A stretch of 64,000 nt of DNA from assembly GCF_000062885.1 (NCBI RefSeq), contig NC_009142.1:1039584-1103583 (forward strand), written 5' to 3'. Shown one piece after another: positions 1 to 64,000 of this stretch; the first letter of the stretch is position 1; every line of letters starts with the position of its first letter. The translations under genes were made by a program, and so were the position numbers. The notes beneath the pieces were generated by a model that searched no databases, was not told the DNA's origin, and worked only from the letters and a program-made list of their open reading frames with translations. The DNA comes from Saccharopolyspora erythraea NRRL 2338. Its GTDB lineage: Bacteria > Actinomycetota > Actinomycetes > Mycobacteriales > Pseudonocardiaceae.

Positions 1-2
1 TC

Positions 3-1385
3 GTCGTGTGCGACGCCGAGACCGGGGCGGTGGTGCGGCAGGGACGTGCGCCGCACCCCGAGGGCACCGTCGCCGACCCCGAGGTGTGGTGGGCGGCGCT
101 GTCGCGGATCGGACTGCTCGACGACGTCGGGGCGGTCGGCGTCGCGGCGCAGCAGCACGGGCTCGTCGCGCTCGACGAGGACCGCCAGGTCGTGCGGCCC
201 GCGCTGCTGTGGAACGACACCCGCTCGGCCCCCGCCGCGACCGACCTCATCTCGGAGCTGGGCGGTCCCGGCGCGTGGGCCGAAGCCGTCGGCACGGTCC
301 CGGTCGCCAGCCTCACCGTCACCAAGCTGCGGTGGATGGCCGAGAACGAGCCGGAGCTCGCCGACCGGGTCAGCGACGTCCTGCTGCCGCACGACTGGCT
401 CACCTCGCGGCTGACCGGCGGGGAACCGGTGACCGACCGCGGGGACGCTTCGGGCACCGGCTACTGGTCGCCGCGCGAAGGCCGCTACCGCGAGGACATC
501 CTGGCGATGGCGTTCGGCGGCCGGACTCCCCGCACACCACGGGTGCTCGGGCCCGCCGAACCCGCGGGCACGACGCTGGACGGCACGCTGGTCTCCGCCG
601 GGACCGGCGACAACATGGGCGCCGCGCTGGGACTCGGCCTGCGCACCGGCGACGTGGTGGTGTCCCTGGGCACCAGCGGGACCGTCTTCGCCGCCGCCCC
701 GCGCGGCAGCGCCGACCCGACCGGCACCATCGCCGGGTTCGCCGATGCCACCGGAGGGTTCCTCCCGCTGGTGTGCACGCTCAACGCGGCACGGGTGATC
801 ACCTCGACCGCGGCCATGCTCGGCGCGGACCCCGCCGAGTTCGACCGCCTGGCCGGTGCGGCGCCCGCGGGCGCGGGCGGCCTGACGCTGCTGCCCTACC
901 TCGACGGCGAACGCACGCCCAACCTGCCCGACGCCAGCGGCACCCTGGTCGGTCTGCGCCGCGACAACATGACACCGGAGAACCTCGCGCGGGCGGCGGT
1001 GGAGGGCATGCTCTGCGGGCTGGCCGCCGGACTCGACGCGCTGCGGGCGGCCGACATCGAGGTGCGCAGGGTTCTGCTCATCGGCGGAGCTGCGCAGTCG
1101 AAGGCGGTGCGCGTGGCGGCGCCGACGGTGTTCGGCGTGCCGGTCGTGGTACCCGAACCCGCGGAGTACGTCGCCGTCGGCGCGGCGCGCCAGGCGGCGT
1201 GGGCGCTGGCGGGCGGCGCGGAGCCACCGGCGTGGCACCTGCCGGGATCGGTGTCCGGGTGGGGCAGCGCGCCGGCGGAGCCGGACGGCGTGGCAGCGGC
1301 GGAGCCGGATGCCGCCGACGCGGCGACGGGGGAGGAGATCAGGCAGCGCCACCGCGCGGCACTGGAGCAGATGCACGGGGGCTAG
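3..1385 (+). CDS. xylB: Xylulokinase-like FGGY sugar kinase, 5' end missing
   Basis: This is the C-terminal bulk (about 460 residues) of an FGGY-family carbohydrate kinase. The frame is open at the left edge with residues VVCDAETG, which in the family follow a GVDSSTQS-type phosphate loop, so the true start lies outside the window. Visible features are the sugar-binding stretch [11 protein letters not shown], the substrate motif [13 protein letters not shown], the ATP-site segment [10 protein letters not shown] and the C-terminal [10 protein letters not shown]. The family phosphorylates D-xylulose to xylulose 5-phosphate for the pentose phosphate pathway. The C-terminus runs into an Ala/Glu-rich tail. 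The exact pentulose specificity cannot be read from the sequence. A second FGGY kinase lies near 23.5 kb. Confidence 0.85.
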
Positions 1386-1483
1386 GGGTCTGCCGTTCCC
1401 ATACGGCAGGTCGCGAGAGCGCGTGGTTCGGGCAGGCCACGCCGCAAGTGGAGCGCGGCCCGGCGGCGGGGGTCTTCGAGCTG

Positions 1484-1664
1484 CGATGCCGATCATCGAA
1501 GGTCCCGCGCGCTCCCGAGCCGAGCCCTCGTTGCTGGCTCGGGCCGGGGCCGTCGGACCCGAGGCGCTTGGCGCCGGGCCGCCTCTTCCAAGCCGGGCGA
1601 TGTCGCTGCCGATCGCCGAAGGTGCCGAGGCGCCGGGCCGCGCTGCCGATCGCCGAAGGTGCCG
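1484..1664. repeat. Degenerate short repeats in a 500-bp gene-free stretch
   Basis: The region between the kinase and fumC has no convincing gene. It holds two exact 24-bp copies of CGCTGCCGATCGCCGAAGGT plus GCCG, starting at 1604 and 1641, and a weaker copy starting near 1484. Further GC-rich fragments such as GCCGCCGACC recur up to about 1830. Open frames on both strands here look like composition artefacts. Function unknown. Confidence 0.5.
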
Positions 1665-1887
1665 CGCCGCCGGACAGCCCCGCGCTGCCGAGTCGAGCCA
1701 TCGCTGCTGAGCTGGACCAAGCCGCCGTCTCCGCGCCGTTGGCGCTGGCCGCCGCCGAGCGTCGTCGCTGCCGCGCCGCCGGACGAGCCGCTGTCTCCAC
1801 GCCGCCGACCCCGCGCCGCCGACCCCGCGCCGCTGGCGCTGGGCCGTGGGCGCCTTGCCTCGGCGGGCACCCACGGCCGTCGCCGGA

Positions 1888-3282
1888 TCAGTCCGCCTTG
1901 GCCATGCCGAGCACGTCGAGGGCGGTCTCCAGCTCCTCCATCGTCAGCTTGCCCGCGTCGACGTGACCGCGTTCCAGCACGACCTCGCGGATGGTCTTGC
2001 GCTCCTTGAGGGCCTGCTTGGCGATCGAGGCGGCCTCCTCGTAGCCGATGTAGCGGTTGAGCGGGGTGACGATCGAGGGCGAGCCCTCCGCGTACTCGCG
2101 GGCGCGCTCGACGTTGGCCTGCACCCCCTCGAAGACCTTGTTCGCCAGCAGCCGGGAAACCGCCGCCAGCAGCCGGGCCGACTCCAGCACGTTGCGCGCG
2201 ATCACCGGCAGGTTGACGTTGAGCTGGAAGTTGCCCTGCGCGCCCGCGAAGGCGACCGCGGCGTCGTTGCCGATCACCTGCGCCACCACCTGCAGCGTCG
2301 CCTCCGGGATGACCGGGTTGACCTTGCCGGGCATGATCGACGAGCCAGGCTGCAGGTCGGGCAGGGCCAGCTCGGCCAGCCCGGTGCGCGGGCCCGATCC
2401 CAGCCAGCGCAGGTCGTTGGCGATCTTGTTCAGGCTGACGGCCACCGCGCGCAGGTTGCCGGAGGTCTCCACGACCGAGTCCTGGCTGGCCTGCGCCTCG
2501 AAGTGGTCGCGGGCCTCGGTCAGCGGCAGGCCGGTGACCCTCGCCAGCTCCCGGGACACCTCGGCGCCGAACCCGTCGGGCGCGTTGAGCCCGGAACCGA
2601 CCGCGGTGCCGCCGATGGGCAGCTCGCCGAGCCTGCCGAGCCCGGCCTGCAGCCGCTCGACGCCGAAGCGCACCTGCGAGGCCCACGCGCCGGCCTCCTG
2701 GGCCAGCGTGATCGGCACCGCGTCCATCAGGTGCGTCCGCCCCGACTTGACCACGCCGGTCCACTCCGACGCGCGGCGCTCGATCACCGCGGCCAGGTGC
2801 TCCAACGCCGGGATCACGTCGGTGAGCACCGCCTCGGTGGCGGCGACGTGGATCGTGGTCGGGAACGTGTCGTTGGACGACTGCGAGGCGTTGACGTGGT
2901 CGTTGGGGTGCACGTCGCGGCCGAGCCCGCGACTGGCCAGGGTCGCGATGACCTCGTTGGCGTTCATGTTCGACGACGTGCCGGAACCGGTCTGGAACAC
3001 GTCGATCGGGAAGTGCTCGTCGTGCCTGCCCTCGGCGACCTCGTCGGCGGCGGCGGCGATGGCCTCGGCCAGGTCGGGGTCGAGCACGCCGAGCCTGCCG
3101 TTGACCCGCGCCGCGGCCGCCTTCAGCAGCCCGAGCGCGCGGATCTGGGAGCGTTCCAGGCCCCGGCCGGAGATCGGGAAGTTCTCGACGGCGCGCTGGG
3201 TCTGGGCCCGGTACAGGGCGTCGGCGGGGACCCGCACCTCGCCCATGGTGTCGTGTTCGATCCGGTAGTCCTGTTCAGCCAT
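1888..3282 (-). CDS. fumC: Class II fumarate hydratase
   Basis: A 464-residue class II (iron-independent) fumarase that interconverts fumarate and malate in the TCA cycle. The fumarase/aspartase signature [15 protein letters not shown] is intact. So are the N-terminal segment [16 protein letters not shown] and the active-site [11 protein letters not shown] region. The start at [14 protein letters not shown] matches the family N-terminus; an in-frame start 20 codons upstream would add a non-conserved extension. It is transcribed toward the kinase gene. In M. tuberculosis fum sits directly beside glpX; here a 3.3-kb protease/reductase block separates them. Confidence 0.97.
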
Positions 3283-3411
3283 GGCGAAAGTGTGCCCCTG
3301 ATCCGGCCGGCCGGTCAGTATGGGGGACCCCACTCGGGGCACGGCGACCGGCTTCTTGAGCGATCAACGTGCGGCATCTCTCGGGCTCGCGTCCGGGCTG
3401 CACCCCCCGGA

Positions 3412-3456
3412 AAGCAGAAGACGCCGGCCCGCGCCCCGGACCGGCGTCTTCTGCTT
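3412..3456 (-). terminator. Intrinsic terminator after the first serine protease
   Basis: A perfect 16-bp inverted repeat (AAGCAGAAGACGCCGG and its complement) encloses a 13-nt loop, 12 nt beyond the stop of the minus-strand protease gene. There is no long U tract, as is usual in high-GC actinomycetes. Confidence 0.85.
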
Positions 3457-3467
3457 GCCTCGAGAGG

Positions 3468-4259
3468 TCAGACTCCCGCGACGTCGTTGATCCAGCCGCG
3501 GTAGGCGGTGGCGTCGGTGTAGATCGACGGCGCCGTGCCGCAAACCGGGACCAGGCTGCCGAGCCTGCTGGTGACGCCGGTCAGGCGCCAGTTGCCCGGC
3601 GTGCCCTCGAGCTGCGGGCCACCGGAGTCGCCGAAGCAGGCGTTGGTCAGCGGCCGCGAGCTGCCGGTGCAGATCTCGGTGCCCTCGTCCACCGCGCTCA
3701 GCGAGCACTGGCCGTCGTCGACGACCTTGGTGTCGAGCTCCTGCAACTGCACGGGCGGCGCACCGCAGCCGCGGACCGGGCAGGTCACGCCCCAGCCGAT
3801 GATCCGGGACTCCGTGCCGACCGGGCCGGACGCCTCGGCGATCTCGACCGGCTCCTGCGACACCGCGTGGTCGAGCTTGAGCAGCGCGATGTCACCGTTG
3901 GGGTTCTTGGTCTCGTAGTCGGGGTGCACCACAACCGCGGTCACACCGGCCTGCTCACCGCCGGCGGTGTGGTCCGGGCTGCCGATGCGCAGGCCCAGGT
4001 CCGCCGGAGTGGCGTCCTGGACGCAGTGCGCGGCGGTCAGCACCCACTCCTCGTCGATCAGCGAGGCGCCGCAGCTGTGCTGCCCCTGGCGCTGCAGCGA
4101 GGCCATCCATCCGTAGGGCTCGGTGGCGTCGTGGCCACCGACGATCAGGGTGCCCGGCCCCTCCTGCGGCGCGGGTGCGGCGTTGGCGGTCGCCGGCAAT
4201 GCCCCGATTCCCATTGCCAGTGCCGCCAAAGCACCGAGCACCAGTGAAGATTTGCTCAC
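3468..4259 (-). CDS. Secreted S1-family serine protease (copy 1)
   Basis: A 263-residue chymotrypsin-fold protease. The GTG start follows a strong GAGAGGAGA ribosome site and gives a clean signal peptide (SKSSLVLGALAALAMGIGALPATANA). Activation-like IVGG follows at residue 39. The triad is visible as His78 in LTAAHC, Asp123 in GDIALL and Ser212 in CFGDSGGP. The residue six before the serine (chymotrypsin 189) is Asn rather than the Asp that gives trypsin its Arg/Lys preference, so trypsin-like specificity should not be assumed. A close paralogue lies 1.3 kb away on the same strand, with an oxidoreductase gene on the other strand between them. Exported; substrate unknown. Confidence 0.93.
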   Translation of the reverse strand: MSKSSLVLGALAALAMGIGALPATANAAPAPQEGPGTLIVGGHDATEPYGWMASLQRQGQHSCGASLIDEEWVLTAAHCVQDATPADLGLRIGSPDHTAGGEQAGVTAVVVHPDYETKNPNGDIALLKLDHAVSQEPVEIAEASGPVGTESRIIGWGVTCPVRGCGAPPVQLQELDTKVVDDGQCSLSAVDEGTEICTGSSRPLTNACFGDSGGPQLEGTPGNWRLTGVTSRLGSLVPVCGTAPSIYTDATAYRGWINDVAGV

Positions 4260-4447
4260 GGCTCTCCTCTCCCGCTCAAAGACCCGTTCTGCCGAAGCTA
4301 GGTGCGGGGTTACCGGCCAGGTACCGCCAACTGCCGGGCGCAGTTGCGCAACACGGCGGAGCAACGTCGGCATTTCGCGCGCTATGGGCGGGTCTGCCGG
4401 GTCTAGCCTGGGAAGCATCCGCACGGTGGCGAGCGAATGGGGTGGGC

Positions 4448-5431
4448 ATGACCCCGGTTCCAGGCGAAGTCGATCTGCTCGTGGTCGGGGCCGGCCCGAC
4501 CGGACTGTTCGCGGCGTACTACGCCGGTTTCCGCGGGATGTCGGTGGCCGTGGTCGACGCGCTGCCGGAGCCGGGCGGCCAGGTGACCGCGATGTACCCG
4601 GAGAAGATGATCTACGACGTCGCCGGGTTCCCGGAGGTCCGCGGCCGCGACCTGGTCGACGCGCTGGTGCGGCAGGCGGCCCAGTACGACCCCGTCTACC
4701 TGCTGGGACGCCACGCCGAGAAGCTGTCCGAAGTGGAGGGCGGCCTGCTGGTCGACGTCGGCGAGCGCGAGTCGGTCAGGGCGGGGGCGGTGCTGGTCAC
4801 GGCGGGGATCGGCGAGTTCACCCCGCGCCCGCTGCCGGCCGCCGACGACTGGCTGGGCCGCGGCGTCGTGCACTTCATCCCCGAGCTGGGCGCCCACAGT
4901 GGACAGGACGTGGTGGTCGTCGGCGGCGGTGACTCGGCCTTCGACTGGGCGCTGGCCCTGCACCCGGTCGCGCGCAGCGTGACGCTGGTGCACCGCAGGG
5001 CGCGGTTCCGCGCGCACGCCGGCCTGGTCGACAAGGTGAGGGGGCTGGGCGTCCCGCTGATCACCGACGCCGAGGTCGCCGAGATCAGGGGCGACGACGC
5101 GGGCCCGCACGAGGTCGAGCTCGCGCTGGCAGGCGACCGGCGCCAGGTGCTGCCCGCGCAGGCCGTGGTCGCCGCGCTGGGATTCACCGCCGATCTGGGA
5201 CCCATCGAGTCCTGGGGGCTCGAACTCGAAAAGCGCACGATTCGGGTGGACAGCACGATGCGCACGAGTCGGGAACGCGTGTACGCCGCGGGCGACGTCG
5301 CCGCCTATCCGGGAAAGGTGAAACTGATAGCGACCGGATTCGGGGAAGCGGCCACCGCCGTCAACAACATCGCGGTCGCGCTCAACCCCGAAGCCCACCT
5401 GTTCCCCGGGCATTCCTCGAACATGGGGTGA
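4448..5431 (+). CDS. Ferredoxin-NADP reductase type 2 / thioredoxin-reductase-like flavoprotein
   Basis: A 327-residue two-dinucleotide-binding-domain flavoprotein. It has an N-terminal FAD motif GAGPTGLFAAYYAGFRG, the PGGQVTAMYPEK segment typical of type 2 ferredoxin/flavodoxin-NADP reductases, and an NAD(P)H motif VVVGGGDSAFDWA. The C-terminal FAD motif is YAAGDVAAYPGKVKL. No CxxC redox pair is present, so it is not a true thioredoxin reductase. The ATG at MTPVPGEVD was chosen because homology begins there; the frame is open further upstream. It is probably monocistronic, as it is flanked by two minus-strand protease genes. Its electron partner is not in the window. Confidence 0.88.
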   Translation: MTPVPGEVDLLVVGAGPTGLFAAYYAGFRGMSVAVVDALPEPGGQVTAMYPEKMIYDVAGFPEVRGRDLVDALVRQAAQYDPVYLLGRHAEKLSEVEGGLLVDVGERESVRAGAVLVTAGIGEFTPRPLPAADDWLGRGVVHFIPELGAHSGQDVVVVGGGDSAFDWALALHPVARSVTLVHRRARFRAHAGLVDKVRGLGVPLITDAEVAEIRGDDAGPHEVELALAGDRRQVLPAQAVVAALGFTADLGPIESWGLELEKRTIRVDSTMRTSRERVYAAGDVAAYPGKVKLIATGFGEAATAVNNIAVALNPEAHLFPGHSSNMG

Positions 5432-5594
5432 GGCCGCGGGCGGCAATGCCGGACGGGGTTTCCGGCGCATTCGCCCACGGCCTCTGTCAGCCGATCCGGT
5501 GGCGATTGCTCGCGAAAGCGTGGGGTTTGGGGAGTTCCGCGAGAATTCGCCGCGACCCGGGTTGTTCGGGGTTCACCCCGGGCGGTGGGCCGGA

Positions 5595-6341
5595 TCAGCC
5601 GCCGGTGTTCTGGTTGATCCAGTCGGTGAAGGCGACCACGTCGGTGTAGATCGACGGACCGGTGGCGCAGGTCGGGTTGTTGTTGCCCGCGCGGCTGGTG
5701 GCGCCGATCAGCTCCCAGTTGCCCGAGGTGCCCTTGATCTGCGGGCCGCCGGAGTCGCCGTAGCAGGCGCCGGAGTTGCCGCCCGGGTTCGCGGTGCAGA
5801 TCTCGGTCGGGCCGTCGATGCTGGTGCAGTCGCCGTCGTCGACGATGGAGGTGTCGAGCTCCTGCAGCATGGTCGGGGCCTCGCCGCAGCCCTGCTCAGG
5901 GCAGGTCTGGCCCCAGCCGATGATACGGGTCTCGGTGCCCGGGGCGCCGGACTCCGCGGCGATCTTGATCGGGGCGGCCTGCACGGCGTGGTCGAGCTGC
6001 AGCAGCGCGATGTCACCGGAGTCGTGGGTCACGACGTTGGTCACGCCTGCCTCTTCGCCGCCGGTGGTGTTGTCGTTGCTGCCGATGCGCAGGCTGAAGT
6101 CCGACGGGCTGCCGCCCTGCACGCAGTGGGCCGCGGTGACCGCCCAGTCGGGCTTGATCAGCGACGCGCCGCAGCCGTGGCTGCCGCCGATCTGCAGCGA
6201 GGCCATGAACGAGTACTCCTCGGTGGCGTCGTGGCCACCGATGATGCGCACACCCGCGTCGTCCGCGGACGCAACCGCTGGGAGGCTGATCGCGCTGCTG
6301 ACGGCAGCGAGCACCCCGATAAGAACGGAACGCTTTCGCAT
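5595..6341 (-). CDS. Secreted S1-family serine protease (copy 2)
   Basis: A 248-residue paralogue of the protease at 3.5-4.3 kb, with the same layout: signal peptide (MRKRSVLIGVLAAVSSAIS, cleavage near VASA), IIGG at about residue 33, His72 in VTAAHC, Asp110 in GDIALL and Ser197 in CYGDSGGP. The six cysteines correspond to those of copy 1. At the position equivalent to chymotrypsin 189 it has Gly, different from Asn in copy 1, which suggests the pair diverged in substrate choice. The ATG has AAGGA about 12 nt upstream. Exported. Confidence 0.93.
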   Translation of the reverse strand: MRKRSVLIGVLAAVSSAISLPAVASADDAGVRIIGGHDATEEYSFMASLQIGGSHGCGASLIKPDWAVTAAHCVQGGSPSDFSLRIGSNDNTTGGEEAGVTNVVTHDSGDIALLQLDHAVQAAPIKIAAESGAPGTETRIIGWGQTCPEQGCGEAPTMLQELDTSIVDDGDCTSIDGPTEICTANPGGNSGACYGDSGGPQIKGTSGNWELIGATSRAGNNNPTCATGPSIYTDVVAFTDWINQNTGG

Positions 6342-6513
6342 ATCCGTGGAGTCCTTCCGTGAACCCCGGCGCCGGTCGCCGGATGGCCACAGACCGTATG
6401 CGGCATTCCACGAAAGGTGTACCCACTTAGGGAGTAAGTGCGTCGCGTCCAAGGAACGGGGTGCTTAGCCGTCCACGAACTCCGGATGGCCGGAAAACCC
6501 TCGATTTCCTGCG

Positions 6514-6553
6514 GTTTCACCCGAAACCCGAATTGGCGGGTTTCGGGTGAAAC
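6514..6553 (-). terminator. Intrinsic terminator after glpX
   Basis: A perfect 16-bp inverted repeat (GTTTCACCCGAAACCC and its complement) with an 8-nt loop begins 34 nt beyond the glpX stop on the minus strand. Confidence 0.88.
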
Positions 6554-6587
6554 TGTGAAACGCGGGAAAAACTGCCGGGCCGCGAAA

Positions 6588-7634
6588 TCAGGGCAGCAGG
6601 CCGTGCCGGGAGGTCTCGCCCTCCTTGCCGAAGTCCACGTTCGCGTACTCGCGGAGCTTGGAAAGGCGGTGCGAGCCGTCGATCATGCGGACGGTGCCGG
6701 ACTTGGAGCGCATGACGATCGACTGGGTGCTGCACCGGTTGGCGCGGTAGTGCACGCCCTTGAGCAGCGCGCCGTCGGTGATGCCGGTGGCGCAGAAGAA
6801 CACGTTGTCGCCGCGCACCAGGTCGGAGGTGCTCAGCACGCGTTCGACGTCGTGGCCGGCGTCGGCGACCTTGCGCCGTTCGTCGTCGTCCTTGGGCCAC
6901 AGGCGGGTCTGGATCTCGCCGCCGAGGCACTTGAGCGCGCAGGCGGTGATGATGCCCTCGGGTGTGCCGCCGATGCCCATCAGCATGTCGACGCCGCTGT
7001 CCGGGCGGGCGGCCGCGATGGCGCCCGCGACGTCGCCGTCGGAGATGAACTGGATGCGGGCGCCGGCCTCGCGGACCTCCTTGACCAGCTGCTCGTGGCG
7101 GGGGCGGTCCAGGATGCAGACGGTGACGTCGGAGACGTCGATGTGCTTGGCCTTGGCGACCCGGCGGATGTTCTCGGCGGTGGGGGCGGAGAGGTCGATC
7201 ACGCCGGCGGCCTCGGGGCCGACGGCCAGCTTCTCCATGTAGAACACCGCGGAGGGGTCGAACATCGCGCCGCGTTCGGAGACCGCCAGCACGGCCAGCG
7301 CGTTGGGCATGCCCTTGCTCAGCAGGGTGGTGCCGTCGATCGGGTCGACCGCGACGTCGCAGTCCGGGCCCTCGCCGTTGCCGACCTCCTCGCCGTTGAA
7401 CAGCATGGGGGCCTCGTCCTTCTCGCCCTCGCCGATCACGACGACGCCGCGCATCGAGACGGTGCCGATCAGCTTGCGCATGGCGTCCACGGCGGCGCCG
7501 TCACCGGAGTTCTTGTCGCCCCGGCCGACCCAGCGACCGGCGGCCATCGCAGCGGCCTCGGTGACCCGTACCAGTTCCATCGCCAGGTTGCGGTCCGGGG
7601 CCTCGTTGCGGCTTTCGGTGGTGGACGTGCTCAT
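6588..7634 (-). CDS. glpX: Class II fructose-1,6-bisphosphatase
   Basis: A 348-residue GlpX-type bisphosphatase, the gluconeogenic enzyme that hydrolyses fructose 1,6-bisphosphate; class II is the main form in actinobacteria. Metal- and substrate-site motifs are visible: [27 protein letters not shown], the catalytic DPIDGTT and GIGGTPEG. The ATG at [13 protein letters not shown] follows GGGAGG with good spacing and is preferred over an in-frame start 13 codons upstream. About 470 bp without a convincing gene lies upstream, before xseB. Confidence 0.96.
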
Positions 7635-8105
7635 CGCGCCTCCCGGTGGTGAGCGGGTTCCTTCAGGTTCCACGGCCCGCGGGCGCGGTTCGCGGTGTGA
7701 CGTGCGCCGCGCGCAGGCTCATTGCGACAGATCTTCCCAGATCGGAGGGGCCCCAGCGGGCTCACGTGGGGCAGCCCACTACGCCCCCGGTGAGGAGCGT
7801 CCCCGAGCGCGCGCGGCGTCGCAGCAGGTCGCGGGGCCTGGCGGCTGGAGGCGGGACGGATCTGGCAGAGCATGCGTGACCGGATGTGCGTGTGTTGCGG
7901 GCGCGACGACGCGTGCGCGCAAGCGATGGCTCTGCGCCCGACCGCGTCGGCTATCTCCAGGGTGCTACTCAAAGCCGCCGACGGCAGCGTGCCCGGTCAC
8001 TGATGCCCCGCCTCGCGGGCGCGCCGCTCTCAGCCCGCATCGCTTTCGCCGCCCGGCGCGAGGTGCGCCGGCCCGCGGCGCTTCCGCCGTGGCCGCGCCG
8101 CGCTG
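7635..8105. other. Gene-free interval between glpX and xseB
   Basis: About 470 bp of high-GC sequence with no supported gene. A 43-codon frame at 7872 encoding a Cys-containing peptide (MCVCCGRDDAC) was considered and not accepted. It presumably contains the glpX promoter, but no clear hexamers were identified. Confidence 0.4.
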
Positions 8106-8360
8106 CTACTCGTCCTCGACCGCCGCCAGGGCGCGTTCCACGCGCTCGCGCGCGCCCGCCAGGTGGCGCTCGCACACCGCGGCCAGCGCCTCGCCGCGCT
8201 CCCACAGCGCGAGCGAGTCCTCCAGCGAGAGGCCACCGGCCTCGAGCTGCTTGACCACCTCGGCCAGCGCGTCCCTGGCCTCCTCGTAGCCCATCTCGGC
8301 GACCTCGGGGTGCGCGGCCACCGGGTCGAAGTGCTCGTCCTTCGCGTCGTTCTCGCTCAC
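8106..8360 (-). CDS. xseB: Exodeoxyribonuclease VII small subunit
   Basis: An 84-residue XseB with the characteristic short alpha-helical core: [20 protein letters not shown] followed by [16 protein letters not shown]. It pairs with XseA to form ExoVII, which degrades single-stranded DNA to oligonucleotides. Its ATG overlaps the stop of the preceding gene by 4 bp (ATGA), so it is the last gene of the xseA-orf-xseB operon. Confidence 0.95.
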
Positions 8361-8812
8361 GGGGTGGGACTCTCCAGCCTGCTCTGCACCGACACCACCG
8401 CGGTGGCGATCGCCTGGTCGTAGCCGACGAACGCCTCGGCGAACTCGGCACCGTCGCCTTCGCGCACCGCGTCGTTGATGCGCAACTGCGCCTCCGCGAC
8501 CCTACGTCGCAGCGCCGACCCGTGCCCGAGCCACCACCGCTGACCGACGTAGCCGGTCGTCGCCTCGGCCAGCGCGCTCAGCCGCGCGGGCAGCGACTTG
8601 CGCTCGGCCGAGTCGCAGCCGCCCAGCAGGGCCGCCCAGCAGCCCGCCGCCGCCGAGTCGGCCTCCTCGGCCCGCCGCCACACCTCACCGGCGGGCTCGC
8701 GCCGCCCGAGGTCGGCCTGCTCGGTGGCCGCCGACCGGGCCACGCCCACGGTCAACGGGAGGAACGTGGGCTCCTGCTTCGGGTGCACCAGCTCCTCCGT
8801 CCTCGCCGTCAT
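8357..8812 (-). CDS. Unknown 151-residue protein between xseA and xseB
   Basis: A small, mostly helical soluble protein with no recognised domain, signal peptide or membrane segment. It overlaps both neighbours by 4 bp, so it is translationally coupled into the exonuclease VII operon. Ala-rich helices (for example [19 protein letters not shown] and [20 protein letters not shown]) dominate. The C-terminal part [20 protein letters not shown] looks structured. The context makes a role linked to DNA repair possible, but nothing in the sequence proves it. Confidence 0.8.
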
Positions 8813-10029
8813 TCGTCTACGACCGCGTACACCGCCCCGTCAACGACCCTGACCCGGAGCCTGGTTCCCGGTCCTGCCTCGTCGACCGACCTGAGCACGC
8901 CGTCCACCCCGTCCGGATCGACGAGCTGCACGATCGCGTACCCGCGAGCAAGAGTGGCCGCAGGTCCGAGGGTCGTCAAGCGTGATCGAACTCCCTCCAC
9001 CCGGTGCTGTTCGGTGGTCAGCACCGAGGTCATAGCCCGCCTCGCCCGGTCGCGCAGCCCGCTTACCTGCTCGGACCTGCGGTCGAGCGGCCCGATCGGA
9101 TCGGCCAGGACCGGTCTGCTGCGCAGCGCGTCGAGCAGTCTGCGCTCGCGGTCCACCCATCCGTGCAACGCGCGACGCGCCCGGTCGCGAAGCTGGTGGA
9201 TGCGCTGGGTCTCCTCGGCGACGTCCGGTACGACCCGTTTGCCCGCTCCGGTGGGCGTCGAGCAGCGGACGTCGGCGACGTGGTCGAGCAGCGGCGAGTC
9301 CGGCTCGTGCCCGATCGCGCTGACCACCGGCGTGCGGCACGCCGACACCGCCCGGCACAGCGCCTCGTCGGAGAACGGCAGGAGGTCCTCGACGCTGCCG
9401 CCGCCGCGGGCCAGCACGATCACGTCGACCTCCGGCACCCGGTCCAGCTCGCCGAGGGCCTCGAGGATCTGCGGCACCGCCGTGGAGCCCTGCACCGCCA
9501 CGTTGCGGATCTCGAACCGGACGGCCGGCCAGCGCAACCGGGCGTTGGTCAGGACGTCGTGCTCCGCGGCCGAGGCGCGCCCGGTGATCAGGCCGACCTT
9601 GTTCGGCAGGAACGGCAGCGGGCGCTTGCGCGCGGGGTCGAACAGCCCTTCGGCCTTCAGCAGCTGGCGCAGCCGCTCGATGCGGGCCAGCAGCTCACCG
9701 ATGCCGACCGCGCGGATCTCGTCGACCCGCAGGCTCAGCGTGCCGCGCCCGACGAAGAAGGTCGGTTTGCCGTGCACCACGACCCGGCTGCCGTCGGTCA
9801 GCGGCGGCTCCATGTTGCGCAGCAGCGCCGACGAGCACGTCAGCGTGAGCGACACGTCGGCCGACGGGTCGCGCAGCGTCAGGAACGCCGTGGCCGCACC
9901 GGGGCGCGCGGAGATCTGGGTGATCTGGCCCTCGACCCAGATCGAGCCGAGCCGGTTGATCCAGTCGGCGATCTTGCGGGCCACCGTGCGTACGGGCCAC
10001 GGCTCTTCGGGGCTGGTCGGGGAGGACAG
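8809..10029 (-). CDS. xseA: Exodeoxyribonuclease VII large subunit, probable CTG start
   Basis: The catalytic subunit of ExoVII: an N-terminal OB-fold ([21 protein letters not shown]), then the nuclease domain with [31 protein letters not shown] and [12 protein letters not shown], then a coiled-coil C-terminal half ending [13 protein letters not shown]. Homology begins just before [10 protein letters not shown]. No ATG, GTG or TTG sits at that point, but a CTG preceded by GAGGAG about 6 nt upstream does, giving 406 residues. An upstream in-frame start at 10206 would add about 59 residues of non-conserved Arg/Gly-rich sequence, and a GTG 12 codons downstream is a weaker alternative. Confidence 0.93.
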
Positions 10030-10250
10030 GTCCGCTCCTCTTCGGTCGTGCGGTCGTTGGCGGCGCCGGGCTCGGGCCCCGCCGGCGGCTGCGGGGCCGG
10101 CGACGTCCGAGCGTATTCGCCCTGGCCGACAGCCCGCGCGGCTGACGCCCGGCGGGTCCGGCCGCCCGCCGGACTCACGCGACCCCCGGGCTGCTAGTCC
10201 CGTCATCCGCCCAGCGCTCGGGTTGCGCTCCTGGTGCCCAGCTCGCCCGG

Positions 10251-10715
10251 CTACTGGCTGCGCACGCGCTCCAGCCGGTTGGCGAGCATGCGCACGAACT
10301 CCGGGCGGTTCTCGTGGGCCTGCTCGTGCTCCAGCAGCTCGGCCAGCTCCGCCTCGGTGTAGGAGCGCAGGCGCCCCCGCAGCTGCGGCAGGCTCATCCG
10401 GTCGTAGTCGGCCAGCAGCGACGTCTCCTCCTCCGGCGCGGCCGTCGACGGACGCTGCGGCGCGGCGGGCTCCTCGTCCTCGTCGAAGGTCACCCAGGCG
10501 GGCTGCTCCTCGTAGGTGCGCAGGCCCGCGAGAGCCTCGTCACCCTTGATGGCCAGCTCGGTGATCTGCTGCTGGACCCGCATCGACACCTGCAGCGCCT
10601 GGCTCACGACGGTCACCGGCAGCCCGAGCAGGGTGGCCGGAAGCTGGCGGGTCTGCTCGACGGCGGTGGCCGCGAGCCCGGCGGCGACCCGCACCGGCAG
10701 GGGGAACGATCGCAT
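10251..10715 (-). CDS. Lipid-droplet-associated-type protein (Rv1109c-like)
   Basis: A 154-residue protein. Its N-terminal half is an amphipathic Val/Leu/Ala-rich helix ([20 protein letters not shown] onward), of the kind that binds lipid surfaces. The C-terminal half is charged, with a Glu/Pro linker and [20 protein letters not shown]. Its position between xseA and a divergent ispH matches Rv1109c in M. tuberculosis, a family commonly labelled lipid-droplet-associated. The ATG has only a weak ribosome site; an in-frame ATG six codons upstream is possible. The function is inferred mainly from family label and context. Confidence 0.75.
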
Positions 10716-10856
10716 GGCCACAGCCTGCCGCATGCGCACCCGGGAAGCCACGACTAGTCCGTACGAGCGAACGGTGCGGACCGCGGCGGACACCGTCCGG
10801 TGATCCCGCCGACGGCGAGGCTGACCCGATCCGGGAGGGTCCGTACCCTGGATGGC

Positions 10857-11885
10857 ATGACGACCTCGCCCCAGGCCGCCGACCACGCTGACCAGGACCG
10901 CCCCGGCGCGGCGTCGAACAAGCGGGTGCTGCTTGCCAAGCCCCGCGGTTACTGCGCCGGCGTCGACCGCGCCGTCATCACCGTCGAGAAGGCCCTGGAG
11001 ACCTACGGCCCTCCGGTGTACGTGCGCAAGGAGATCGTGCACAACAAGCACGTCGTGGAGACCCTCCGCGAACGTGGCGTGATCTTCGTCGAGGAGACCG
11101 ACGAGGTGCCCGAGGGCGCCCTCGTGGTGTTCTCCGCGCACGGCGTCTCGCCCGCGGTGCACGAAGAGGCCGAGCGCCGCAGCCTGCGGACCATCGACGC
11201 GACCTGCCCGCTGGTGACCAAGGTCCACAAGGAGGTCAACCGGTTCGCCAGGGAGGACTACGACATCCTGCTGATCGGCCACGAGGGCCACGAGGAGGTC
11301 GAGGGAACCTCCGGTGAGGCCCCGGACCGGGTGCAGCTGGTCGACAAGCCGGAGGACGTCGACAAGGTCACTGTCCGCGACCCCTCCAAGGTGGTGTGGC
11401 TGTCGCAGACCACGCTGAGCGTGGACGAGACGATGGAGCGGGTCGACCAGCTCAAGGGCCGGTTCCCCGACCTGCAGGCGCCGCCGAGCGACGACATCTG
11501 CTACGCCACCTCCAACCGCCAGGTCGCGGTCAAGGCGATGGCTTCCGAGTGCGACCTGGTGCTGGTGGTCGGCTCGCAGAACTCGTCGAACTCCAAGCGG
11601 CTGGTCGAGGTGGCCCTGCAGGCGGGCGCCACCGACTCGCACCTGATCGACTACGCCGAGCAGATCGACGAGTCCTGGCTGGACGGCGTCACCACGGTGG
11701 GCGTCACCAGCGGTGCCTCGGTGCCGGACGTGCTGGTCATGCAGGTCCTCGACTTCCTGGCCGAGCGCGGCTGGGGCGATGTCGAGGAGGTCACCACGGC
11801 CAACGAGAAGATCGCCTTCGCGCTGCCGCCGGAACTGCGCAAGGACCTGCGCGACAACCCGAACGGCCCGAAGGGCGTGCGCTGA
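10857..11885 (+). CDS. ispH: 4-hydroxy-3-methylbut-2-enyl diphosphate reductase
   Basis: A 342-residue IspH (LytB), the last enzyme of the MEP isoprenoid pathway, which makes IPP and DMAPP from HMBPP with a [4Fe-4S] cluster. The three cluster cysteines are visible in [22 protein letters not shown] and [11 protein letters not shown]. The catalytic Glu region lies around [11 protein letters not shown]. The start at MTTSPQAAD fits family length; the open frame continues 19 codons further upstream. It is divergent from the Rv1109c-like gene, with a strong hairpin downstream. Confidence 0.97.
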
Positions 11886-12090
11886 CCCGTCTCCGCCTGG
11901 GCCGCGGCGCCCGGTAGGGCTGCGGAACCTCTGCCGTCAAGCTTCCGCCGGTGGACGCCGCGTCGACCCGCTCGCACGCTCAGGCGACGCCATGGCGTTC
12001 CGGCAGGCACCGCCGAGACGAAGCACGCCGACGGCGACGCCATGGCGGAAGGCGTCGGCACCGAACGGGTCCTGTGACCCCGCGATGACG

Positions 12091-12128
12091 AACAGGCCCG
12101 TGGCTCCAACCGGAGCCACGGGCCTGTT
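12091..12128. terminator. Strong bidirectional terminator between ispH and the DUF6542 gene
   Basis: A perfect 17-bp inverted repeat (AACAGGCCCGTGGCTCC and its complement) with a 4-nt loop lies between two convergent genes, so it probably serves both. Confidence 0.9.
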
Positions 12129-12199
12129 GCGTGCGTGTTGTGCGACCGGACGCCGCCGTCAGTCCCTCCGCCACCCGCGGCGGGACCGACGGCCCCGGC

Positions 12200-13180
12200 C
12201 TACTCGAACGAGTCGTCGCGCCGCGGCCTGCGCGGCCGGCGCGGCGGCTCCGCCTTCGGCTCCGGCGGCCGCCCGCGCCCCGGCGCGGGCCGCTGCGCGC
12301 CCCGCCCAGGCGGCACCGCGCGCCCCTCGCGCTCCGCCCGCGGGTCGCCCGCGCGTCCGCGCGGGTCCGCGCCCCGCGCTCCGCGCCCGGGCGCCTGCCC
12401 GCGCGCCCGCGGGTCGCCGTCGCGCGCCGGGCGTCCCGCCCCGCGCTCGTCGCCGCGCTTCGCCGCGCCGCGGCGCGGGTCTCGCTCCGGGGGGCGCTTC
12501 GCGCCGCCTTCCGGCGGGCGCTTGGCTTCGCGCTCGGCCATCTTCGCCGAGCCCGCCGCGAGCTTCGCGTCGCGCCGGGCGTCCCTGCGCGCGTCGCGGT
12601 CGGCGGACCGCTTCGCGCGGCCTTCCGCGGCCTGCTTGCGGGTCGGGGTGTCGCCGTCCTCGGGCGGCAGCTTGGGCAGCGGTCGCCGCTTGGTGGCCGC
12701 TTCGGCGTTGGCGTGCGGCGAGCGCTGTAGCACGTACATCCGCAGCAGACCGATCACGACCGCGAGCGCGGTGGTCGCGGCCATCACCGGGAAGCTGCCG
12801 ATCAGCGGGTTGACCACGGCCAGCGCCTTGGCGGCCAGCCCGCCGTCCTTGGGCGTGCCGCTGCCGGTGAGCAGCACCAGCACGGGCATGACCATCGCCA
12901 GCACCAGCGGCGGCTGCACCATCGGGCCGAACATGTTGGCACGTTTGATGAACGCGACCGCCAGCATCGAGCCGACGAAGAAGCATGCCTTGAACAGCAG
13001 CCCCGGCTGCGACCAGATCAGGATGTCGAGCAGGGTGCCCACCGCGGTGGGCACTGCTGCCAGCAGCAATGCACCCCAAAGTGGTACGCCCCTGGTGGTG
13101 CCGAAAGCCGAGAGTTCCGACCAGGAAGGCGCGCCGTTGTCGGGGGCAGGTGCGTCCGGGCGCTCGCGGGTGGCGGTCAC
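12200..13180 (-). CDS. DUF6542-type membrane protein with long basic tail (Rv1111c-like)
   Basis: About 326 residues. An N-terminal membrane domain has four hydrophobic segments (GALLLAAVPTAVGTLLDILI; LLFKACFFVGSMLAVAF; PLVLAMVMPVLVLLTG; MAATTALAVVIGLLRMY). A roughly 165-residue Arg/Pro/Gly/Lys-rich, probably disordered cytoplasmic tail follows. It occupies the ispH-neighbour position held by Rv1111c in M. tuberculosis. The GTG at VTATRERPD was chosen because a TACGGT (TANNNT) element ends 8 nt before it, suggesting a leaderless message; a second GTG 14 codons upstream is the alternative. Function unknown. Confidence 0.75.
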   Translation of the reverse strand: MTATRERPDAPAPDNGAPSWSELSAFGTTRGVPLWGALLLAAVPTAVGTLLDILIWSQPGLLFKACFFVGSMLAVAFIKRANMFGPMVQPPLVLAMVMPVLVLLTGSGTPKDGGLAAKALAVVNPLIGSFPVMAATTALAVVIGLLRMYVLQRSPHANAEAATKRRPLPKLPPEDGDTPTRKQAAEGRAKRSADRDARRDARRDAKLAAGSAKMAEREAKRPPEGGAKRPPERDPRRGAAKRGDERGAGRPARDGDPRARGQAPGRGARGADPRGRAGDPRAEREGRAVPPGRGAQRPAPGRGRPPEPKAEPPRRPRRPRRDDSFE

Positions 13181-13329
13181 AGGTACTAACCGTAACGGTC
13201 CAGTACCCGGGATCGGAGACACTGTCGGCGAACTTGCTCATGAACCGGTTCGGTTCCTGCCGTTGTGACCGGTATGTGATGTCCGTGCAGCCGAATGGCT
13301 GCCCGTTCACCAGGCCCAGCGTGTGAGTC

Positions 13330-13359
13330 TTGACACAGGACCCACCTGCATCTTAGCGT
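13330..13359 (+). promoter_or_regulatory. Sigma70-type promoter of the sugar ABC transporter operon
   Basis: A consensus -35 TTGACA (13330-13335), an 18-bp spacer and a -10 TAGCGT (13354-13359). The same hexamers with the same spacing occur before the isomerase gene at 21766. The expected start of transcription falls inside the adjoining operator. Confidence 0.75.
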
Positions 13360-13361
13360 CC

Positions 13362-13377
13362 GGGCAATCGTTTTCTC
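13362..13377 (+). promoter_or_regulatory. LacI-type operator upstream of the ABC transporter
   Basis: GGGCAATCGTTTTCTC is a 16-bp imperfect palindrome centred on CG, with the AANCGNTT core typical of LacI/GalR regulators. It matches the reverse complement of the operator at 21798 at 15 of 16 positions. It sits immediately downstream of the -10, where bound repressor would block initiation. The only LacI-family gene in the window is at 20.7-21.7 kb, so it is the likely ligand. Confidence 0.75.
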
Positions 13378-13406
13378 ATGCGCATGCCACCGCGACTGGG
13401 GGTCGT

Positions 13407-14993
13407 ATGAGCACAGCAGCGGCGCTGGTCGAGATGACCGGGATCACCAAGCGCTACGGGGGCGTGGTGGCCTGCGACGGCGTGGACCTCACCGTCCGCG
13501 CCGGGGAGGTGCACGCGCTGCTCGGTGAGAACGGGGCGGGCAAGTCGACGCTCATGCGGGTGCTCTCCGGCGACATCGCCGACTACGAGGGTTCGGTGGC
13601 GATCGAGGGCCGCCAGGTGCGCTTCGGCAAGCCCGCCGATGCCCAGCAGGCCGGCATCGCGATGATCCACCAGGAGCTCGACCTGGTGCCCGCGCTCTCG
13701 GTGGCCGAGAACCTCTACCTCGGCCGGGAGCTGCGCAACCGGTTCGGCGGTGTCGACCGGCGCCGGATGGCCGCCCGCACCCGCGAACTGCTCAAGCGCA
13801 CCGGCATCGACCTCGACCCCGCCCGCGCCGTCGGTGAGCTGCGGGTCGGCGAGCAGCAGCTGGTCACCATCGCGAGGGCGCTGCTGCTCGACGCCAAGGT
13901 CCTGATCATGGACGAGCCGACGTCGGCGCTGTCCAACACCGAGGTCGAGCGGCTGTTCGCGGTGATCGGCGAGCTGCGCCGCCGCGGCACCGGCGTCGTC
14001 TACATCTCGCACCGCATGGACGAGATCGGCCAGATCGCCGACCGGGCGACCGTGCTGCGCAACGGCCGGTGGGTCGCCGAGTTCGACGCCAGGCGGGTCA
14101 CCGCCGAACAGGCCGCCGAGGCGATGGTCGGCCGCGAGGTGCAGACCATGTTCCGCACCGGGAAGACCGAGATCGGTGACGAGCTGCTGACGCTGTCGGG
14201 CTTCGCGGTCCGCCCGCGCAGGCCCCGCGTGGGCAGGCGGGAGCCGGACGGCATCGACCTGACCGTGCGCGCCGGCGAGATCGTCGGTTTATGCGGTCTG
14301 CTGGGCTCCGGGCGCACCGAGCTGCTGGAGACGCTGTTCGGCGCGGGTTCGCCGGGGACCTGGGAAGGCACGGTGACGCTGGGCGGACGCACGGTGCGGC
14401 CGAGGGGGCCGCGCCAGGCGCTGCGCGAGGGCATCGCCTTCGTCCCCGAGGACCGCCGCGCGGCCGGGCTGGTCCTCGGGCACTCGGTGATGGCCAACAC
14501 CGTGCTCTCGGTGGTGGACCGGCTCGGCGTCGGCGGGCTGGTGCGCCGCCGCTCCGAGGTGAGCACGACCCAGGAGAGCGTCCGCAGGCTCAAGGTCAAG
14601 CTCGGCAGGATCCTCGACCCGGTCGGCACTCTTTCGGGTGGCAACCAGCAGAAGGTCGTCTTCGGCCGGATGCTGCTGACCGAGCCGCGGCTGCTGCTGC
14701 TCGACGACCCGACGCGCGGCGTGGACATCGGCGCGAAGGCCGAGATCTACCAGCTGCTCAGCGACATCGCCGCGCAGGGCATCGGGGTGCTGCTGGCCTC
14801 GTCCGAGCTGCCCGAGCTGGTCGGTGTGTGCAGCCGGGTCGTCGTGCTGCGCGGCGGGCGCAGTGTGGCCGAGTTCCGGACCGCCGAGACGGGTGAAGCC
14901 GAATTGTTGGCCGCCGCGATGGGCGAGAGGGTTTCCGCCGGCGGTGGTGACGCGGCGGGGACCGGCCCCGTCGCGGGGGGAGGTGCGCGGTGA
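13407..14993 (+). CDS. Sugar ABC transporter ATP-binding protein (double ABC domain)
   Basis: A 528-residue tandem ATPase of the MglA/RbsA/XylG/AraG family that energises monosaccharide import. The first domain has an intact Walker A (GENGAGKST), VGEQQLVTIAR and DEPTSALSNTEV. The second has the family's degenerate P-loop (GLLGSGRTELLETLFG), the signature LSGGNQQKV and DDPTRGVDIGAK. The ATG follows a G-rich ribosome site. It overlaps the permease gene by 4 bp (GTGA). It lies behind the LacI-type operator, so it is probably induced by the imported sugar. Confidence 0.95.
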   Translation: MSTAAALVEMTGITKRYGGVVACDGVDLTVRAGEVHALLGENGAGKSTLMRVLSGDIADYEGSVAIEGRQVRFGKPADAQQAGIAMIHQELDLVPALSVAENLYLGRELRNRFGGVDRRRMAARTRELLKRTGIDLDPARAVGELRVGEQQLVTIARALLLDAKVLIMDEPTSALSNTEVERLFAVIGELRRRGTGVVYISHRMDEIGQIADRATVLRNGRWVAEFDARRVTAEQAAEAMVGREVQTMFRTGKTEIGDELLTLSGFAVRPRRPRVGRREPDGIDLTVRAGEIVGLCGLLGSGRTELLETLFGAGSPGTWEGTVTLGGRTVRPRGPRQALREGIAFVPEDRRAAGLVLGHSVMANTVLSVVDRLGVGGLVRRRSEVSTTQESVRRLKVKLGRILDPVGTLSGGNQQKVVFGRMLLTEPRLLLLDDPTRGVDIGAKAEIYQLLSDIAAQGIGVLLASSELPELVGVCSRVVVLRGGRSVAEFRTAETGEAELLAAAMGERVSAGGGDAAGTGPVAGGGAR

Positions 14994-16054
14994 CCGACCG
15001 GACCGACGAGCGGGCCCCGACTCCGGCCACGCAACCCGGCGGCGGGCCGCCCGCCGCGCCGCCGCGGTCCTCGCGCGCGGGGACCGTCGAGACGCTGTTC
15101 CGATTCCAGAGCTTCTTCGGGCTGCTCGCGGTGTTCGTGGCCGCGGTGGTCTTCTCGCCGCGCAAGGACGGCGAGATCCTGTTCCTGTCCAGCGACAACC
15201 TGTTCAACATCATCCGCGCGGTCTCGGAGATCGGGATCATCGGCATCGGGCTGACCTTCGTCATCCTGATCGGCGGCATCGACCTGTCGGTGGGCTCGGT
15301 GCTCGGGCTCGCCGCGGTCGGCTCGGCCGTGCTGATGATCAACAGCGACTTCGGGGTGCTGTCGACGGTCTCGATCGTGCTGCTGGCGGGTGTCGTGTTC
15401 GGCCTCCTGCAGGGCACCGCGGTCTCCCTGCTCGGCGTGCAGGCGTTCATCGTGACGCTGGCCGGCCTGCAGATAGCCCGCGGTCTCGCGCGCATGTGGT
15501 CTGGCGGCGAGACGGTGCAGATCTCCTACGGCGACGGACCCGACCAGGCACCGATGGCGTTCTCGCTGCTCGGCGAGCGCACCTTCGGCGGTGTGGTGCC
15601 GATCCCGGCGCTGATCTTCGCCGCGGTCGCGGTCGCGGCGATCCTGTTCCTGCGCACCAGCGCCTACTCGCGCCACCTGTACGCGATCGGCGGCAACGAG
15701 AAGGCCGCGCGGCTCTCGGGTGTCCCGGTGAACCGGGTCAAGATCATCGCCTTCGGCATCGCCGGGTTCTGCGCGGCGCTGGCGGGCATCGTGCACGCGG
15801 GCCAGCTCAACGCGGGCAGCCCCAACGACGGCATCGCCTACGAGCTGGACGGGATCGCGGCGGTGGTGGTCGGCGGGACCAGCCTCGCCGGTGGCCGCGG
15901 GTCGGTGATCGGCACGATCGCCGGTGCGCTGCTGCTGGGCATCCTCAACAACATCCTGAGCCTCAACAGCGTCAACACCGACATGCAGTTGCTGATCAAG
16001 GGTCTGGTGATCGTCGCGGCTGCGGCATTGCAACGGTTGCGCCCCACGTCGTAG
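14990..16054 (+). CDS. Sugar ABC transporter permease (RbsC/XylH family)
   Basis: A 354-residue integral membrane permease with about nine hydrophobic segments. The family hallmarks ILIGGIDLSVGSVLGLAA near the N-terminus and AIGGNEKAARLSGVPVNRVK in the large cytoplasmic loop are present, followed by AVVVGGTSLAGGRGSVIGT. The first 40 residues are a polar Pro/Ala-rich extension. It is translationally coupled to the ATPase gene and 33 bp ahead of the binding-protein gene. It forms the channel for a pentose or hexose; the substrate is not readable from the permease. Confidence 0.94.
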   Translation: MTDRTDERAPTPATQPGGGPPAAPPRSSRAGTVETLFRFQSFFGLLAVFVAAVVFSPRKDGEILFLSSDNLFNIIRAVSEIGIIGIGLTFVILIGGIDLSVGSVLGLAAVGSAVLMINSDFGVLSTVSIVLLAGVVFGLLQGTAVSLLGVQAFIVTLAGLQIARGLARMWSGGETVQISYGDGPDQAPMAFSLLGERTFGGVVPIPALIFAAVAVAAILFLRTSAYSRHLYAIGGNEKAARLSGVPVNRVKIIAFGIAGFCAALAGIVHAGQLNAGSPNDGIAYELDGIAAVVVGGTSLAGGRGSVIGTIAGALLLGILNNILSLNSVNTDMQLLIKGLVIVAAAALQRLRPTS

Positions 16055-16087
16055 CCGCACAGCGGGAACCATCCGGGAGGAAGCACG

Positions 16088-17092
16088 ATGCGCAAGACAA
16101 CGAGGTCCTTGTTCGCGATGACGTGCGCTGCGGTGGCCATAGCCGCGGCCGGCTGCGGTACGACGAGTGAGAACACCGGCCAGGTCCAGCAGCAGGACCC
16201 GACGAAGGCGTGCAAGGGCCCGGACAGCAAGTACACGATCGGCATGAGCCAGGCCAACCTCGCCGAACCCTACCGGGTGCGGATGGACGAGGACATCCGC
16301 AAGGCCGCGGAGAAGGTCCCGCAGTTCGATGTGCAGTTCGCCGACGCGGCCAAGGACAACTCCAAGCAGGTCAGCGACGTCGAGAACTTCATGACCAAGA
16401 AGGTCGACCTGCTGATGATCTCGCCGAACGAGGCGGCGCCGCTGACCGACGTGGTGAAGAAGGCCTACAACGAGGGCATCCCGGTCGTTGTGCTCGACCG
16501 CAAGGTCGAGGGCGAGGCCTTCACCACCTACATCGGCGCGGACAACGTGCAGATCGGCAGGCAGGCCGGCGAGTACTTCAAGAACACGCTGCTGCCGCAG
16601 GGCGGCAAGATCGTCCAGCTCAAGGGGCTCTCCGGTTCCACGCCCGCAGCCGAGCGCGAGAAGGGCTTCATGGAGGGCATAGCCGGGTCGAAGATCGAGG
16701 TCGTCGACACCGCCGACGGCGAGTGGGAGCGCTCGGTCGGGCAGCAGAAGATGGACGCGCTGCTCAAGGCCCACCCCGACATCCAGGCGGTGTACGCGCA
16801 GAACGACCCGATGGCCGAGGGCGCGTGGCTGGCCGCCCAGGCCGCCGGGCGAAAGGACCTGAAGTTCGTCGGCATCGACGGCCTGCCCATCGAGTCGGGC
16901 GGCATCAAGGCCGTGGAGCAGGGCAGGCTGTCGGCCACCAACCTCTACCCGACCGGCGGCGAGGAGGCCGTCGAGGCGGCGCGCAAGCTGCTCATCGACT
17001 GCCAGCCGGTGCCGAAGGAGCAGACGCTGCCGACCGAACTGGTCACCAGGGAGAACGCGGCCCAGGTCTACACGCGGTTGAACCAGGGCTGA
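16088..17092 (+). CDS. Sugar-binding lipoprotein of the ABC transporter
   Basis: A 334-residue substrate-binding protein of the ribose/xylose (type I periplasmic fold, Peripla_BP_4) family. The signal sequence ends in a lipobox (AIAAAGC), so it is anchored to the outer face of the membrane. Typical motifs follow: KYTIGMSQANLAEPYRVRM, DLLMISPNEAAPLTDVV, VVLDRKVEGEAFTTYIGADN and AVYAQNDPMAEGAWLAAQ. It is the third gene of the operon, followed by a strong hairpin at 17244. Confidence 0.94.
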   Translation: MRKTTRSLFAMTCAAVAIAAAGCGTTSENTGQVQQQDPTKACKGPDSKYTIGMSQANLAEPYRVRMDEDIRKAAEKVPQFDVQFADAAKDNSKQVSDVENFMTKKVDLLMISPNEAAPLTDVVKKAYNEGIPVVVLDRKVEGEAFTTYIGADNVQIGRQAGEYFKNTLLPQGGKIVQLKGLSGSTPAAEREKGFMEGIAGSKIEVVDTADGEWERSVGQQKMDALLKAHPDIQAVYAQNDPMAEGAWLAAQAAGRKDLKFVGIDGLPIESGGIKAVEQGRLSATNLYPTGGEEAVEAARKLLIDCQPVPKEQTLPTELVTRENAAQVYTRLNQG

Positions 17093-17243
17093 CCGCATCG
17101 GGAACCGGTCCGGCCGAGGTGGCGGATCCCAGTTCTTCTCCGCTGAGTGTCACCCGATTGCCGGACGGTCACCCGGTCGACGCCCGGACACGCCTGGCTG
17201 AACCGGGCCGAGAACGCCCGGACGCGTGAAGCAGGAACCGGCA

Positions 17244-17292
17244 CTCGCCGGTGCGGCCCGCTGGGGAGAATCCCGCGGGACGCACCGGCGAG
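17244..17292 (+). terminator. Terminator of the ABC transporter operon
   Basis: A perfect 12-bp arm pair (CTCGCCGGTGCG and its complement) continues, after one mismatch, into a further 5-bp stem. It begins about 150 bp after the binding-protein stop. The remaining 17.3-17.6 kb stretch has no gene. It is AT-richer than its surroundings and presumably carries the promoter of the GH172 gene. Confidence 0.75.
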
Positions 17293-17637
17293 TCCGCCTG
17301 AGCACGTCCCCCAGATCACGTTGGGACTACGGTTTTCATCCATTGTGGAGAAGCTAATTCCTTTGCGTCGGTTGACGATGCCGACCGCGTGACCGACCGT
17401 GAGTCCGATTTGCAATGAATGGCCGAATGCCACCTGGATGGGGGTTGTCCGGCGCTACTCCGCCCGGCAACCATTCTATCAGGTGAATGCGTCGCACCGT
17501 TTTCCGTTGCACCGACAGGTGTTCGGACTGCGGCGGCGGATCCCACTCATACCCTTTTGCACAAAGTCGAGTGATGTCTTGTTCCCGAGTCGAACCGGGA
17601 AGGCGAAGTCGAATCGCGCGCGTGACCGATGGAACCG

Positions 17638-17670
17638 GTACGGCACCGTCCGCAGAGGACGGTGCCGTGT
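17638..17670 (+). promoter_or_regulatory. Leader hairpin just before the GH172 ribosome site
   Basis: ACGGCACCGTCC and its exact complement form a 12-bp stem with a 5-nt loop, extendable by wobble pairs. It ends only a few bases before the GGGGAGG ribosome site of the GH172 gene. It could act as an mRNA-stabilising structure, an attenuator or a read-through terminator. Which of these is inference. Confidence 0.6.
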
Positions 17671-17688
17671 GTGGGGAGGGCAAGCAGG

Positions 17689-20244
17689 ATGAGAGACGGC
17701 TCGAGGGAAGCGAATTCGGCGTATCGCCGTCGCCCGAGCAGGTTCGGCGTGTACCTGGGAGTCGCGACGCTGGCGGCGGCCACCGTCGTGGCCGACGCCG
17801 GCCTGAGCCCCGAAGCGGCGTTCGCGCAGCGCAACGCGGCCGCGCGGGGCGCTGTCGGCTGGGACACCTACCGCGACGTCAACGGGCTGACGCAGCTCCG
17901 CGGGGGTGAGCAGAGCAGGCAGTTCTCCAGCTTCGCCCGGGACGGCAGCAACAACGACGGATTCCAGGGCACCTTCTCCTGCCTGCGCACCTGGCAGCGC
18001 GGTTGCGTGATCGCCGAGCACTCCGGGCCGGGCGAGATCTCCTCGATCTGGTTCACCCGGGAGCCCTGGGGCGACGTCACCGGCACCGGCAACATCGTCA
18101 TCGAGCTCGACGGCAGGGTGGTGCTCGACCGGCCGCTGATCGACGTGGTCACCGGGCGGGTCGGCGGACCGTTCCAGTGGCCGCTGGTCGGCAACGCCGA
18201 CGACGCCTCCGGCGGCGCGGTCATCAAGGTCCCGATGCCCTACCGGGAGTCGATGCGGGTGACCGTGCAGAACAACCCGTACTTCTACCACGTCAACACC
18301 CGCACCTTCCCCGACAGCAACGGTGTGCAGACGTTCAACCCCGCCGACGGCGCATCTGACGTCCTGCGCAGGCTGCGCGGCTTCGGCGTCGCCGACCCGA
18401 AGCCGTCGGCCCCGGGGGCGCGGCCCACCCGCCGCGACTTCGAACTCGCGCCCGGTGCGTCGGTGCGGGTCGCCGAGCTCAGCGGGCCCGCGCAGATCAA
18501 CCAGCTCCGGGTGCGCCTGCCGCAGGTGCTGGCCAGCCCGCAGGTCGTCGACGACGGCATGGCCTACGGCCAGGGCGGCGGCAGCCGCTTCCGGATGGCG
18601 GTGCACCCGGGCAACCAGGGCATCCGGGTGATCCGGCGCTACGACCCGCAGATCGCCTACCAGGTCGCGCGCATGAACGTCGACGGCGTGCCCGCGGGGG
18701 AGTGGCGCAGCGGGGCGGCCGCGCCCGGCGCCTGGGGCGTGCAGATCATCGAGGTGCCGCCCGCGCTGACCGCGGGCAAGTCCTCGGTCGAGATCGCCAA
18801 CCAGTTCCTGTCCTCCTCGCTGGACGTCAACGAGTTCCGCTACGACGTCCACAGCAAGGTGAACGGGGAGTGGGTGCGCACCGACGTGCTCGACCTCGGC
18901 CCGGCCCACCCGGGTGAGGAGGCCGCGCACGGGTACCGCATCGACAACCCGGTGTTCGCGCGGTCCAAGCTGGTCGGCCGCTACGGGTTCCCGCCCGACC
19001 AGGTCGCGGCGTCCGACGCGATGCTGGAGACGACGCGGGTGCGCATCACCTTCGACGGCAGGACCACTGTGGACGCCCCGATCGGCGAGTTCTTCGGCAC
19101 CGGTCTCGGCGAGCACGACGTGCGGACCATGATGAGCTCGGTCGACCCCGGCCTCGACGGCTGGTACACCGCCTGGTGGCCGATGCCGTTCAGCCGGAAC
19201 GCCACCGTCGAGATCGTCAACACCGGAGGAGCCGTGGTCAGGGGCGCGACCGCCGAGGTGGTCAGCGCGCCGATGGAGATCGGGACCAACACCGGCTACT
19301 TCCACGCCACGCACCGGCGGGCCCCCACGACCCCGGGCCAGGACTGGACGTTCGTCGACGCCAAGGGCGCGGGCACCTTCTACGGCGTCACGCACACCAT
19401 GCGGGGGCTGATCCCGCCAGGGATGAGGAGCGCCGCGCGGCCGCTCTCGGTGGAGAACCAGGCAGCGGCCAACCAGCGCAACTACCTGGAGGGCGACGAG
19501 CGCTTCTACGTCAACGGGTCGTCGAGCCCGGCCTGGCACGGCACCGGCAGCGAGGACTACTACGAGGCCGGGTGGTACTTCCGCGACGGCACGACGTTCT
19601 CGATGCCGCTGGCGGGCAACCCGTCGCACGAGCTGAACGCCGACGGCTGCCGCTACGACTGCACCGGCGCCTACCGGCTGATGGTGCCCGACGCGGTGCC
19701 CTTCGCCGACGGGCTGCTGGCCGGCATCGAGCACGGGCCGCTCAACGACGAGCCGGGCGACTACAGCTCGGTGGCCTACTGGTACGGCGGCCACCCCGCC
19801 GAGCAGCGGCTCACCGACGAGGTCGACCTCGCAGACCCGGCCAGCCGCGACCGGCACGGCTACCGGGCGCAGGGCGAGGCTGTCGCGTCGCTGAACGCAA
19901 CCTACGAGGGCGGGCGCAACCCGTCGCCGATGACCAGGGCAACCACGACCGCGACCGGCCCGATCAGCTTCGACGTGGCGGTCGACGCGAACGGCGAGGG
20001 CGTGCGGCTGCGGCGGCTCGGCGACCAGCAGAACGCCTACCAGGCCGTGGACGTGCGGATCGACGGCCAGCCCGCCGGGCGCTGGCTGCAGCCGCTGGGC
20101 AACCCGCACCACCGGTGGCTCGAGGACGAGTTCGACGTGGCGCCTGGCCTGACCGACGGCAAGCAGTCGGTGCGGGTGGAGCTGTTCCCGGTCCAGGGAG
20201 CACCCGCCTGGTCGGCCTCGAAGTATTCGGTCTACTCGCGCTAG
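17689..20244 (+). CDS. Secreted GH172-family (DUF2961) glycoside hydrolase
   Basis: An 851-residue exported enzyme. A twin-Arg-less basic N-terminus and hydrophobic core (VYLGVATLAAATVVADAGL) lead to a cleavage site at AFA. The body matches DUF2961: SSFARDGSNNDGFQ, GPGEISSIWFTREPWGDVTG, GGPFQWPLVG, GWYTAWWPMPFSRNATVEIV, YLEGDERFYVNG near residue 600 and HGTGSEDYYEAGWYF with Glu622. The last 130 residues form an extra beta-sandwich-like region. Characterised GH172 members act on D-arabinofuranosyl or fructofuranosyl linkages, including mycobacterial D-arabinan. The flanking pentose transporter, isomerase and kinase fit release of D-arabinose; that substrate is inferred. Confidence 0.88.
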   Translation: MRDGSREANSAYRRRPSRFGVYLGVATLAAATVVADAGLSPEAAFAQRNAAARGAVGWDTYRDVNGLTQLRGGEQSRQFSSFARDGSNNDGFQGTFSCLRTWQRGCVIAEHSGPGEISSIWFTREPWGDVTGTGNIVIELDGRVVLDRPLIDVVTGRVGGPFQWPLVGNADDASGGAVIKVPMPYRESMRVTVQNNPYFYHVNTRTFPDSNGVQTFNPADGASDVLRRLRGFGVADPKPSAPGARPTRRDFELAPGASVRVAELSGPAQINQLRVRLPQVLASPQVVDDGMAYGQGGGSRFRMAVHPGNQGIRVIRRYDPQIAYQVARMNVDGVPAGEWRSGAAAPGAWGVQIIEVPPALTAGKSSVEIANQFLSSSLDVNEFRYDVHSKVNGEWVRTDVLDLGPAHPGEEAAHGYRIDNPVFARSKLVGRYGFPPDQVAASDAMLETTRVRITFDGRTTVDAPIGEFFGTGLGEHDVRTMMSSVDPGLDGWYTAWWPMPFSRNATVEIVNTGGAVVRGATAEVVSAPMEIGTNTGYFHATHRRAPTTPGQDWTFVDAKGAGTFYGVTHTMRGLIPPGMRSAARPLSVENQAAANQRNYLEGDERFYVNGSSSPAWHGTGSEDYYEAGWYFRDGTTFSMPLAGNPSHELNADGCRYDCTGAYRLMVPDAVPFADGLLAGIEHGPLNDEPGDYSSVAYWYGGHPAEQRLTDEVDLADPASRDRHGYRAQGEAVASLNATYEGGRNPSPMTRATTTATGPISFDVAVDANGEGVRLRRLGDQQNAYQAVDVRIDGQPAGRWLQPLGNPHHRWLEDEFDVAPGLTDGKQSVRVELFPVQGAPAWSASKYSVYSR

Positions 20245-20265
20245 GGGTGGCTGGATGAGCGCGTT

Positions 20266-20299
20266 GAAGGGGCGTCCCCGGCGCCGGGGGCGCCCCTTC
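20266..20299 (+). terminator. Terminator after the GH172 gene
   Basis: A 17-bp near-perfect inverted repeat (left arm GAAGGGGCGTCCCCGGC, one G-U pair) with almost no loop begins 21 bp after the GH172 stop. Confidence 0.88.
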
Positions 20300-20366
20300 G
20301 TCCACATCCACCGGGCCCGTTTCCGCACGTGCGCCCTGCTGCGGCGGGCGCGGTCCTTCGAGTTGG

Positions 20367-20719
20367 TCAGAGCAGGTCGGTGCGGCGGGCGAACGCGTCG
20401 CGGAGCAGCGCGCTGACCGCGTCCGGGCGCAGCGCCGCGGTGGTGGGGGAGACCTCGCGGACGTAGCGCCCGGAACCGGTCAGCAGCCCTTCGGGGTCGT
20501 CGAGCAGCACACCTTTGTGGAACACCAGCCGCGCGCCCCCGGCCGTCGCGGCGACGCGCACACCCAGTGGGGCCAGTCGCCGTCGACGGCGAAGGTCAGC
20601 CGGCCCCACTTCACCGCGTGCTCCACGCGCGAGTCGGTGCCCAGGACGAGCGCCGCCAGCGCTCGCACCTGGGCACGCGTCTCCTCGTCGAGCCCGTCGA
20701 GCCACTCCCGCATCGCCAC
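20367..20719 (-). pseudogene. DUF1801-type protein gene, frameshifted
   Basis: Two overlapping minus-strand frames together encode one DUF1801-like protein of about 117 residues. The N-terminal part is MREWLDGLDEETRAQVRALA through WGRLTFAVDGDWPHWV. The C-terminal part, in the next frame, is VRVAATAGGARLVFHKGVLLDDPEGLLTGSGR. The frames join at GTGTGCGCG near 20560, where a 2-nt repeat slip would explain the break. The 5' frame runs on into Pro/Arg/Cys-rich sequence and stops at 20480. The gene starts 4 bp after the lacI stop, so it was cotranscribed with the regulator. A sequencing error cannot be excluded. Confidence 0.75.
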
Positions 20720-20723
20720 GGCG

Positions 20724-21719
20724 TCAGCTCCGGGAGCTGCTACCCCGCGTGACTAGGTGCGCCGACAGGGTGGTGGTCGAGGCGTCGGTGCGGTCGCCGC
20801 CGATGCGGCTGAGCAGCAGCTGCGCCCCCACGGCACCCATGTCGTAGGCGGGCTGGGAGACGACGGTCAGCGGCGGGTCGAGCAGCGTCGCCCACGGAGC
20901 GTCGTCGAAGGCCACCACGCCGACGTCGCGGCCGGCTCGCAGGCCGAGCTCGGCCATCGTCTCCAGCACGCCGACCGCCATGGCGTTGTTGGCCACCAGC
21001 ACCGCTTCCGGCCGCGGGTCCTGGGTGAGCAGCGACCGCGCCGCCTCCTTCGCGCCCGCGGCCTTGAACTCGCAGCGCCGGACCAGGTCGTCGGAGACGG
21101 TCCGGCCCGCCTCGCGCAGGCCGTCCTGGTAGCCGGCGAGGCGGTCGTCGGCGGTGAGCACACCGGTGGGGCCGGTGATGCAGGCGATGTCGCGGTAGCC
21201 CTGCGCGCTGAGATGCAGCGCGGCATCCCGGGCCGCGTCGCGGCTGTCCACCAGGACCGTGTCGCCGAAGGAGTTCGGCAGCGGCCGGTCCAGCGCCACC
21301 ACCGGCGTCCCGTGCGTGCGGAGCAGGTCGGCGCTGTCGCCCGCGCCGGCCGGGGACAGCAGCACCCCGGCCACCCGCTCCTGCAGCGCGACGTCGATGT
21401 ACTCGCGCTCCTTGTCCGGTTCGTCATCGGAGTTGCACAGCACGACCGAGTACCCCGCGGAGTGCGCCACGTCCTCCACACCGCGCGAGATCGCGGTGAA
21501 GAAGGGGTTCTCCACGTCGGAGATGATCAGCGCCAGCACCGCTGTCTCCTGCTTGCGCAGGTTGCGGGCCGGGCCGTTGGGCCGGTAGCCCAGTTCGTCG
21601 GCCGCCGCCAGCACCCGGGCGGCCAGTTCCGGATCGACCGTGCTCTTGCCGTTGAGCGCCCGGGACACGGTCGCGGTGGAGACCCCCGCGCGGGTCGCCA
21701 CGTCACTGATCGTCGCCAC
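20724..21719 (-). CDS. LacI/GalR-family transcriptional regulator of the sugar locus
   Basis: A 331-residue LacI-type repressor: the N-terminal helix-turn-helix ATISDVATRAGVSTATVSRA, the hinge ELGYRPNGPARNLR, then a sugar-binding domain (ALIISDVENPFFTAISRGVE, GYRDIACITGPTGVLTADDR, VGVVAFDDAPWATLLDPPLT). Two matching operators lie in the window, one in its own divergent promoter region and one before the ABC transporter. This makes it the presumed autoregulated sugar-responsive repressor of both operons. A TATAAC sequence on the minus strand at 21778-21783 is a plausible -10 for it, so the operator at 21798 would overlap its promoter. Confidence 0.93.
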   Translation of the reverse strand: MATISDVATRAGVSTATVSRALNGKSTVDPELAARVLAAADELGYRPNGPARNLRKQETAVLALIISDVENPFFTAISRGVEDVAHSAGYSVVLCNSDDEPDKEREYIDVALQERVAGVLLSPAGAGDSADLLRTHGTPVVALDRPLPNSFGDTVLVDSRDAARDAALHLSAQGYRDIACITGPTGVLTADDRLAGYQDGLREAGRTVSDDLVRRCEFKAAGAKEAARSLLTQDPRPEAVLVANNAMAVGVLETMAELGLRAGRDVGVVAFDDAPWATLLDPPLTVVSQPAYDMGAVGAQLLLSRIGGDRTDASTTTLSAHLVTRGSSSRS

Positions 21720-21765
21720 CGTTCCTCCCGTTGTCCTCTTCCCGCGTGATCACCGGGCGTCAGCC

Positions 21766-21795
21766 TTGACAGCCCGTGTTATACGAGAATAGCGT
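21766..21795 (+). promoter_or_regulatory. Sigma70-type promoter of the isomerase-kinase operon
   Basis: TTGACA (21766-21771), an 18-bp spacer and TAGCGT (21790-21795), identical in both hexamers and spacing to the promoter at 13330. The leader to the isomerase start would be about 165 nt, which is long and otherwise featureless. Confidence 0.75.
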
Positions 21796-21797
21796 CC

Positions 21798-21813
21798 GAG
21801 AAAACGATTGCTC
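21798..21813 (+). promoter_or_regulatory. LacI-type operator in the lacI/isomerase divergent region
   Basis: GAGAAAACGATTGCTC is a 16-bp palindrome with two mismatched pairs, a CG centre and an AAACGATT core. It abuts the -10 of the isomerase promoter and overlaps the likely lacI promoter, so it could control both directions. It is preceded by TAGCGTCCG exactly as at 13354. Confidence 0.8.
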
Positions 21814-21968
21814 ATAGCTCGTACGGCGCATTGTGAAAAACCTTCCCGTTCGAGTGGCCGCCACCGGGGAGTCGCGGGCGTCCGGGGCGCAGGTCGTCTG
21901 CGATCCCTCCCCGCCGTCGTGCTCTCAGCAGTCAACGCCGCCTGTCTGGAAGAACTTGGGAGGAACCC

Positions 21969-23384
21969 GTGGCTCGCATCGGTGTCATCAGCATCTCCGA
22001 CGGGCGTGACCATGTGCACGCGCGGAACTCGGAGTTCATCCAGTCCAAGCAGGACGAACTCGTCCGGTCGCTGAAGCAGGCCGGGCACGAGGTCGTCGTG
22101 GGCGACGACCTGGTCGCCACCAACACCCTGGCCACCTCGGTGGCGCGCAAGGTCGCCGCCTCCGAGGTCGACGTCACCGTCTTCTACTACGCAGTCTGGG
22201 CCTTCCCGCACTTCACGATGCTGGCAGCCGACGCAACCCGCAGCCCGCTGGTGCTGGTCGCCAGCACCGACCCCACCGAGCCCGGCCTGGTCGGCATGCT
22301 CGCGGCGGGCGGCGCGCTCGACCAGATCGGCCGCTCGCACACCCGGGCGTGGGGCGCTCCGGACGACACCGAGCTGGCGGAGAAGATCAGCGTGCACGCC
22401 AGGGCGGCGGCCGCGGTCTCGGCCCTGCACGGCTCCACCTTCGGCCGCTTCGGCGGCCGTCCGATGGGCATGAACACCGCGGTGGCCAACACCGACCAGT
22501 GGCAGCGCCAGTTCGGCATCGACGTCGAGGAGATCGACCAGTACGAGCTGGTCCTGCGCGCGGAGAAGGCCGACGAGGCCGAGGCCAAGCACGCCCGCGA
22601 GTGGATCGAGCGCCACGCCGCCGGGGTGCACTACGACGGCAAGAAGCTCACCCCGGAGCTGCTGGAGCGCCAGATCCGCTCCTACATGGCGGTCCGGGAC
22701 ATCATCGCCGAGCGCAACCTGGACTTCTCCGGCATCAAGGGCCAGCCCGAGCTCACCGAGCACTTCGCCACCATGGACGTCACCGAGGCGTTCCTCAACG
22801 ACCCCTACGACTGGAACGGTCCGAAGAAGACCCACGTCTGCGCCACCGAGGCCGACATGGACGGGGCGCTGACGATGCAGATCTTCAAGAGCATCGCCGA
22901 GACCCCGGTCCTGTTCGCCGACGTCCGCCACTACCACGCCGACCGCGACATCTGGGACCTGTGCAACTCCGGCCAGCACGCCACCTGGTTCGCCGCGCGC
23001 AGCGACGACCCGGCGGAGAACCTGGCGAAGGTCAACTTCTACCCGGAGGTGTTCTTCTTCCCGGCGGGCGGCGCCTCGGTCCAGCACATCGCCGCTCCCG
23101 GCCAGATGACGCTCGGCAGGCTGACGCGCGAGGACGGCCAGTACCGGCTCCAGCTCATGCTCGGCGAGTTCGAGAGCTACGACGAGGCCACCAACAAGGT
23201 GCTGATGGACCAGTCGACGCCGGAGTGGCCGCACGCCTTCGCACGGCTCGACGCGCCGGGCGAGGTGTTCCTGTCGAAGTTCGGCGCCAACCACATCCAC
23301 GCCATCCCGGGCGACCACCGCGCCGCGCTGCGCGCCGTCACCGAGCAGCTCGGTATCCGTCTCGACGAGTGGACCCGCGGCTGA
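21969..23384 (+). CDS. L-fucose/D-arabinose isomerase-like protein
   Basis: A 471-residue member of the FucI/AraA isomerase superfamily, which interconverts aldoses and ketoses with Mn2+. Homology signs are the N-terminal Rossmann-like part (ARIGVISISDGRDHVHARN), VFYYAVWAFPHFTMLAADA, GRFGGRPMGMNTAVANTDQW, and the C-terminal metal/substrate region with ATEADMDGALTMQIFK, WDLCNSGQHATWFA and NHIHAIPGDH. FucI-type enzymes commonly accept both L-fucose and D-arabinose. The pentulokinase-like partner downstream and no visible aldolase favour D-arabinose to D-ribulose, by inference. The GTG start follows GGGAGGAAC. It is the first gene of a LacI-controlled operon. Confidence 0.85.
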   Translation: MARIGVISISDGRDHVHARNSEFIQSKQDELVRSLKQAGHEVVVGDDLVATNTLATSVARKVAASEVDVTVFYYAVWAFPHFTMLAADATRSPLVLVASTDPTEPGLVGMLAAGGALDQIGRSHTRAWGAPDDTELAEKISVHARAAAAVSALHGSTFGRFGGRPMGMNTAVANTDQWQRQFGIDVEEIDQYELVLRAEKADEAEAKHAREWIERHAAGVHYDGKKLTPELLERQIRSYMAVRDIIAERNLDFSGIKGQPELTEHFATMDVTEAFLNDPYDWNGPKKTHVCATEADMDGALTMQIFKSIAETPVLFADVRHYHADRDIWDLCNSGQHATWFAARSDDPAENLAKVNFYPEVFFFPAGGASVQHIAAPGQMTLGRLTREDGQYRLQLMLGEFESYDEATNKVLMDQSTPEWPHAFARLDAPGEVFLSKFGANHIHAIPGDHRAALRAVTEQLGIRLDEWTRG

Positions 23385-23472
23385 CGCATCCTCGTAGCCG
23401 AACCGGTCCGGCCGCGACGCGTCCCAGCCGGACCGGCTCACCCACCGGCCACCACCAGGAGAGGACTTCGCG

Positions 23473-24963
23473 ATGGCCGAAACAGTGCTGCTCGGCATCG
23501 ACATCGGCACGTCGAGCTCCAAGGGCGTGCTGGTCACCGCCGACGGGCGCGTCGTCGCCCGGGCGACCAAGCCGCACGAGACCTCCTACCCGCACCCGGG
23601 CTGGGTCGAGCACGACGCCGAGGACGTGTGGTGGGCCGACTTCCGGGCGCTGGTGTCCGAGCTGCTGCCCGCGGTCGAGGGCCGCACGCTGGCCGGCCTT
23701 GGCGTCAGCGGCATCGGGCCGGTGCTGCTGCCCGCCGACGGCGACGGCAACCCGCTGCGCCCGGCGATCCTCTACGGCGTCGACACCCGGGCCACCGAGC
23801 AGATCGCCGCGCTGACCGAGGAGCTGGGCGCCGACGAGATCCTGCGGCGCGGCGGGTCGGCGCTGAGCAGCCAGGCGGTCGGGCCGAAGATCCGCTGGCT
23901 CGCCGAGCACGAGCCCGAGACCTACCGGCGCACCGAGATGCTGCTGATGTGCAGCTCGTACCTGGTGCACCGGCTGACCGGGCGCTACGTGCTCGACCAC
24001 CACTCGGCCAGCCAGTGCGACCCGCTCTACGACCTGGCCGCGCGGGACTGGTCGGCGCAATGGGCGGCGCGGGTCGCCCCGGACCTGCCGCTGCCGGAGC
24101 TGGCCTGGCCGACCGAGGTCGTCGGCCACGTGGGCGCGCGGGCCGCGGCCGAGACCGGGCTGCCCGAGGGCCTGCCGGTCACCGCGGGCACCGTCGACGC
24201 CTGGGCGGAGGCGACCAGCGTCGGCGTCCGCAAGCCCGGCGACGTGATGCTGATGTACGGCACGACGATGTTCTTCGTGCAGGTCCTCACCGACCCGCAC
24301 CCGCATCCGGCGCTGTGGGGCACGTGCGGGGCGTTCCCGGACACCTACACCCTCGCGGCCGGGATGGCGACCTCCGGCGCGGTCACCGACTGGCTGCGCA
24401 AGCTGGTGGACGGCGAGTTCGCCGATCTGGTCGAGCAGGCGGCGCAGGCGCCCGCGGGCAGCCGAGGTCTGTTGCTGCTGCCCTACTTCGCCGGCGAGCG
24501 CACGCCGATCTTCGACCCGGACGCCAGGGGCATCCTCGCGGGCCTGACGACCAGCCACGGGCGCGGCGAGCTCTACCGGGCAGCGCTCGAGGGCATCGCA
24601 TACGGCGTCCGGCACAACCTCGAAGCGATGAGCGAGGCCGGCGGCACCGCGGGCAGGCTGGTCGCGGTCGGCGGCGGCACGCAGGGCGGCCTGTGGACGC
24701 AGATCGTCTCCGACGTCACCGGGCAGGAGCAGCAGGTGCCGGGCGAGACGGTCGGCGCCGCCTTCGGCGACGCGCTGCTCGCCGGCGTCGGCACCGGGGC
24801 CGCCGTCGCGCCCGACGAGTGGAACCCGATCGCCACCACCGTCCGGCCGAACCCGGCCAACCACGACCGCTACGACGCCTTCTACCGCCACTACCGCGAC
24901 CTCTACGAGGCCACCACCGGCATCGCCCACTTCCTCGCCGAGGAGCAACGCGCCGCGGACTGA
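23473..24963 (+). CDS. FGGY-family pentulose kinase
   Basis: A 496-residue carbohydrate kinase of the xylulokinase/ribulokinase group: phosphate loop LLGIDIGTSSSKGVLVTADG at the N-terminus, then GVSGIGPVLLPADGDGNPLRPAILYGVDTR, LMYGTTMFFVQV, LLLPYFAGERTPIFDP and ALEGIAYGVRHNLEAM. It is 88 bp behind the isomerase gene with a strong AGGAGAGGA ribosome site, so it is probably cotranscribed. Expected job: phosphorylate the ketopentose made by the isomerase, giving a pentulose 5-phosphate for the pentose phosphate pathway. Annotated as xylulokinase-like; the real substrate (D-ribulose, D-xylulose or other) is open. Confidence 0.88.
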   Translation: MAETVLLGIDIGTSSSKGVLVTADGRVVARATKPHETSYPHPGWVEHDAEDVWWADFRALVSELLPAVEGRTLAGLGVSGIGPVLLPADGDGNPLRPAILYGVDTRATEQIAALTEELGADEILRRGGSALSSQAVGPKIRWLAEHEPETYRRTEMLLMCSSYLVHRLTGRYVLDHHSASQCDPLYDLAARDWSAQWAARVAPDLPLPELAWPTEVVGHVGARAAAETGLPEGLPVTAGTVDAWAEATSVGVRKPGDVMLMYGTTMFFVQVLTDPHPHPALWGTCGAFPDTYTLAAGMATSGAVTDWLRKLVDGEFADLVEQAAQAPAGSRGLLLLPYFAGERTPIFDPDARGILAGLTTSHGRGELYRAALEGIAYGVRHNLEAMSEAGGTAGRLVAVGGGTQGGLWTQIVSDVTGQEQQVPGETVGAAFGDALLAGVGTGAAVAPDEWNPIATTVRPNPANHDRYDAFYRHYRDLYEATTGIAHFLAEEQRAAD

Positions 24964-25033
24964 GGGGCGATCTTGTTAGGCTCGCTCCGTCTCCGCACCC
25001 TGTGCAGTGCGGCGGAGGGGGAGGGCAGATCCG

Positions 25034-25978
25034 ATGGCGGTGGCACGACGTGTCCTGGCGGCGGCGGTCGCCCTGCTCGCGCTGGCCGCCGCCGGATGCG
25101 CCCGCCCCGCGGCGTCCAGCACCGACGAGGCCCCTCCCGCGGCCGGGCGCGACCTCGGCGCCGCTCGCGTGCTGCGCGGCGAGGTCTACGCGCAGCGCGA
25201 CTCCGGCGCCCTGCAGCTCGACCTCTTCCTGCCGAAGCGCAGGTCAGGACCCGTGCCGCTGGTCGTGTACGCCCACGGCGGCGGCTGGGACGCGGGGGTG
25301 CGGACGCTGGACGCCGACCTGTCCACCACCGAGGCCCTGACCGCCGAGCGGCTGCTCGGGCACGGCTACGCGGTGGCCACTGTGGACTACCGGCTCACCG
25401 GCGTCGCGCAGGCTCCCGCCCAGGTCGTGGACGTGGCCGACGCGGTGCGCTGGCTCCAGCAGCGCGGCGGTGAGTGGGGCGTGGACGGCGACCGGGTCGT
25501 GCTGTGGGGCGCCTCCGCCGGTGGGCACCTCGTGTCGCAGCTCGCGGCTGTCGCCGGCGACCCGGGCAAGCCGGGAGGCGGGCTGACCGGCATCCGCGGG
25601 GTGCTGAACTGGTTCGGCCCGACCGACATGAGCGCCGAAGCCCAGGTCTCGCACCCGGAGCTGCGGGACTACTCGCAGCGCTCGGTCCGCAAACTGCTGG
25701 GCTGCGTGCCGCTGGAGTGCCCGGCGACGGCCGACGCGTCGAGCCCGATCAAGAACGTCTCCGGTGACGAACCGCCGTTCCTGATCCAGCAGGGGACCAG
25801 CGACTCGATCGTGCCGATCGACCAGAGCCTCGACTTCGCCGCGAAGCTGCGCGGCCTCGGCGTCGCCGTCGACATGCACCCGTACGAGGGGTTCGACCAC
25901 GGCTTCGGGCGCGGACCGCGCACGCCGCTCATCGTCGACACCGCCGTCGCCTTCGTCGACACCCACCTGGCGCGCTGA
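25034..25978 (+). CDS. Lipoprotein alpha/beta hydrolase (acyl-esterase-like)
   Basis: A 314-residue carbohydrate-esterase-like alpha/beta hydrolase exported as a lipoprotein (lipobox LAAAGC near residue 20). The oxyanion motif AHGGGW, the nucleophile elbow GASAGGH, an Asp in GTSDSIVPIDQ and a His in GFDHGFG complete the catalytic set. It belongs to the BD-FAE/acetyl-esterase type that removes acyl groups from polysaccharides. The ATG follows GGAGGGGGAGGG and lies 70 bp after the kinase gene, so it may share the sugar operon. A role in deacylating the polymer attacked by the GH172 enzyme is inferred from context only. Confidence 0.85.
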   Translation: MAVARRVLAAAVALLALAAAGCARPAASSTDEAPPAAGRDLGAARVLRGEVYAQRDSGALQLDLFLPKRRSGPVPLVVYAHGGGWDAGVRTLDADLSTTEALTAERLLGHGYAVATVDYRLTGVAQAPAQVVDVADAVRWLQQRGGEWGVDGDRVVLWGASAGGHLVSQLAAVAGDPGKPGGGLTGIRGVLNWFGPTDMSAEAQVSHPELRDYSQRSVRKLLGCVPLECPATADASSPIKNVSGDEPPFLIQQGTSDSIVPIDQSLDFAAKLRGLGVAVDMHPYEGFDHGFGRGPRTPLIVDTAVAFVDTHLAR

Positions 25979-26294
25979 GCACCGGCGGCGGCGCGTGCGC
26001 CGCCATCGGCGGTGGCCGCGAGCCGGGGTCGTGCTCCCGGGGCAGGTAGGCGCGGCGCTTTGCGCACAGGGTTCGTCTCGCCTCCGTCACCACCGCCGTG
26101 TCGGACGTCGTCCTACCCGCCGTTGCCGTCGGCACGCCCGCTCCAACCGGCGTGTCGGGCGGTACCTGTCCGCCGTTGCCGTGCCCACCACCGCCGTGTC
26201 CACCGCTGCCTGACCACGTCGACCGGCTCGCCGCGCTGCCTACCTCGACTTCGGGCCCACCGCTGCCTGCCCCGCCTTCGGCGGGTCCGATCCC
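25979..26294. other. Gene-free, GC-rich interval after the esterase
   Basis: About 315 bp with repeated CCGCCGTTGCCG-type units and no independent gene. Read in the rmuC frame beyond its TAG stop, it stays open for more than 100 codons as Gly/Ser-rich sequence; this is described in the findings. Confidence 0.4.
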
Positions 26295-27269
26295 CTATCC
26301 GCCGTTGGCGTACCCGCCGTTGCCGCGTCCGCCGTCCAGCTCCGGGACGGCGCTGCCGACCAGCCCGTCCTCGTCCCTGCGCACCTCGCCGACGGGGGTG
26401 GCGCCACCGGCCGCGTCGGTCAGCGGCTGCGCCGCGCTGCGGAACGCCTCCAGCGCGTCGAGCTCCCGCCGCCGCGCGGACACGAACCGCTGGAGGTGCG
26501 TGCTGGAGAGGTTGACCGCCTCGACCGCGCCGGCCGCCGCTCGCTGGGCGCGCACGGCCTGCGCCCGCACCTGCTCGATGTCGGAGGCGATGGTGCGCTC
26601 GGTCGCGGCGAACATCGCGGCGGAGGCGAGGACCGCGAACCCGGTCGGCCCGCACAGGAAGACGCGCTTGCCCAGCAGCCAGGACAGCAGCTGCGGGTCG
26701 GTGTCCATGGCGGCGATGACGGCGGCGTCGGACGGCACGAACATGATCGAGCCGTAGATCGCGTCGGCCCACTTCTGGTAGCCCTTGCCCGCCAGTTCCG
26801 CCGCCCGGGAGCGGATGTTGCGCACGTGGACCCGCAGCGCGTCGCGGCGTTCCTCGGGGTCGTCGGTCTCCATCGCCTCCGCCCAGACGGCGAGGCTGGC
26901 CTTGGCGTCGACGGGGACCTGCCTGCCGCCGCCGACGGTGAGCACCATGTCCGGGCGGGCCGCGCCGCCGCCCGCGAGGTCGGTCTGCAGGGTGAAGTGG
27001 ATGTCCTCCCGCAGTCCCAGCGAGCGCGCGGTCTCCAGCAGGACCTGTTCGCCCAGCTCACCGCGTCCGCTGATGGAGGCGAAGGCGACCTCGTACCGGC
27101 GCAGCGCCGCCTGCTGCGACATCGTCCGCGCCCGTTCGGCCTCCACCATGCGCAGCGCTTCGTCGGCCCGCCGGGCGCTGTCGGTGTAGAGGCGCCAGAC
27201 CAGCATGAGCGCCGCCGCGAACAGCAGCGTCAGCACGATGACGATGGTGATCAGGACGCCGGTGCCCAC
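26295..27269 (-). CDS. rmuC: DNA recombination protein RmuC
   Basis: A 324-residue RmuC-family protein. An N-terminal membrane anchor (VLITIVIVLTLLFAAALMLVW) and a short coiled region precede the nuclease-like core: GRGELGEQVLLETARSLGL, PDMVLTVGGGRQVPVDAKASLAVW and YGSIMFVPSDAAVIAAMDTDP. E. coli RmuC limits inversions at short inverted repeats. The protein is shorter than many family members and ends in a Gly/Asn-rich tail. GTG start after AGGGAG. It lies back to back with sbcD, which makes a small DNA-end-processing cluster. Confidence 0.92.
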   Translation of the reverse strand: MGTGVLITIVIVLTLLFAAALMLVWRLYTDSARRADEALRMVEAERARTMSQQAALRRYEVAFASISGRGELGEQVLLETARSLGLREDIHFTLQTDLAGGGAARPDMVLTVGGGRQVPVDAKASLAVWAEAMETDDPEERRDALRVHVRNIRSRAAELAGKGYQKWADAIYGSIMFVPSDAAVIAAMDTDPQLLSWLLGKRVFLCGPTGFAVLASAAMFAATERTIASDIEQVRAQAVRAQRAAAGAVEAVNLSSTHLQRFVSARRRELDALEAFRSAAQPLTDAAGGATPVGEVRRDEDGLVGSAVPELDGGRGNGGYANGG

Positions 27270-27477
27270 ATCCGCTCCCTGTGCCGCTCGGTGCTCCGCA
27301 CCGCATCATCTCGAACCCCACCGACAGCGCCGCGGCCCGCACCGCCTGACCGGCCTGGCACGGCTGTTGCGTGGCGGTTGCTCCATCCGGGCGTCCCACT
27401 CCGTGACCGGTGCACGACACGCCGAAGCGCCCTGGGGGGTTGCCGCGTTCTCCGGACCACGTAGATAGCTTTGCCGC

Positions 27478-28662
27478 ATGCGGGTGCTGCATACCTCCGA
27501 CTGGCACGTGGGCCGGACCTTCCACGGTCGCGACCTGCTCCGGGACCAGGAGGCCGTCCTCGGCGGACTGGCCGACCTGGTCTCCGACGAGCGCGTCGAC
27601 GTCGTGGTGGTCTCCGGTGATCTCTACGACCGCGCCGTGCCGTCGGGCGAGGCGGTGGAGACCTGCGTCCGGGTGCTGTCGCGCCTCCGCGCCGCCGGTG
27701 CCGAAATCGTCGTCACACCGGGCAACCACGACTCGGCGGCCCGCGTCGGCGCGTTCGCCGACTTCGCCTCCGCCGGTGGCCTGCACCTGCGGACCAGGAT
27801 CTCGCGCCTGCACGAGCCGGTGCTGATCGACGACGAGCACGGGCCGGTCGCGTTCTACGGAATTCCCTACCTCGAACCGGATCCGGCCCGGCACGCGCTG
27901 GAGGCGTCGGCCGATGTCGCAGGCGCGGCGGCCCGCGTCGAGGCGCGCACCCACGCGGCCGTGCTCACCGAGGCGATGAACCGCATCCGCGCGGACATTT
28001 CGCCGCGCGGGGAGCAGGTCCGCTCCGTCGTGCTGGCGCACGCGTTCGTCACCGGTGGCGACTCCAGCGACTCCGAGCGCTCGATCGCGGTCGGTGGCGT
28101 CGAGGACGTGCCGGGCTCGGTTTTCGGCGGCGTCGACTACGTGGCGCTGGGGCACCTGCACGGTCCGCAGCGCCTCGACGAGCACCTGCGCTATTCGGGC
28201 AGTCCGCTGGCGTACTCGTTCTCCGAGGCCGCGCACCGGAAGTCGGTGTGGCTGCTGGAACTCGACGCGGGGGGACTGTCCGGTGTGGAGCGTCGCGAGC
28301 TGCCGGTGCCGCGTCGCCTCGCGACCGTCCGGGGAACACTCGAAGACCTGCTGACGGCGGCCGAGCACACCGAGCACGAGGACTGCTACCTCTCGGCGAC
28401 GCTCACCGACGAGGTCCGCCCGCTGGAGCCGATGCGACGGCTGCAAGAACGGTTCCCGCACGCGGTGCACCTGGAGTGGCAGCCGGAGGGCGGTCGGGCG
28501 ACCGCGCCGCTGCGCTACTCCGAGGCGGTGCGCGGACGCGACGACCAGACGATCGCGAAGGGTTTCGTCGCCGACTGCCGGGGGTCCGATCCGACCGAGT
28601 CCGAGCGCCTGCTGCTGCAGGAGGCGCTTCGCGCCGTGGACATCGCGGAGGTCCGACGATGA
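27478..28662 (+). CDS. sbcD: Exonuclease SbcCD subunit D
   Basis: A 394-residue Mre11-type nuclease subunit. Phosphoesterase motifs are in order: LHTSDWHVGRTF, VVSGDLYDRAVP, VTPGNHDS, VVLAHAFVTGG and YVALGHLHGPQ. With SbcC it trims hairpins and DNA ends in a Mn2+-dependent way. Its TGA overlaps the sbcC ATG (ATGA), so the subunits are translationally coupled. The protein ends at GSDPTESERLLLQEALRAVD. Confidence 0.96.
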   Translation: MRVLHTSDWHVGRTFHGRDLLRDQEAVLGGLADLVSDERVDVVVVSGDLYDRAVPSGEAVETCVRVLSRLRAAGAEIVVTPGNHDSAARVGAFADFASAGGLHLRTRISRLHEPVLIDDEHGPVAFYGIPYLEPDPARHALEASADVAGAAARVEARTHAAVLTEAMNRIRADISPRGEQVRSVVLAHAFVTGGDSSDSERSIAVGGVEDVPGSVFGGVDYVALGHLHGPQRLDEHLRYSGSPLAYSFSEAAHRKSVWLLELDAGGLSGVERRELPVPRRLATVRGTLEDLLTAAEHTEHEDCYLSATLTDEVRPLEPMRRLQERFPHAVHLEWQPEGGRATAPLRYSEAVRGRDDQTIAKGFVADCRGSDPTESERLLLQEALRAVDIAEVRR

Positions 28663-31613
28663 GGCTGCACCACCTGGAAGTGACGGCTTTCGGGCCCTAC
28701 CGGGACACCCAGTCGGTCGACTTCGACACCCTCGGCTCGGACGGGCTGTTCCTGCTCCACGGCGACACCGGCGCGGGCAAGACCACGCTGCTCGACGCGG
28801 TCGCCTTCGCCATCTACGGGGCGGTTCCCGGTGCGCGGGGTGAGGTCAAGCGGCTGCGCTGCGACACCGCCGATCCCGAGGTCACCACCAAGGTGGCCCT
28901 GGAGCTGACGGTCCAGGGCCACCGGCTCCGGCTGGAACGCAGCCCGGAGTACCAGCGGCCGAAGAAGCGCGGCGAGGGTTTCACCACGCAGCAGGCGAAG
29001 GCGTCGCTGACCTGGCTGGACGCGGTGCCCGACGGGCAGCCGCGGGAGGGGCTGTCCAGGATCGACGAGGTCGCCCGCACGATGCAGCGGCTGCTGGGGA
29101 TGAGCGTCGAGCAGTTCTTCCAGGTCGTGATGCTGCCGCAGGGGGAGTTCGCGCGGTTCCTGCGTGCCGACACCGCCGAACGGGAGCAACTGCTGGAGAA
29201 GCTGTTCGCGACGCAGCGCTTCGGTGGTGTCGAGCAGTGGTTCGTCGACCGCAGGCGCGAGCGCGGCCGGGAACTGGAGTCGCAGACGCAGCAGGTGCGG
29301 GAGCTGCTCGCCCGGCTTTCCCAGGTCTCGGGCAACGAGCCCGCCGAGGACGAGGACCACCCGAGCTGGCTGGAGGAGCTGGAGAAGCGCGGCATCCGCG
29401 AGCTGGAGAGCACCCGCACCGAGCACGCGCAGCGCGGTCGGCAACGCGATGCGGCGGAGGCGAAGCTCGCCGAGCGACGGGAGTTCGCGGACAAGGTGCG
29501 GCGCGTGCGCAAAGCCAACGCCGACCTGGCCGAGCTGGCGAGCAACCGCGAACAGCACGACGCCTGGCGTGCCGAGCAGGACGCCGCGCAGCGCGTTCTT
29601 CCGGTTCTCACCGCACGGCAGTCGGTCGATCGCTCCGCGGCCGCGCTCGAACAGGCCCGGTCCGAGTTGTCGGCAGCGGCTGCCGCCTGCTCCGAGGTGG
29701 GCGATGACGAGCCGATCGACCGGCTGCGCACCCTCGCGGGCGCCCACCGGGAACAGGCCGGCGCACTCGCACAGCTGCTTCCCCAGGCCGAGCAGCAGGA
29801 GGCGGACCGCCGCCGACTCGCCGAGCTCGCGGACCGCATCGAGGCCGACTCGCGGCGCGAGGCCGAGCTGACGGCGCAGCAAGCGGCGCTACCCGAGCGC
29901 ATCGCCGAAGCGCGCAGAGAACTCGACGAGTCCAAGCAGAGCGAACTGCGCCTGGAGACGCTCGTCCCGAAGCTCGACGACCTCTCGGCCAAGCTCACCG
30001 CCGCACGCGAACTCCCCGCAGCTGAACGGGAATCCACCACCGCGTCCCAAGCGGCCCAGCGGGCTGTCGACGAGCACCAGCAGGCCCGCGACCGGTTGCA
30101 GGACCTCCGGGAGCGCCGCCTCGCGGGTATGGCCGCCGAGCTGGCCGGAGGTCTGACGACGGGCGAGCCCTGCCCGGTCTGCGGCTCGGCCGAGCACCCG
30201 GACCCAAGGCGTCCGGTCGACGACCAGGTCAGCGCGGACGACGAGGAACGCGCCCAGGCCGTCGAGCAGCAGGCGCAGGCGCGTCGCGAGAAGGCCGCCG
30301 CCGAAGCACAACGCGCGCAGCAGGCGTGCGAGCGCCTGCGGGAACGCCTCGGCGAGCACACGGAGGAGCAGCTCACCACCGAACTCGCCGACCTGACCGC
30401 CGAGCGCGACGCGCTCCGCGACAAGGCGGGCCGCAGCGAGCAACGCACCCAACGGCTCGCCGACCTCGAAGCTTCGACCGAGCGGCTTTCCACGCAGGTC
30501 GCGGAAGTCCGCACCCGGCTTGCGACATCGCGCGCCGAGCACTCCTCCCTGTCGTCCACAGTGGATGAACGGGAGGCGCGGCTCGAAGAGGCCAGGGGCG
30601 AGTTCCCCGGTATCGGCGCCCGTCGCGAGCACCTGCTCGACCTCGCGGGCAAGCTCGAAAGGCTCGTCGACGCCCGGGTTGCGTGCGCTGACGCGGAAAC
30701 GCGGGTCGAAGACCAGCGCAACGCCCTGCGCGAAGCGGCGACGGCCGCGGGCTTCGAGACCGTCGAGTCGGCATTCGCCGCCGAGCGCAGCGACGACCGC
30801 CTCACCGAGCTGTCCCGGGCACTGTCGGAGGTGGAGCAGCGCGCCGCAGGCGCACGCGCGACCTTGGAGAGCGCGGAGCTCTCGGGCGTCGACCCGGACG
30901 CCGAGGTGGGCCTCGAAGAGGCCACCGAGCAGGCGACAGTGGCGCGGGAGGCCGCGGAGCGGGCCGCCGCGATGGCGCACCGCGCCGAGCAGCGGCACCG
31001 CGACGTGGCGCAGCTCGCGGAGCGGCTGCGCGCGGCGTGGGCGCAGCTCGGTCCGGCGCAGGCGGAGTACGAGGAGCTCGCCGCCCTGGCGGACGTGGTC
31101 AACGGGCGCGGGCAGAACGCGCGCAAGATGTCGCTGCGCTCCTACGTGCTGGCGGCGCGGCTGGAGGACGTGGCCGAGGCCGCGACCCGCCGCTTGCAGC
31201 GGATGAGCGACGGCCGCTACTCCTTCGTCCACTCCGACGCCGCAGGCGCCCGCGGCACCCGCGGCGGCCTCGGCCTCGACGTGCTCGACGACTACTCCGG
31301 CAAGATCCGCCCGGCGAAGACCCTGTCCGGCGGGGAGTCGTTCCTCGCCTCCCTCTCCCTGGCCCTCGGCCTCGCCGACGTCGTGGCAGCCGAGACCGGC
31401 GGAGCCCTGCTGGACACCCTGTTCATCGACGAGGGCTTCGGCACGCTCGACGCCGACACCCTCGACCTGGTGATGGACACCCTCGACGACCTACGCACCG
31501 GCGGCAGGGTCGTGGGCCTGGTCTCCCACGTCGAGGAGATGCGCCAGCGCATCGCCGTCAGACTGCGCGTCCGCAAGTCCCGAACAGGCTCAACCCTAGT
31601 CCTGGAACGCTGA
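28659..31613 (+). CDS. sbcC: Exonuclease SbcCD subunit C (SMC-type ATPase)
   Basis: A 984-residue Rad50-like ATPase. Walker A is GDTGAGKTT near residue 34; two long Ala/Glu/Arg-rich coiled coils flank the zinc hook CPVC at residues 505-508 (context GEPCPVCGSAEHP). The C-terminal signature TLSGGESFLASL, Walker B LFIDEGFGTLD and SHVEEM complete the head. It drives end tethering and nuclease access for SbcD. It is slightly shorter than the E. coli protein, which is normal for actinobacteria. A hairpin follows within 10 bp. Confidence 0.96.
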   Translation: MRLHHLEVTAFGPYRDTQSVDFDTLGSDGLFLLHGDTGAGKTTLLDAVAFAIYGAVPGARGEVKRLRCDTADPEVTTKVALELTVQGHRLRLERSPEYQRPKKRGEGFTTQQAKASLTWLDAVPDGQPREGLSRIDEVARTMQRLLGMSVEQFFQVVMLPQGEFARFLRADTAEREQLLEKLFATQRFGGVEQWFVDRRRERGRELESQTQQVRELLARLSQVSGNEPAEDEDHPSWLEELEKRGIRELESTRTEHAQRGRQRDAAEAKLAERREFADKVRRVRKANADLAELASNREQHDAWRAEQDAAQRVLPVLTARQSVDRSAAALEQARSELSAAAAACSEVGDDEPIDRLRTLAGAHREQAGALAQLLPQAEQQEADRRRLAELADRIEADSRREAELTAQQAALPERIAEARRELDESKQSELRLETLVPKLDDLSAKLTAARELPAAERESTTASQAAQRAVDEHQQARDRLQDLRERRLAGMAAELAGGLTTGEPCPVCGSAEHPDPRRPVDDQVSADDEERAQAVEQQAQARREKAAAEAQRAQQACERLRERLGEHTEEQLTTELADLTAERDALRDKAGRSEQRTQRLADLEASTERLSTQVAEVRTRLATSRAEHSSLSSTVDEREARLEEARGEFPGIGARREHLLDLAGKLERLVDARVACADAETRVEDQRNALREAATAAGFETVESAFAAERSDDRLTELSRALSEVEQRAAGARATLESAELSGVDPDAEVGLEEATEQATVAREAAERAAAMAHRAEQRHRDVAQLAERLRAAWAQLGPAQAEYEELAALADVVNGRGQNARKMSLRSYVLAARLEDVAEAATRRLQRMSDGRYSFVHSDAAGARGTRGGLGLDVLDDYSGKIRPAKTLSGGESFLASLSLALGLADVVAAETGGALLDTLFIDEGFGTLDADTLDLVMDTLDDLRTGGRVVGLVSHVEEMRQRIAVRLRVRKSRTGSTLVLER

Positions 31614-31619
31614 CGACCA

Positions 31620-31648
31620 GCGGTTTCCCATGTTCCACGGGAAACCGC
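31620..31648 (+). terminator. Terminator after sbcC
   Basis: A 10-bp perfect stem (GCGGTTTCCC and complement) with a 9-nt loop, immediately after the sbcC stop. Confidence 0.75.
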
Positions 31649-31667
31649 ACAACAACTGCGGTGCCGT

Positions 31668-31808
31668 GGTTCTCATCCCGTCGACCTGGCGCCAGTCCGA
31701 TCAGACCGTGTCAAGGGGGCCCGCTCGGTCCCCACCGCAGGCTGCCTCGAGAAATGGCCCCCTTGACGCGGTCTGATAGCCCTCGTGGAGGTCGACGGGA
31801 TGAGAACC
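31668..31808. repeat. 141-bp nested imperfect palindrome
   Basis: The outer arms are a perfect 20-bp inverted repeat (GGTTCTCATCCCGTCGACCT at 31668-31687 against 31789-31808). The inner arms are 21 bp with a single mismatch (31700-31720 against 31757-31777, containing GTCAAGGGGGC). They are separated by 11-12-nt bulges and a 36-nt central loop. No open frame or transposase is inside. It may be a mobile repeat of the REP/MITE type, or simply a very strong RNA hairpin. Confidence 0.85.
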
Positions 31809-31929
31809 GCCACCCGCCAAACCGCAGGATGCCTCGAAAACCCACTCATCCCGGAGACCTGCCGGGGGCCTGGGGGCGGCGAGCGCCCCAGAAACTCCGT
31901 ACCCAACGCGACCCGCAAGGCCAGGGTGA

Positions 31930-32225
31930 GTCCCCCGAAAACCCACGCGCCCCCGCCCTCAAAGCGACCCGCCAGCCCCGCTGGATGCGCCGAAGTCTCA
32001 CGCGCCCCCACTCTGAAAGCGACCCGCCATGCCAAGGCGGCTGCCTCGAAAGCCCGCGCGCCCCCCCCCGCCCTCAAGGTGAGCCGCCAGCATTAGCCGC
32101 TGCCTCGAAAGCCCACGCGCCCCGCTCTGAAAGCGACCCGCGATGCCAAGGCGGCTGCCTCGAAAACCCACGCCCCCCGCACTGAAAGCGCCCCGCGATG
32201 CCCCGCCGGCTGCCCCGAAAACCCG
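31930..32225. repeat. About five imperfect 55-bp tandem repeats
   Basis: Units containing CTCTGAAAGCGACCCGC, then ATGCCAAGGCGGCTGCC and TCGAAAGCCCACGCG recur with AAAGCG-type cores at 31961, 32016, 32076 (degenerate), 32130 and 32185, a spacing of 54-60 bp. The array ends just before the stop of the minus-strand ada-alkA gene. Related fragments occur back to about 31830. It is non-coding as far as can be judged. Confidence 0.8.
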
Positions 32226-32230
32226 CCGCC

Positions 32231-34156
32231 CTACACCGCTCCGCTTCGCCCCGCGCGCCAAAGCAGCATCCCGGCGTACGAGCGCCAGGGGCTCCACCGG
32301 TCGGCGTGTGCTCGCAAGCTCCGCGCGTCCGCCGGGAGGCCGAGGACCGCTGCGCCCTTGCGCAGCACCAGGTCGCCGTCGAGGAGCACGTCGGGGGCGC
32401 CGAGTACCCGCATGGACACGTAGCCTGCTGTCCACGGTCCGATTCCCGGTATGCGTTCCAGGTCCCGTCGGAGGTCGGCCTCGTCGCGGCCAGCATGGAT
32501 CTGCAGGTTGCCGGTGGCGAGTTTGTCAGCGACACGTCTCACCGTTTCGGTGCGGCGTTTGGGGCCGGGTAGGACGTTCTCCGCTCTATCCGCCAAGGCT
32601 TTCGCGATGGTCTCCGCGGTGGGGAACAGCGTCGTCACGGTTCCGTCGGGGTGAGAAAGCCGCTCTCCCAAGGCCGCGACGAGGCGCCCGAGCGTGGTTC
32701 GTGCCGCCGATACCGAGATCTGCTGGCCGACGAGTGCGCGGACCACGATTTCCGTGCCGTCCACGCTGCCTGGCACTCGCACGCCCGGCGCGCTGCGGAC
32801 GATCGGCGCGAGGGCGGGGTCGTCACCGAGCACGTCCGCCACCGCTACGGGATCGGCGTCGAGGTCGAGGAGCCTGCGCAGTCGCGACACCGCTGAGCCG
32901 AGATCGCGCAGGTCGGTCAGCCGCAGAGCGGCCGCGACGTGCTTGTCCGCCGGGCGCAGCGTCGCGATTCCCGTGCCGTGCGGCAGGCGCAACGACCGCG
33001 TGTAGTGACTTGGCCCGGCGTCCTCCACACCGCTCAGCGCCCGTGCGGCCATGAACCCGAACAGTCCCTCGATGTCGATGGGGGAGCGGTATGGCAGCCG
33101 GAGCTTGAGAATCCCTGCAGCGCTCGAGACTCCGGCATTCCCAGCGACATCCCCATTCCCGCCCGCCGTCCTCGCAGATGCCGCCACGCTCGCACATGCC
33201 TCCGCACTCGCGGATGCCACCGCATTCGCGGGTATCACCGCATTCGCCCCCGCCGCCGCACTCGCAATTGCGCCCGCAGCCGCAGTTACCCCCGTCCCCG
33301 CAGTCACCGCCCCAGTTGCCGCACCAGCCGCTCCCGTTCCGGGCCCCGCGCCCTCTCGCGCCCGACCCATAGCTGCCGCTCCAGCTCCCGCTGCCACTCC
33401 CGCTCCCGCTCCAGTTCGCGCTCCCGCTGCCGCTCCGCCTTGCGCTTCCGCTCCTGCTCCAGCCTCCGCCCCGTGCATAGCTCCCGCCGCGCCCACAGTT
33501 CCCGCCATGCCCCCAACATCCGCCGCACGCGTCCGCCGTACCGAACCGACGGACCTCCCGCCACTGCCAGCCTTCCGCGCTTGGCGGCTTGCCCTCGGTG
33601 CCTGGCGGCGCAGGAGGGTCGGCGTCGCGCCGAACACCTCGCGGACGGTGTCGTTGAACTGCCGGAGGCTGGAGAACCCCGCAGCGAACGCGATGTCGGT
33701 GAAACTCAGGTCCGTGGTCTCGATCAGGATGCGTGCCGAGTGCGCCCGGTGCGCGCGGGCGAGTCCAAGGGGGCCCGCGCCCAGTTCGGCGGTGAGCACC
33801 CGGGTCAGGTGCCGCGCCGAGTAGCCGAGCCGGGCCGCGAGGCCGCTGACTCCCGACCGTTCCACCACACCGTCGTTGATGAGCCGCATGGCGCGTCCGG
33901 CCAGGTCGGCGCGCAGGTTCCACTCCGGCGAGCCGGGGACCGCGTCGGGCAGGCAGCGTCGGCATGCCCGGTAGCCGGCGGCCTGCGCCGCGGCCGTGGT
34001 CGGGAAGAACTCCGCGTTGCCGGGCTTGGGCGTCCGCGCCGGGCAGGACGGCCGGCAGTAGATCCCGGTCGTGCGCACCGCGAGGACGAAGCAACCGTCG
34101 AAGCGGGCGTCCCGCGAGGTGACCGCCCGATACGCTTGCTCCGCCGCGACCAGCAT
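32231..34156 (-). CDS. Ada-AlkA fusion: methyl-phosphotriester sensor plus 3-methyladenine glycosylase
   Basis: A 641-residue fusion. Residues 1-75 form the Ada zinc domain with Cys34, Cys38, Cys65 and Cys68 in TGIYCRPSCPAR and YRACRRCLP. Residues 80-185 are an AraC-type helix-turn-helix (SFTDIAFAAGFSSLRQFN). Residues 348-641 form AlkA: the N-terminal domain, then the HhH-GPD glycosylase with IPGIGPWTAGYVSM and an Asp in DVLLDGDL. It removes alkylated bases and probably activates adaptive-response genes when the sensor cysteine is methylated. Odd: about 155 residues of Ala/Gly-rich low complexity (roughly 188-346) separate the halves, where relatives have a short linker. Confidence 0.92.
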   Translation of the reverse strand: MLVAAEQAYRAVTSRDARFDGCFVLAVRTTGIYCRPSCPARTPKPGNAEFFPTTAAAQAAGYRACRRCLPDAVPGSPEWNLRADLAGRAMRLINDGVVERSGVSGLAARLGYSARHLTRVLTAELGAGPLGLARAHRAHSARILIETTDLSFTDIAFAAGFSSLRQFNDTVREVFGATPTLLRRQAPRASRQARKAGSGGRSVGSVRRTRAADVGGMAGTVGAAGAMHGAEAGAGAEAQGGAAAGARTGAGAGVAAGAGAAAMGRAREGAGPGTGAAGAATGAVTAGTGVTAAAGAIASAAAGANAVIPANAVASASAEACASVAASARTAGGNGDVAGNAGVSSAAGILKLRLPYRSPIDIEGLFGFMAARALSGVEDAGPSHYTRSLRLPHGTGIATLRPADKHVAAALRLTDLRDLGSAVSRLRRLLDLDADPVAVADVLGDDPALAPIVRSAPGVRVPGSVDGTEIVVRALVGQQISVSAARTTLGRLVAALGERLSHPDGTVTTLFPTAETIAKALADRAENVLPGPKRRTETVRRVADKLATGNLQIHAGRDEADLRRDLERIPGIGPWTAGYVSMRVLGAPDVLLDGDLVLRKGAAVLGLPADARSLRAHADRWSPWRSYAGMLLWRAGRSGAV

Positions 34157-34200
34157 GCCGCCAATCGTCCCAGCGGCCGCCCCACCCCACTAGCGGAAAT

Positions 34201-34390
34201 CGGACACCGCAGAGCCGGGCACCCCAGCGTGGGCCGCCCCAGAACCGGCCGCCGCAGCTGCGCGCGCAGAACCCGACACCGCAGCGTCGAGCGGAGCGTC
34301 GCAGAGCCCGACACCGCCGCGACACAGATCGCAGGGCCGGACACCGCAGCGAACCCGACACCGCAGCGTCAGACACCGCAGCATCGGCCA
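34201..34390. repeat. GACACCGCAG repeat tract
   Basis: Between the ada-alkA start and the response-regulator stop, the 10-mer GACACCGCAG recurs about five times (with a sixth variant GACACCGCCG) at irregular spacing of about 17-70 bp. No gene is supported in the 254-bp interval. It may be degenerate coding sequence or a replication-slippage tract. Confidence 0.6.
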
Positions 34391-34410
34391 CCCCAGCGCC
34401 GCAGCCCCGG

Positions 34411-35055
34411 CTACGAAGCCGGACTCACGAAGCCCGACTCGTAGGCGAAGACCACCGCCTGGGTGCGGTCGCGGGCGCCGAGCTTCGCGAGGACGTTGCC
34501 GACGTGGGTCTTCACAGTCTGGATGCCGATGAACAGCTCCCCTGCGATCTCGGTGTTCGACAGCCCCTTGGCCATCAGCCGCAGCACCTCCGCTTCCCGC
34601 TCGGTCAGCGTCGGCGCGGGGCGCCGCGCCGCAGGTGCCCGCCGTGCGACGAGCCGCCGGATCGCCGCCGGGAAGAGAAGCGACTCGCCCTGCGCCGCGA
34701 TGCGGATCGCCTGCACGATCTCCTCCGGGCGCGTGCGCTTCAGCAGGAATCCGCTCGCGCCGGCGCGCAGCGCGTCGTAGACGTGGTCGTCGTGCTCGAA
34801 GGTCGTGATGACGATGATCGCCGGTGGGTCGGCGACCGCGTCGAGCACCGCCGTGGTGGCGCGGATTCCGTCGACGGCGGGCATGCGCACGTCCATCAGC
34901 ACGACGTCGGGACGAAGCCGCCGCACCATCGGCAGGACCTCCGCTCCGTCGGCGGCTTCACCGACGATCCGCAGGTCGTCCTCCGCTTCGATGACGGCCC
35001 GCAGGCCGGTGCGGATCAGCGGCTCGTCGTCGACCAGAAGCACCGTCACGCTCAC
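34411..35055 (-). CDS. NarL/LuxR-family response regulator
   Basis: A 214-residue two-domain regulator. The receiver domain has the acidic pair VDDEP, phosphoacceptor Asp55 in DVVLMDVRMP and Lys in FLLKRTRPEE. The C-terminal LuxR helix-turn-helix includes LTEREAEVLRLMAKGLSNTEIAGELFIG and TVKTHVGNVLAKLGARDR. Its GTG overlaps the stop of the histidine kinase gene by 4 bp (GTGA), so the pair is coupled. The target is probably its own operon or the adjacent membrane protein gene; unproven. Confidence 0.95.
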   Translation of the reverse strand: MSVTVLLVDDEPLIRTGLRAVIEAEDDLRIVGEAADGAEVLPMVRRLRPDVVLMDVRMPAVDGIRATTAVLDAVADPPAIIVITTFEHDDHVYDALRAGASGFLLKRTRPEEIVQAIRIAAQGESLLFPAAIRRLVARRAPAARRPAPTLTEREAEVLRLMAKGLSNTEIAGELFIGIQTVKTHVGNVLAKLGARDRTQAVVFAYESGFVSPAS

Positions 35056-36395
35056 GACGAAGACCGTAGCGGGATGCGCACCCGCAGCCGCCACCTCGAA
35101 CCGTCCGCGCCCGCGCTCATCTCGCCGCCGAGGGCCTGCACGCGGTGCCGGATACCCGACAGCCCGAGCCCGGACCGGCGATTCGAAGCCAGCCCGATCC
35201 GGCGTTTCGATCCCTGCCCCGAACGGCGGTTCGATCCCAGCCCCGTCCGGCACTTCGAGCGAGCGGAGCCGACCGGGTTGGTCATGTCGAGGCTCAGCTC
35301 GCCGTCGTCGACGACCACGCGCAGGTCGACTGGGACCGGCCCAGCGTGCCGCAGCACGTTGGTCAGTCCCTCCCGCGCCACCCGGTACGCCTCCCGGCTG
35401 ATGTGTTGCGGGACCGCGTCCACGTCTCCTCGGACGTCGGTCCGCAGTTCCAGGCCCGCGAGGTCGGTCGACCGGGCCAGTCCTGCCAGGTCGCGCAGGC
35501 TTGGCGCGGTGTTGCGGTCGATCGGAGCCTCCGCGCGCAGCACGCCGAGTGCGTGGTCGAGGTCTTCGAGCGCGCGGCGGGTGGATTCCTCGATCGCCCG
35601 CAGCGCCTGCCGGGCGAACTCCGGGTCGGTGTCCAGCACGCGACCGGCCGCGCTCGCCTGCAGGGTCACGACGTTGAGCGTGTGGCCGACCGAGTCGTGC
35701 AGCTCCGAGGCGATGCGATTCCGTTCGGAGAGCTGTTCGACGCGGTGCAGCAACCGCTCCCGAGCCGACGGCCCGAGCAGCACCGGCGCGAGCCTGCTCA
35801 GCAGCTCCCCGATTCCGGCGACCAGTAGGACACCCGCGGCGACCAGGCCGAGTCCCGCCAGCGGTGCCCACGGTTCACCGAGGCCGAACCACTGGTAGAG
35901 CGGGTGTGCGCGGAAGAGTCCGGCGCTGTCCAGCACCGGCGAGACGAGCAGGACCAGGATGAACGGCGGCACCACCAGCGTCAGCGCGCCGACCAGGGTC
36001 CCGGCGGACAGGTGGACGAGGTACCAGGCCGCGGTGCGCCAGCGGTCGGCCCACGACTCGGCGCGTCCGATGTCGTGCCCGGTGACCGGTCCGCCAATCA
36101 GGGCCTTCGACACCGAGCCTTCGAGCAGCCGCGTGACCGGGACCAACGCGGTGGCCGTGCAGGCCGCCAGCACGAAGACCACCTGCACGGCGAGCACCAA
36201 TCCCGCCGGCAGCGGGGGCATCAGCAGCCCTCGGTCCAGCAGCGGACCGACCACGGTGATCGCCAGCGCGAGGTAAGGGATCGCCAGCGTCGAGCCGAGG
36301 ACCAGATGAGCCCATCGCAGGTAGGTGGAACGGGCGGCGAACGGCCGGACGAGCCGCAACAGCGTGGGCACCACCGCATCCTCCTCGGTGCTCAC
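35052..36395 (-). CDS. NarL-type sensor histidine kinase with an 8-residue repeat in the ATPase domain
   Basis: A 447-residue membrane kinase. About six hydrophobic segments fill the first 200 residues (for example AIPYLALAITVVGPLL and AGLVLAVQVVFVLAACTATAL). HisKA_3 follows with His233 in ELHDSVGHTLN, and a HATPase_c domain with N-box REGLTNVLRHAG and G-box GLGLSGIRHRV. Just before the G-box, residues 385-408 are three copies of an 8-residue unit (GLGSNRRS, GQGSKRRI, GLASNRRS) that is not a family feature. GTG start coupled to the upstream membrane-protein gene. Confidence 0.92.
   Translation of the reverse strand: MSTEEDAVVPTLLRLVRPFAARSTYLRWAHLVLGSTLAIPYLALAITVVGPLLDRGLLMPPLPAGLVLAVQVVFVLAACTATALVPVTRLLEGSVSKALIGGPVTGHDIGRAESWADRWRTAAWYLVHLSAGTLVGALTLVVPPFILVLLVSPVLDSAGLFRAHPLYQWFGLGEPWAPLAGLGLVAAGVLLVAGIGELLSRLAPVLLGPSARERLLHRVEQLSERNRIASELHDSVGHTLNVVTLQASAAGRVLDTDPEFARQALRAIEESTRRALEDLDHALGVLRAEAPIDRNTAPSLRDLAGLARSTDLAGLELRTDVRGDVDAVPQHISREAYRVAREGLTNVLRHAGPVPVDLRVVVDDGELSLDMTNPVGSARSKCRTGLGSNRRSGQGSKRRIGLASNRRSGLGLSGIRHRVQALGGEMSAGADGSRWRLRVRIPLRSSS
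35163..35243 (-). repeat. 24-bp tandem repeat inside the kinase gene
   Basis: Three 24-bp units and part of a fourth, each containing a TTCGA core, encode the 8-residue repeats next to the ATP-lid glycine box. The copy number is in frame, so slippage would alter length without breaking the gene. Confidence 0.8.
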
Positions 36396-37345
36396 GCCGG
36401 TTCGGGCCCCAACCCGCAAAGTCCGCACCGCCCGCGGGTGCGCAGCTGGTAGAAGCGCGTGGCGGGGGTCAGCACCAGACCCCACAGCAGCCAGCTCCCG
36501 TAGAAGACCATCGGCGGCCACGCGTGCATGCCTTCGATCGGCCTGGGAGCCGGAGCCCCCGGAATCCCGAGCATCTGAACGGCGGCCGGGAGCCCCATCG
36601 TCAGCAGCAGCCCGGAGCCGAACCATCCGCCGAACAGCAGCAGGCCGCGCGGTGTCGGTCTCCCGGCCAGGCCCGGGATCCAGCGGGGCCAGACGCGGCC
36701 CCAGCGGTGCACGAGCGCCAGCGACAGCACGAGCCCGACGAGCGCCGCGGGCACCACGAGCCATCCCCTGGTGAAGCCGTCGCGGGCGAGGTCGGAGTGG
36801 TCGAGGCCGATCGTGCCGCCCAGCGCCCAGTGCGTTTTGAGCAGCGGGTAAGGCAGCCCGGACAGGAAACCCGCGTAGCCGAGCCAGAGACGCTGCTCGA
36901 CGGGTGGAGTAGTGGAGTTCCGGCCGCAGTCGCGGCACTGGGCGAGGGCTCGCCGCCGGTAGCGGACCAGTGCTCTGAACAGCAGGATCGCGGCGACAAG
37001 TGCGAGTGCGCGGGTGAGCGCCATCGGCCAGTCGGGCACCGGCTCGCCGACGAACAGGTAGTTGATCGGCATCGCGATGTCGAAGAACACACCACCGGCG
37101 GCCAGCAGCAGCATGCCGAGTGCGATGGCGGTCAGGGCGGTGGTGACGCTGTGGTGGCGGAACATCATCGCCGCGGCCGCGGTCACGCCGAGGGCAGCGG
37201 CCAGGGGCGTGACCCACGCGGGGATCACGAAGAGGATCTCGCCGCGCGGGAGGACGCTGGCTGTCAGGAAGGCCAGCAGCGTCACCGCGGATGCGGCCAG
37301 CGCCGCGGCGGCGTGGACGTGAGTTCGGGGATGCGGGGTTTCCAT
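36392..37345 (-). CDS. Unknown membrane protein with two CxxC motifs, in the two-component operon
   Basis: A 317-residue polytopic protein with about eight hydrophobic segments (for example ALAASAVTLLAFLTASV, VTTALTAIALGMLLLAAGGV, GWLVVPAALVGLVLSLALVH, MVFYGSWLLWGLVLTPATR). A cytoplasmic loop has CRDCG and the C-terminus RGRCGLCG, possibly a shared metal site. ATG after CCGGAGCC; its stop overlaps the kinase GTG. The C-terminal half resembles a broken gene at 41.7-42.5 kb (HRWGxVxPR, LLWGLxL, TRxRCG). Its role next to the two-component pair is unknown. Confidence 0.82.
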   Translation of the reverse strand: METPHPRTHVHAAAALAASAVTLLAFLTASVLPRGEILFVIPAWVTPLAAALGVTAAAAMMFRHHSVTTALTAIALGMLLLAAGGVFFDIAMPINYLFVGEPVPDWPMALTRALALVAAILLFRALVRYRRRALAQCRDCGRNSTTPPVEQRLWLGYAGFLSGLPYPLLKTHWALGGTIGLDHSDLARDGFTRGWLVVPAALVGLVLSLALVHRWGRVWPRWIPGLAGRPTPRGLLLFGGWFGSGLLLTMGLPAAVQMLGIPGAPAPRPIEGMHAWPPMVFYGSWLLWGLVLTPATRFYQLRTRGRCGLCGLGPEPA

Positions 37346-37483
37346 GGCGGCTCCGGGGGTATGGAGGGGATCACCACGAATGCTCGTCCGCACCCGCGGC
37401 CGTCACCTCCCGCTCCGGAGGGGTCCGCCTCCCGCCCGGGAGGGAATCCGATCAAGATGGGTGCGTACCGGGCGATTCATCCC

Positions 37484-37489
37484 TAATGT
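37484..37489 (+). promoter_or_regulatory. Probable leaderless -10 of the Gln-rich lipoprotein gene
   Basis: TAATGT ends 6 nt before the ATG at 37496, the spacing expected when transcription begins at the start codon. No ribosome site is present. No convincing -35 is seen. Confidence 0.55.
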
Positions 37490-37495
37490 CGTGTC

Positions 37496-37729
37496 ATGAC
37501 CCGATCCGTGATCCGAAACGCCCGTGGTTCGAAGGTCGTCGGGGCGGTCGCGACCGCCGTGTTCGCCCTGATGGTCACCGCGGGATGCAACGACACCGCC
37601 CCGCCCGCCGACCAGGAGCAGGAACAGGAGCAGGAGCAGCAGGACGGCGACGACCAGCAGCAGCCCCAGCAGCCCCCGCAACAGCAGCAGCCCGAGCAGG
37701 ACGGTGGTGGCGAGCAGGACGACAACTGA
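37496..37729 (+). CDS. Small Gln/Glu-rich lipoprotein
   Basis: A 77-residue predicted lipoprotein: a basic N-terminus (MTRSVIRNARGSKVVG), a hydrophobic core and the lipobox MVTAGC. The mature part is almost entirely Gln, Glu, Asp and Pro (QEQEQEQEQQDGDDQQQPQQ, then PEQDGGGEQDDN). No fold is expected, and no homologue is recognised beyond the lipoprotein type. It is probably leaderless. It is divergent from the membrane protein/kinase/regulator operon, so it may be a target or partner of that system; this is inference. Confidence 0.72.
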   Translation: MTRSVIRNARGSKVVGAVATAVFALMVTAGCNDTAPPADQEQEQEQEQQDGDDQQQPQQPPQQQQPEQDGGGEQDDN

Positions 37730-38116
37730 CCGCTGATCCGGTCGAGCGGTCGCTGACTCCTTCGACTTGACCGCTGACTCCGTCGAGCGGGGCGTGCGGG
37801 TGCGTGCGGGCAACTGTCGCGCCGCACGTCCCGCTGCGGGGTCCGGCAGCCGGGGCCGCCGTCAGCGGCAAGGCCCGCGCTGCTTGGTCCGTCCGCAGGC
37901 CCCGCCTTGTTCGTCCGGCTGCTGGCGTGTTCCGGCGCGAGTGTCGCGCGCCCCGGCTGCCGCCATGTTCGTCGCGCCTCCGGCCTCCGCCGTCCGCTTT
38001 GACCGCCGTCCCCGGCTGCCGCCGTGACCGCCGCGCCCCCGGCTGCCGCCGTGGCCGCGGGCCTCCGCCGTGCGCCTCCGGCCCCCATGCCTCGATGATC
38101 GTCCAGACCCAGCGCC
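37730..38116. other. Gene-free GC-rich interval before ychF
   Basis: Nearly 390 bp with short repeats (GACCGCTGA and CTCCGTCGAGCGG types at 37728-37790; GGCTGCCGCCGTG twice near 38020 and 38045). Open frames here have no recognisable product. The promoter of ychF lies at its right end. Confidence 0.4.
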
Positions 38117-38122
38117 TAGACT
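38117..38122 (+). promoter_or_regulatory. Probable leaderless -10 of ychF
   Basis: TAGACT (TANNNT) ends 8 nt before the GTG of ychF, and no ribosome site precedes the start, which suggests transcription from at or near the start codon. Confidence 0.5.
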
Positions 38123-38130
38123 TTTCACCC

Positions 38131-39210
<1,080 letters not shown>

Positions 39211-39436
39211 TCCGGACGCTATAGCGGGACCTGCGTGCTGTCCTCCTGCCAGTGCAAGCGGGCACGCCGGGCGTGCGACCTGGTGGCCCATCTCGGCGAC
39301 CCGCGCGCGGCCAAGCGGTAAGGCAGGTGTTCCCGAGCTGCTGGAAGTGGACTCTGATGCAAAGGGATGTCCTCGCCGGGCGCGGAGCAGGTGACCGTCA
39401 ACCCCGCTCTGACAACCGCGATGGCGGCCGCAGCGC

Positions 39437-39814
39437 TCAGCGGCGGTGGGTTGCGCAGGCGATGCACGTCGTCGTGGCGGGCAGGGCTTCCAGGCGCTCC
39501 GGTGCGATGGGGCTCCCGCACCGCTCGCACAGGCCGTAGGTGCCGTCGTCGAGGCGGGCGGCGGCGCGGTCCAGGGCTTCGAGGTCGCGACGGGCGTCGG
39601 CGAGCAGGCCCTGCACCTGGGCGCGTTCGTAGGCGATGGTCGCGCCCTCGGGGTCGTGCTCGTCGTCGGTGCCCGTCCACGTCGAGACCTCGCGGATGGA
39701 CGACAGGTGGCGTTGCAGGGAGCTGATCCTGGCCGTCGCGCCGGCGCGCTCCTCGGCCAGCAGCTTCCGCGCCGTCTTCGCATCCAGCCGGGCCTGCGGT
39801 TTCCGATCGCTCAT
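39437..39814 (-). CDS. DksA/TraR-family zinc-finger protein
   Basis: A 125-residue protein with an N-terminal coiled-coil region (ARKLLAEERAGATARISSLQ) and a C-terminal four-Cys zinc finger (YGLCERCGSPI and TTTCIACA). The middle contains YERAQVQGLLADARRDLEALD and RLDDGTYG, typical of the family. Such proteins bind in the RNA polymerase secondary channel or are general regulators. The gene appears monocistronic. The 225 bp between ychF and its stop holds nothing recognisable. Confidence 0.9.
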   Translation of the reverse strand: MSDRKPQARLDAKTARKLLAEERAGATARISSLQRHLSSIREVSTWTGTDDEHDPEGATIAYERAQVQGLLADARRDLEALDRAAARLDDGTYGLCERCGSPIAPERLEALPATTTCIACATHRR

Positions 39815-40006
39815 GCAAGGTGAACGCCGCCGACCCGCCCGCTATGCCGCATCGGCCCGCCCGCTATGCCGCCGACCCGCAACGCCGCCCGCCCGCTACG
39901 CCCGCTAGCTGTCCCGCATCGGCCCGGCGGCGGCCCGTCTGGCGGGCCCCCGCGTGCCATCAGACCATGTGACCAGGTCAGTAGCCGTCCGTCCACGGAG
40001 GCAGCG

Positions 40007-40687
40007 ATGCGCCAGACCAACCTCACCGGGGAGCCGGCCGAGTACCTCGACGCCCGCGAGGAGCTGCGTCGAGCCGAGATCGACCTGATGCGCCGGCGCG
40101 AGCGGGTCGCGGAGCTGCGCCGCCGGCTGCCGCTGGGGCCCGCCGTCGACGACTACGCGTTCGAGGAAGGCCCCGAGGACCTCGACGCCGGTGACTCCCC
40201 GGCGCGCACGGTCCGGCTGAGCGAGCTGTTCACCGGCCCCGGGCGTGAGCTGCTCGTCTACCACCTGATGTACGGCAAGAAGCAGACCGAGCCCTGCCCG
40301 ATGTGCACGATGTGGATCGACGGGCTCAACGGGATCGCCCACCACGTCAGGCAGAACGCCGACTTCGCCGTCGTCGCCGCGGCCGACCTGCCCTCGCTGC
40401 GCGCGCACGCCAGGAACCGGGGGTGGACGAACGTCCGCCTGCTCAGCGCCGAGGACAGCACGTTCAAACAGGACCTGGGCAGCGAGGACACCGAGGGGAA
40501 CCAGGACTCCACGGTGTCGGTGTTCGTCCGCGACGACGGCGGGTCGGTGCGCCACTTCTACTCGGTGCACCCGAGGATGGCCGACGACATCGACGAGCGC
40601 GGCATCGATCTGCTCACCCCGGTTTGGCACCTGCTCGACCTCACCCGGCGAGGCCGCGGCGACTGGTACCCGACGCTGAGCTACTGA
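40007..40687 (+). CDS. DUF899 thioredoxin-like protein
   Basis: A 226-residue DUF899 protein of the thioredoxin fold: an N-terminal helix (EYLDAREELRRAEIDLMRRR), then LSELFTGPGRELLVYHLMYG and the Cys motif CPMCTMWIDGLNG. VSVFVRDDGGSVRHFYSVHP and LTPVWHLLDLTRRGRGDW follow. Its redox partner and substrate are not known. ATG after GGAGG. The 3' end overlaps the convergent EamA transporter gene by 7 bp. Confidence 0.9.
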   Translation: MRQTNLTGEPAEYLDAREELRRAEIDLMRRRERVAELRRRLPLGPAVDDYAFEEGPEDLDAGDSPARTVRLSELFTGPGRELLVYHLMYGKKQTEPCPMCTMWIDGLNGIAHHVRQNADFAVVAAADLPSLRAHARNRGWTNVRLLSAEDSTFKQDLGSEDTEGNQDSTVSVFVRDDGGSVRHFYSVHPRMADDIDERGIDLLTPVWHLLDLTRRGRGDWYPTLSY

Positions 40688-41649
40688 GACGCCACCGGCG
40701 GCGCCGTCGTCCGGCTCGACCGCGGCTGCGGGGTGGACTTGTGCCAGCGGGTCAGGGCCACGCCGAGGAGGACGACGGCCATGCCGGTCAGGACCCGGGC
40801 GCTGAGGTCCTCGTGGAGGACGACCGCGCCCAGGGCCACCGAGACCACGGGGAGCAGGTAGCCGACGGTCGCCGCGTTGGTGGGGCCTTCGTCCTCGATG
40901 AGGCGGAAGTTGAGGTGGAAGGTCAGGCCTGTGGAGAAGATGCCGAGGGCCGCCACGGCCGCCAACGCCGTCAGGTCGAAGTGGACCGGTGGCGCACCGC
41001 TGACGGGCAGCGCCAATGCGCTCCATCCCGTCGCGGTGAGGAGCTGGGCCGCCGACAGCGCGACCGGTGGGGTGCCCCGACCGGCGAGTTTCCGCGCCAT
41101 GTAGGCGAATGCGACCGCATAGCTCACCGCTGCCGCGAGGAGTGCGAACGCTGCCCAGCTGAGCAGGCCGGTCTGCTGCCACGGCGCGAAGATCAGCAGG
41201 GTGCCCGCGAAGCCGAGCAGGAGACCGCCCAAACGGACCGGGCGCAGCCCGCGCTCGGTGCCGAGTCCGATGCCGATCAGCAGCGACCACAGCGGGGTCG
41301 TCGCGTTCAGGACACCGGCGACACCGGAGTCGAGCGTCTGTTCACCGATGCTGAAGAGGAAGAACGGCAGCGCGTTGCAGAAGAAGGCGGCGACGAGCAG
41401 GTGGCCCCAGGTGGCCCGGTCGCGCGGGAGGCGCTGACGGGCCCGGGCCGCCAGCGCGAGGAGCGCGGTCGCGCCCAGCGCGCAGCGGGCGAAGGTGATC
41501 TGGGCCGGCGACATGCCGTTGTTCAGCGCCAGCTTGATCCAGAGGAAACCCGACCCCCACAGCAGTGCGAGCACCGCGATGCGCACTGCCGGTCCACGTC
41601 CACTGCCGACCACGATGGCCTCCCTCGCCGGTTCGCTTGGCAAGGACAT
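40681..41649 (-). CDS. EamA/DMT-family transporter
   Basis: A 322-residue drug/metabolite transporter with ten hydrophobic segments in two EamA repeats: IAVLALLWGSGFLWIKLALN through LIFAPW, then WAAFALLAAAVSYAVAFAYM through LTGMAVVLLGVAL. Family marks are GVLNATTPLWSLLIG and PTNAATVGYLLPVVSVALGA. It is likely a small-metabolite exporter; the substrate is unknown. An unusually AT-rich promoter region lies upstream. The ribosome site for the ATG is weak. Confidence 0.9.
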   Translation of the reverse strand: MSLPSEPAREAIVVGSGRGPAVRIAVLALLWGSGFLWIKLALNNGMSPAQITFARCALGATALLALAARARQRLPRDRATWGHLLVAAFFCNALPFFLFSIGEQTLDSGVAGVLNATTPLWSLLIGIGLGTERGLRPVRLGGLLLGFAGTLLIFAPWQQTGLLSWAAFALLAAAVSYAVAFAYMARKLAGRGTPPVALSAAQLLTATGWSALALPVSGAPPVHFDLTALAAVAALGIFSTGLTFHLNFRLIEDEGPTNAATVGYLLPVVSVALGAVVLHEDLSARVLTGMAVVLLGVALTRWHKSTPQPRSSRTTAPPVASQ

Positions 41650-41654
41650 TGCCG

Positions 41655-41718
41655 GACTGGACGAGTAAGAACAAGTGAAATAATCTTGCTCTATTGTTTA
41701 GGTAATCTGGATTGTTAA
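41655..41718 (-). promoter_or_regulatory. AT-rich island with AACAAT repeats upstream of the EamA gene
   Basis: About 60 bp that is clearly AT-rich in a genome around 70% GC. On the minus strand it contains two direct repeats (TTAACAATCC and TAAACAATAG) about 18 bp apart, upstream of AAGATTATTTC. It is probably the EamA promoter with a regulator site. It also lies just upstream of the broken gene on the other strand. Confidence 0.45.
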
Positions 41719-41742
41719 CTTTCCTCTCGCGGGGGAGGTCCG

Positions 41743-42515
41743 GTGCACCTTCGTGGCATGGGCAAAGGTGAGGAAAGGACGACCGCACCGGGTGAGGCGA
41801 GGACGGCTGCACCGGGTGAGGCGAGGACGGCTGCACCAGGTGGGACCGCAGCGTGGGCACGCAGATGGGCGAGTGCGGCGGTGGCCTTCGCCGTCGGGTA
41901 CGGCCTGCTGCGCCTGTACTGGGCGGCGGGCGGTCGGTGGGGCTACACGGCGTGCGACCGGACCGAGGTGTCGAGCGCTGCTGAGATCGCGAGCGGTCAC
42001 GGTGCCGACCGGGTGGTGGCGTTGCCGAGGCCCTGTTCCACCCGCGGGAATGCCGAACGGGATGCCCAGCACCCACAGCAGATGCGGAACGCTGAGCCCG
42101 ACGACCACCGGCGCCGCAGCCGCCGCGTACGCCCATCCGACCCCACGACGGCACAGGGCGGGGTCCGGCGGCCGGGGATGCGCACAGCGCGTTCGGCGGG
42201 CTCCTGAAGCTGGGGCTCGCCCACCGCTGGGGCCAGGTCGTCCCGCGCTCGGTGCCGCTGCTGCGCGGACGCCGGGTCCCGAGGCCGCTCGCCGTCGTCC
42301 CCGCCGGGGCGGTGGCGCTGGTGTCCTACGGGTTGCCCGGCATCGCCATCATCGCCGAGGCGCTGCCGGTCGGCGCCACGACGTGGGCGGAACTGGGTGG
42401 GGTTTGGGCTTACGCGGCAACGGAAGTCGTGTTCCTGCTGTGGGGCCTCGCGCTCGCGGTCGCGACGTTCGGGTACCACCTGGCCACCAGATCCCGTTGC
42501 GGCACTGCGAACCGC
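41743..42515 (+). pseudogene. Broken membrane-protein gene with an apparently inverted middle
   Basis: The GTG start has a good ribosome site (GGGGGAGG). The N-terminal part encodes a tandem APGEARTA repeat (24-bp units at 41785 and 41809), then a membrane segment (AAVAFAVGYGLLRLYWAAGG). The C-terminal part, in another plus frame, reads AFGGLLKLGLAHRWGQVVPR, LAVVPAGAVALVSYGLPGIA and VVFLLWGLALAVATFGYHLA, and has no stop before merR. The missing middle, WAYAAAAAPVVVGLSVPHLL then WVLGIPFGIPAG, is present on the minus strand at about 42005-42165. It is distantly like the membrane protein at 36.4-37.3 kb. Confidence 0.55.
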
Positions 42516-42914
42516 TCAGCGGGTGGCCGACTCGCGTTCCGCTGCGGTCAGGAAGTCGACGAGCGCGCCCCGGGTCTGCTGGAGGCAGCTGATGCGGTCG
42601 TCGATGCCGCTCAGCTGCGAGCGCAGGGTCGCGAGGAGGTCCGGGCACGGGTCGAGCACCGGCACCTCGCCGCGTGCGCAGGGCAGGATGTCGCGGATGA
42701 CCTCGGTGGTGAGCCCGGCGGCCAGCAACCGCCGGATCTGGCGGACGACGGTGACCGCCTCGGGGGAGTAGTGCCGGTAACCGCTCGGTGCGCGGTGCGA
42801 CGACAACAAACCCTGCTGCTCGTAGTAGCGCAGCAGGCGCTGGCTCACGCCGGTCTGGCGGGACAGTTCGCCGATCTTCATGAGATCCGGCGCATAGCGA
42901 GTTGACTCTGACAT
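42516..42914 (-). CDS. MerR-family transcriptional regulator
   Basis: A 132-residue MerR regulator: winged helix-turn-helix MKIGELSRQTGVSQRLLRYY, EQQGLLSSHRAPSGYRHYS, then a dimerisation helix and a C-terminal part with three Cys (LPCARG, LDPCPD, SCLQQT) that could sense metals or oxidants. The first ATG overlaps a perfect ACATCGATGT palindrome; an ATG 11 codons downstream is the alternative. TAAAGT lies 9 nt before the first ATG, so the message may be leaderless. It is divergent from the alpha/beta hydrolase gene, its likely target. Confidence 0.92.
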   Translation of the reverse strand: MSESTRYAPDLMKIGELSRQTGVSQRLLRYYEQQGLLSSHRAPSGYRHYSPEAVTVVRQIRRLLAAGLTTEVIRDILPCARGEVPVLDPCPDLLATLRSQLSGIDDRISCLQQTRGALVDFLTAAERESATR

Positions 42915-42920
42915 CGATGT
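42911..42920. promoter_or_regulatory. Palindrome at the merR start
   Basis: ACATCGATGT, a perfect 10-bp palindrome, covers the merR start in the 80-bp divergent region to the hydrolase gene. It is a candidate MerR operator or simply part of the coding start. Confidence 0.35.
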
Positions 42921-42993
42921 AAGACTTTAGCGTTCACGGCACAGACCGCGGAAGGGCCGACCACCCGCCGCACGACCGTGAGGGGAAACCGCG

Positions 42994-43773
42994 ATGCCGT
43001 TGTCGCACAAGATCGTCGGGTCCGGGCCGGGACTGCTGCTCGCGCACGGGGCCACCGGGAACGTCGAGGGCAACTTCCCGTTCCTTGACGAGCTGGCCGC
43101 CGACCACACCGTCGTCGCGGCCGACTACCCCGGTTCCGGAGCGACCCCGAGGGCCGACGGCCCGCTGCGGCTCGACGACCTCGCCGACGACCTGGTCGCG
43201 ACCGCCGTGGACGCCGGTGTGGAGACGTTCGCGATCCTGGGCTACTCGATGGGAACGGCCGTCGCGATCCGCGCCGCGACCCGGCATCCGCGGCGGGTGT
43301 CCGCGCTCGTCCTGACGGCCGGGCTCACGCATCCGGACCGGCACCTGCGGCTCACGCTCGACCTCTGGCAGCGGCTGCGCGAAACGGGGGACCACTTCGC
43401 GCTGTCGCGGTTCCTGCTGCTCAACGGCCTGACCCCGGCGTCCCTCGACGCCGTCGAGCCGTGGGAGGAGACCGTCGCGCAGGCAGCGCACGGGCAGGCT
43501 CCCGGGGCCGACGACCACCTCGCGCTGCTGCGGACCGTCGACGTGCGCGCGGACCTGCCCGGGATCGGCGTCCCGACGCTCGTGGTGGCCACGGCGCGGG
43601 ACACGCTCGTGCCGCCCCACAACTCGCGGCGGATCGCGGAGGGCATCGCCGGCGCCCGGTTGGTCGAAATCGACGCCGGGCACCTCATCGCCGACGAGCG
43701 CCCCGGCGAATGGCTGGCCGCGGTGCGGGACTTCCTGTCCGGCGTGGCCGCAGCGCCCAGGGGAGCGGCCTAG
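42994..43773 (+). CDS. Alpha/beta-fold hydrolase
   Basis: A 259-residue soluble hydrolase: the HG-type oxyanion motif LLAHGATGN, ADYPGSGATP, the nucleophile Ser in LGYSMGTAVAI, an Asp in VVATARDTLVPPHNS and a His in EIDAGHLIADERP. The substrate is unknown. ATG after GAGGGGAAA. It is divergent from the MerR-type regulator gene 80 bp away, which probably controls it. Confidence 0.9.
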   Translation: MPLSHKIVGSGPGLLLAHGATGNVEGNFPFLDELAADHTVVAADYPGSGATPRADGPLRLDDLADDLVATAVDAGVETFAILGYSMGTAVAIRAATRHPRRVSALVLTAGLTHPDRHLRLTLDLWQRLRETGDHFALSRFLLLNGLTPASLDAVEPWEETVAQAAHGQAPGADDHLALLRTVDVRADLPGIGVPTLVVATARDTLVPPHNSRRIAEGIAGARLVEIDAGHLIADERPGEWLAAVRDFLSGVAAAPRGAA

Positions 43774-43864
43774 CGGACATACGTCAGTCGGAGATCCCGG
43801 AGCGAGAAGGCGGCTGAGGTTCCACCAGGCGACCAATCACGCAAGCCACATCTGAGACACGTCC

Positions 43865-44179
43865 TCAGTCGCGCGGCAGCAGGGGGCCGAGCGGGCCCAG
43901 GTCGATGTTGAGGTCCTCCGTGGTGAGTCCGAAGTGGTCGCGCAGCTCGCCCATCGCCTCTTCGAGCTTCATCAGGGCCATCCCCAGCTCCTCTTCCTGG
44001 TCCTCGTGCAGGTTGCCCTCGTCGACCCGGCGCAGCGCCTGGCGTTCCATCAGCTGCCGGATCAACTCGATGATGGTCAGCACAAGCTTGGCCAGGTCGC
44101 GCTGCACCGACTCGGAGTCGGTCTCGATACGGTGCGGCAGCCGGCCGGCGTGCCCACCTGTCCCGGGTTGTTCAGGCAT
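43865..44179 (-). CDS. gvpK: Gas vesicle protein GvpK
   Basis: A 104-residue GvpK: IETDSESVQRDLAKLVLTII, then ELIRQLMERQALRRVDEGNL and a C-terminal LTTEDLNIDLGPLGPLL. It is an essential accessory factor for gas vesicle assembly in other bacteria. It is the last gene of the operon, overlapping gvpS by 8 bp. Confidence 0.93.
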   Translation of the reverse strand: MPEQPGTGGHAGRLPHRIETDSESVQRDLAKLVLTIIELIRQLMERQALRRVDEGNLHEDQEEELGMALMKLEEAMGELRDHFGLTTEDLNIDLGPLGPLLPRD

Positions 44180-44429
44180 GGCTGTCGGGCTCCCAGTCGC
44201 GCAGGTCGGTGTCGCCCTCCCGGATGGAGCTGATGATGGCGCGCAACGACACCCGCACCAGGTCCACCCCGGCCAGCGAGATCGTCAGGTCCCCGGTCAG
44301 CACCACCCCACCCGCGAGCAGGCGGTCGAGCAGGTCGACCAGCGCGATCTCGTTGGACGCGCGGACGGGTTCGGACGGGCGGGGCGCGGGTTCGGTCGAG
44401 CCGGCGGGTTGGGTGCTGAGCTGCGACAT
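44172..44429 (-). CDS. gvpS: Gas vesicle GvpA-family minor protein (GvpS-like)
   Basis: An 85-residue protein with the GvpA-family core IALVDLLDRLLAGGVVLTGD, LTISLAGVDLVRVSLRAIIS. The N-terminal 30 residues are Pro/Ser-rich. The name GvpS follows its place between gvpL and gvpK, as recalled for Streptomyces; sequence alone supports only membership of the GvpA/J/M/S family. The ATG at MSQLSTQ lies 2 bp after the preceding stop. Confidence 0.85.
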   Translation of the reverse strand: MSQLSTQPAGSTEPAPRPSEPVRASNEIALVDLLDRLLAGGVVLTGDLTISLAGVDLVRVSLRAIISSIREGDTDLRDWEPDSHA

Positions 44430-44431
44430 CG

Positions 44432-45202
44432 TCAGGTCCCGTCCCGCAGCACGGCGAACGAGTACGGCGGCCACGGCCCGGTGAGCTCCACGCGCAGCGC
44501 CGGGTGCGTGTCGGCGAGCTCGCGGACCAGCGAGGTGAACTCGTCGGTCGCGGAGTCGTCGACGAGGTAGGCGCCGTTGAGCACCATCTGGCCCCGGTAG
44601 CCGGCCAGCTCCCGGTTCTGCGGCGGATGCACCCGGCTCGCCCGCGCCAGCTCGCTCAGCGTCGCGTGCACCTGTTCGGCCTGGTCGACGGCTTCCTGCC
44701 GCGAACTCTCCTTGCTCTCACGGCGTTCGCGCAGCTTGCGGAGGTAGGCCGCGCCGGGGCGCTCGGTGTCGCCGCCGCCTTCCCGCTCCGGCTGTGCGCT
44801 TTCCGGGTCGGTGTAGGCCTTCACACCCCACTCGGTGCGTCCGGTGATCTCGTCCAGCACCTCGCCGAACACCGCCGCGCGCTCCTCCAGGACCGCCCGC
44901 ACCCGGTCGTCGTTGAAGTACACGGTGGCCAGCCCGAGCGGTGCGACGGGTGCGGCGGCCGCCGCGGCGTTGACCACGTGGTTGTGGCCGCGCACCGTCG
45001 TCTCCAGCCAGTGGATGTCCTCCAGGTTGCGGCGCAGCCCCTGCTCGCCGAACTCCTCGGCGTCCACGGTGCTGACCAGCGCGGCCAGCTCCCCGGAGCG
45101 GACCAGCCGCACCGGGGAACCCGCGATGCCTTCCAGCTCCGCGGCGATGTCGTCCCTCGGGCCGCGGGCGATCGCGTAGACGTAGGTCACCGAGTCAGCC
45201 AC
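44432..45202 (-). CDS. gvpL: Gas vesicle protein GvpF/GvpL family (second copy, GvpL-like)
   Basis: A 256-residue GvpF/L protein: TYVYAIARGPRDDIAAELEG, GELAALVSTVDAEEFGEQGL, LGLATVYFNDDRVRAVLEER, VKAYTD and a C-terminal ELTGPWPPYSFAVL. GvpF/L proteins contact the GvpA shell subunit during nucleation. The GTG start follows GAGGAG with good spacing; a longer open frame upstream overlaps gvpJ and is not conserved. It differs strongly from the other GvpF/L at 46.9 kb, so the copies are not recent duplicates. Confidence 0.92.
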   Translation of the reverse strand: MADSVTYVYAIARGPRDDIAAELEGIAGSPVRLVRSGELAALVSTVDAEEFGEQGLRRNLEDIHWLETTVRGHNHVVNAAAAAAPVAPLGLATVYFNDDRVRAVLEERAAVFGEVLDEITGRTEWGVKAYTDPESAQPEREGGGDTERPGAAYLRKLRERRESKESSRQEAVDQAEQVHATLSELARASRVHPPQNRELAGYRGQMVLNGAYLVDDSATDEFTSLVRELADTHPALRVELTGPWPPYSFAVLRDGT

Positions 45203-45701
45203 GGTCGCGCTCCTCGTCCTCCTCGTACTCCGCGTCCACGGGTTCGGGCTCCTGGCCGGACCTGCTCGCCGACTCGGTCTGGTCGTCGAAGTCGTCCTCC
45301 AGCTCGGGGGTTTCGGCCTCACCCCGCAACGCGTCGCGTTGGGACTCCAGGTCGCGCACCTGGTCCTGGAGCCGCCGGTTCTCCTCGACCAGGTTCCGTT
45401 GCTTCGACGACAGCGTCGGGTCGTGCTCCCACCAGTCGATGCCCATCTCGCGCGCACGCTCCACCGAGGCCACGACCAGGCGCAGCTTGATGGTGAGCAG
45501 CTCGATGTCGAGCAGGTTGACCTGGATGTCACCGGCGATGACGATCCCCTTGTCCAGCACCCGTTCCAGGATGTCGGCGAGGTTCGTGCCCTCCTGGCGC
45601 GCGGGCGGCGCTGCGCGCTGCTGCTGCTGCCCGTACCAGGCAGGCGCGCGTGCCTCACCGGCCGCGGCGGGCCTGCGCTCTTCTCCGTCGTACCCGGTCA
45701 T
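45195..45701 (-). CDS. gvpJ: Gas vesicle GvpA-family protein with acidic tail (GvpJ-like)
   Basis: A 168-residue protein: a polar Gln/Ala-rich N-terminus, the GvpA-type core [20 protein letters not shown] and [20 protein letters not shown], then a coiled coil ([20 protein letters not shown]). It ends in an acidic tail ([15 protein letters not shown]). GvpJ is a minor shell or tip protein. It overlaps gvpO by 4 bp and gvpL by 8 bp. Confidence 0.9.
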
Positions 45702-46621
45702 CGTTCGTTGCCCCGCCCCCTCGCGTATCGGTCGACGCGGCGGTAGGAGACGAGGTCGCCCTCCTCGTCCAGCTCCGCCTCGTAGACGGCGAGCACGTCG
45801 GTGGTGTCGGGGATCCGGCGGCTCTCCACCACCTCGACCCCGACGATCCAGCCCTCGCCCCCGCGCTGGAGCGAGGTGACGCCCTCGGTGTCCCTGCCGG
45901 TCAGCTCGTAGACCTGCTGGAGCGCGAGCTGCGCGGCCTGCGCGGCCTTGATGCGACGCGCCGGTGCGCGCGGCTCGGGCTCGCGTCGAGGTTCGGGCTC
46001 CGTTTCGCGTTCGGCCTCTGGTTCGCTTTCGGCTTCCGGTTCGGGTTCGCGCTCCGGTTCGCTTCCGGTTTCGAGCTCTGGTTCGCGTTCGCGCTCGGCT
46101 TCCGGCTCCGCATCGGACTCGGGCTCGACTTCCGGCTCGACGCCGGGTTCGGCTTCCAGCTCGGCATCCGTTTCCGGCTCGGGCTCGCGTTCCCGTTCGG
46201 CTTCGTCGGCTCGTCCGGTCCGCGGCTCCGGTTCGCGCTCCGACCTCCTGGGCCTGCGCCGGGGCCGGGAGTCGCCGTCTCGTTCCCGATCCCGTTCGCG
46301 GTCCGACCTCCGCTCGGCTTCGCCGCGTGACCGGCGTTCCCGATCGGGCTCCCCGCGTGACCGGCGTTCCCGATCGGGCTCCCCGCGTGACCGGCGTTCC
46401 CGATCGGGCTCCCCGCGTGACCGGCGTTCCCGTTCCGGCTCGCCGCGTGACCGGCGTTCCTGGTCGGGTTCGCCGCGCGAGCGGCGTTCCCGGCCGACCT
46501 CCGCCTCGGCCCGCGGCGTGCGCCTGCGACGGCCTTCGGCGTCCGTGCTCGTCCGCCGGGCCCTCGTGCGCTCGGCCGGACGCTCGCGGTCCCCGGCCTC
46601 GTCGTCTCGAGCCTTGACCAC
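45698..46621 (-). CDS. gvpO: GvpO with an exceptionally long repetitive charged N-terminal extension
   Basis: A 307-residue protein in which only about the last 80 residues (from [20 protein letters not shown] to [11 protein letters not shown]) are the GvpO domain. Residues 45-104 are six tandem copies of the 10-mer [10 protein letters not shown], a strongly basic tract. Residues 125-225 are an acidic Glu/Pro/Ser tract. Typical GvpO proteins are around 100-150 residues. GvpO is needed for gas vesicle production and is thought to help other Gvp proteins. The tail is probably disordered and may self-associate through its opposite charges; this is inference. Confidence 0.9.
46310..46489 (-). repeat. 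30-bp coding tandem repeats in gvpO
   Basis: Six 30-bp units (CCGCGTGACCGGCGTTCCCG type). Three are nearly identical and the outer ones are diverged, which suggests recent internal expansion. The reading frame is kept throughout. Confidence 0.92.
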
Positions 46622-46625
46622 ACGA

Positions 46626-46877
46626 TCACATCTCCCCTGCTCCGCGTCGGCGTTGCACCTCGAACAGCCGGGCGAGCAGTCCGTCCTGCAACTCGTCGCG
46701 CTCCTGGTCGGTCAGTTCCCCGTTGGCGTGGGCCTCGTCGACCTCGGCGAGCTGCCGCTGGATCACGCGGGGGTCGTAGTACTCCTGTTCCGCCTGGTTC
46801 TTCATCTGCTCGGCGATCCACACCACGCCCCGCACCGGCGCGAGCGGCAACGTGAGAATTGCGCTGAGAAGCCCCAT
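46626..46877 (-). CDS. gvpG: Gas vesicle protein GvpG
   Basis: An 83-residue Gvp[21 protein letters not shown], then [20 protein letters not shown] and [20 protein letters not shown]. It is an accessory factor of gas vesicle nucleation. It starts 1 bp after the gvpF stop and is 4 bp ahead of gvpO. Confidence 0.94.
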
Positions 46878-46878
46878 G

Positions 46879-47667
46879 TCAGCTCTCCGGTAGGAAGTCG
46901 TACGGCGCCAGCGGCCCGAGCAGCCGCAACGAGACCCGTCCGGTCCAGCGCTGGGCCAGCTCGTCCAGGGCGAGCTCGAACTCCTGCACCCGTCTGCGGT
47001 CGACGAGGAACGCCGCGTCGACGGCGTCCTCGACGCCCCCGACCTCGTGCGAGGCGGTGGCCACCGCCGCCGCTCCCAGCGACCGGACGAGCTGTTCGCC
47101 GTCCGCCTGGCGCTTCTTCGCCACGGCCTCGTTCACGAGTTCGCCCAGGCGGACCCGCTCGGCGTACCCGGCGTCCTCCGCGACGTCCTGCAGCGACTCG
47201 CGGAGCCGCATGATCTCCGGCTCCTCGGTCACGACCTCGCGCAGGTGCGCGTCCTCGGCGTACTTGCCCCGCACCGTGAACTGCACGAGCCCGTCCAGTT
47301 CGGACAGCACCGACTCGAAGTGCTCGTGGTGCGGTGCGAGCAGCTCGTCGGTGACGGCGTCGACCGTGCTCACCACGGAACCGAACCGCATCGGCAGCAC
47401 CGTGGTCTCCTCGGCGAGGGTGTCGAGCACCCGTTCGTGCGCGAGCAGGTCCTCGCGGGTACCGAGCGGCCGGGACAGCGGCACCTCGCTGACCAGCGCG
47501 CTCAGCCCGCGGTGCGAAGCCAGCCGGACCGGCGCCTTGTCGTCGCCGACCGACGGGAGGTCGGCGGGCAGGTCGTCCGGCGACCGGATGATGCCGTAGA
47601 CGTAGACGCCGCGCTCCGCGGTCGCGTCCCCCTGCTCGCGAGCGTCGTGCCGCGGTTGCGTGGTCAT
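46879..47667 (-). CDS. gvpF: Gas vesicle protein GvpF
   Basis: A 262-residue GvpF/L-family protein: [80 protein letters not shown] and the C-terminal [16 protein letters not shown]. The MRFG motif and the place directly after gvpA favour the GvpF label. It overlaps gvpA by 4 bp. Confidence 0.94.
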
Positions 47668-48098
47668 GACTCACCACGCTCCCGGCCGCGCGACTCGCGG
47701 CGCCGCGCGGGCTGGCGCTCCCGCTCGGGCTCCTCGGTGCGGAACTCGTCGATCTTCTCCTTGGCGGCGTCGAGCACTCCCTTGGTCTTGCCGTGCGCGC
47801 CGCCCTGGGTCACGCCCTGCGACATGCCCTGCATGAGCTCGGGGAGGTCCTTGCCGCCCTTGGCGTGCAGGTCCAGGCGGTTGGTGGCCTCGGCGAACCT
47901 CAGGTAGGTGTCCACACTGGCCACGACGACGCGGGCGTCGATCGTGATCAGCTCGATCCCCACCAGCGAGACCCGGACGAAGGCGTCGATGACGATGCCC
48001 TTCTCCAGGATCATCTCGACGACGTCGGCCAGGCTGCTGCTACCGGCTCCGCCGCGCTGGACCTGGCCTCCTCCGGCCTGCGTGTTGGCGAGCGTCAT
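47664..48098 (-). CDS. gvpA: Gas vesicle structural protein GvpA
   Basis: A 144-residue GvpA. The amyloid-like rib subunit core is unmistakable: [56 protein letters not shown] Gly-rich N-terminus and a charged C-terminal tail ([20 protein letters not shown]) extend it well beyond the roughly 70-residue cyanobacterial form, as in other actinomycetes. It polymerises into the hydrophobic shell of gas vesicles. Confidence 0.96.
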
Positions 48099-48104
48099 GC
48101 TCTC

Positions 48105-49259
48105 TCACCCTCTCCTGCCTGACGTTGTCGGTTGCTGCCTGCGGCTGCTGCGGTCTTCCTCCTCCTCGGCCGGTTCCTCGTCGGCGTGTTCCTCCTCCTC
48201 GTAGCGGTCGCGCTCGCCGGCGTCGTGGTCGCGGTCCTCCTCTTCGTCCGCGTACTCCCGGTCCTCGTCCTCGTCCCGGTACTCGTCCTCTTCGTCGCCG
48301 AATTCCTCCTCGTCCCCGTAGTCCTCGGCGTAGCCCTCCTCGCGTTCGCGGTCCTCCTCCTCGCGGCCGGGCTCCCGCTCCTGCTCCTCGGCGAGCGCGT
48401 CGTCGTGGGTCTTGACGACCTCGCGGTCGCGGATCTCGCCCCGCCAGCCCTCGATCTCGTCCTGCTCGAGGATCGTGCGGGTCATCATGTGGCGTTTGAT
48501 GTACTTGAAATCCGCGCGCACGCGGCGCCCCTGCGCCCGCCAGAGGTTCGCGGTCTTCTCGAAGAAACCATCCGGGTAGTACTCGACGACCAGCAGCACG
48601 CGCGTCAGGTTCGGGGCGAGCTCGTGGAATGAGATCGCGCCGTCCACGGTTCCCTTGGCGCCCTTGGAAGTCCAGACGATGTGGGAGTCGGGGACCTGCT
48701 CGACGATCGTGGCCTCCCAGTTGCGCCGGGAGAAGAAGATCCGCGCGCGCCAGTTGACCGCCTCGTCGGACTGCTGGTCGACGCTCTCGACCTTCTTGGT
48801 CATGTCGGGGAAGTCCTCGAACTGGGTCCACTTGTCGTAGACCACGCGCAGCGGCAGCCCGAAGTCGTTGGTCTCGATGATGTTGACGACCTTGGCCTTG
48901 CCCTTCTTGCCGCCCTTGCCGCCCTTGCCGCCACCGCCCAAGCCGACCGCCTCCTTGACCTTCTCCTTGGCTCCGGTCAGTCCGGCGCTCAGTGCGGCGG
49001 ACACCGGGGACTTCCCGGACGCGAGCGCCTTGCCGCCGGTCACCGCGGCCAGCAGTCCGGCGCCCCCGTTGCCCGCGGACTCGGTCAGCCGCTCGGTCAT
49101 GCCCTCGACCTTGTCGGTGAGCACGCCCGCCGCACGCTCGGCGATCGCGCCCAGCAGGTCCTGCAGGCCGCTCTTCAACGGGTCGAGCGGCAGGTCCTGC
49201 AGCAGCTTGCCCACGTCGCCCGTCGCCGCGCGCCCGTGCTCCGGTTCAGCCATCGTCAT
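48105..49259 (-). CDS. SRPBCC (polyketide cyclase/START-like) protein of the gas vesicle operon
   Basis: A 384-residue protein. Residues 1-120 are Gly/Ala/Lys-rich and include KGGKGGKKGKAK. An SRPBCC domain follows (VVNIIETNDFGLPLRVVYDK, FEDFPDMTKKVESVDQQSDE, ISFHELAPNLTRVLLVVEYY). The last 100 residues are almost pure Asp/Glu/Arg/Tyr. Similar SRPBCC genes occur in actinomycete gvp clusters, but the function is unknown. A hydrophobic ligand pocket is typical of the fold. Start: ATG-ACG-ATG, and either Met is possible. It ends 6 bp before gvpA. Confidence 0.85.
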   Translation of the reverse strand: MTMAEPEHGRAATGDVGKLLQDLPLDPLKSGLQDLLGAIAERAAGVLTDKVEGMTERLTESAGNGGAGLLAAVTGGKALASGKSPVSAALSAGLTGAKEKVKEAVGLGGGGKGGKGGKKGKAKVVNIIETNDFGLPLRVVYDKWTQFEDFPDMTKKVESVDQQSDEAVNWRARIFFSRRNWEATIVEQVPDSHIVWTSKGAKGTVDGAISFHELAPNLTRVLLVVEYYPDGFFEKTANLWRAQGRRVRADFKYIKRHMMTRTILEQDEIEGWRGEIRDREVVKTHDDALAEEQEREPGREEEDREREEGYAEDYGDEEEFGDEEDEYRDEDEDREYADEEEDRDHDAGERDRYEEEEHADEEPAEEEEDRSSRRQQPTTSGRRG

Positions 49260-49908
49260 CACCCCGAGTCCCCGTGGACCTCCTCTCGGAGGGCCTCGAA
49301 CGCTGCGTCGATGTGCTCCGGCGCTCCCCGCCGGACCTGGCCCGGCCTGCCGACCGGCTCTGGCCCGCACCGCTCGACCCCGACGACCGGCTGGAGGTGC
49401 TCGCGGTGGCGGACCGGGCGCGTTGCCCCGCCGAGCCGCTGCTGCGGCGTTCCGGCTCCTGGCGTTGCGCGGGACGTTCCCCACCGCGCGCCGAGGACCG
49501 CGCCGGGCGCTCTTCCCGCTCCTCGTCCCGGTCCTCGGCCTCGTCCTGCGGCTCTTCCTGCCCGGTGTCCTGCTTGGGCGCCGACACGTCCGAGAGGTGC
49601 GGCGTGCGCAGGCCCTCGGCCCGCTTCGAGAGGTTCGCTCCCAGCGAGTCGATCTTGTTGCTCGCGGCCGCCAGCGCGGCGCCCTTGGCCGCCTCCAGCA
49701 GCCGCTGCCTGGCGTCACCGGTCAGTTTCTTCAGCTCCGGCGACTCGGCGAGCAACTTGCCGCCCTGCTCGAGCAGCTTCGCGGGATTGCCCGCGAGCCG
49801 CCTTCCGGCCATCATTCCTCCGACCGTGATCGCCAGTTTCATCTTGCGCGAGCGACCGAGGATGTAGCCCACCGCCACGGCCATGGCGATTTGAGGCCCT
49901 GATTTCAT
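49246..49908 (-). CDS. First gene of the gas vesicle operon: membrane-anchored protein with disordered tail
   Basis: A 220-residue protein. The first 45 residues contain a probable membrane or amphipathic segment (IAMAVAVGYILGRSRKMKLA then ITVGGMMAGRRL). A helical part follows (LLEQGGKLLAESPELKKLTG, LLEAAKGAALAAASNKI), then about 120 residues of Ser/Arg/Glu-rich low complexity. The ribosome site (CAGGAGG) before the ATG is the best in the cluster. It overlaps the SRPBCC gene. Genes of this kind head many actinomycete gvp operons. The role is unknown; it may tether assembly to the membrane. Confidence 0.82.
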   Translation of the reverse strand: MKSGPQIAMAVAVGYILGRSRKMKLAITVGGMMAGRRLAGNPAKLLEQGGKLLAESPELKKLTGDARQRLLEAAKGAALAAASNKIDSLGANLSKRAEGLRTPHLSDVSAPKQDTGQEEPQDEAEDRDEEREERPARSSARGGERPAQRQEPERRSSGSAGQRARSATASTSSRSSGSSGAGQSRSAGRARSGGERRSTSTQRSRPSERRSTGTRGDDDG

Positions 49909-50289
49909 GTCGACCTCCTGCCGGAGTCGCCTCACCGGCGGCCCGTGGTCCCCGGCGCCGGCGCGCCAGTTGCCCCCAGGACCTGCGGCGACACTCGCTC
50001 CGCATTGTTGACTTTCCGTTGAGGTAACGGGACGACCTGGCCCATTGGCTTGAGGCCTACCCCTCCGCGAAGAAGTCGAAACCGATCAAAGAACCGGCCG
50101 GACCGTGATCGTAAAACAATTTTGGAGCGCGATCTGTTGGATGTTGTCCGGGCCGTGCGTGGGGAAAATGATCGTTTTCCGTGGGCGCAATTCTCGGCAC
50201 TGATCGGAATCGGGTCGAAACCAAATGTGTTGCCCGCGCGGCGTTGCCCGGCAATCGCTTCTGCAACCCGGGACGGATCCGGTCCGGCC
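49909..50289. other. Upstream region of the gas vesicle operon
   Basis: About 380 bp without a gene. It is AT-richer from about 50040 to 50230. It carries GGAAAATGATCGTTTTCC (50163-50180), an 18-bp near-perfect palindrome about 255 bp before the operon start, which could bind a regulator. Exact promoter hexamers could not be fixed. Confidence 0.45.
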
Positions 50290-51453
50290 TCAGAGGCGCA
50301 GGTGGTGTGGTGCGGCGTCGGCGATGACCCGCACGGCCTGCGCGATCTGCTGCTCGGTGAGGTCGGCGCGGGCGGTCAGGCGCAGTCGTGACGTCGAGTC
50401 CGGCACCGCGGGCGGGCGGAAGCATCCGACGGCGACACCGCCGGCACGGCACGCCGCGGCCCACTCCACCGCGTTGGACGGTGACCCGGCGGGCAGCGAC
50501 AGCACCGCCGCACCTGGCGGGTTGACGACCAGTCCGGCGTTGATGAGGCCCTCGTGCAACTGCTCGGCGACCAGCCGGACGCGCTTCCCGCGGCCGGGTT
50601 CGCGGCTCAGCACGCGCAGCGCCGCCAGCGCCGCGCCCGCGCACGCGGGCGCCAGACCGGCGTCGAAGACGAACGTGCGTGCGGTCTGGGTCAGGTGCCT
50701 GATCACCCGGCGCGGCCCGAGCACCGCACCGCCCTGCGTGCCGAGGGCCTCCGACAGCGTGGCGGTGGCGACGGCGTCGGGCGGGGTGACCAGGCCGGCT
50801 TCGCTGAACGCGCCGGCCCCGCCGGGCCCGATGATGCCGAAGCCGTGCGCGTCGTCGACGAACAGCGCCGCACCGTGCGCACCGACGACGTCGTGCAGTT
50901 CGCGCAGCGCGGCGACGTCGCCGTCGACCGAGAACACCGATTCGGTCACCACCAGCGCGGGCCCGTCGTGCGCGCGCAGCAGTCCGTCGGCCCGCCAGAC
51001 GTCGGCGTGGGGGAACACCTCGGTCCGGGCGCGGGAGAGGCGGCAGCCGTCGACCAGCGAGGCGTGGTTGTGCTGGTCGGAGACGATCAGCGAGTCCGGT
51101 TCGGTCAGCGCGGTGAGCACGGCCAGGTTCGCCGCGTAGCCGGAGGAGAACACCAGCGCGGCCTCGGTGCCGTAGGTCGCCGCGAGCTCTTCCTCGAGCT
51201 CGTGGTGCAGCTCCGTGGTACCCGTGACCAGCCGCGAGCCGGTCGAACCGGCACCCCACCGGGCGGCGGCCTCGGCCGCGGCGCCGATCACGGCGGGGTG
51301 GCGGGACAGGCCGAGGTAGTCGTTGCCGGCCAGGTCGAGCAGCGAGTCCGCGGAGTCGCGGGGCAGCAGCGTGCGGGTCAACCCGGCGCGGTCCCGCTCG
51401 TCGAGACCGCGGTCGATCCAGGCGAACGCCGACTCCCGGCTGATCGGTGGCAT
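50290..51453 (-). CDS. bioF: 8-amino-7-oxononanoate synthase
   Basis: A 387-residue PLP enzyme (class II aminotransferase fold, oxoamine synthase family) that condenses pimeloyl-ACP/CoA with alanine in biotin synthesis. Motifs: [51 protein letters not shown] and [14 protein letters not shown]. At the usual PLP-lysine position (family consensus TLSKA) the sequence reads [12 protein letters not shown], with no Lys, which is unusual. The ATG at [12 protein letters not shown] fits the family; the ribosome site is weak. Divergent from bioD. Confidence 0.9.
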
Positions 51454-51649
51454 GCCGCACTCTGGCACGGCACGCGCCGGGAATCCAGTGTCCGATGTGC
51501 ACAATGGCGCTGGGCTGGATCTCTTCTGCGCCGGCGTGGTGCCCGGGCCGCTGCGTGCGGCATCTCGGCGCATGCCGTCGACCTCCTTGCCGCAGGAGGC
51601 GATCGAGCCCGATACGCCGTCGTCCCGACAAGGTTCCTGGAGTCCACGG

Positions 51650-52324
51650 ATGTCCGTTCTCGTCATCACCGGTACCGGCACCGAGGTCGGCAAGACCGTC
51701 GTCACGGCGGCGATAGCCGCTCTCGCACCCGGTCGCGTGGCGGTGCTGAAGGCCGCGCAGACCGGTGTCGCCGCGGGCGAGGACGGCGACGTCGCCGAGG
51801 TCGCGCGCCTGGCGGGTCCGGTGACGGCGGTCGAGCTGGCCCGCTACCCGGAGCCGCTGGCCCCGGCCACGGCCGCCCGCCGAGCGGGCGCGCCGCCGGT
51901 CCGGCCGGCGCAGGTCGCCGAGGCGGCCCGGGAGCTGGACCGCGAACACGACCTGGTGCTCGTCGAGGGCGCGGGCGGACTGCTGGTCCGGTACGACGAC
52001 GGCGGCACGCTCGCCGACGTCGCGGTCGCGTTATCGGCGCCGGTGCTGGTCGTAGCCCACGGGGGCCTGGGCACGCTCAATGCCGCCGCGCTCACCGCCG
52101 AGGCGTTGCGGGCGCGCGGTGTCGAGTGCGCGGGCGTGGTCGTCGGGAGCTGGCCTTCGGCTCCGGACCTGGCGTGCCGGTGCAACCTCGACGACCTGCC
52201 GGAGGTGACGGGGGCTCCGTTGCTCGGCGTCCTGCCCGAAGGCGCCGCCGCCGACCCGGCCGCTTTCGGCGACATCGCGCGGGCGGGCCTCGCCCCGGCC
52301 CTCGGCGGTCGGTGGAGCCGCTGA
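51650..52324 (+). CDS. bioD: Dethiobiotin synthetase
   Basis: A 224-residue BioD: P-loop [28 protein letters not shown] (substrate Lys), [20 protein letters not shown] and [21 protein letters not shown]. It closes the ureido ring of dethiobiotin using CO2 and ATP. The ATG lies 8 nt after GGAG; the upstream open frame is antisense to bioF and not conserved. It is divergent from bioF across 196 bp, in which no clear biotin-regulator operator was found. Confidence 0.94.
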
Positions 52325-52391
52325 CTCCGGTCGGTGGCCGCGAACGGCCGGAATGCCCTGTTCGAGGGGTCGCGACGCCGTGCGGTGCTGT

Positions 52392-52397
52392 TAGCGT
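52392..52397 (+). promoter_or_regulatory. Probable leaderless -10 of the D-amino-acid oxidase gene
   Basis: TAGCGT ends 6 nt before the GTG start with no ribosome site between. It is the same -10 hexamer as in the two sugar-locus promoters. Confidence 0.55.
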
Positions 52398-52403
52398 GGA
52401 CGC

Positions 52404-53357
52404 GTGAGCGCTGAGCCCGTGCTCGTCATCGGAGCCGGGGTGCAGGGTCTGACCTCGGGAATCGTCCTCGCCGAAGCCGGGGTGCCGGTCCGCATCCGCA
52501 CCGCCGAGCGTCCCCGCGACACCACCTCCGCCGTCGCGGGCGCCATGTGGGGACCGGCGATGCTCCGGCCGGCCGACCGCGTCCTGCGATGGGTCACCCG
52601 CTCGTATGCGGAGTTCACGGCGCTGTGCCGCGACAGCGCGTCGGGCGTGCACCTGGCACCGGGCCGGATGGCGGCCCGCTTCGACCTGGGCGACGTCGTC
52701 CCGCCGGAAGCGCATCTCCTCGACGACCTGCGCAAATGCACGCCCGACGAGCTACCGGAGGGCTTCGTCAGCGGCTACCACGCCACCGTGCCGCTCATCG
52801 ACATGCCGAAGTACCTGGACCACCTCGTCGACCGCTTCCGGGCCGCGGGCGGCGAACTGGTGGTCAGCCCGGTGCCGACGCTGGGCGAGGCGGTCGCCGA
52901 GGCGCGGGTCGTGGTGAACTGCACCGGCGTCGGGGCCCGCGAGCTGGTCGGCGACCCCGCCGTGCACCCGGTGCGCGGCCAGCACGTGGTGGTGGCCAAC
53001 CCGGGCGTGCAGGAGTACTTCATCGAGCTGACCACGGACTCCGAGTTCACCGGCTACATGCCGCACGGCGACCGGGTGGTGCTCGGCGGCGTGGCGGTGG
53101 AGCACGACTGGAACCTGGTGCCGTCCCGCACGGTGAGCGAGGGCATCCTGCGCCGCTGCGCGGAGGTCGAACCGAAGCTCGACGGCGCCGAGGTCCGAGA
53201 CGAGATCGTCGGACTGCGCCCCGGGCGCGAGCAGGTCCGGCTGGAGGTCGAGCACTTCGAGGGCTCGCGGATCGTGCACGACTACGGCCACGCCGGGTGC
53301 GGGGTCGCCCTGTCCTGGGGCTGCGCCTTCGAGGTCGCCGACCTCGTCGGAGCCTGA
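52404..53357 (+). CDS. D-amino-acid oxidase-type FAD enzyme
   Basis: A 317-residue FAD-dependent oxidase of the DAO family: dinucleotide motif VLVIGAGVQGLTSGIVLAEA, TTSAVAGAMWGP, VNCTGVGARELVGDPAVHPV, RGQHVVV and the C-terminal IVHDYGHAGCGVALSWGCA. It oxidatively deaminates D-amino acids to 2-oxo acids with H2O2 release. Glycine oxidase (ThiO), which also belongs to this superfamily, is an alternative suggested by the thiamine genes 0.6 kb downstream. The HDYGHAG motif and VAGAMWGP fit DAO better. Confidence 0.9.
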   Translation: MSAEPVLVIGAGVQGLTSGIVLAEAGVPVRIRTAERPRDTTSAVAGAMWGPAMLRPADRVLRWVTRSYAEFTALCRDSASGVHLAPGRMAARFDLGDVVPPEAHLLDDLRKCTPDELPEGFVSGYHATVPLIDMPKYLDHLVDRFRAAGGELVVSPVPTLGEAVAEARVVVNCTGVGARELVGDPAVHPVRGQHVVVANPGVQEYFIELTTDSEFTGYMPHGDRVVLGGVAVEHDWNLVPSRTVSEGILRRCAEVEPKLDGAEVRDEIVGLRPGREQVRLEVEHFEGSRIVHDYGHAGCGVALSWGCAFEVADLVGA

Positions 53358-53366
53358 CGGCCGGCG

Positions 53367-53400
53367 CGCCGGGCGCCCGCGCGAATGCGGGCGCCCGGCG
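53367..53400. terminator. Bidirectional terminator between DAO and pterin dehydratase genes
   Basis: A perfect 14-bp stem (CGCCGGGCGCCCGC and complement) with a 6-nt loop lies between two convergent genes. Confidence 0.9.
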
Positions 53401-53426
53401 TCTCGTCAGACGGCCGGTGTCAGGGC

Positions 53427-53726
53427 TCAGCTCTGCTGGAAGGCGTCGATGGCGGAGTCGATCTCCTGGGCCATCGACACGTCGGCCTGCGTTATCCCGC
53501 CCTTGGAGTGCGTGACGCAGTGGAAGGTCAGGTTCCGCCAGCGGACGTCGATGTCGGGGTGGTGGTTCTCCTGCTCGGCGATCTCGGCGATCCGGTTCAC
53601 CACCTGGATGGCCTGCGGGAAGCTGGCCAGCTCGACGCTGCGGGTGAGCTCGCCCTCCTCGTGCCGCCACTCCGGCAGGTGTTCGAGGGCACTGGAGATC
53701 TGGTCGTCGGTCAGCAGCTCTGCCAT
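53427..53726 (-). CDS. Pterin-4a-carbinolamine dehydratase
   Basis: A 99-residue PCD/DCoH protein: LLTDDQISSALEHLPEWRHE, the active-site motif QENHHPDIDVRW and VTHSKGGITQADVSMAQEID. It dehydrates 4a-hydroxytetrahydropterin to recycle the aromatic-hydroxylase cofactor; many bacterial members lack a hydroxylase partner and none is visible here. Start chosen at MAELLTDDQ; an ATG three codons upstream is possible. No ribosome site precedes either. Confidence 0.93.
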   Translation of the reverse strand: MAELLTDDQISSALEHLPEWRHEEGELTRSVELASFPQAIQVVNRIAEIAEQENHHPDIDVRWRNLTFHCVTHSKGGITQADVSMAQEIDSAIDAFQQS

Positions 53727-53872
53727 GTCGACCATGATGGTGGACGAAGCCGCTCTTCGCGACCTTCCCGCGCCACGACGAGCCGTCGGAGCTGCGCAAA
53801 CCGCGTTCGGTCCATCGGCGGTCCGGGCCCGCGGTCCCCGACGGCGGCGGGGCCTGACGTAGACTCCGGGGT

Positions 53873-53962
53873 CGCCACGGGAGTCCAGCGCGCTGGGCTG
53901 AGAGGAGGGGCGAGCCCCTCGACCGTACGAACCTGAACCGGATCATGCCGGCGCAGGGAGGC
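53873..53962 (+). ncRNA. TPP riboswitch (THI element)
   Basis: The conserved segments are in order: ACGGGAGTCC, GGGCTGAGAGG, GACCGTACGAACCTGAACCG, GATCATGCCGGCGCAGGGA. The hairpin between them (GAGGGGCGAGCCCCTC) is the variable P3-type arm. Ligand binding normally shuts off thiamine genes; here the riboswitch lies directly ahead of a thiamine-type ABC transporter. Confidence 0.96.
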
Positions 53963-54001
53963 CCTCGATGCCGGACGCGTGGCGCGACATCGGGAGGACC
54001 G

Positions 54002-55048
54002 TTGAACCGTTTCCTGCGACTCGCCGGGGCCGCAGCGCTGGCCGCGCTGACCGCGAGCTGCTCGCTCGCCGGCACGCAGAACCAGGACCAGTCCGCGCGC
54101 ACCGTCACGCTGGTCGCGCACGACTCGTTCGTCGCCGACGAGAAGCTGCTGGCGAAGTTCCAGGAGACCACCGGCATCCGCATCAACGTCCTCAACAGCG
54201 GTGACGCCGGGGAGCTGACAAACAAGCTGGTGCTGTCCAAGGCGAGCCCGATCGGCGACGTCGCCTACGGCGTCGACTCGACCTTCGCCTCCCGCGCGCT
54301 GCGCGAGGGCGTGTTCGAACCGCACCGGGCGCCCAACGCCGACCAGGGGCCGCAGCGCTACGCGCTGGAGCCGGAGAACCGGCTCAGCGCCGTGGACGTC
54401 GCCGACGTGTGCGTCAACATCGACACCGGGTGGTTCGCCCAGCGCGGCCTGCCCGAGCCGGCGAACCTGCGCGACCTGGCCGATCCCCGCTACCGCGACC
54501 TGTTCTCCGTCCCGGACCCGACGACGTCCTCACCCGGCCTGGCGTTCCTGCTCAGCACCGTCGCCGCCTTCGGCGAGAACGGCTGGCAGGACTACTGGCG
54601 CCAGCTCGCCGCCAACGGCACGAAGGTGTCGTCGGGCTGGGAGGAGGCGTACAACCAGGACTTCTCCGGATCGGCGGGCAAGGGGCCGCGGCCGATCGTG
54701 CTGTCCTACGCGTCCTCGCCCGCGGCGGAGGTGAACCCGGACGGTTCGCCACGCACGAAGGCGCTGACCGGCACCTGCTACCGCCAGGTCGAGTACGCGG
54801 GCGTGCTGCGCGGCGCGAAGGACCCGGAGGCGGCGGGCCGGGTCGTCGACTTCCTGCTCTCACCGGAGTTCCAGGCGCAGGTCGCCGACACCATGTACGT
54901 CTACCCGTCGGTGCGCGACGTGCCGTTGCCGCAGAGCTGGGTGGTCAGCGCCCCGCTGCCGCCGCAACCCGCCGAGCTGCCCGCGCAGCAGGTGGAGCAG
55001 AACCGCGACCGTTGGGTGGAGCAGTGGCGCGCGGTGGTGCGGGGCTGA
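54002..55048 (+). CDS. thiB: Thiamine ABC transporter substrate-binding lipoprotein
   Basis: A 348-residue ThiB-like binding protein with lipobox LTASC near residue 20. It carries VTLVAHDSFVADEKLLAKFQ, NSGDAGELTNKLVLSKASPI, GDVAYGVDSTFASRAL, VNIDTGWFAQ and PDPTTSSPGLAFLLSTVAAF. A TTG start is chosen because GGGAGGA sits just upstream and it yields a proper signal peptide; an ATG at 53945 inside the riboswitch is not plausible. It captures thiamine or its phosphates outside the membrane. First gene after the riboswitch. Confidence 0.93.
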   Translation: MNRFLRLAGAAALAALTASCSLAGTQNQDQSARTVTLVAHDSFVADEKLLAKFQETTGIRINVLNSGDAGELTNKLVLSKASPIGDVAYGVDSTFASRALREGVFEPHRAPNADQGPQRYALEPENRLSAVDVADVCVNIDTGWFAQRGLPEPANLRDLADPRYRDLFSVPDPTTSSPGLAFLLSTVAAFGENGWQDYWRQLAANGTKVSSGWEEAYNQDFSGSAGKGPRPIVLSYASSPAAEVNPDGSPRTKALTGTCYRQVEYAGVLRGAKDPEAAGRVVDFLLSPEFQAQVADTMYVYPSVRDVPLPQSWVVSAPLPPQPAELPAQQVEQNRDRWVEQWRAVVRG

Positions 55049-56661
55049 CCGCGCCCGCCCGGGCGGGAAGCGGCCACCGGACCGCGGTCGGGGTGGCCGC
55101 GGCGGTGGTGCTCGGCTTCCTCGGCCTGTTCTTCGCGTGGCCGGTCGCGGCGATCCTGGGCCTCGGCGCCGGCGGCGGCGTCACCGGTGTCCTGGCCGAT
55201 CCGGCGACGTGGCGGCTGGTCGCGTTCACCCTCGGCCAGGCCGCGGGCTCGACGCTGCTGGCGCTGCTGGCCGGGATGCCGCTCGCCTACGTCCTGGCAC
55301 GGGTCGCGATCCCGGGCAAGGCCGTGCTGCGGGCCATGATCATGGTGCCGTTCGTGCTGCCGACCCTGGTCGTCGGCATGGCCTTCCGGGCGCTGCTCGG
55401 CGGCGCCGACGGCGTCAGCGTGCTGGGCATCATGCTCGCCAACGGCTTCTTCAACGTCGCGGTCGTCGCCCGCACCGTCGGCGGCCTGTGGACGCACCTC
55501 GACCGCCGGGTTGAGGACACCGCCAGGTCGCTGGGAGCCTCGCGGCTGCGGGCCTTCACGTCGGTGACGCTGCCCGCCCTGCTGCCCGCTCTCGGATCGG
55601 CGCTGGCGGTGGTCTTCCTGTTCTGCTCCACCAGCTTCGGCGTCGTGCTGGTGCTGGGCGGAGGCCAGTACCGGACCCTGGAGACCGAGATCTACCTGCG
55701 GACGGTGCAACTGCTCGACCTGCGGGGCGCGGCGGCGCTGTCGCTGCTGCAACTCGCCGCCGTCGTCGCGTCGCTGGTGATCGCCGCGCTGGCGCGCCGG
55801 CGACGGGAAACGGCGTTGCGGCTGCGCAAGGCCGAGGAGACCGCGCGCCCGCCGCAGGGCGGCGAATGGTGGGTCGTCGGCGCGGCGGGCGTCGTCGTCG
55901 CAGCGCTGGCCACACCGGTCGTGAGCCTGCTGCTGCGGTCGGTGTCCACCCGGGACGGCTGGAGCCTGGCCGGCTACCGCGCCCTGGCGGGCACCGGCGA
56001 GCGCGGCACGCTCCAGGTGTCGGGCATCGACGCGGCGCTGAACTCGGTGCGCACCGCGGCGGACGCGACCTGGCTGTCCCTGCTCATCGGGTTGCTGGCC
56101 TCGTTCGTGCTGATCGGCGTGCAGCGCAGGACGACGGCAGAGGTGCTGGACACGGTGCTGATGCTGCCGCTGGGCGTGTCGGCGGTGACCGTCGGCTTCG
56201 GCTACCTCGTCACGCTCGACGCCCTGCCCGGCGACCTGCGCACCTCGCCGCTGCTGGTGCCCTTCGCGCAGGCACTGGTCGTGACGCCGCTGGTGATCCG
56301 CATGGTGCTGCCGGTGCTGCGGTCCATCGACACCCGCCTGCGGCAGGCGGCGGCAACCCTCGGCGCGAACCCCTGGCGGGTGCGGTGGGAGATCGACGTG
56401 CCGCTCGCGGCGCGGGCGGTGGTCGCGGCGGCCGGCTTCGGCTTCGTGGTGGCACTCGGCGAGTTCGGCGCGACCAGCTTCCTGGCCCGGCCGGACACGC
56501 CGACGCTGCCGGTCGCCATCGGCAGGCTCGTCTCCCGGCCGGGGGAGCTCAACAGCCAGATGGCCTACGCGGCGTGCGCGCTGCTGATGATCGTCACCAT
56601 CGTCGCGGTGATCGCGATCGAGCGCGTGCGGGGCCGCACCGAGTCGGTTGGGGAGTTCTGA
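55024..56661 (+). CDS. thiP: Thiamine ABC transporter permease
   Basis: A 545-residue double permease with about twelve membrane segments and two inner-membrane-transport motifs: EDTARSLGASRLRAFTSVTL in the first half, and RQAAATLGANPWRVRWEIDV in the second. The length matches ThiP (about 536). The GTG start overlaps the end of thiB by 25 bp; no better ATG exists, and a much longer upstream frame lies antisense/out of frame over thiB. It forms the membrane channel. Confidence 0.92.
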   Translation: MARGGAGLTAPARAGSGHRTAVGVAAAVVLGFLGLFFAWPVAAILGLGAGGGVTGVLADPATWRLVAFTLGQAAGSTLLALLAGMPLAYVLARVAIPGKAVLRAMIMVPFVLPTLVVGMAFRALLGGADGVSVLGIMLANGFFNVAVVARTVGGLWTHLDRRVEDTARSLGASRLRAFTSVTLPALLPALGSALAVVFLFCSTSFGVVLVLGGGQYRTLETEIYLRTVQLLDLRGAAALSLLQLAAVVASLVIAALARRRRETALRLRKAEETARPPQGGEWWVVGAAGVVVAALATPVVSLLLRSVSTRDGWSLAGYRALAGTGERGTLQVSGIDAALNSVRTAADATWLSLLIGLLASFVLIGVQRRTTAEVLDTVLMLPLGVSAVTVGFGYLVTLDALPGDLRTSPLLVPFAQALVVTPLVIRMVLPVLRSIDTRLRQAAATLGANPWRVRWEIDVPLAARAVVAAAGFGFVVALGEFGATSFLARPDTPTLPVAIGRLVSRPGELNSQMAYAACALLMIVTIVAVIAIERVRGRTESVGEF

Positions 56662-56719
56662 TGCGGTCGGTGGTGTCGTTGGCGGTCGGTGCTTCGAAGT
56701 TGTCGTTGGGGTGCTTCTG

Positions 56720-57937
56720 ATGGGGCTGGACGTCCGTGATCTGTCCGTCCGCTACGGTCCGGTGACCGCGGTGTCCGAAGTGGACGTGGAGCTGGCCGAC
56801 GGCGAGGTGCTGGCGCTGCTCGGACCTTCGGGCTGCGGCAAGTCGACCCTGCTGCGCGCCGTCGCCGGACTGGAACGTCCGTCGGCGGGAAGCGTGCACT
56901 GGGACGGCACCGACCTCGCGCGGGTGCCGGTGCACCGCCGCGGCTTCGGCATGGTGTTCCAGGACGGGCAGCTGTTCCCGCACCGCGACGTCGCGGGCAA
57001 CGTCGAGTTCGGCCTGCGCATGCGCTCGGTGAGCCGCGCGCGGCGCGCCGCGCGGGTGGCGGAACTGCTCGAGCTCGTCGGCCTCGCGGGCTACGAGCGG
57101 CGCCGGGTGACCGAGCTGTCCGGCGGTGAGGCGCAGCGCGTGGCGCTGGCCCGCGCCCTCGCCGCCGACCCGCGGCTGCTGCTGCTCGACGAACCCCTGT
57201 CGGCCCTCGACCGCATGCTGCGCGAACAGCTCGCCGTCGACCTCGCCGCGCTGCTCGCCCGCGACGACGCCACCGCCATCGTCGTCACCCACGACCACGA
57301 CGAGGCGTTCACCCTGGCCGACCGGGTGGCCGTCATGGCGCGGGGGCGGATCCTGCAGCTCGACACCCCGGCCCGCCTCTGGCAGCGCCCCGCAGGCGAC
57401 GAAGTCGCCGAGTTCCTGGGCTGCACGACGCTGCTGCCGGCGCAGGTCCGCGACGGAGTCGCGACCTGCGCCCTCGGCGCCGTCGCCGTGGCGGAGCCCG
57501 ACGGCGAGGCGCGCCTCGGCCTGCGCGCCGCAGGCGTGCGGGCCGAGCGGCTCGGCGTCGGCGCGGGCGCCGCCGCCGGGGGCGTCGGCGCGGATGGCGG
57601 CGGCGGCGTGGACGCCGGGGGCGTCGGGGGCGGCGCCGCGGGAGGCGCGGATGGCGGCGGCGCTGCATCGCCGAGCCTGGGGAACGGCGATGGTGGTCAC
57701 CCCGTCGCCGTTCGGGTGCGGCAGCGCACCGGGTCCGTGACCTCGACGGATGCGGTGGTCGGCACCGTGCGGGAGCGCGTGCACCGCCACGACCACGTGC
57801 GCCTGACCGTCACGGTGCCGGAGGCACCGGAGGCCGGCCGTGTGGAGGCCGTCGCCGGAACGGCCGACGCGCCGGGCGTCGGCGAAGCCGTACGGTTGAC
57901 CATCGACCCCGACGGCATCGCCGTAGTGGGGCCGTAG
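56720..57937 (+). CDS. Thiamine-type ABC transporter ATPase with Gly-rich insert
   Basis: A 405-residue ATPase: Walker A GPSGCGKST at 35-43, Q-loop MVFQDGQLFPHRDV, signature LSGGEAQRV at 133, DEPLSALD at 157 and the switch His in VVTHDHDEAF. A TOBE-type C-terminal domain follows. Residues 278-326 are a Gly/Ala low-complexity run (GVGADGGGGVDAGGVGGGAA) that splits the C-terminal domain. ThiQ proteins are usually about 230 residues, so this resembles the longer CysA/PotA layout. It is 58 bp behind thiP, and the ribosome site is poor. Confidence 0.9.
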   Translation: MGLDVRDLSVRYGPVTAVSEVDVELADGEVLALLGPSGCGKSTLLRAVAGLERPSAGSVHWDGTDLARVPVHRRGFGMVFQDGQLFPHRDVAGNVEFGLRMRSVSRARRAARVAELLELVGLAGYERRRVTELSGGEAQRVALARALAADPRLLLLDEPLSALDRMLREQLAVDLAALLARDDATAIVVTHDHDEAFTLADRVAVMARGRILQLDTPARLWQRPAGDEVAEFLGCTTLLPAQVRDGVATCALGAVAVAEPDGEARLGLRAAGVRAERLGVGAGAAAGGVGADGGGGVDAGGVGGGAAGGADGGGAASPSLGNGDGGHPVAVRVRQRTGSVTSTDAVVGTVRERVHRHDHVRLTVTVPEAPEAGRVEAVAGTADAPGVGEAVRLTIDPDGIAVVGP

Positions 57938-58106
57938 TAGCAGACGGCCTCGGTTCCACTCCTCCCGTTCCGGCACTGCTCCGTTCGGGTGTGACCTGAC
58001 CTCGAGTCACTGAATCCACCGCATGCCAACACTTTCCGTGCACACCTGGTGGTAGCTTGCTCCTGGCTTGAGAGCTGAATACCGGATTTCCTGGGGGACA
58101 TCGGCG

Positions 58107-58502
58107 ATGACGGAAGCAGTCGGTGCCGCGGCGGGACTGGCCGCCACGGACAGCGCCATGCAGGGCATCATCAGCGCCGCCAACAGCGGCCAGTTCCAGA
58201 TCACCCCCGAAGCAGGCGACGAACTCATCCGCACCTTCGAAGAGTTGGCGGAACAGCTTCGGAACATGTGGCGGGACATGGCGGATCTGAAGCGCAAGAC
58301 CCCACTTGGCGACAGCCCTGCGGGGACGGCGATTTCCGAGTTCAACCAGCAGGTGGCCGCCGGGGGTGATGGACGGTCCTACGAAGAGATGCTCAGACAA
58401 ATACGCGAGCGCGTACCGCTCGTGATCGAGTCGATTCGCAGGGGCATCCAGCTCTACCAGGAAGTCGATGAAGGCAACGCCAATTTCGGCGTGCAGGTAT
58501 GA
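58107..58502 (+). CDS. Small helical protein of a type VII secretion-type island
   Basis: A 131-residue helical protein: TEAVGAAAGLAATDSAMQGI, FQITPEAGDELIRTFEELAE, QLRNMWRDMADLKRK and YEEMLRQIRERVPLVIESIR. Size, helical content and the W-containing turn recall ESX/WXG100-like or PE-like secreted partners of Pseudonocardiales, but no definite family is recognised. ATG after GGGGGAC. Its stop overlaps the next gene (ATGA). It is the first of four genes (lipoprotein, PPE-like protein, EspG) that fit type VII secretion. Confidence 0.72.
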   Translation: MTEAVGAAAGLAATDSAMQGIISAANSGQFQITPEAGDELIRTFEELAEQLRNMWRDMADLKRKTPLGDSPAGTAISEFNQQVAAGGDGRSYEEMLRQIRERVPLVIESIRRGIQLYQEVDEGNANFGVQV

Positions 58503-59053
58503 GATTGAGGACTGTCATCTTGACCAGTACGTTCTTGAGCTCCGTGTCCGCCGCCGGCTTGGTGGTCGCAGCATTGACGCTGTCGGCATGCGGGGCAGCC
58601 CCAGCGAAGGCGCCCTCCGGAGATACGGGATCTGGTACCACCAACTCGTCCCAGGCGAACGCTCTCGGAGACTTGGATCCCTGCACAACGCTGAGCAGCG
58701 GTGAGGCAGCTCAACTCGGAGCCGAGGGGCCTGGAACGCGCAGGGATGTCGCGGGTAGCCAAGGATGCCGTTGGGACACCCCCGAGGGACTGCTGGCGGT
58801 GAGCCTGCACCCCGACCGTGCCCTCGACAAGCTCAACGTGTCGGGGGAGCAGGTCGAGGACACGTCGCTGAACGGCCGGAAGGCCAAGCTGGTGCGGCCG
58901 AACGAGCAGGACGGCAGTTGTGAACTCCTCGTCGAGGTGACGGCGTCGACCTCCGCCGGTATCAGCGGAACGACCGACGACATGAACAACGAGACGGCTT
59001 GCCAGTTGGCGCAGAAGGCGGCGCCGTTCGTGGAAGCGAAGCTTCCCCGGTAG
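58499..59053 (+). CDS. DUF3558 lipoprotein
   Basis: A 184-residue exported lipoprotein (lipobox LTLSAC near residue 31) of the DUF3558 family, common in mycobacteria and Pseudonocardiales next to type VII secretion genes. Conserved Cys are in DPCTTLSSGEA, SQGCRWDTPEG, GSCELLVEV and ETACQLAQK, probably forming two disulfides. The function is unknown; a surface partner of the neighbouring secreted proteins is likely. It is translationally coupled to the gene before it. Confidence 0.88.
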   Translation: MRLRTVILTSTFLSSVSAAGLVVAALTLSACGAAPAKAPSGDTGSGTTNSSQANALGDLDPCTTLSSGEAAQLGAEGPGTRRDVAGSQGCRWDTPEGLLAVSLHPDRALDKLNVSGEQVEDTSLNGRKAKLVRPNEQDGSCELLVEVTASTSAGISGTTDDMNNETACQLAQKAAPFVEAKLPR

Positions 59054-59084
59054 CCGCCGAGGGGATGGAGGGGGAGGGGCGAGG

Positions 59085-60626
59085 ATGACGTCGCCGTACG
59101 AGGGGTCGGAGTACGTCGCCGATCACGAGCGCTCGGCGTATGAGCAGGCGCGGGAAGACAACCGCGATCTGGATGGCAAGCTCTTCGGCCTCGGCAACGT
59201 GATCGCCGAGGTGAAGTCGCTGGCCGAGGCGCGGAACGCGGCCTCCGAGTACGCCCGGCAGCAGGCCGCGGAGCTGTCGGCGAACCAGGAGTTGCGGGAG
59301 CGCCCGGCGGCGCTCGGGGGAACGCACTACCTGTCGTTCGAGCACAAGGAACTCGACAGGTTCGTCAAGGAGAACTTCGACCCCGGTGCGGTGCACGACG
59401 TGGGCAGGATCTACCACGGGCACGGCCAGACGCTGATCGACTTCTCCAACCGCATCCGCCAGGCCGCGACGAAGACCGAGGAGACCTGGAAGGGCCAGGC
59501 CGGTGACGCGATGCGTGCGCACGTCACCGGTGTCGCCGACCGGATGGGCAGCTCCGGTCAGGCCGCGCAGCTGACGGCGAACCAGATGGGGATGCAGGCC
59601 GAGGCCGCCGAGCGGGCCAGGTACTCGATGCCGGAGGTCGTCGAGTTCGACCTCGGCAAGGAGATGGCCGGCGTCGCCGCCAGCGGCGATCCGTTCACCA
59701 TGATCAGCCGGGTCAACGACATGGTGGAGAAGCACGAGAAGAGCCAGGCCGCGCATGCCGAAGCCGCCCAGGTCATGCAGACCATGGAAGGCAGCTTCGG
59801 GGAGGCCGCGGCGGGCACGCCGTCCTTCGCCCCGCCGCCGCCCCCGCCGATCGAGCCCACCAATTGCGAGCTGCGGAGCGAGTACAAGCCGACCTCGACG
59901 TTCAAAGAGCCGAACGAGACGAGCAGCACTACGAGTTCGACGACCTCCACGACGTCGACCAGCACGCACAACACCACGGGCACGCCTGCCACGACGCAGT
60001 CCTCGTGGGCCCGGGTGGGAACGGACGATCCGACGTCGTTCACGCGTGACACGACCGGAAGGCCGACGACCACCACTCCGGAGTGGCTCCAGCACACGAA
60101 CACCTCGCGGCCTGGCAACTCGGACATGAGGTGGAACGAGAAGACGGGCCAGTGGGAGCGGCGCAATCCTTACAACGGCCGGTGGGCGCCAGTTCCGCCA
60201 GGACAGCAGCCAGGTAGGGGCGGTCCGCCGACGGGAGCAGGTCGGGGCGCGCCTGGGACCGGCGGTGGCCGTGCCGGTGGTGGCGGTGCAGGTGGAGGCG
60301 CAGGGAGCGGCGGCGGCCGAGGCGCTGGCGGAGGCGTGGGCGCCGGTGGCCGGGTCGGCGGTGTCGGAGCCGGCGGGCAGCTAGGTGCCGGAGGCCGAGC
60401 CGGGGCCGGGGCGCTCGGAGGTGTCGGAGCCGGCGGCTCAGCGACGGGTTCCGGGTCCGGAAGCGGCCGCGGCGGCGGTGCGATGGGCGGTGGCGCAGCC
60501 GGTCGGGGCGGCCAGGGCGACTCCGAAGAGGACCAGGAGCACCAGAACAAATACATGGTGGAAACGGACGAGGCGTGGGACGACCTCGGGTTGCCCCAGG
60601 TCGCGCCACCGGTGTTCGGTGAATGA
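59085..60626 (+). CDS. PPE/WXG100-like type VII secretion substrate with Thr- and Gly-rich repeats
   Basis: A 513-residue protein. Residues 1-240 are helical and contain the WxG-type turn ETWKGQAGDAMRAHVTG. A Pro stretch (PPPPPPIEP) leads to a Ser/Thr run (SSTTSSTTSTTSTSTHNTTG), then about 130 residues of Gly/Ala/Arg repeats. The chain ends with a compact acidic motif, KYMVETDEAWDDLGLPQVAP plus PVFGE. That end motif type recurs in secreted proteins of related genera, from memory, and may be a recognition or anchoring tail. ATG after GGGGAGGGGCGAGG. Probably exported by an ESX system outside the window. Confidence 0.82.
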   Translation: MTSPYEGSEYVADHERSAYEQAREDNRDLDGKLFGLGNVIAEVKSLAEARNAASEYARQQAAELSANQELRERPAALGGTHYLSFEHKELDRFVKENFDPGAVHDVGRIYHGHGQTLIDFSNRIRQAATKTEETWKGQAGDAMRAHVTGVADRMGSSGQAAQLTANQMGMQAEAAERARYSMPEVVEFDLGKEMAGVAASGDPFTMISRVNDMVEKHEKSQAAHAEAAQVMQTMEGSFGEAAAGTPSFAPPPPPPIEPTNCELRSEYKPTSTFKEPNETSSTTSSTTSTTSTSTHNTTGTPATTQSSWARVGTDDPTSFTRDTTGRPTTTTPEWLQHTNTSRPGNSDMRWNEKTGQWERRNPYNGRWAPVPPGQQPGRGGPPTGAGRGAPGTGGGRAGGGGAGGGAGSGGGRGAGGGVGAGGRVGGVGAGGQLGAGGRAGAGALGGVGAGGSATGSGSGSGRGGGAMGGGAAGRGGQGDSEEDQEHQNKYMVETDEAWDDLGLPQVAPPVFGE

Positions 60627-60752
60627 GGGAAATTCGCCGAAAACCGAACCGCCAAAGGGAATTGAGCGGCGAAAGGCGATTCCGGTGACGACCTAGTCGC
60701 CGGAACCCGCCGTCGTGGTGGCGACCGCCGCGAAGAAGGAACTGCGAACAGG

Positions 60753-60789
60753 GTCTTTCCCCGGGGAGCTGGGCTTCCCGGGGAAAGAC
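60753..60789 (+). terminator. Hairpin between the PPE-like and EspG-like genes
   Basis: A perfect 13-bp stem (GTCTTTCCCCGGG and complement) with an 11-nt loop, ending 11 nt before the espG ribosome site. It may be a terminator with partial read-through or a leader structure of espG. Confidence 0.6.
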
Positions 60790-60811
60790 GTCGTGCCCGA
60801 AGGGAGAAGTG

Positions 60812-61597
60812 ATGGTCGATTCGTTCACGTTGTCGCTGGAGGCGGCCGACATCCTGGGCGAAGACCTGCGAGTCAACTTGCGGCGGTTCCCGTTCGAGGT
60901 CCCCCATTTCGGCACGACACTCGATCAACGCGCGGGGATCCGCCGGGAGGTCTGGGCCGAACTGAGCAGTCGCGGACTGGCCGACCACGGCCGTCCGGAA
61001 CCCGATGTGGAGACGGCGGTGAAGCTCGTCGACCGCTCGGACATGTCGATCGCGATCACCTCCTACGAAGTCGGGTCCGAGGAGGTGTTCCGCGGCTGCG
61101 TGGCGGTTTCCGGTCGCACGGGCGTGCTCGCGCGGCAGGAACCGCGGGGCGTGCGGTTCGAGTACATCGACGTGCGCGGCCTGGCCCGGATCTGCGCGCA
61201 GTTGCTGCCCGCCCATCCCGAGGGACACCTCGAGGCGGCCACCGTGTCGGCCGGGACACCGGAACCGGCGAACCACCGTGCCGACGCCGAGGAGCAGTCC
61301 TGGCTCGGCGCGGTGCAGGCCTCGGCCGCGGGGCGCAGCGGGAGCGAGCTGCGCAAGGCGCAGGCGATCATGGCCCTGCCGCTGCTGCGGGTCGGCTACT
61401 TCGTCGTCAGCGGCCACGACGGCGCGGGCCGGCGGATGCGGCTGCCCGCGATCGGCTGGCGCGACACCGAGGACGGCCGCTACAGCGTGACGACCCGGCG
61501 CAACCAGGCCGGCGAGCGGTGGAACACCTTCGCCGCCGCCGACATCCCGAAGATGGTCCGCTACCTCGACGAGCAGCTCGCTCAGCTCGCGGGCTGA
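60812..61597 (+). CDS. EspG-family ESX secretion chaperone
   Basis: A 261-residue EspG-like protein: DSFTLSLEAADILGEDLRVN, LRRFPFEVPHFGTTLDQRAG, LAVS-type strand VAVSGRTGVLARQEP, and a C-terminal VTTRRNQAGERWNTFAAADI, PKMVRYLDEQLAQLA. EspG proteins bind PE-PPE-type substrates in the cytosol and keep them soluble for export; the PPE-like neighbour is the obvious client. ATG after AGGGAGAAG; a GTG one codon upstream is also possible. The 277 bp after it holds nothing recognisable. Confidence 0.85.
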   Translation: MVDSFTLSLEAADILGEDLRVNLRRFPFEVPHFGTTLDQRAGIRREVWAELSSRGLADHGRPEPDVETAVKLVDRSDMSIAITSYEVGSEEVFRGCVAVSGRTGVLARQEPRGVRFEYIDVRGLARICAQLLPAHPEGHLEAATVSAGTPEPANHRADAEEQSWLGAVQASAAGRSGSELRKAQAIMALPLLRVGYFVVSGHDGAGRRMRLPAIGWRDTEDGRYSVTTRRNQAGERWNTFAAADIPKMVRYLDEQLAQLAG

Positions 61598-61874
61598 CTC
61601 CCGGCGGCGCCGGACTGGCTGGACTGGGTCCTGGGGTACGTGGCCGGGGGTGTGTCTGCTTGATCACGAGGAAGGACCTGCAGGTGCGGTGGAGATGACG
61701 GTCTGCACCCCATACCTGGAGGTCTTCGGTGGCCGACACTGGTCGGGCGAGCCGGTGCAGTGCCCGACGAGAAAGCCACCACCTGCGCCGGATTCCTCCG
61801 TCCCGCCGCCGCCTGGTTCGCCCACCAAGGCATCCCCCGTCTCCGGATGAGACCAGCCTGACGACCCAGTACAG

Positions 61875-62321
61875 CTAGCCCTCAACACCGCCGGCCGTGG
61901 GCTGAGCACGGCTGCCGGACGGCCGGCGCTCCATGTAGGTCTGGTCGGCTTCGGCGAAGCCGAAACCGCGGTACAGGCCGTGCGCGTCGTCGGTGTGCAG
62001 CATCCAGCGGAACTCGCGTCCCGGACCCTCGTCGATCACCGTCCGCACCAGCGCCTTGCCGACGCCGTGGCCGCGGGCCTCCGGGACGGTGAACACGTCG
62101 GCCAGGTACGCGCTCGCCACACCGTCGGAGAAGGCCCGGGCGAAGCCGACCATCCGGCCGCCGGGCCGCTCGTAGGCGCCGACGACGCGCCACGCGCCGG
62201 CGAGCTGGCGCTCCAGGTCATCGCGGGAGCGCCAGCGGCTCCAGTACGCCTGGCTGGACAGGAAGTCCCACAGGACGTCCCGGTCGACGCGGTCGAGGGA
62301 GTCGTCCAACTCGAAGTCCAT
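61875..62321 (-). CDS. GNAT-family N-acetyltransferase
   Basis: A 148-residue GNAT protein: RVVGAYERPGGRMVGFARAF, VASAYLADVFTVPEARGHGV with the acetyl-CoA loop RGHGVGKAL, and LYRGFGFAEADQTYMERRP. The substrate is unknown. The gene is on the minus strand, 60 bp beyond the serine hydrolase gene, and could be the last of that operon. Confidence 0.9.
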   Translation of the reverse strand: MDFELDDSLDRVDRDVLWDFLSSQAYWSRWRSRDDLERQLAGAWRVVGAYERPGGRMVGFARAFSDGVASAYLADVFTVPEARGHGVGKALVRTVIDEGPGREFRWMLHTDDAHGLYRGFGFAEADQTYMERRPSGSRAQPTAGGVEG

Positions 62322-62381
62322 CGGCCAAGACTACGGCGCGGGACGGCGTGCCGGTCCACCCTTTTCGGTCGGGACAGAACG

Positions 62382-63512
62382 TCAGCCCAGGCAGCTGTGC
62401 AGGGCGGTGAGCAGGCGTTGGGCTCGGCCGTCGTCCTCCTCCGGGCGCATCATGCACGGCACGTAGGAGAAGGCGACGCCGCGGTGCGGCCAGCAGCCGT
62501 GGACGGAGCCGCCGGCACCGCTGTGGCCGAAGGCGACCGGTTCCGGGCCGTAGGTGCCCAGCGGGTCCTGCACCTCGAAGCCGAGGCCGAAGCACAGTGG
62601 GCGACCCGTGCCGGGGTCCTCGCCGCGGCTCTCCTCCCGGTGCGCGCGGTCCAGCGTCGACGGGCTGACGAGGCCGCCGCTCACCAGCGCCGCGTACACG
62701 CCCGCCATGCCTCCGGCGGTGGCCATCGCTCCGCCGCCGGGCACCCCGCCGGTCCACCACCGTTCGGTGTTCCACGGCGTGCCGTCGCCCACCAGCGACG
62801 GCGGGTTGCCGTAGACCCTTTCGGTGTGGGCGCGGCTTTCCGGGGTGTCCAGGCGGTTCGCGACCCGGTAGTCGGGGGAGCGCCAGCACCGCCCGGTGCG
62901 GCGCCACTGGGACGACGGCAGGCCGAGCCACACGTCGACGCCGAGCGCGGCGGTGATCTCCTCGCGTACGAAGTGCCCGATCTCGCGGCCGTCGGTGCGG
63001 CGCACGAGCTCGGCTGCCAGCCAGCCGAAGGTGAGGGCGTGGTACGCGACCCGTTCGCCGACAGGCCACAGTGGACTCTGCTGCGCGAGCAATGCGGCCA
63101 TGCCCCGGTTGTCCAGGCACTGCTCCAAACTGACCCGCTGCTCGTGGTACGGCAGCCCGGCGGCATGCGAAAGCACCTGCCGCACCAGCACTTCCTGCTT
63201 GCCCGCCGCCGCGAACTCCGGCCAGTACTCGGCGACCCGGGCATCCGGGTCGATCGCCGCGCGCTCGACGAGCAGCGCGATCGCGGTCGACACGACGCCT
63301 TTCGTGCCGGAGAAGACCGGCATCAGCGTGTCCGCCGTCATCGCCTGCTCGCCGCCGGGGTCGCGGTGCCCGCCGTGCAGTTCCACGACCGGACGACCGT
63401 CGCGGAACACCGCGAAGGCGCTGCCCGCGCCGCCGTCGGCGTCGAGGACCGCCGCGAACTCCGCCGCGACGCGGTCGAACCCCTCGTCGCAGCGCCCGTG
63501 CGCCACCGCCAT
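62382..63512 (-). CDS. Serine beta-lactamase-family hydrolase (class C/EstB-like)
   Basis: A 376-residue member of the beta-lactamase/D-Ala-D-Ala carboxypeptidase superfamily: FAVFRDGRPVVELHGGH, the SxxK nucleophile in FSGTKGVVSTAIALL, VRQVLSHAAGLPYHEQ, a YxN-like ALTFGWLAAELVRR region and a C-terminal FGHSGAGGSVHGC. No signal peptide is present, which favours a cytosolic esterase or amidase over a secreted beta-lactamase. Its ATG overlaps the stop of the transporter ATPase gene (ATGA). Confidence 0.9.
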   Translation of the reverse strand: MAVAHGRCDEGFDRVAAEFAAVLDADGGAGSAFAVFRDGRPVVELHGGHRDPGGEQAMTADTLMPVFSGTKGVVSTAIALLVERAAIDPDARVAEYWPEFAAAGKQEVLVRQVLSHAAGLPYHEQRVSLEQCLDNRGMAALLAQQSPLWPVGERVAYHALTFGWLAAELVRRTDGREIGHFVREEITAALGVDVWLGLPSSQWRRTGRCWRSPDYRVANRLDTPESRAHTERVYGNPPSLVGDGTPWNTERWWTGGVPGGGAMATAGGMAGVYAALVSGGLVSPSTLDRAHREESRGEDPGTGRPLCFGLGFEVQDPLGTYGPEPVAFGHSGAGGSVHGCWPHRGVAFSYVPCMMRPEEDDGRAQRLLTALHSCLG

Positions 63513-64000
63513 CAGAGCGCCCCTTCGACCTGGAAGTTCGGCGCGTCGGCCAGCAGCGAGCGCGTGTACTCGTGCTGCGCGTCGGAGAACAGCTCCTCCA
63601 CCGGTGCCTGCTCGACGATCCGGCCGTCCTGCAGCACCGCGACCTGCTGGGCGATGTTGCGCACCAGTGCGATGTTGTGCGTGACGAAGACCAGCGACAG
63701 CCCCATCTTCTCCTGGAGTCCGCGCAGCAGGTCCACGATCGCCGACTGCACCGAGACGTCCAGCGCGGAGGTGATCTCGTCGCAGATCAGCACCTCGGGC
63801 CTGGTGACCAGCGCCCGCGCGATCGCGACGCGCTGCCGCTCGCCGCCGCTGAGCTGGTCTGGGTAGCGCTCGGCGATGTCGGGCCGCAGCGCCGCCAGCT
63901 CCAGCGCCTCGATGACGCGGTCGCCGGCGCTTTCCGGGGAACCGTCGCCCAGCACCGAGATCGGCTGCGCCACCAGGTCGCGCACCCGCCGCCGGGGGTT
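63512..64000 (-). CDS. Peptide-type ABC transporter ATP-binding protein, N-terminus outside the window
   Basis: The C-terminal 162 residues of an oligopeptide/dipeptide (OppF/DppF-like) transporter ATPase: RYPDQLSGGERQRVAIARAL, ICDEITSALDVSVQSAIVDL, VFVTHNIALVRNIAQQVAVL and HEYTRSLLADAP. The Walker A region lies beyond the right edge, where the frame is still open (NPRRRV). It is coupled to the serine hydrolase gene, which suggests import and hydrolysis of a peptide-like or ester substrate. Confidence 0.9.
   Translation of the reverse strand, partial: NPRRRVRDLVAQPISVLGDGSPESAGDRVIEALELAALRPDIAERYPDQLSGGERQRVAIARALVTRPEVLICDEITSALDVSVQSAIVDLLRGLQEKMGLSLVFVTHNIALVRNIAQQVAVLQDGRIVEQAPVEELFSDAQHEYTRSLLADAPNFQVEGAL

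Follow-up and report, generated by a model that had tools for sequence, protein, structure and literature searches.

Described D-arabinan systems

The D-arabinan locus of Microbacterium arabinogalactanolyticum combines GH183, the GH172 enzyme ExoMA1, GH116, an ABC transporter, an isomerase and a kinase, the last two of which were proposed to act on D-arabinose (PMC10509167). ExoMA1 is an exo-alpha-D-arabinofuranosidase, and its cluster is induced by D-arabinose (PMC10509167, PMC10115798). PUL42 of Dysgonomonas gadei encodes DgGH172b, a weakly active protein with 1.5 DUF2961 domains (PMC10115798), and on D-arabinan no carbohydrate-active protein of D. gadei was more abundant than a predicted fucose isomerase (PMC10509167, PMC10115798). 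The GH172 member alphaFFase1 of Bifidobacterium dentium (PDB 7v1v) belongs to an operon with GH32, LacI and ABC genes (PMC8605356). No description of a locus of this kind in Pseudonocardiaceae was found in open-licence PMC text, and Saccharopolyspora, Streptomyces, Amycolatopsis and Pseudonocardia are unnamed in the main text of either D-arabinan paper (PMC10509167, PMC10115798). GH172 appears in a Saccharopolyspora genome paper as a family-list entry only.

Gene content of the Saccharopolyspora erythraea locus

We analysed a window of 64,000 nt from S. erythraea NRRL 2338 (contig NC_009142.1, positions 1,039,584 to 1,103,583), for which an initial annotation had proposed a D-arabinan and D-arabinose utilisation system. 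The eight genes that it named were all confirmed through open frames and Pfam (Table 1), with a third-position GC of 0.92-0.98 across the eight frames and housekeeping genes (IspH, DUF6542, RmuC and SbcD) on the flanks. Comparative genomics (linkage, kinase kinship and isomerase exchange) gives good support to D-arabinose as the sugar; deacylation was not borne out as a conserved step, since the esterase occurs in just 4 of the 25 family loci holding the isomerase (window counted). The locus probably serves D-arabinose harvest and catabolism, from the secreted GH172 to D-ribulose 5-phosphate under LacI control, with predicted substrates throughout. GH172 would free D-arabinose from alpha-D-arabinofuranosides outside the cell, to be taken in as free sugar by the CUT2 importer; the isomerase would then turn it into D-ribulose, which the FGGY kinase would phosphorylate to D-ribulose 5-phosphate. 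The LacI repressor is predicted to bind an operator common to the importer and isomerase genes.

Like the M. arabinogalactanolyticum locus, that of S. erythraea brings together a GH172, an isomerase, a kinase and a sugar ABC importer, and the two share a LacI regulator (41-44% identical), the isomerase superfamily and the kinase (52-55% identical in 10 of 12 loci), all identities being those of the loci of close Microbacterium relatives and not of the M. arabinogalactanolyticum genome itself. The locus is likely a variant of the known D-arabinan gene clusters: unlike in M. arabinogalactanolyticum, it has a secreted GH172 of several domains, an importer of the CUT2 type and no linked GH183 or GH116, neither family being found by Pfam among the genes of the window cluster. 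As in PUL42, GH172 occurs together with a predicted fucose-type isomerase, and an extra N-terminal part of the window's GH172 recalls, by description, the 1.5 DUF2961 domains of DgGH172b; PUL42 differs in being a Bacteroidota locus with GH183 genes (PMC10115798).

Table 1. Features of the locus, in window coordinates
Feature	Position	Strand	Evidence or context
Promoter-like TTGACA-N18-TAGCGT	13330-13359	+	By eye; before importer genes
LacI operator copy 1, GGGCAATCGTTTTCTC	13362-13377	+	Before importer genes
Sugar ABC ATP-binding protein, CUT2-type	13407-14993	+	Pfam ABC_tran; ATG start
Permease, CUT2-type	14990-16054	+	Pfam BPD_transp_2
Sugar-binding lipoprotein	16088-17092	+	Pfam Peripla_BP_4; lipobox-like N-terminus by eye
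RNA hairpin, strong	17243-17293	+	Between importer genes and GH172 gene
Secreted multi-domain GH172, DUF2961, 871 aa	17629-20244	+	Signal-like N-terminus by eye
LacI-family regulator	20724-21719	-	Pfam
Promoter-like TTGACA-N18-TAGCGT, identical layout	21766-21795	+	By eye; before isomerase
LacI operator copy 2, GAGAAAACGATTGCTC	21798-21813	+	Between LacI and isomerase genes
FucI-superfamily isomerase, predicted D-arabinose isomerase, 471 aa	21969-23384	+	L-fucose isomerase-family Pfam
FGGY kinase, XylB branch, predicted D-ribulokinase	23473-24963	+	Pfam, NCBIfam
BD-FAE-type esterase lipoprotein, uncertain member of set	25007-25978	+	Pfam; lipobox-like N-terminus by eye

Enzymes and importer

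The GH172 protein scores 232 bits against the DUF2961 profile (curated cut-off 27), and its likely start is Met21 at 17689, which is preceded by the better ribosome-binding site. A double jelly roll (residues about 238-723), whose fold resembles solved GH172 members, is followed by a CBM6/35-like domain (residues 727-871), and motifs and predicted strands suggest that the beta-rich N-terminal region (residues about 70-240) could add a further half jelly roll. Glu621 and Glu642, which correspond to the acid/base Glu270 and the nucleophile Glu291 of alphaFFase1, are invariant in 62/62 long-class rows of the alignment (of 509 proteins 120 were listed, and 61 of these aligned). The double jelly roll and the catalytic pair are shared with alphaFFase1 (7v1v); at two pocket positions, however, the residues are not those of characterised enzymes. 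At the Trp267 subsite of alphaFFase1, Asn618 stands in 40/62 rows and other residues elsewhere, with a one-residue shift that aligns Trp267 with Tyr619 being possible; Trp267 is not a defining GH172 feature in print, and GH172 membership stands despite Asn618. At Gly299 of alphaFFase1 (Gly299/Asn253 across characterised enzymes), a sequence test placed the bulky Tyr650 in 62/62 rows. Gly299 makes room for the fructose 1-hydroxymethyl group (PMC10509167). D-arabinan is the predicted substrate of the window's GH172, with the kept catalytic pair in favour, and the two changed pocket positions and the missing LacI operator before the gene against.

The CUT2 importer signature is complete (fused double ATPase, BPD_transp_2 permease and Peripla_BP_4 binding protein), and the ATPase scores below the cut-offs of all NCBIfam xylose, arabinose and ribose ATPase models. 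Transport would be inward. The nearest solved relative of the sugar-binding lipoprotein is 2x7x, which we take to be a fructose-binding sensor domain.

All three Pfam fucose isomerase domains score over cut-off in the isomerase, which falls under the NCBIfam FucI equivalog cut-offs (89 bits vs 850 and 103 vs 775). Glu294 and Asp318 align with FucI, and His442 is placed solely by its GANH motif, within a second stretch that aligns weakly; from FucI, these three residues are presumably the metal ligands. For the kinase the best models are XylB-like, with 327 bits against xylulokinase TIGR01312 (equivalog cut-off 380) and 108 bits against the L-fuculokinase model, and its predicted product is the 5-phosphate. 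Other FGGY proteins of the S. erythraea genome are at most 33% identical to it and are separated from it, on long branches, in the kinase tree. The known D-ribulokinase RbtK is of an AraB-derived branch (PMC3245297).

Regulation

The near-palindromic operator is conserved upstream of the isomerase and importer genes across genera, and a LacI relative more than 50% identical is found in 22 of the 25 family loci holding the isomerase. Microbacterium and Streptomyces loci gave weak operator matches at best. The GH172 gene of the window has no preceding LacI operator, and the strong hairpin sits in the 536-nt gap upstream of it. Using estimated gene starts, 0 of 18 loci had an operator before GH172; when a distance of up to 700 nt upstream of GH172 homology was allowed, 2 of 19 did (L094 and L102; shuffles 2% at 4 mismatches). 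L094 lacks the importer genes and carries an exact operator 666 nt upstream of where its GH172 homology starts, and all that lies between the two is a short binding-protein remnant. GH172 may be regulated alongside the importer and isomerase unit. Scanning for consensus promoters and terminators gave no hits, not even at 13330-13359, where TTGACA-N18-TAGCGT was read by eye.

Conservation within and beyond Pseudonocardiaceae

The isomerase was found in 77 of 200 family genomes. Any GH172 occurs in 71 of these 77 genomes vs 22 of the 123 others (descent ignored), and in 57/77 the two genes are no more than 15 kb apart; the 20 genomes with no GH172 at that distance include all 10 of genus g26. 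This linkage count was made without the second segments of split matches (G008, G009, G031, G037, G065, G070, G114, G118, G131, G140 and G178) and without the isomerase fragments of G137 and G190. In one genus, isomerase, kinase, sugar porter and a GH172 of a different type (25-30% identical) form a run. Locus counts come from tblastn or genome search, and rough gene calling misjoins some genes, as in L075 and L077; L237, with no kinase match, stands outside the kinase tree, the operator searches and the locus conservation counts. By tblastn, GH183 was absent from all 25 family loci that hold the isomerase, and GH116 (one query) likewise went unmatched in family loci.

One genome search kept the top 80 of at least 580 stretches that were confirmed. 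Outside the family, the 12 Microbacterium loci with GH172 include the 10 with the related kinase, and all 12 match GH183 and GH116; their isomerase is a distant relative of the window's (about 23% identical) and matched no Pfam family at 1e-8. All 12 Streptomyces loci hold an ExoMA1-type GH172 and CUT1 binding proteins that are alike at 70% or more, together with exactly one isomerase, of the window type in 4 and of the Microbacterium type in 8. The four former (L182, L184, L186 and L188) resemble the window in isomerase (66-69% identical), kinase (62-65%) and LacI (45-49%), but differ in their short GH172 and CUT1-kind binding protein. GH183 gave no match in these four and matched in 5 of the 8 Microbacterium-type loci. 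Linkage is weaker beyond the family: among 11 further loci there with a 59-65% identical isomerase, L140 included, GH172 was found in 3, several misses being on short contigs.

Alternative explanations

The isomerase, kinase and importer could form a D-arabinose unit while the long GH172, expressed separately, acts on another furanosidic substrate or in wall remodelling. The missing operator before GH172 in 17/19 loci, the hairpin that divides importer from GH172 in the window, the changed pocket positions and the 12 family genomes with a long- or middle-class GH172 and no isomerase match all speak for such a separation. We nevertheless consider it unlikely given the linkage in 57/77 genomes, the start of GH172 homology within 100 nt (estimated) of the binding-protein gene in 5 of the 10 other family loci measured, the differing GH172 types that adjoin the same isomerase, and L094, which retains operator and GH172 despite its missing importer genes.

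Service of L-fucose or another FucI-accepted aldose, with GH172 cutting the matching glycoside, is less probable still. FucI enzymes take both L-fucose and D-arabinose, the Pfam family is that of L-fucose isomerase, and L140, a locus from another family of the same phylum with a 64-65% identical isomerase, has genes for an alpha-L-fucosidase and an enolase-family protein nearby, a content that fits L-fucose. Against this reading stand the kinase scores for L-fuculokinase vs xylulokinase, and the D-arabinan-type loci in which related kinases occur and isomerases are exchanged. In 25 whole genomes searched, moreover, no Aldolase_II (the FucA family) or alpha-L-fucosidase gene maps closer than 15 kb to the isomerase, although 23/25 and 8/25, respectively, hold them elsewhere; the lack of a nearby Aldolase_II matches expectation for a 5-phosphate route. 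We know of no fucose-releasing GH172. Alpha-D-fructofuranosides such as caramel dianhydrides, which the initial annotation had kept as an alternative, are very improbable substrates. A precedent exists in alphaFFase1, a GH172 from a LacI and ABC operon (PMC8605356), and the binding protein's nearest solved relative, 2x7x, agrees with it; however, fructose use needs no isomerase and FGGY kinase, Tyr650 replaces Gly299 in 62/62 rows, and no locus protein matched GH32 by Pfam.

Possible wall sugar recovery

D-arabinose is a sugar of the actinobacterial wall, and bacteria that make D-arabinan may also recover it. The locus may serve either recycling of the cell's own wall or attack on other actinobacteria, the two roles that the initial annotation considered. 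The S. erythraea genome holds 8 arabinosyltransferase-family matches and two GH183 genes unlinked to the locus. Beyond the D-arabinose catabolic reading, a tentative and rather doubtful extension is that Pseudonocardiaceae, as makers of arabinan, recover sugar from the wall that they build: secreted GH183 enzymes encoded away from the locus would cut D-arabinan, the secreted long GH172 would trim it at a split active site completed by its own chain, and the sugar would re-enter the pentose phosphate pool through the CUT2 importer, a D-arabinose isomerase of a second kind and a D-ribulokinase of the XylB branch.

The locus offers a compact set of enzymes from an arabinan-making family, with a candidate D-ribulokinase beyond the group so far described, a second type of isomerase predicted to act on D-arabinose, and a long GH172 architecture found in the text of neither D-arabinan paper (PMC10509167, PMC10115798). 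Regulator and operator would, if the assignment is true, be parts for a D-arabinose sensor. A wider LacI regulon was considered and rejected, as the exact operator pattern occurs at 4 places in the genome, two of them the window's; from a reading of the gene list, without profiles, one of the other two adjoins a binding-protein and glucosidase-like set.

Gene content of the locus

Searches of the locus proteins with Pfam and NCBIfam profiles confirmed the gene list of the initial annotation, and its observation of a candidate D-arabinose/D-arabinan gene set holds. The window has a GC content of 72% and lies in a host genome of 8.2 Mb in one contig. The locus has IspH and DUF6542 genes at one end and RmuC and SbcD genes at the other; several related genera share these flanks, so it is probably a long-established resident of those genera. 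The closest named relatives of the window GH172, among the 120 of 509 matches listed, come from Saccharopolyspora (S. taberi 84%; others about 65-76%).

Features of the locus, its surroundings and related loci (window positions unless another locus is named)
Feature	Position	Detail
CUT2 ATPase, permease, binding protein		Pfam / NCBIfam
DUF2961/GH172 protein		871 residues; Pfam / NCBIfam
LacI gene		divergent; Pfam / NCBIfam
Fucose-isomerase-family protein		471 residues; Pfam / NCBIfam
FGGY kinase		Pfam / NCBIfam
BD-FAE esterase		Pfam / NCBIfam
Further FGGY-family kinase	6-1385	window edge; distant paralogue of locus kinase
Two neighbouring trypsin-family proteases	3468-4424, 5595-6452	near fumarase and GlpX fructose bisphosphatase genes
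Hairpin	17243-17293	binding-protein/GH172 gap; strong, 22-nt arms, z -6.2, without T run
Resembles remnants of small gene	20260-20720	GH172-LacI gap
157-aa frame	9901 in L106 (sister genome)	minus strand; GH172-LacI gap
TPP riboswitch	53874-53962	score above curated threshold
GH43/GH32-like protein gene	8293-9246 in L086, 12018-13589 in L090	between isomerase and kinase; two genera
Exact operator, short binding-protein remnant, then GH172	about 2890-3560 in L094	nothing else between; ATPase and permease genes absent from this place

Linkage of GH172 and isomerase

In a sample of 200 Pseudonocardiaceae genomes the isomerase was found in 77 and GH172 in 93, and the two lay within 15 kb of each other in 57 of the 77, spread over 16 of the 20 isomerase-holding genera. 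The linked GH172 proteins were mostly of the long type of the window (47, including 3 of a diverged long kind); the other 10 were short, of another type and confined to two genera, one of which has the order isomerase, kinase, sugar porter, short GH172. In the remaining 20 genomes of the 77 the isomerase has no GH172 within this distance; all ten of genus g26, whose long GH172 is located elsewhere, are among them. As raw counts that ignore descent, any GH172 occurred in 71/77 genomes with the isomerase versus 22/123 without it, and GH183 in 66/77 versus 66/123.

Twenty-five isomerase-bearing family loci, the window included, were read for relatives more than 50% identical to the window proteins: kinase (23/25), LacI (22/25), ATPase and permease (17/25 each) and binding protein (18/25), with some GH172 in 19/25. 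The esterase was kept in 4/25, leaving the deacylation step of the initial annotation unsupported. In L101, L102 and L107 long GH172 relatives adjoin FG-GAP repeat proteins, with an amidase domain in L102 and a GH43-like domain in L101; the L107 neighbours are assigned to this group by similarity only.

Across the phylum, 37 of 396 genomes hold the isomerase at an E-value of 1e-20 or better, many of the matches being distant (25-35% identity). GH172 was seen in 6 of 20 phylum loci read, namely 3/11 with an isomerase 59-65% identical and 3/9 with a more distant one (L153-L155), where GH172, isomerase and kinase are grouped together. The GH172 of these last three is short and has Leu and Tyr at the pocket positions equivalent to those compared in the window protein; its neighbours are an FGGY kinase and the distant isomerase, which shares about 30% identity with the window's.

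Isomerase exchange and kinase kinship

The search for CHARACTERISED loci was anchored with a piece of ExoMA1, a characterised GH172 exo-alpha-D-arabinofuranosidase, which gave 580 confirmed stretches; the top 80 became the locus set. All 12 Streptomyces loci carry an ExoMA1-type GH172, and their CUT1 binding proteins resemble one another at 70% or more. The isomerase is of the window type (66-69%) in four of them (L182, L184, L186, L188) and of the Microbacterium type in the other eight (L185, L187, L189-L193, L199), with 64-67% identity to that of Microbacterium and, in those aligned, about 23% to that of the window; no locus of the 12 holds both. Such mutual replacement within one gene set argues that the two isomerases most likely catalyse the same reaction, and no other single line of evidence speaks as strongly for D-arabinose. 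GH183 matched in 5/8 loci with the Microbacterium type and 0/4 with the window type.

A kinase scoring at least 470 bits against the window's was present in 27 of the same best 80 of 580. In the locus set the 12 Microbacterium loci have a GH172 that matches the ExoMA1 piece at 88-94% identity, and all show GH183 and GH116 matches, verified by Pfam in L158 of M. oxydans; ten encode a kinase 52-55% identical to the window's and two have no kinase match. Other FGGY proteins of the window genome reach up to 33% against the locus kinase. In the kinase tree the Actinomycetota locus kinases fall together, with paralogues on long branches of unsure exact placement. D-arabinose and wall extract are reported to induce the ExoMA1-holding M. 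arabinogalactanolyticum locus (its GH172 only 3.5- and 6-fold), for which an isomerase and a kinase acting on D-arabinose were proposed (PMC10509167). In D. gadei grown on D-arabinan, the top-abundance carbohydrate-active protein was a predicted fucose isomerase (PMC10115798).

Sugar specificity

The isomerase retains the FucI Glu and Asp motifs in the alignment, with a GANH motif for His; in FucI enzymes these residues bind the metal. L-fucose is an alternative sugar, and it stays alive at L140, of the 59-65% group, because an alpha-L-fucosidase and an enolase-family gene also occur there. Searched whole, 25 genomes contained Aldolase_II genes in 23 cases and alpha-L-fucosidase genes in 8, but the 15 kb around the isomerase held neither, which agrees with D-ribulose 5-phosphate as the product. 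Among solved structures 2x7x (239 bits) comes closest to the binding protein, before YtfQ and ribose-binding proteins, which hints at a furanose ligand since 2x7x is a fructose-binding sensor domain. Overall, D-arabinose is the likely sugar of the locus, as initially read, and the D-arabinan step is somewhat less likely. The locus would be a variant, itself new, of already known D-arabinan-type gene clusters. Its kinase is closest to XylB models of NCBIfam, below cut-off; a XylB-branch D-ribulokinase, a function we infer here, would be new if true, because a 2011 family study reported D-ribulokinase only in Alphaproteobacteria, derived from the AraB branch (PMC3245297).

Regulation

A 16-nt near-palindrome lies directly 3' of a TTGACA-N18-TAGCGT element upstream of both the ATPase and the isomerase. 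Scanning 250 nt upstream with at most 4 mismatches (background about 1% of shuffled stretches) placed this putative operator before the isomerase in 20/25 family loci, the ATPase in 14/16, the kinase in 0/22 and, with estimated gene starts, GH172 in 0/18. Within 700 nt upstream of GH172 homology it occurred in 2/19 loci, L102 (3 mismatches) and L094 (exact). The window GH172 gene lies 536 nt downstream of the binding-protein gene, a gap estimated at <100 nt in 5/10 other family loci; the hairpin within it is a possible terminator, stabiliser or attenuator. Given the operator distribution, the gap and the hairpin, it is a well-supported prediction that the importer and isomerase genes are controlled together, and such control of GH172 in the window genome is not supported.

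Biological role

With 8 arabinosyltransferase-family matches and two GH183 genes away from the locus, the window genome is compatible with turnover of the bacterium's own wall as well as with attack on its neighbours. The second GH172 of this genome is short and, in the gene list read by eye, lies near uvrC-like and glycolytic genes.
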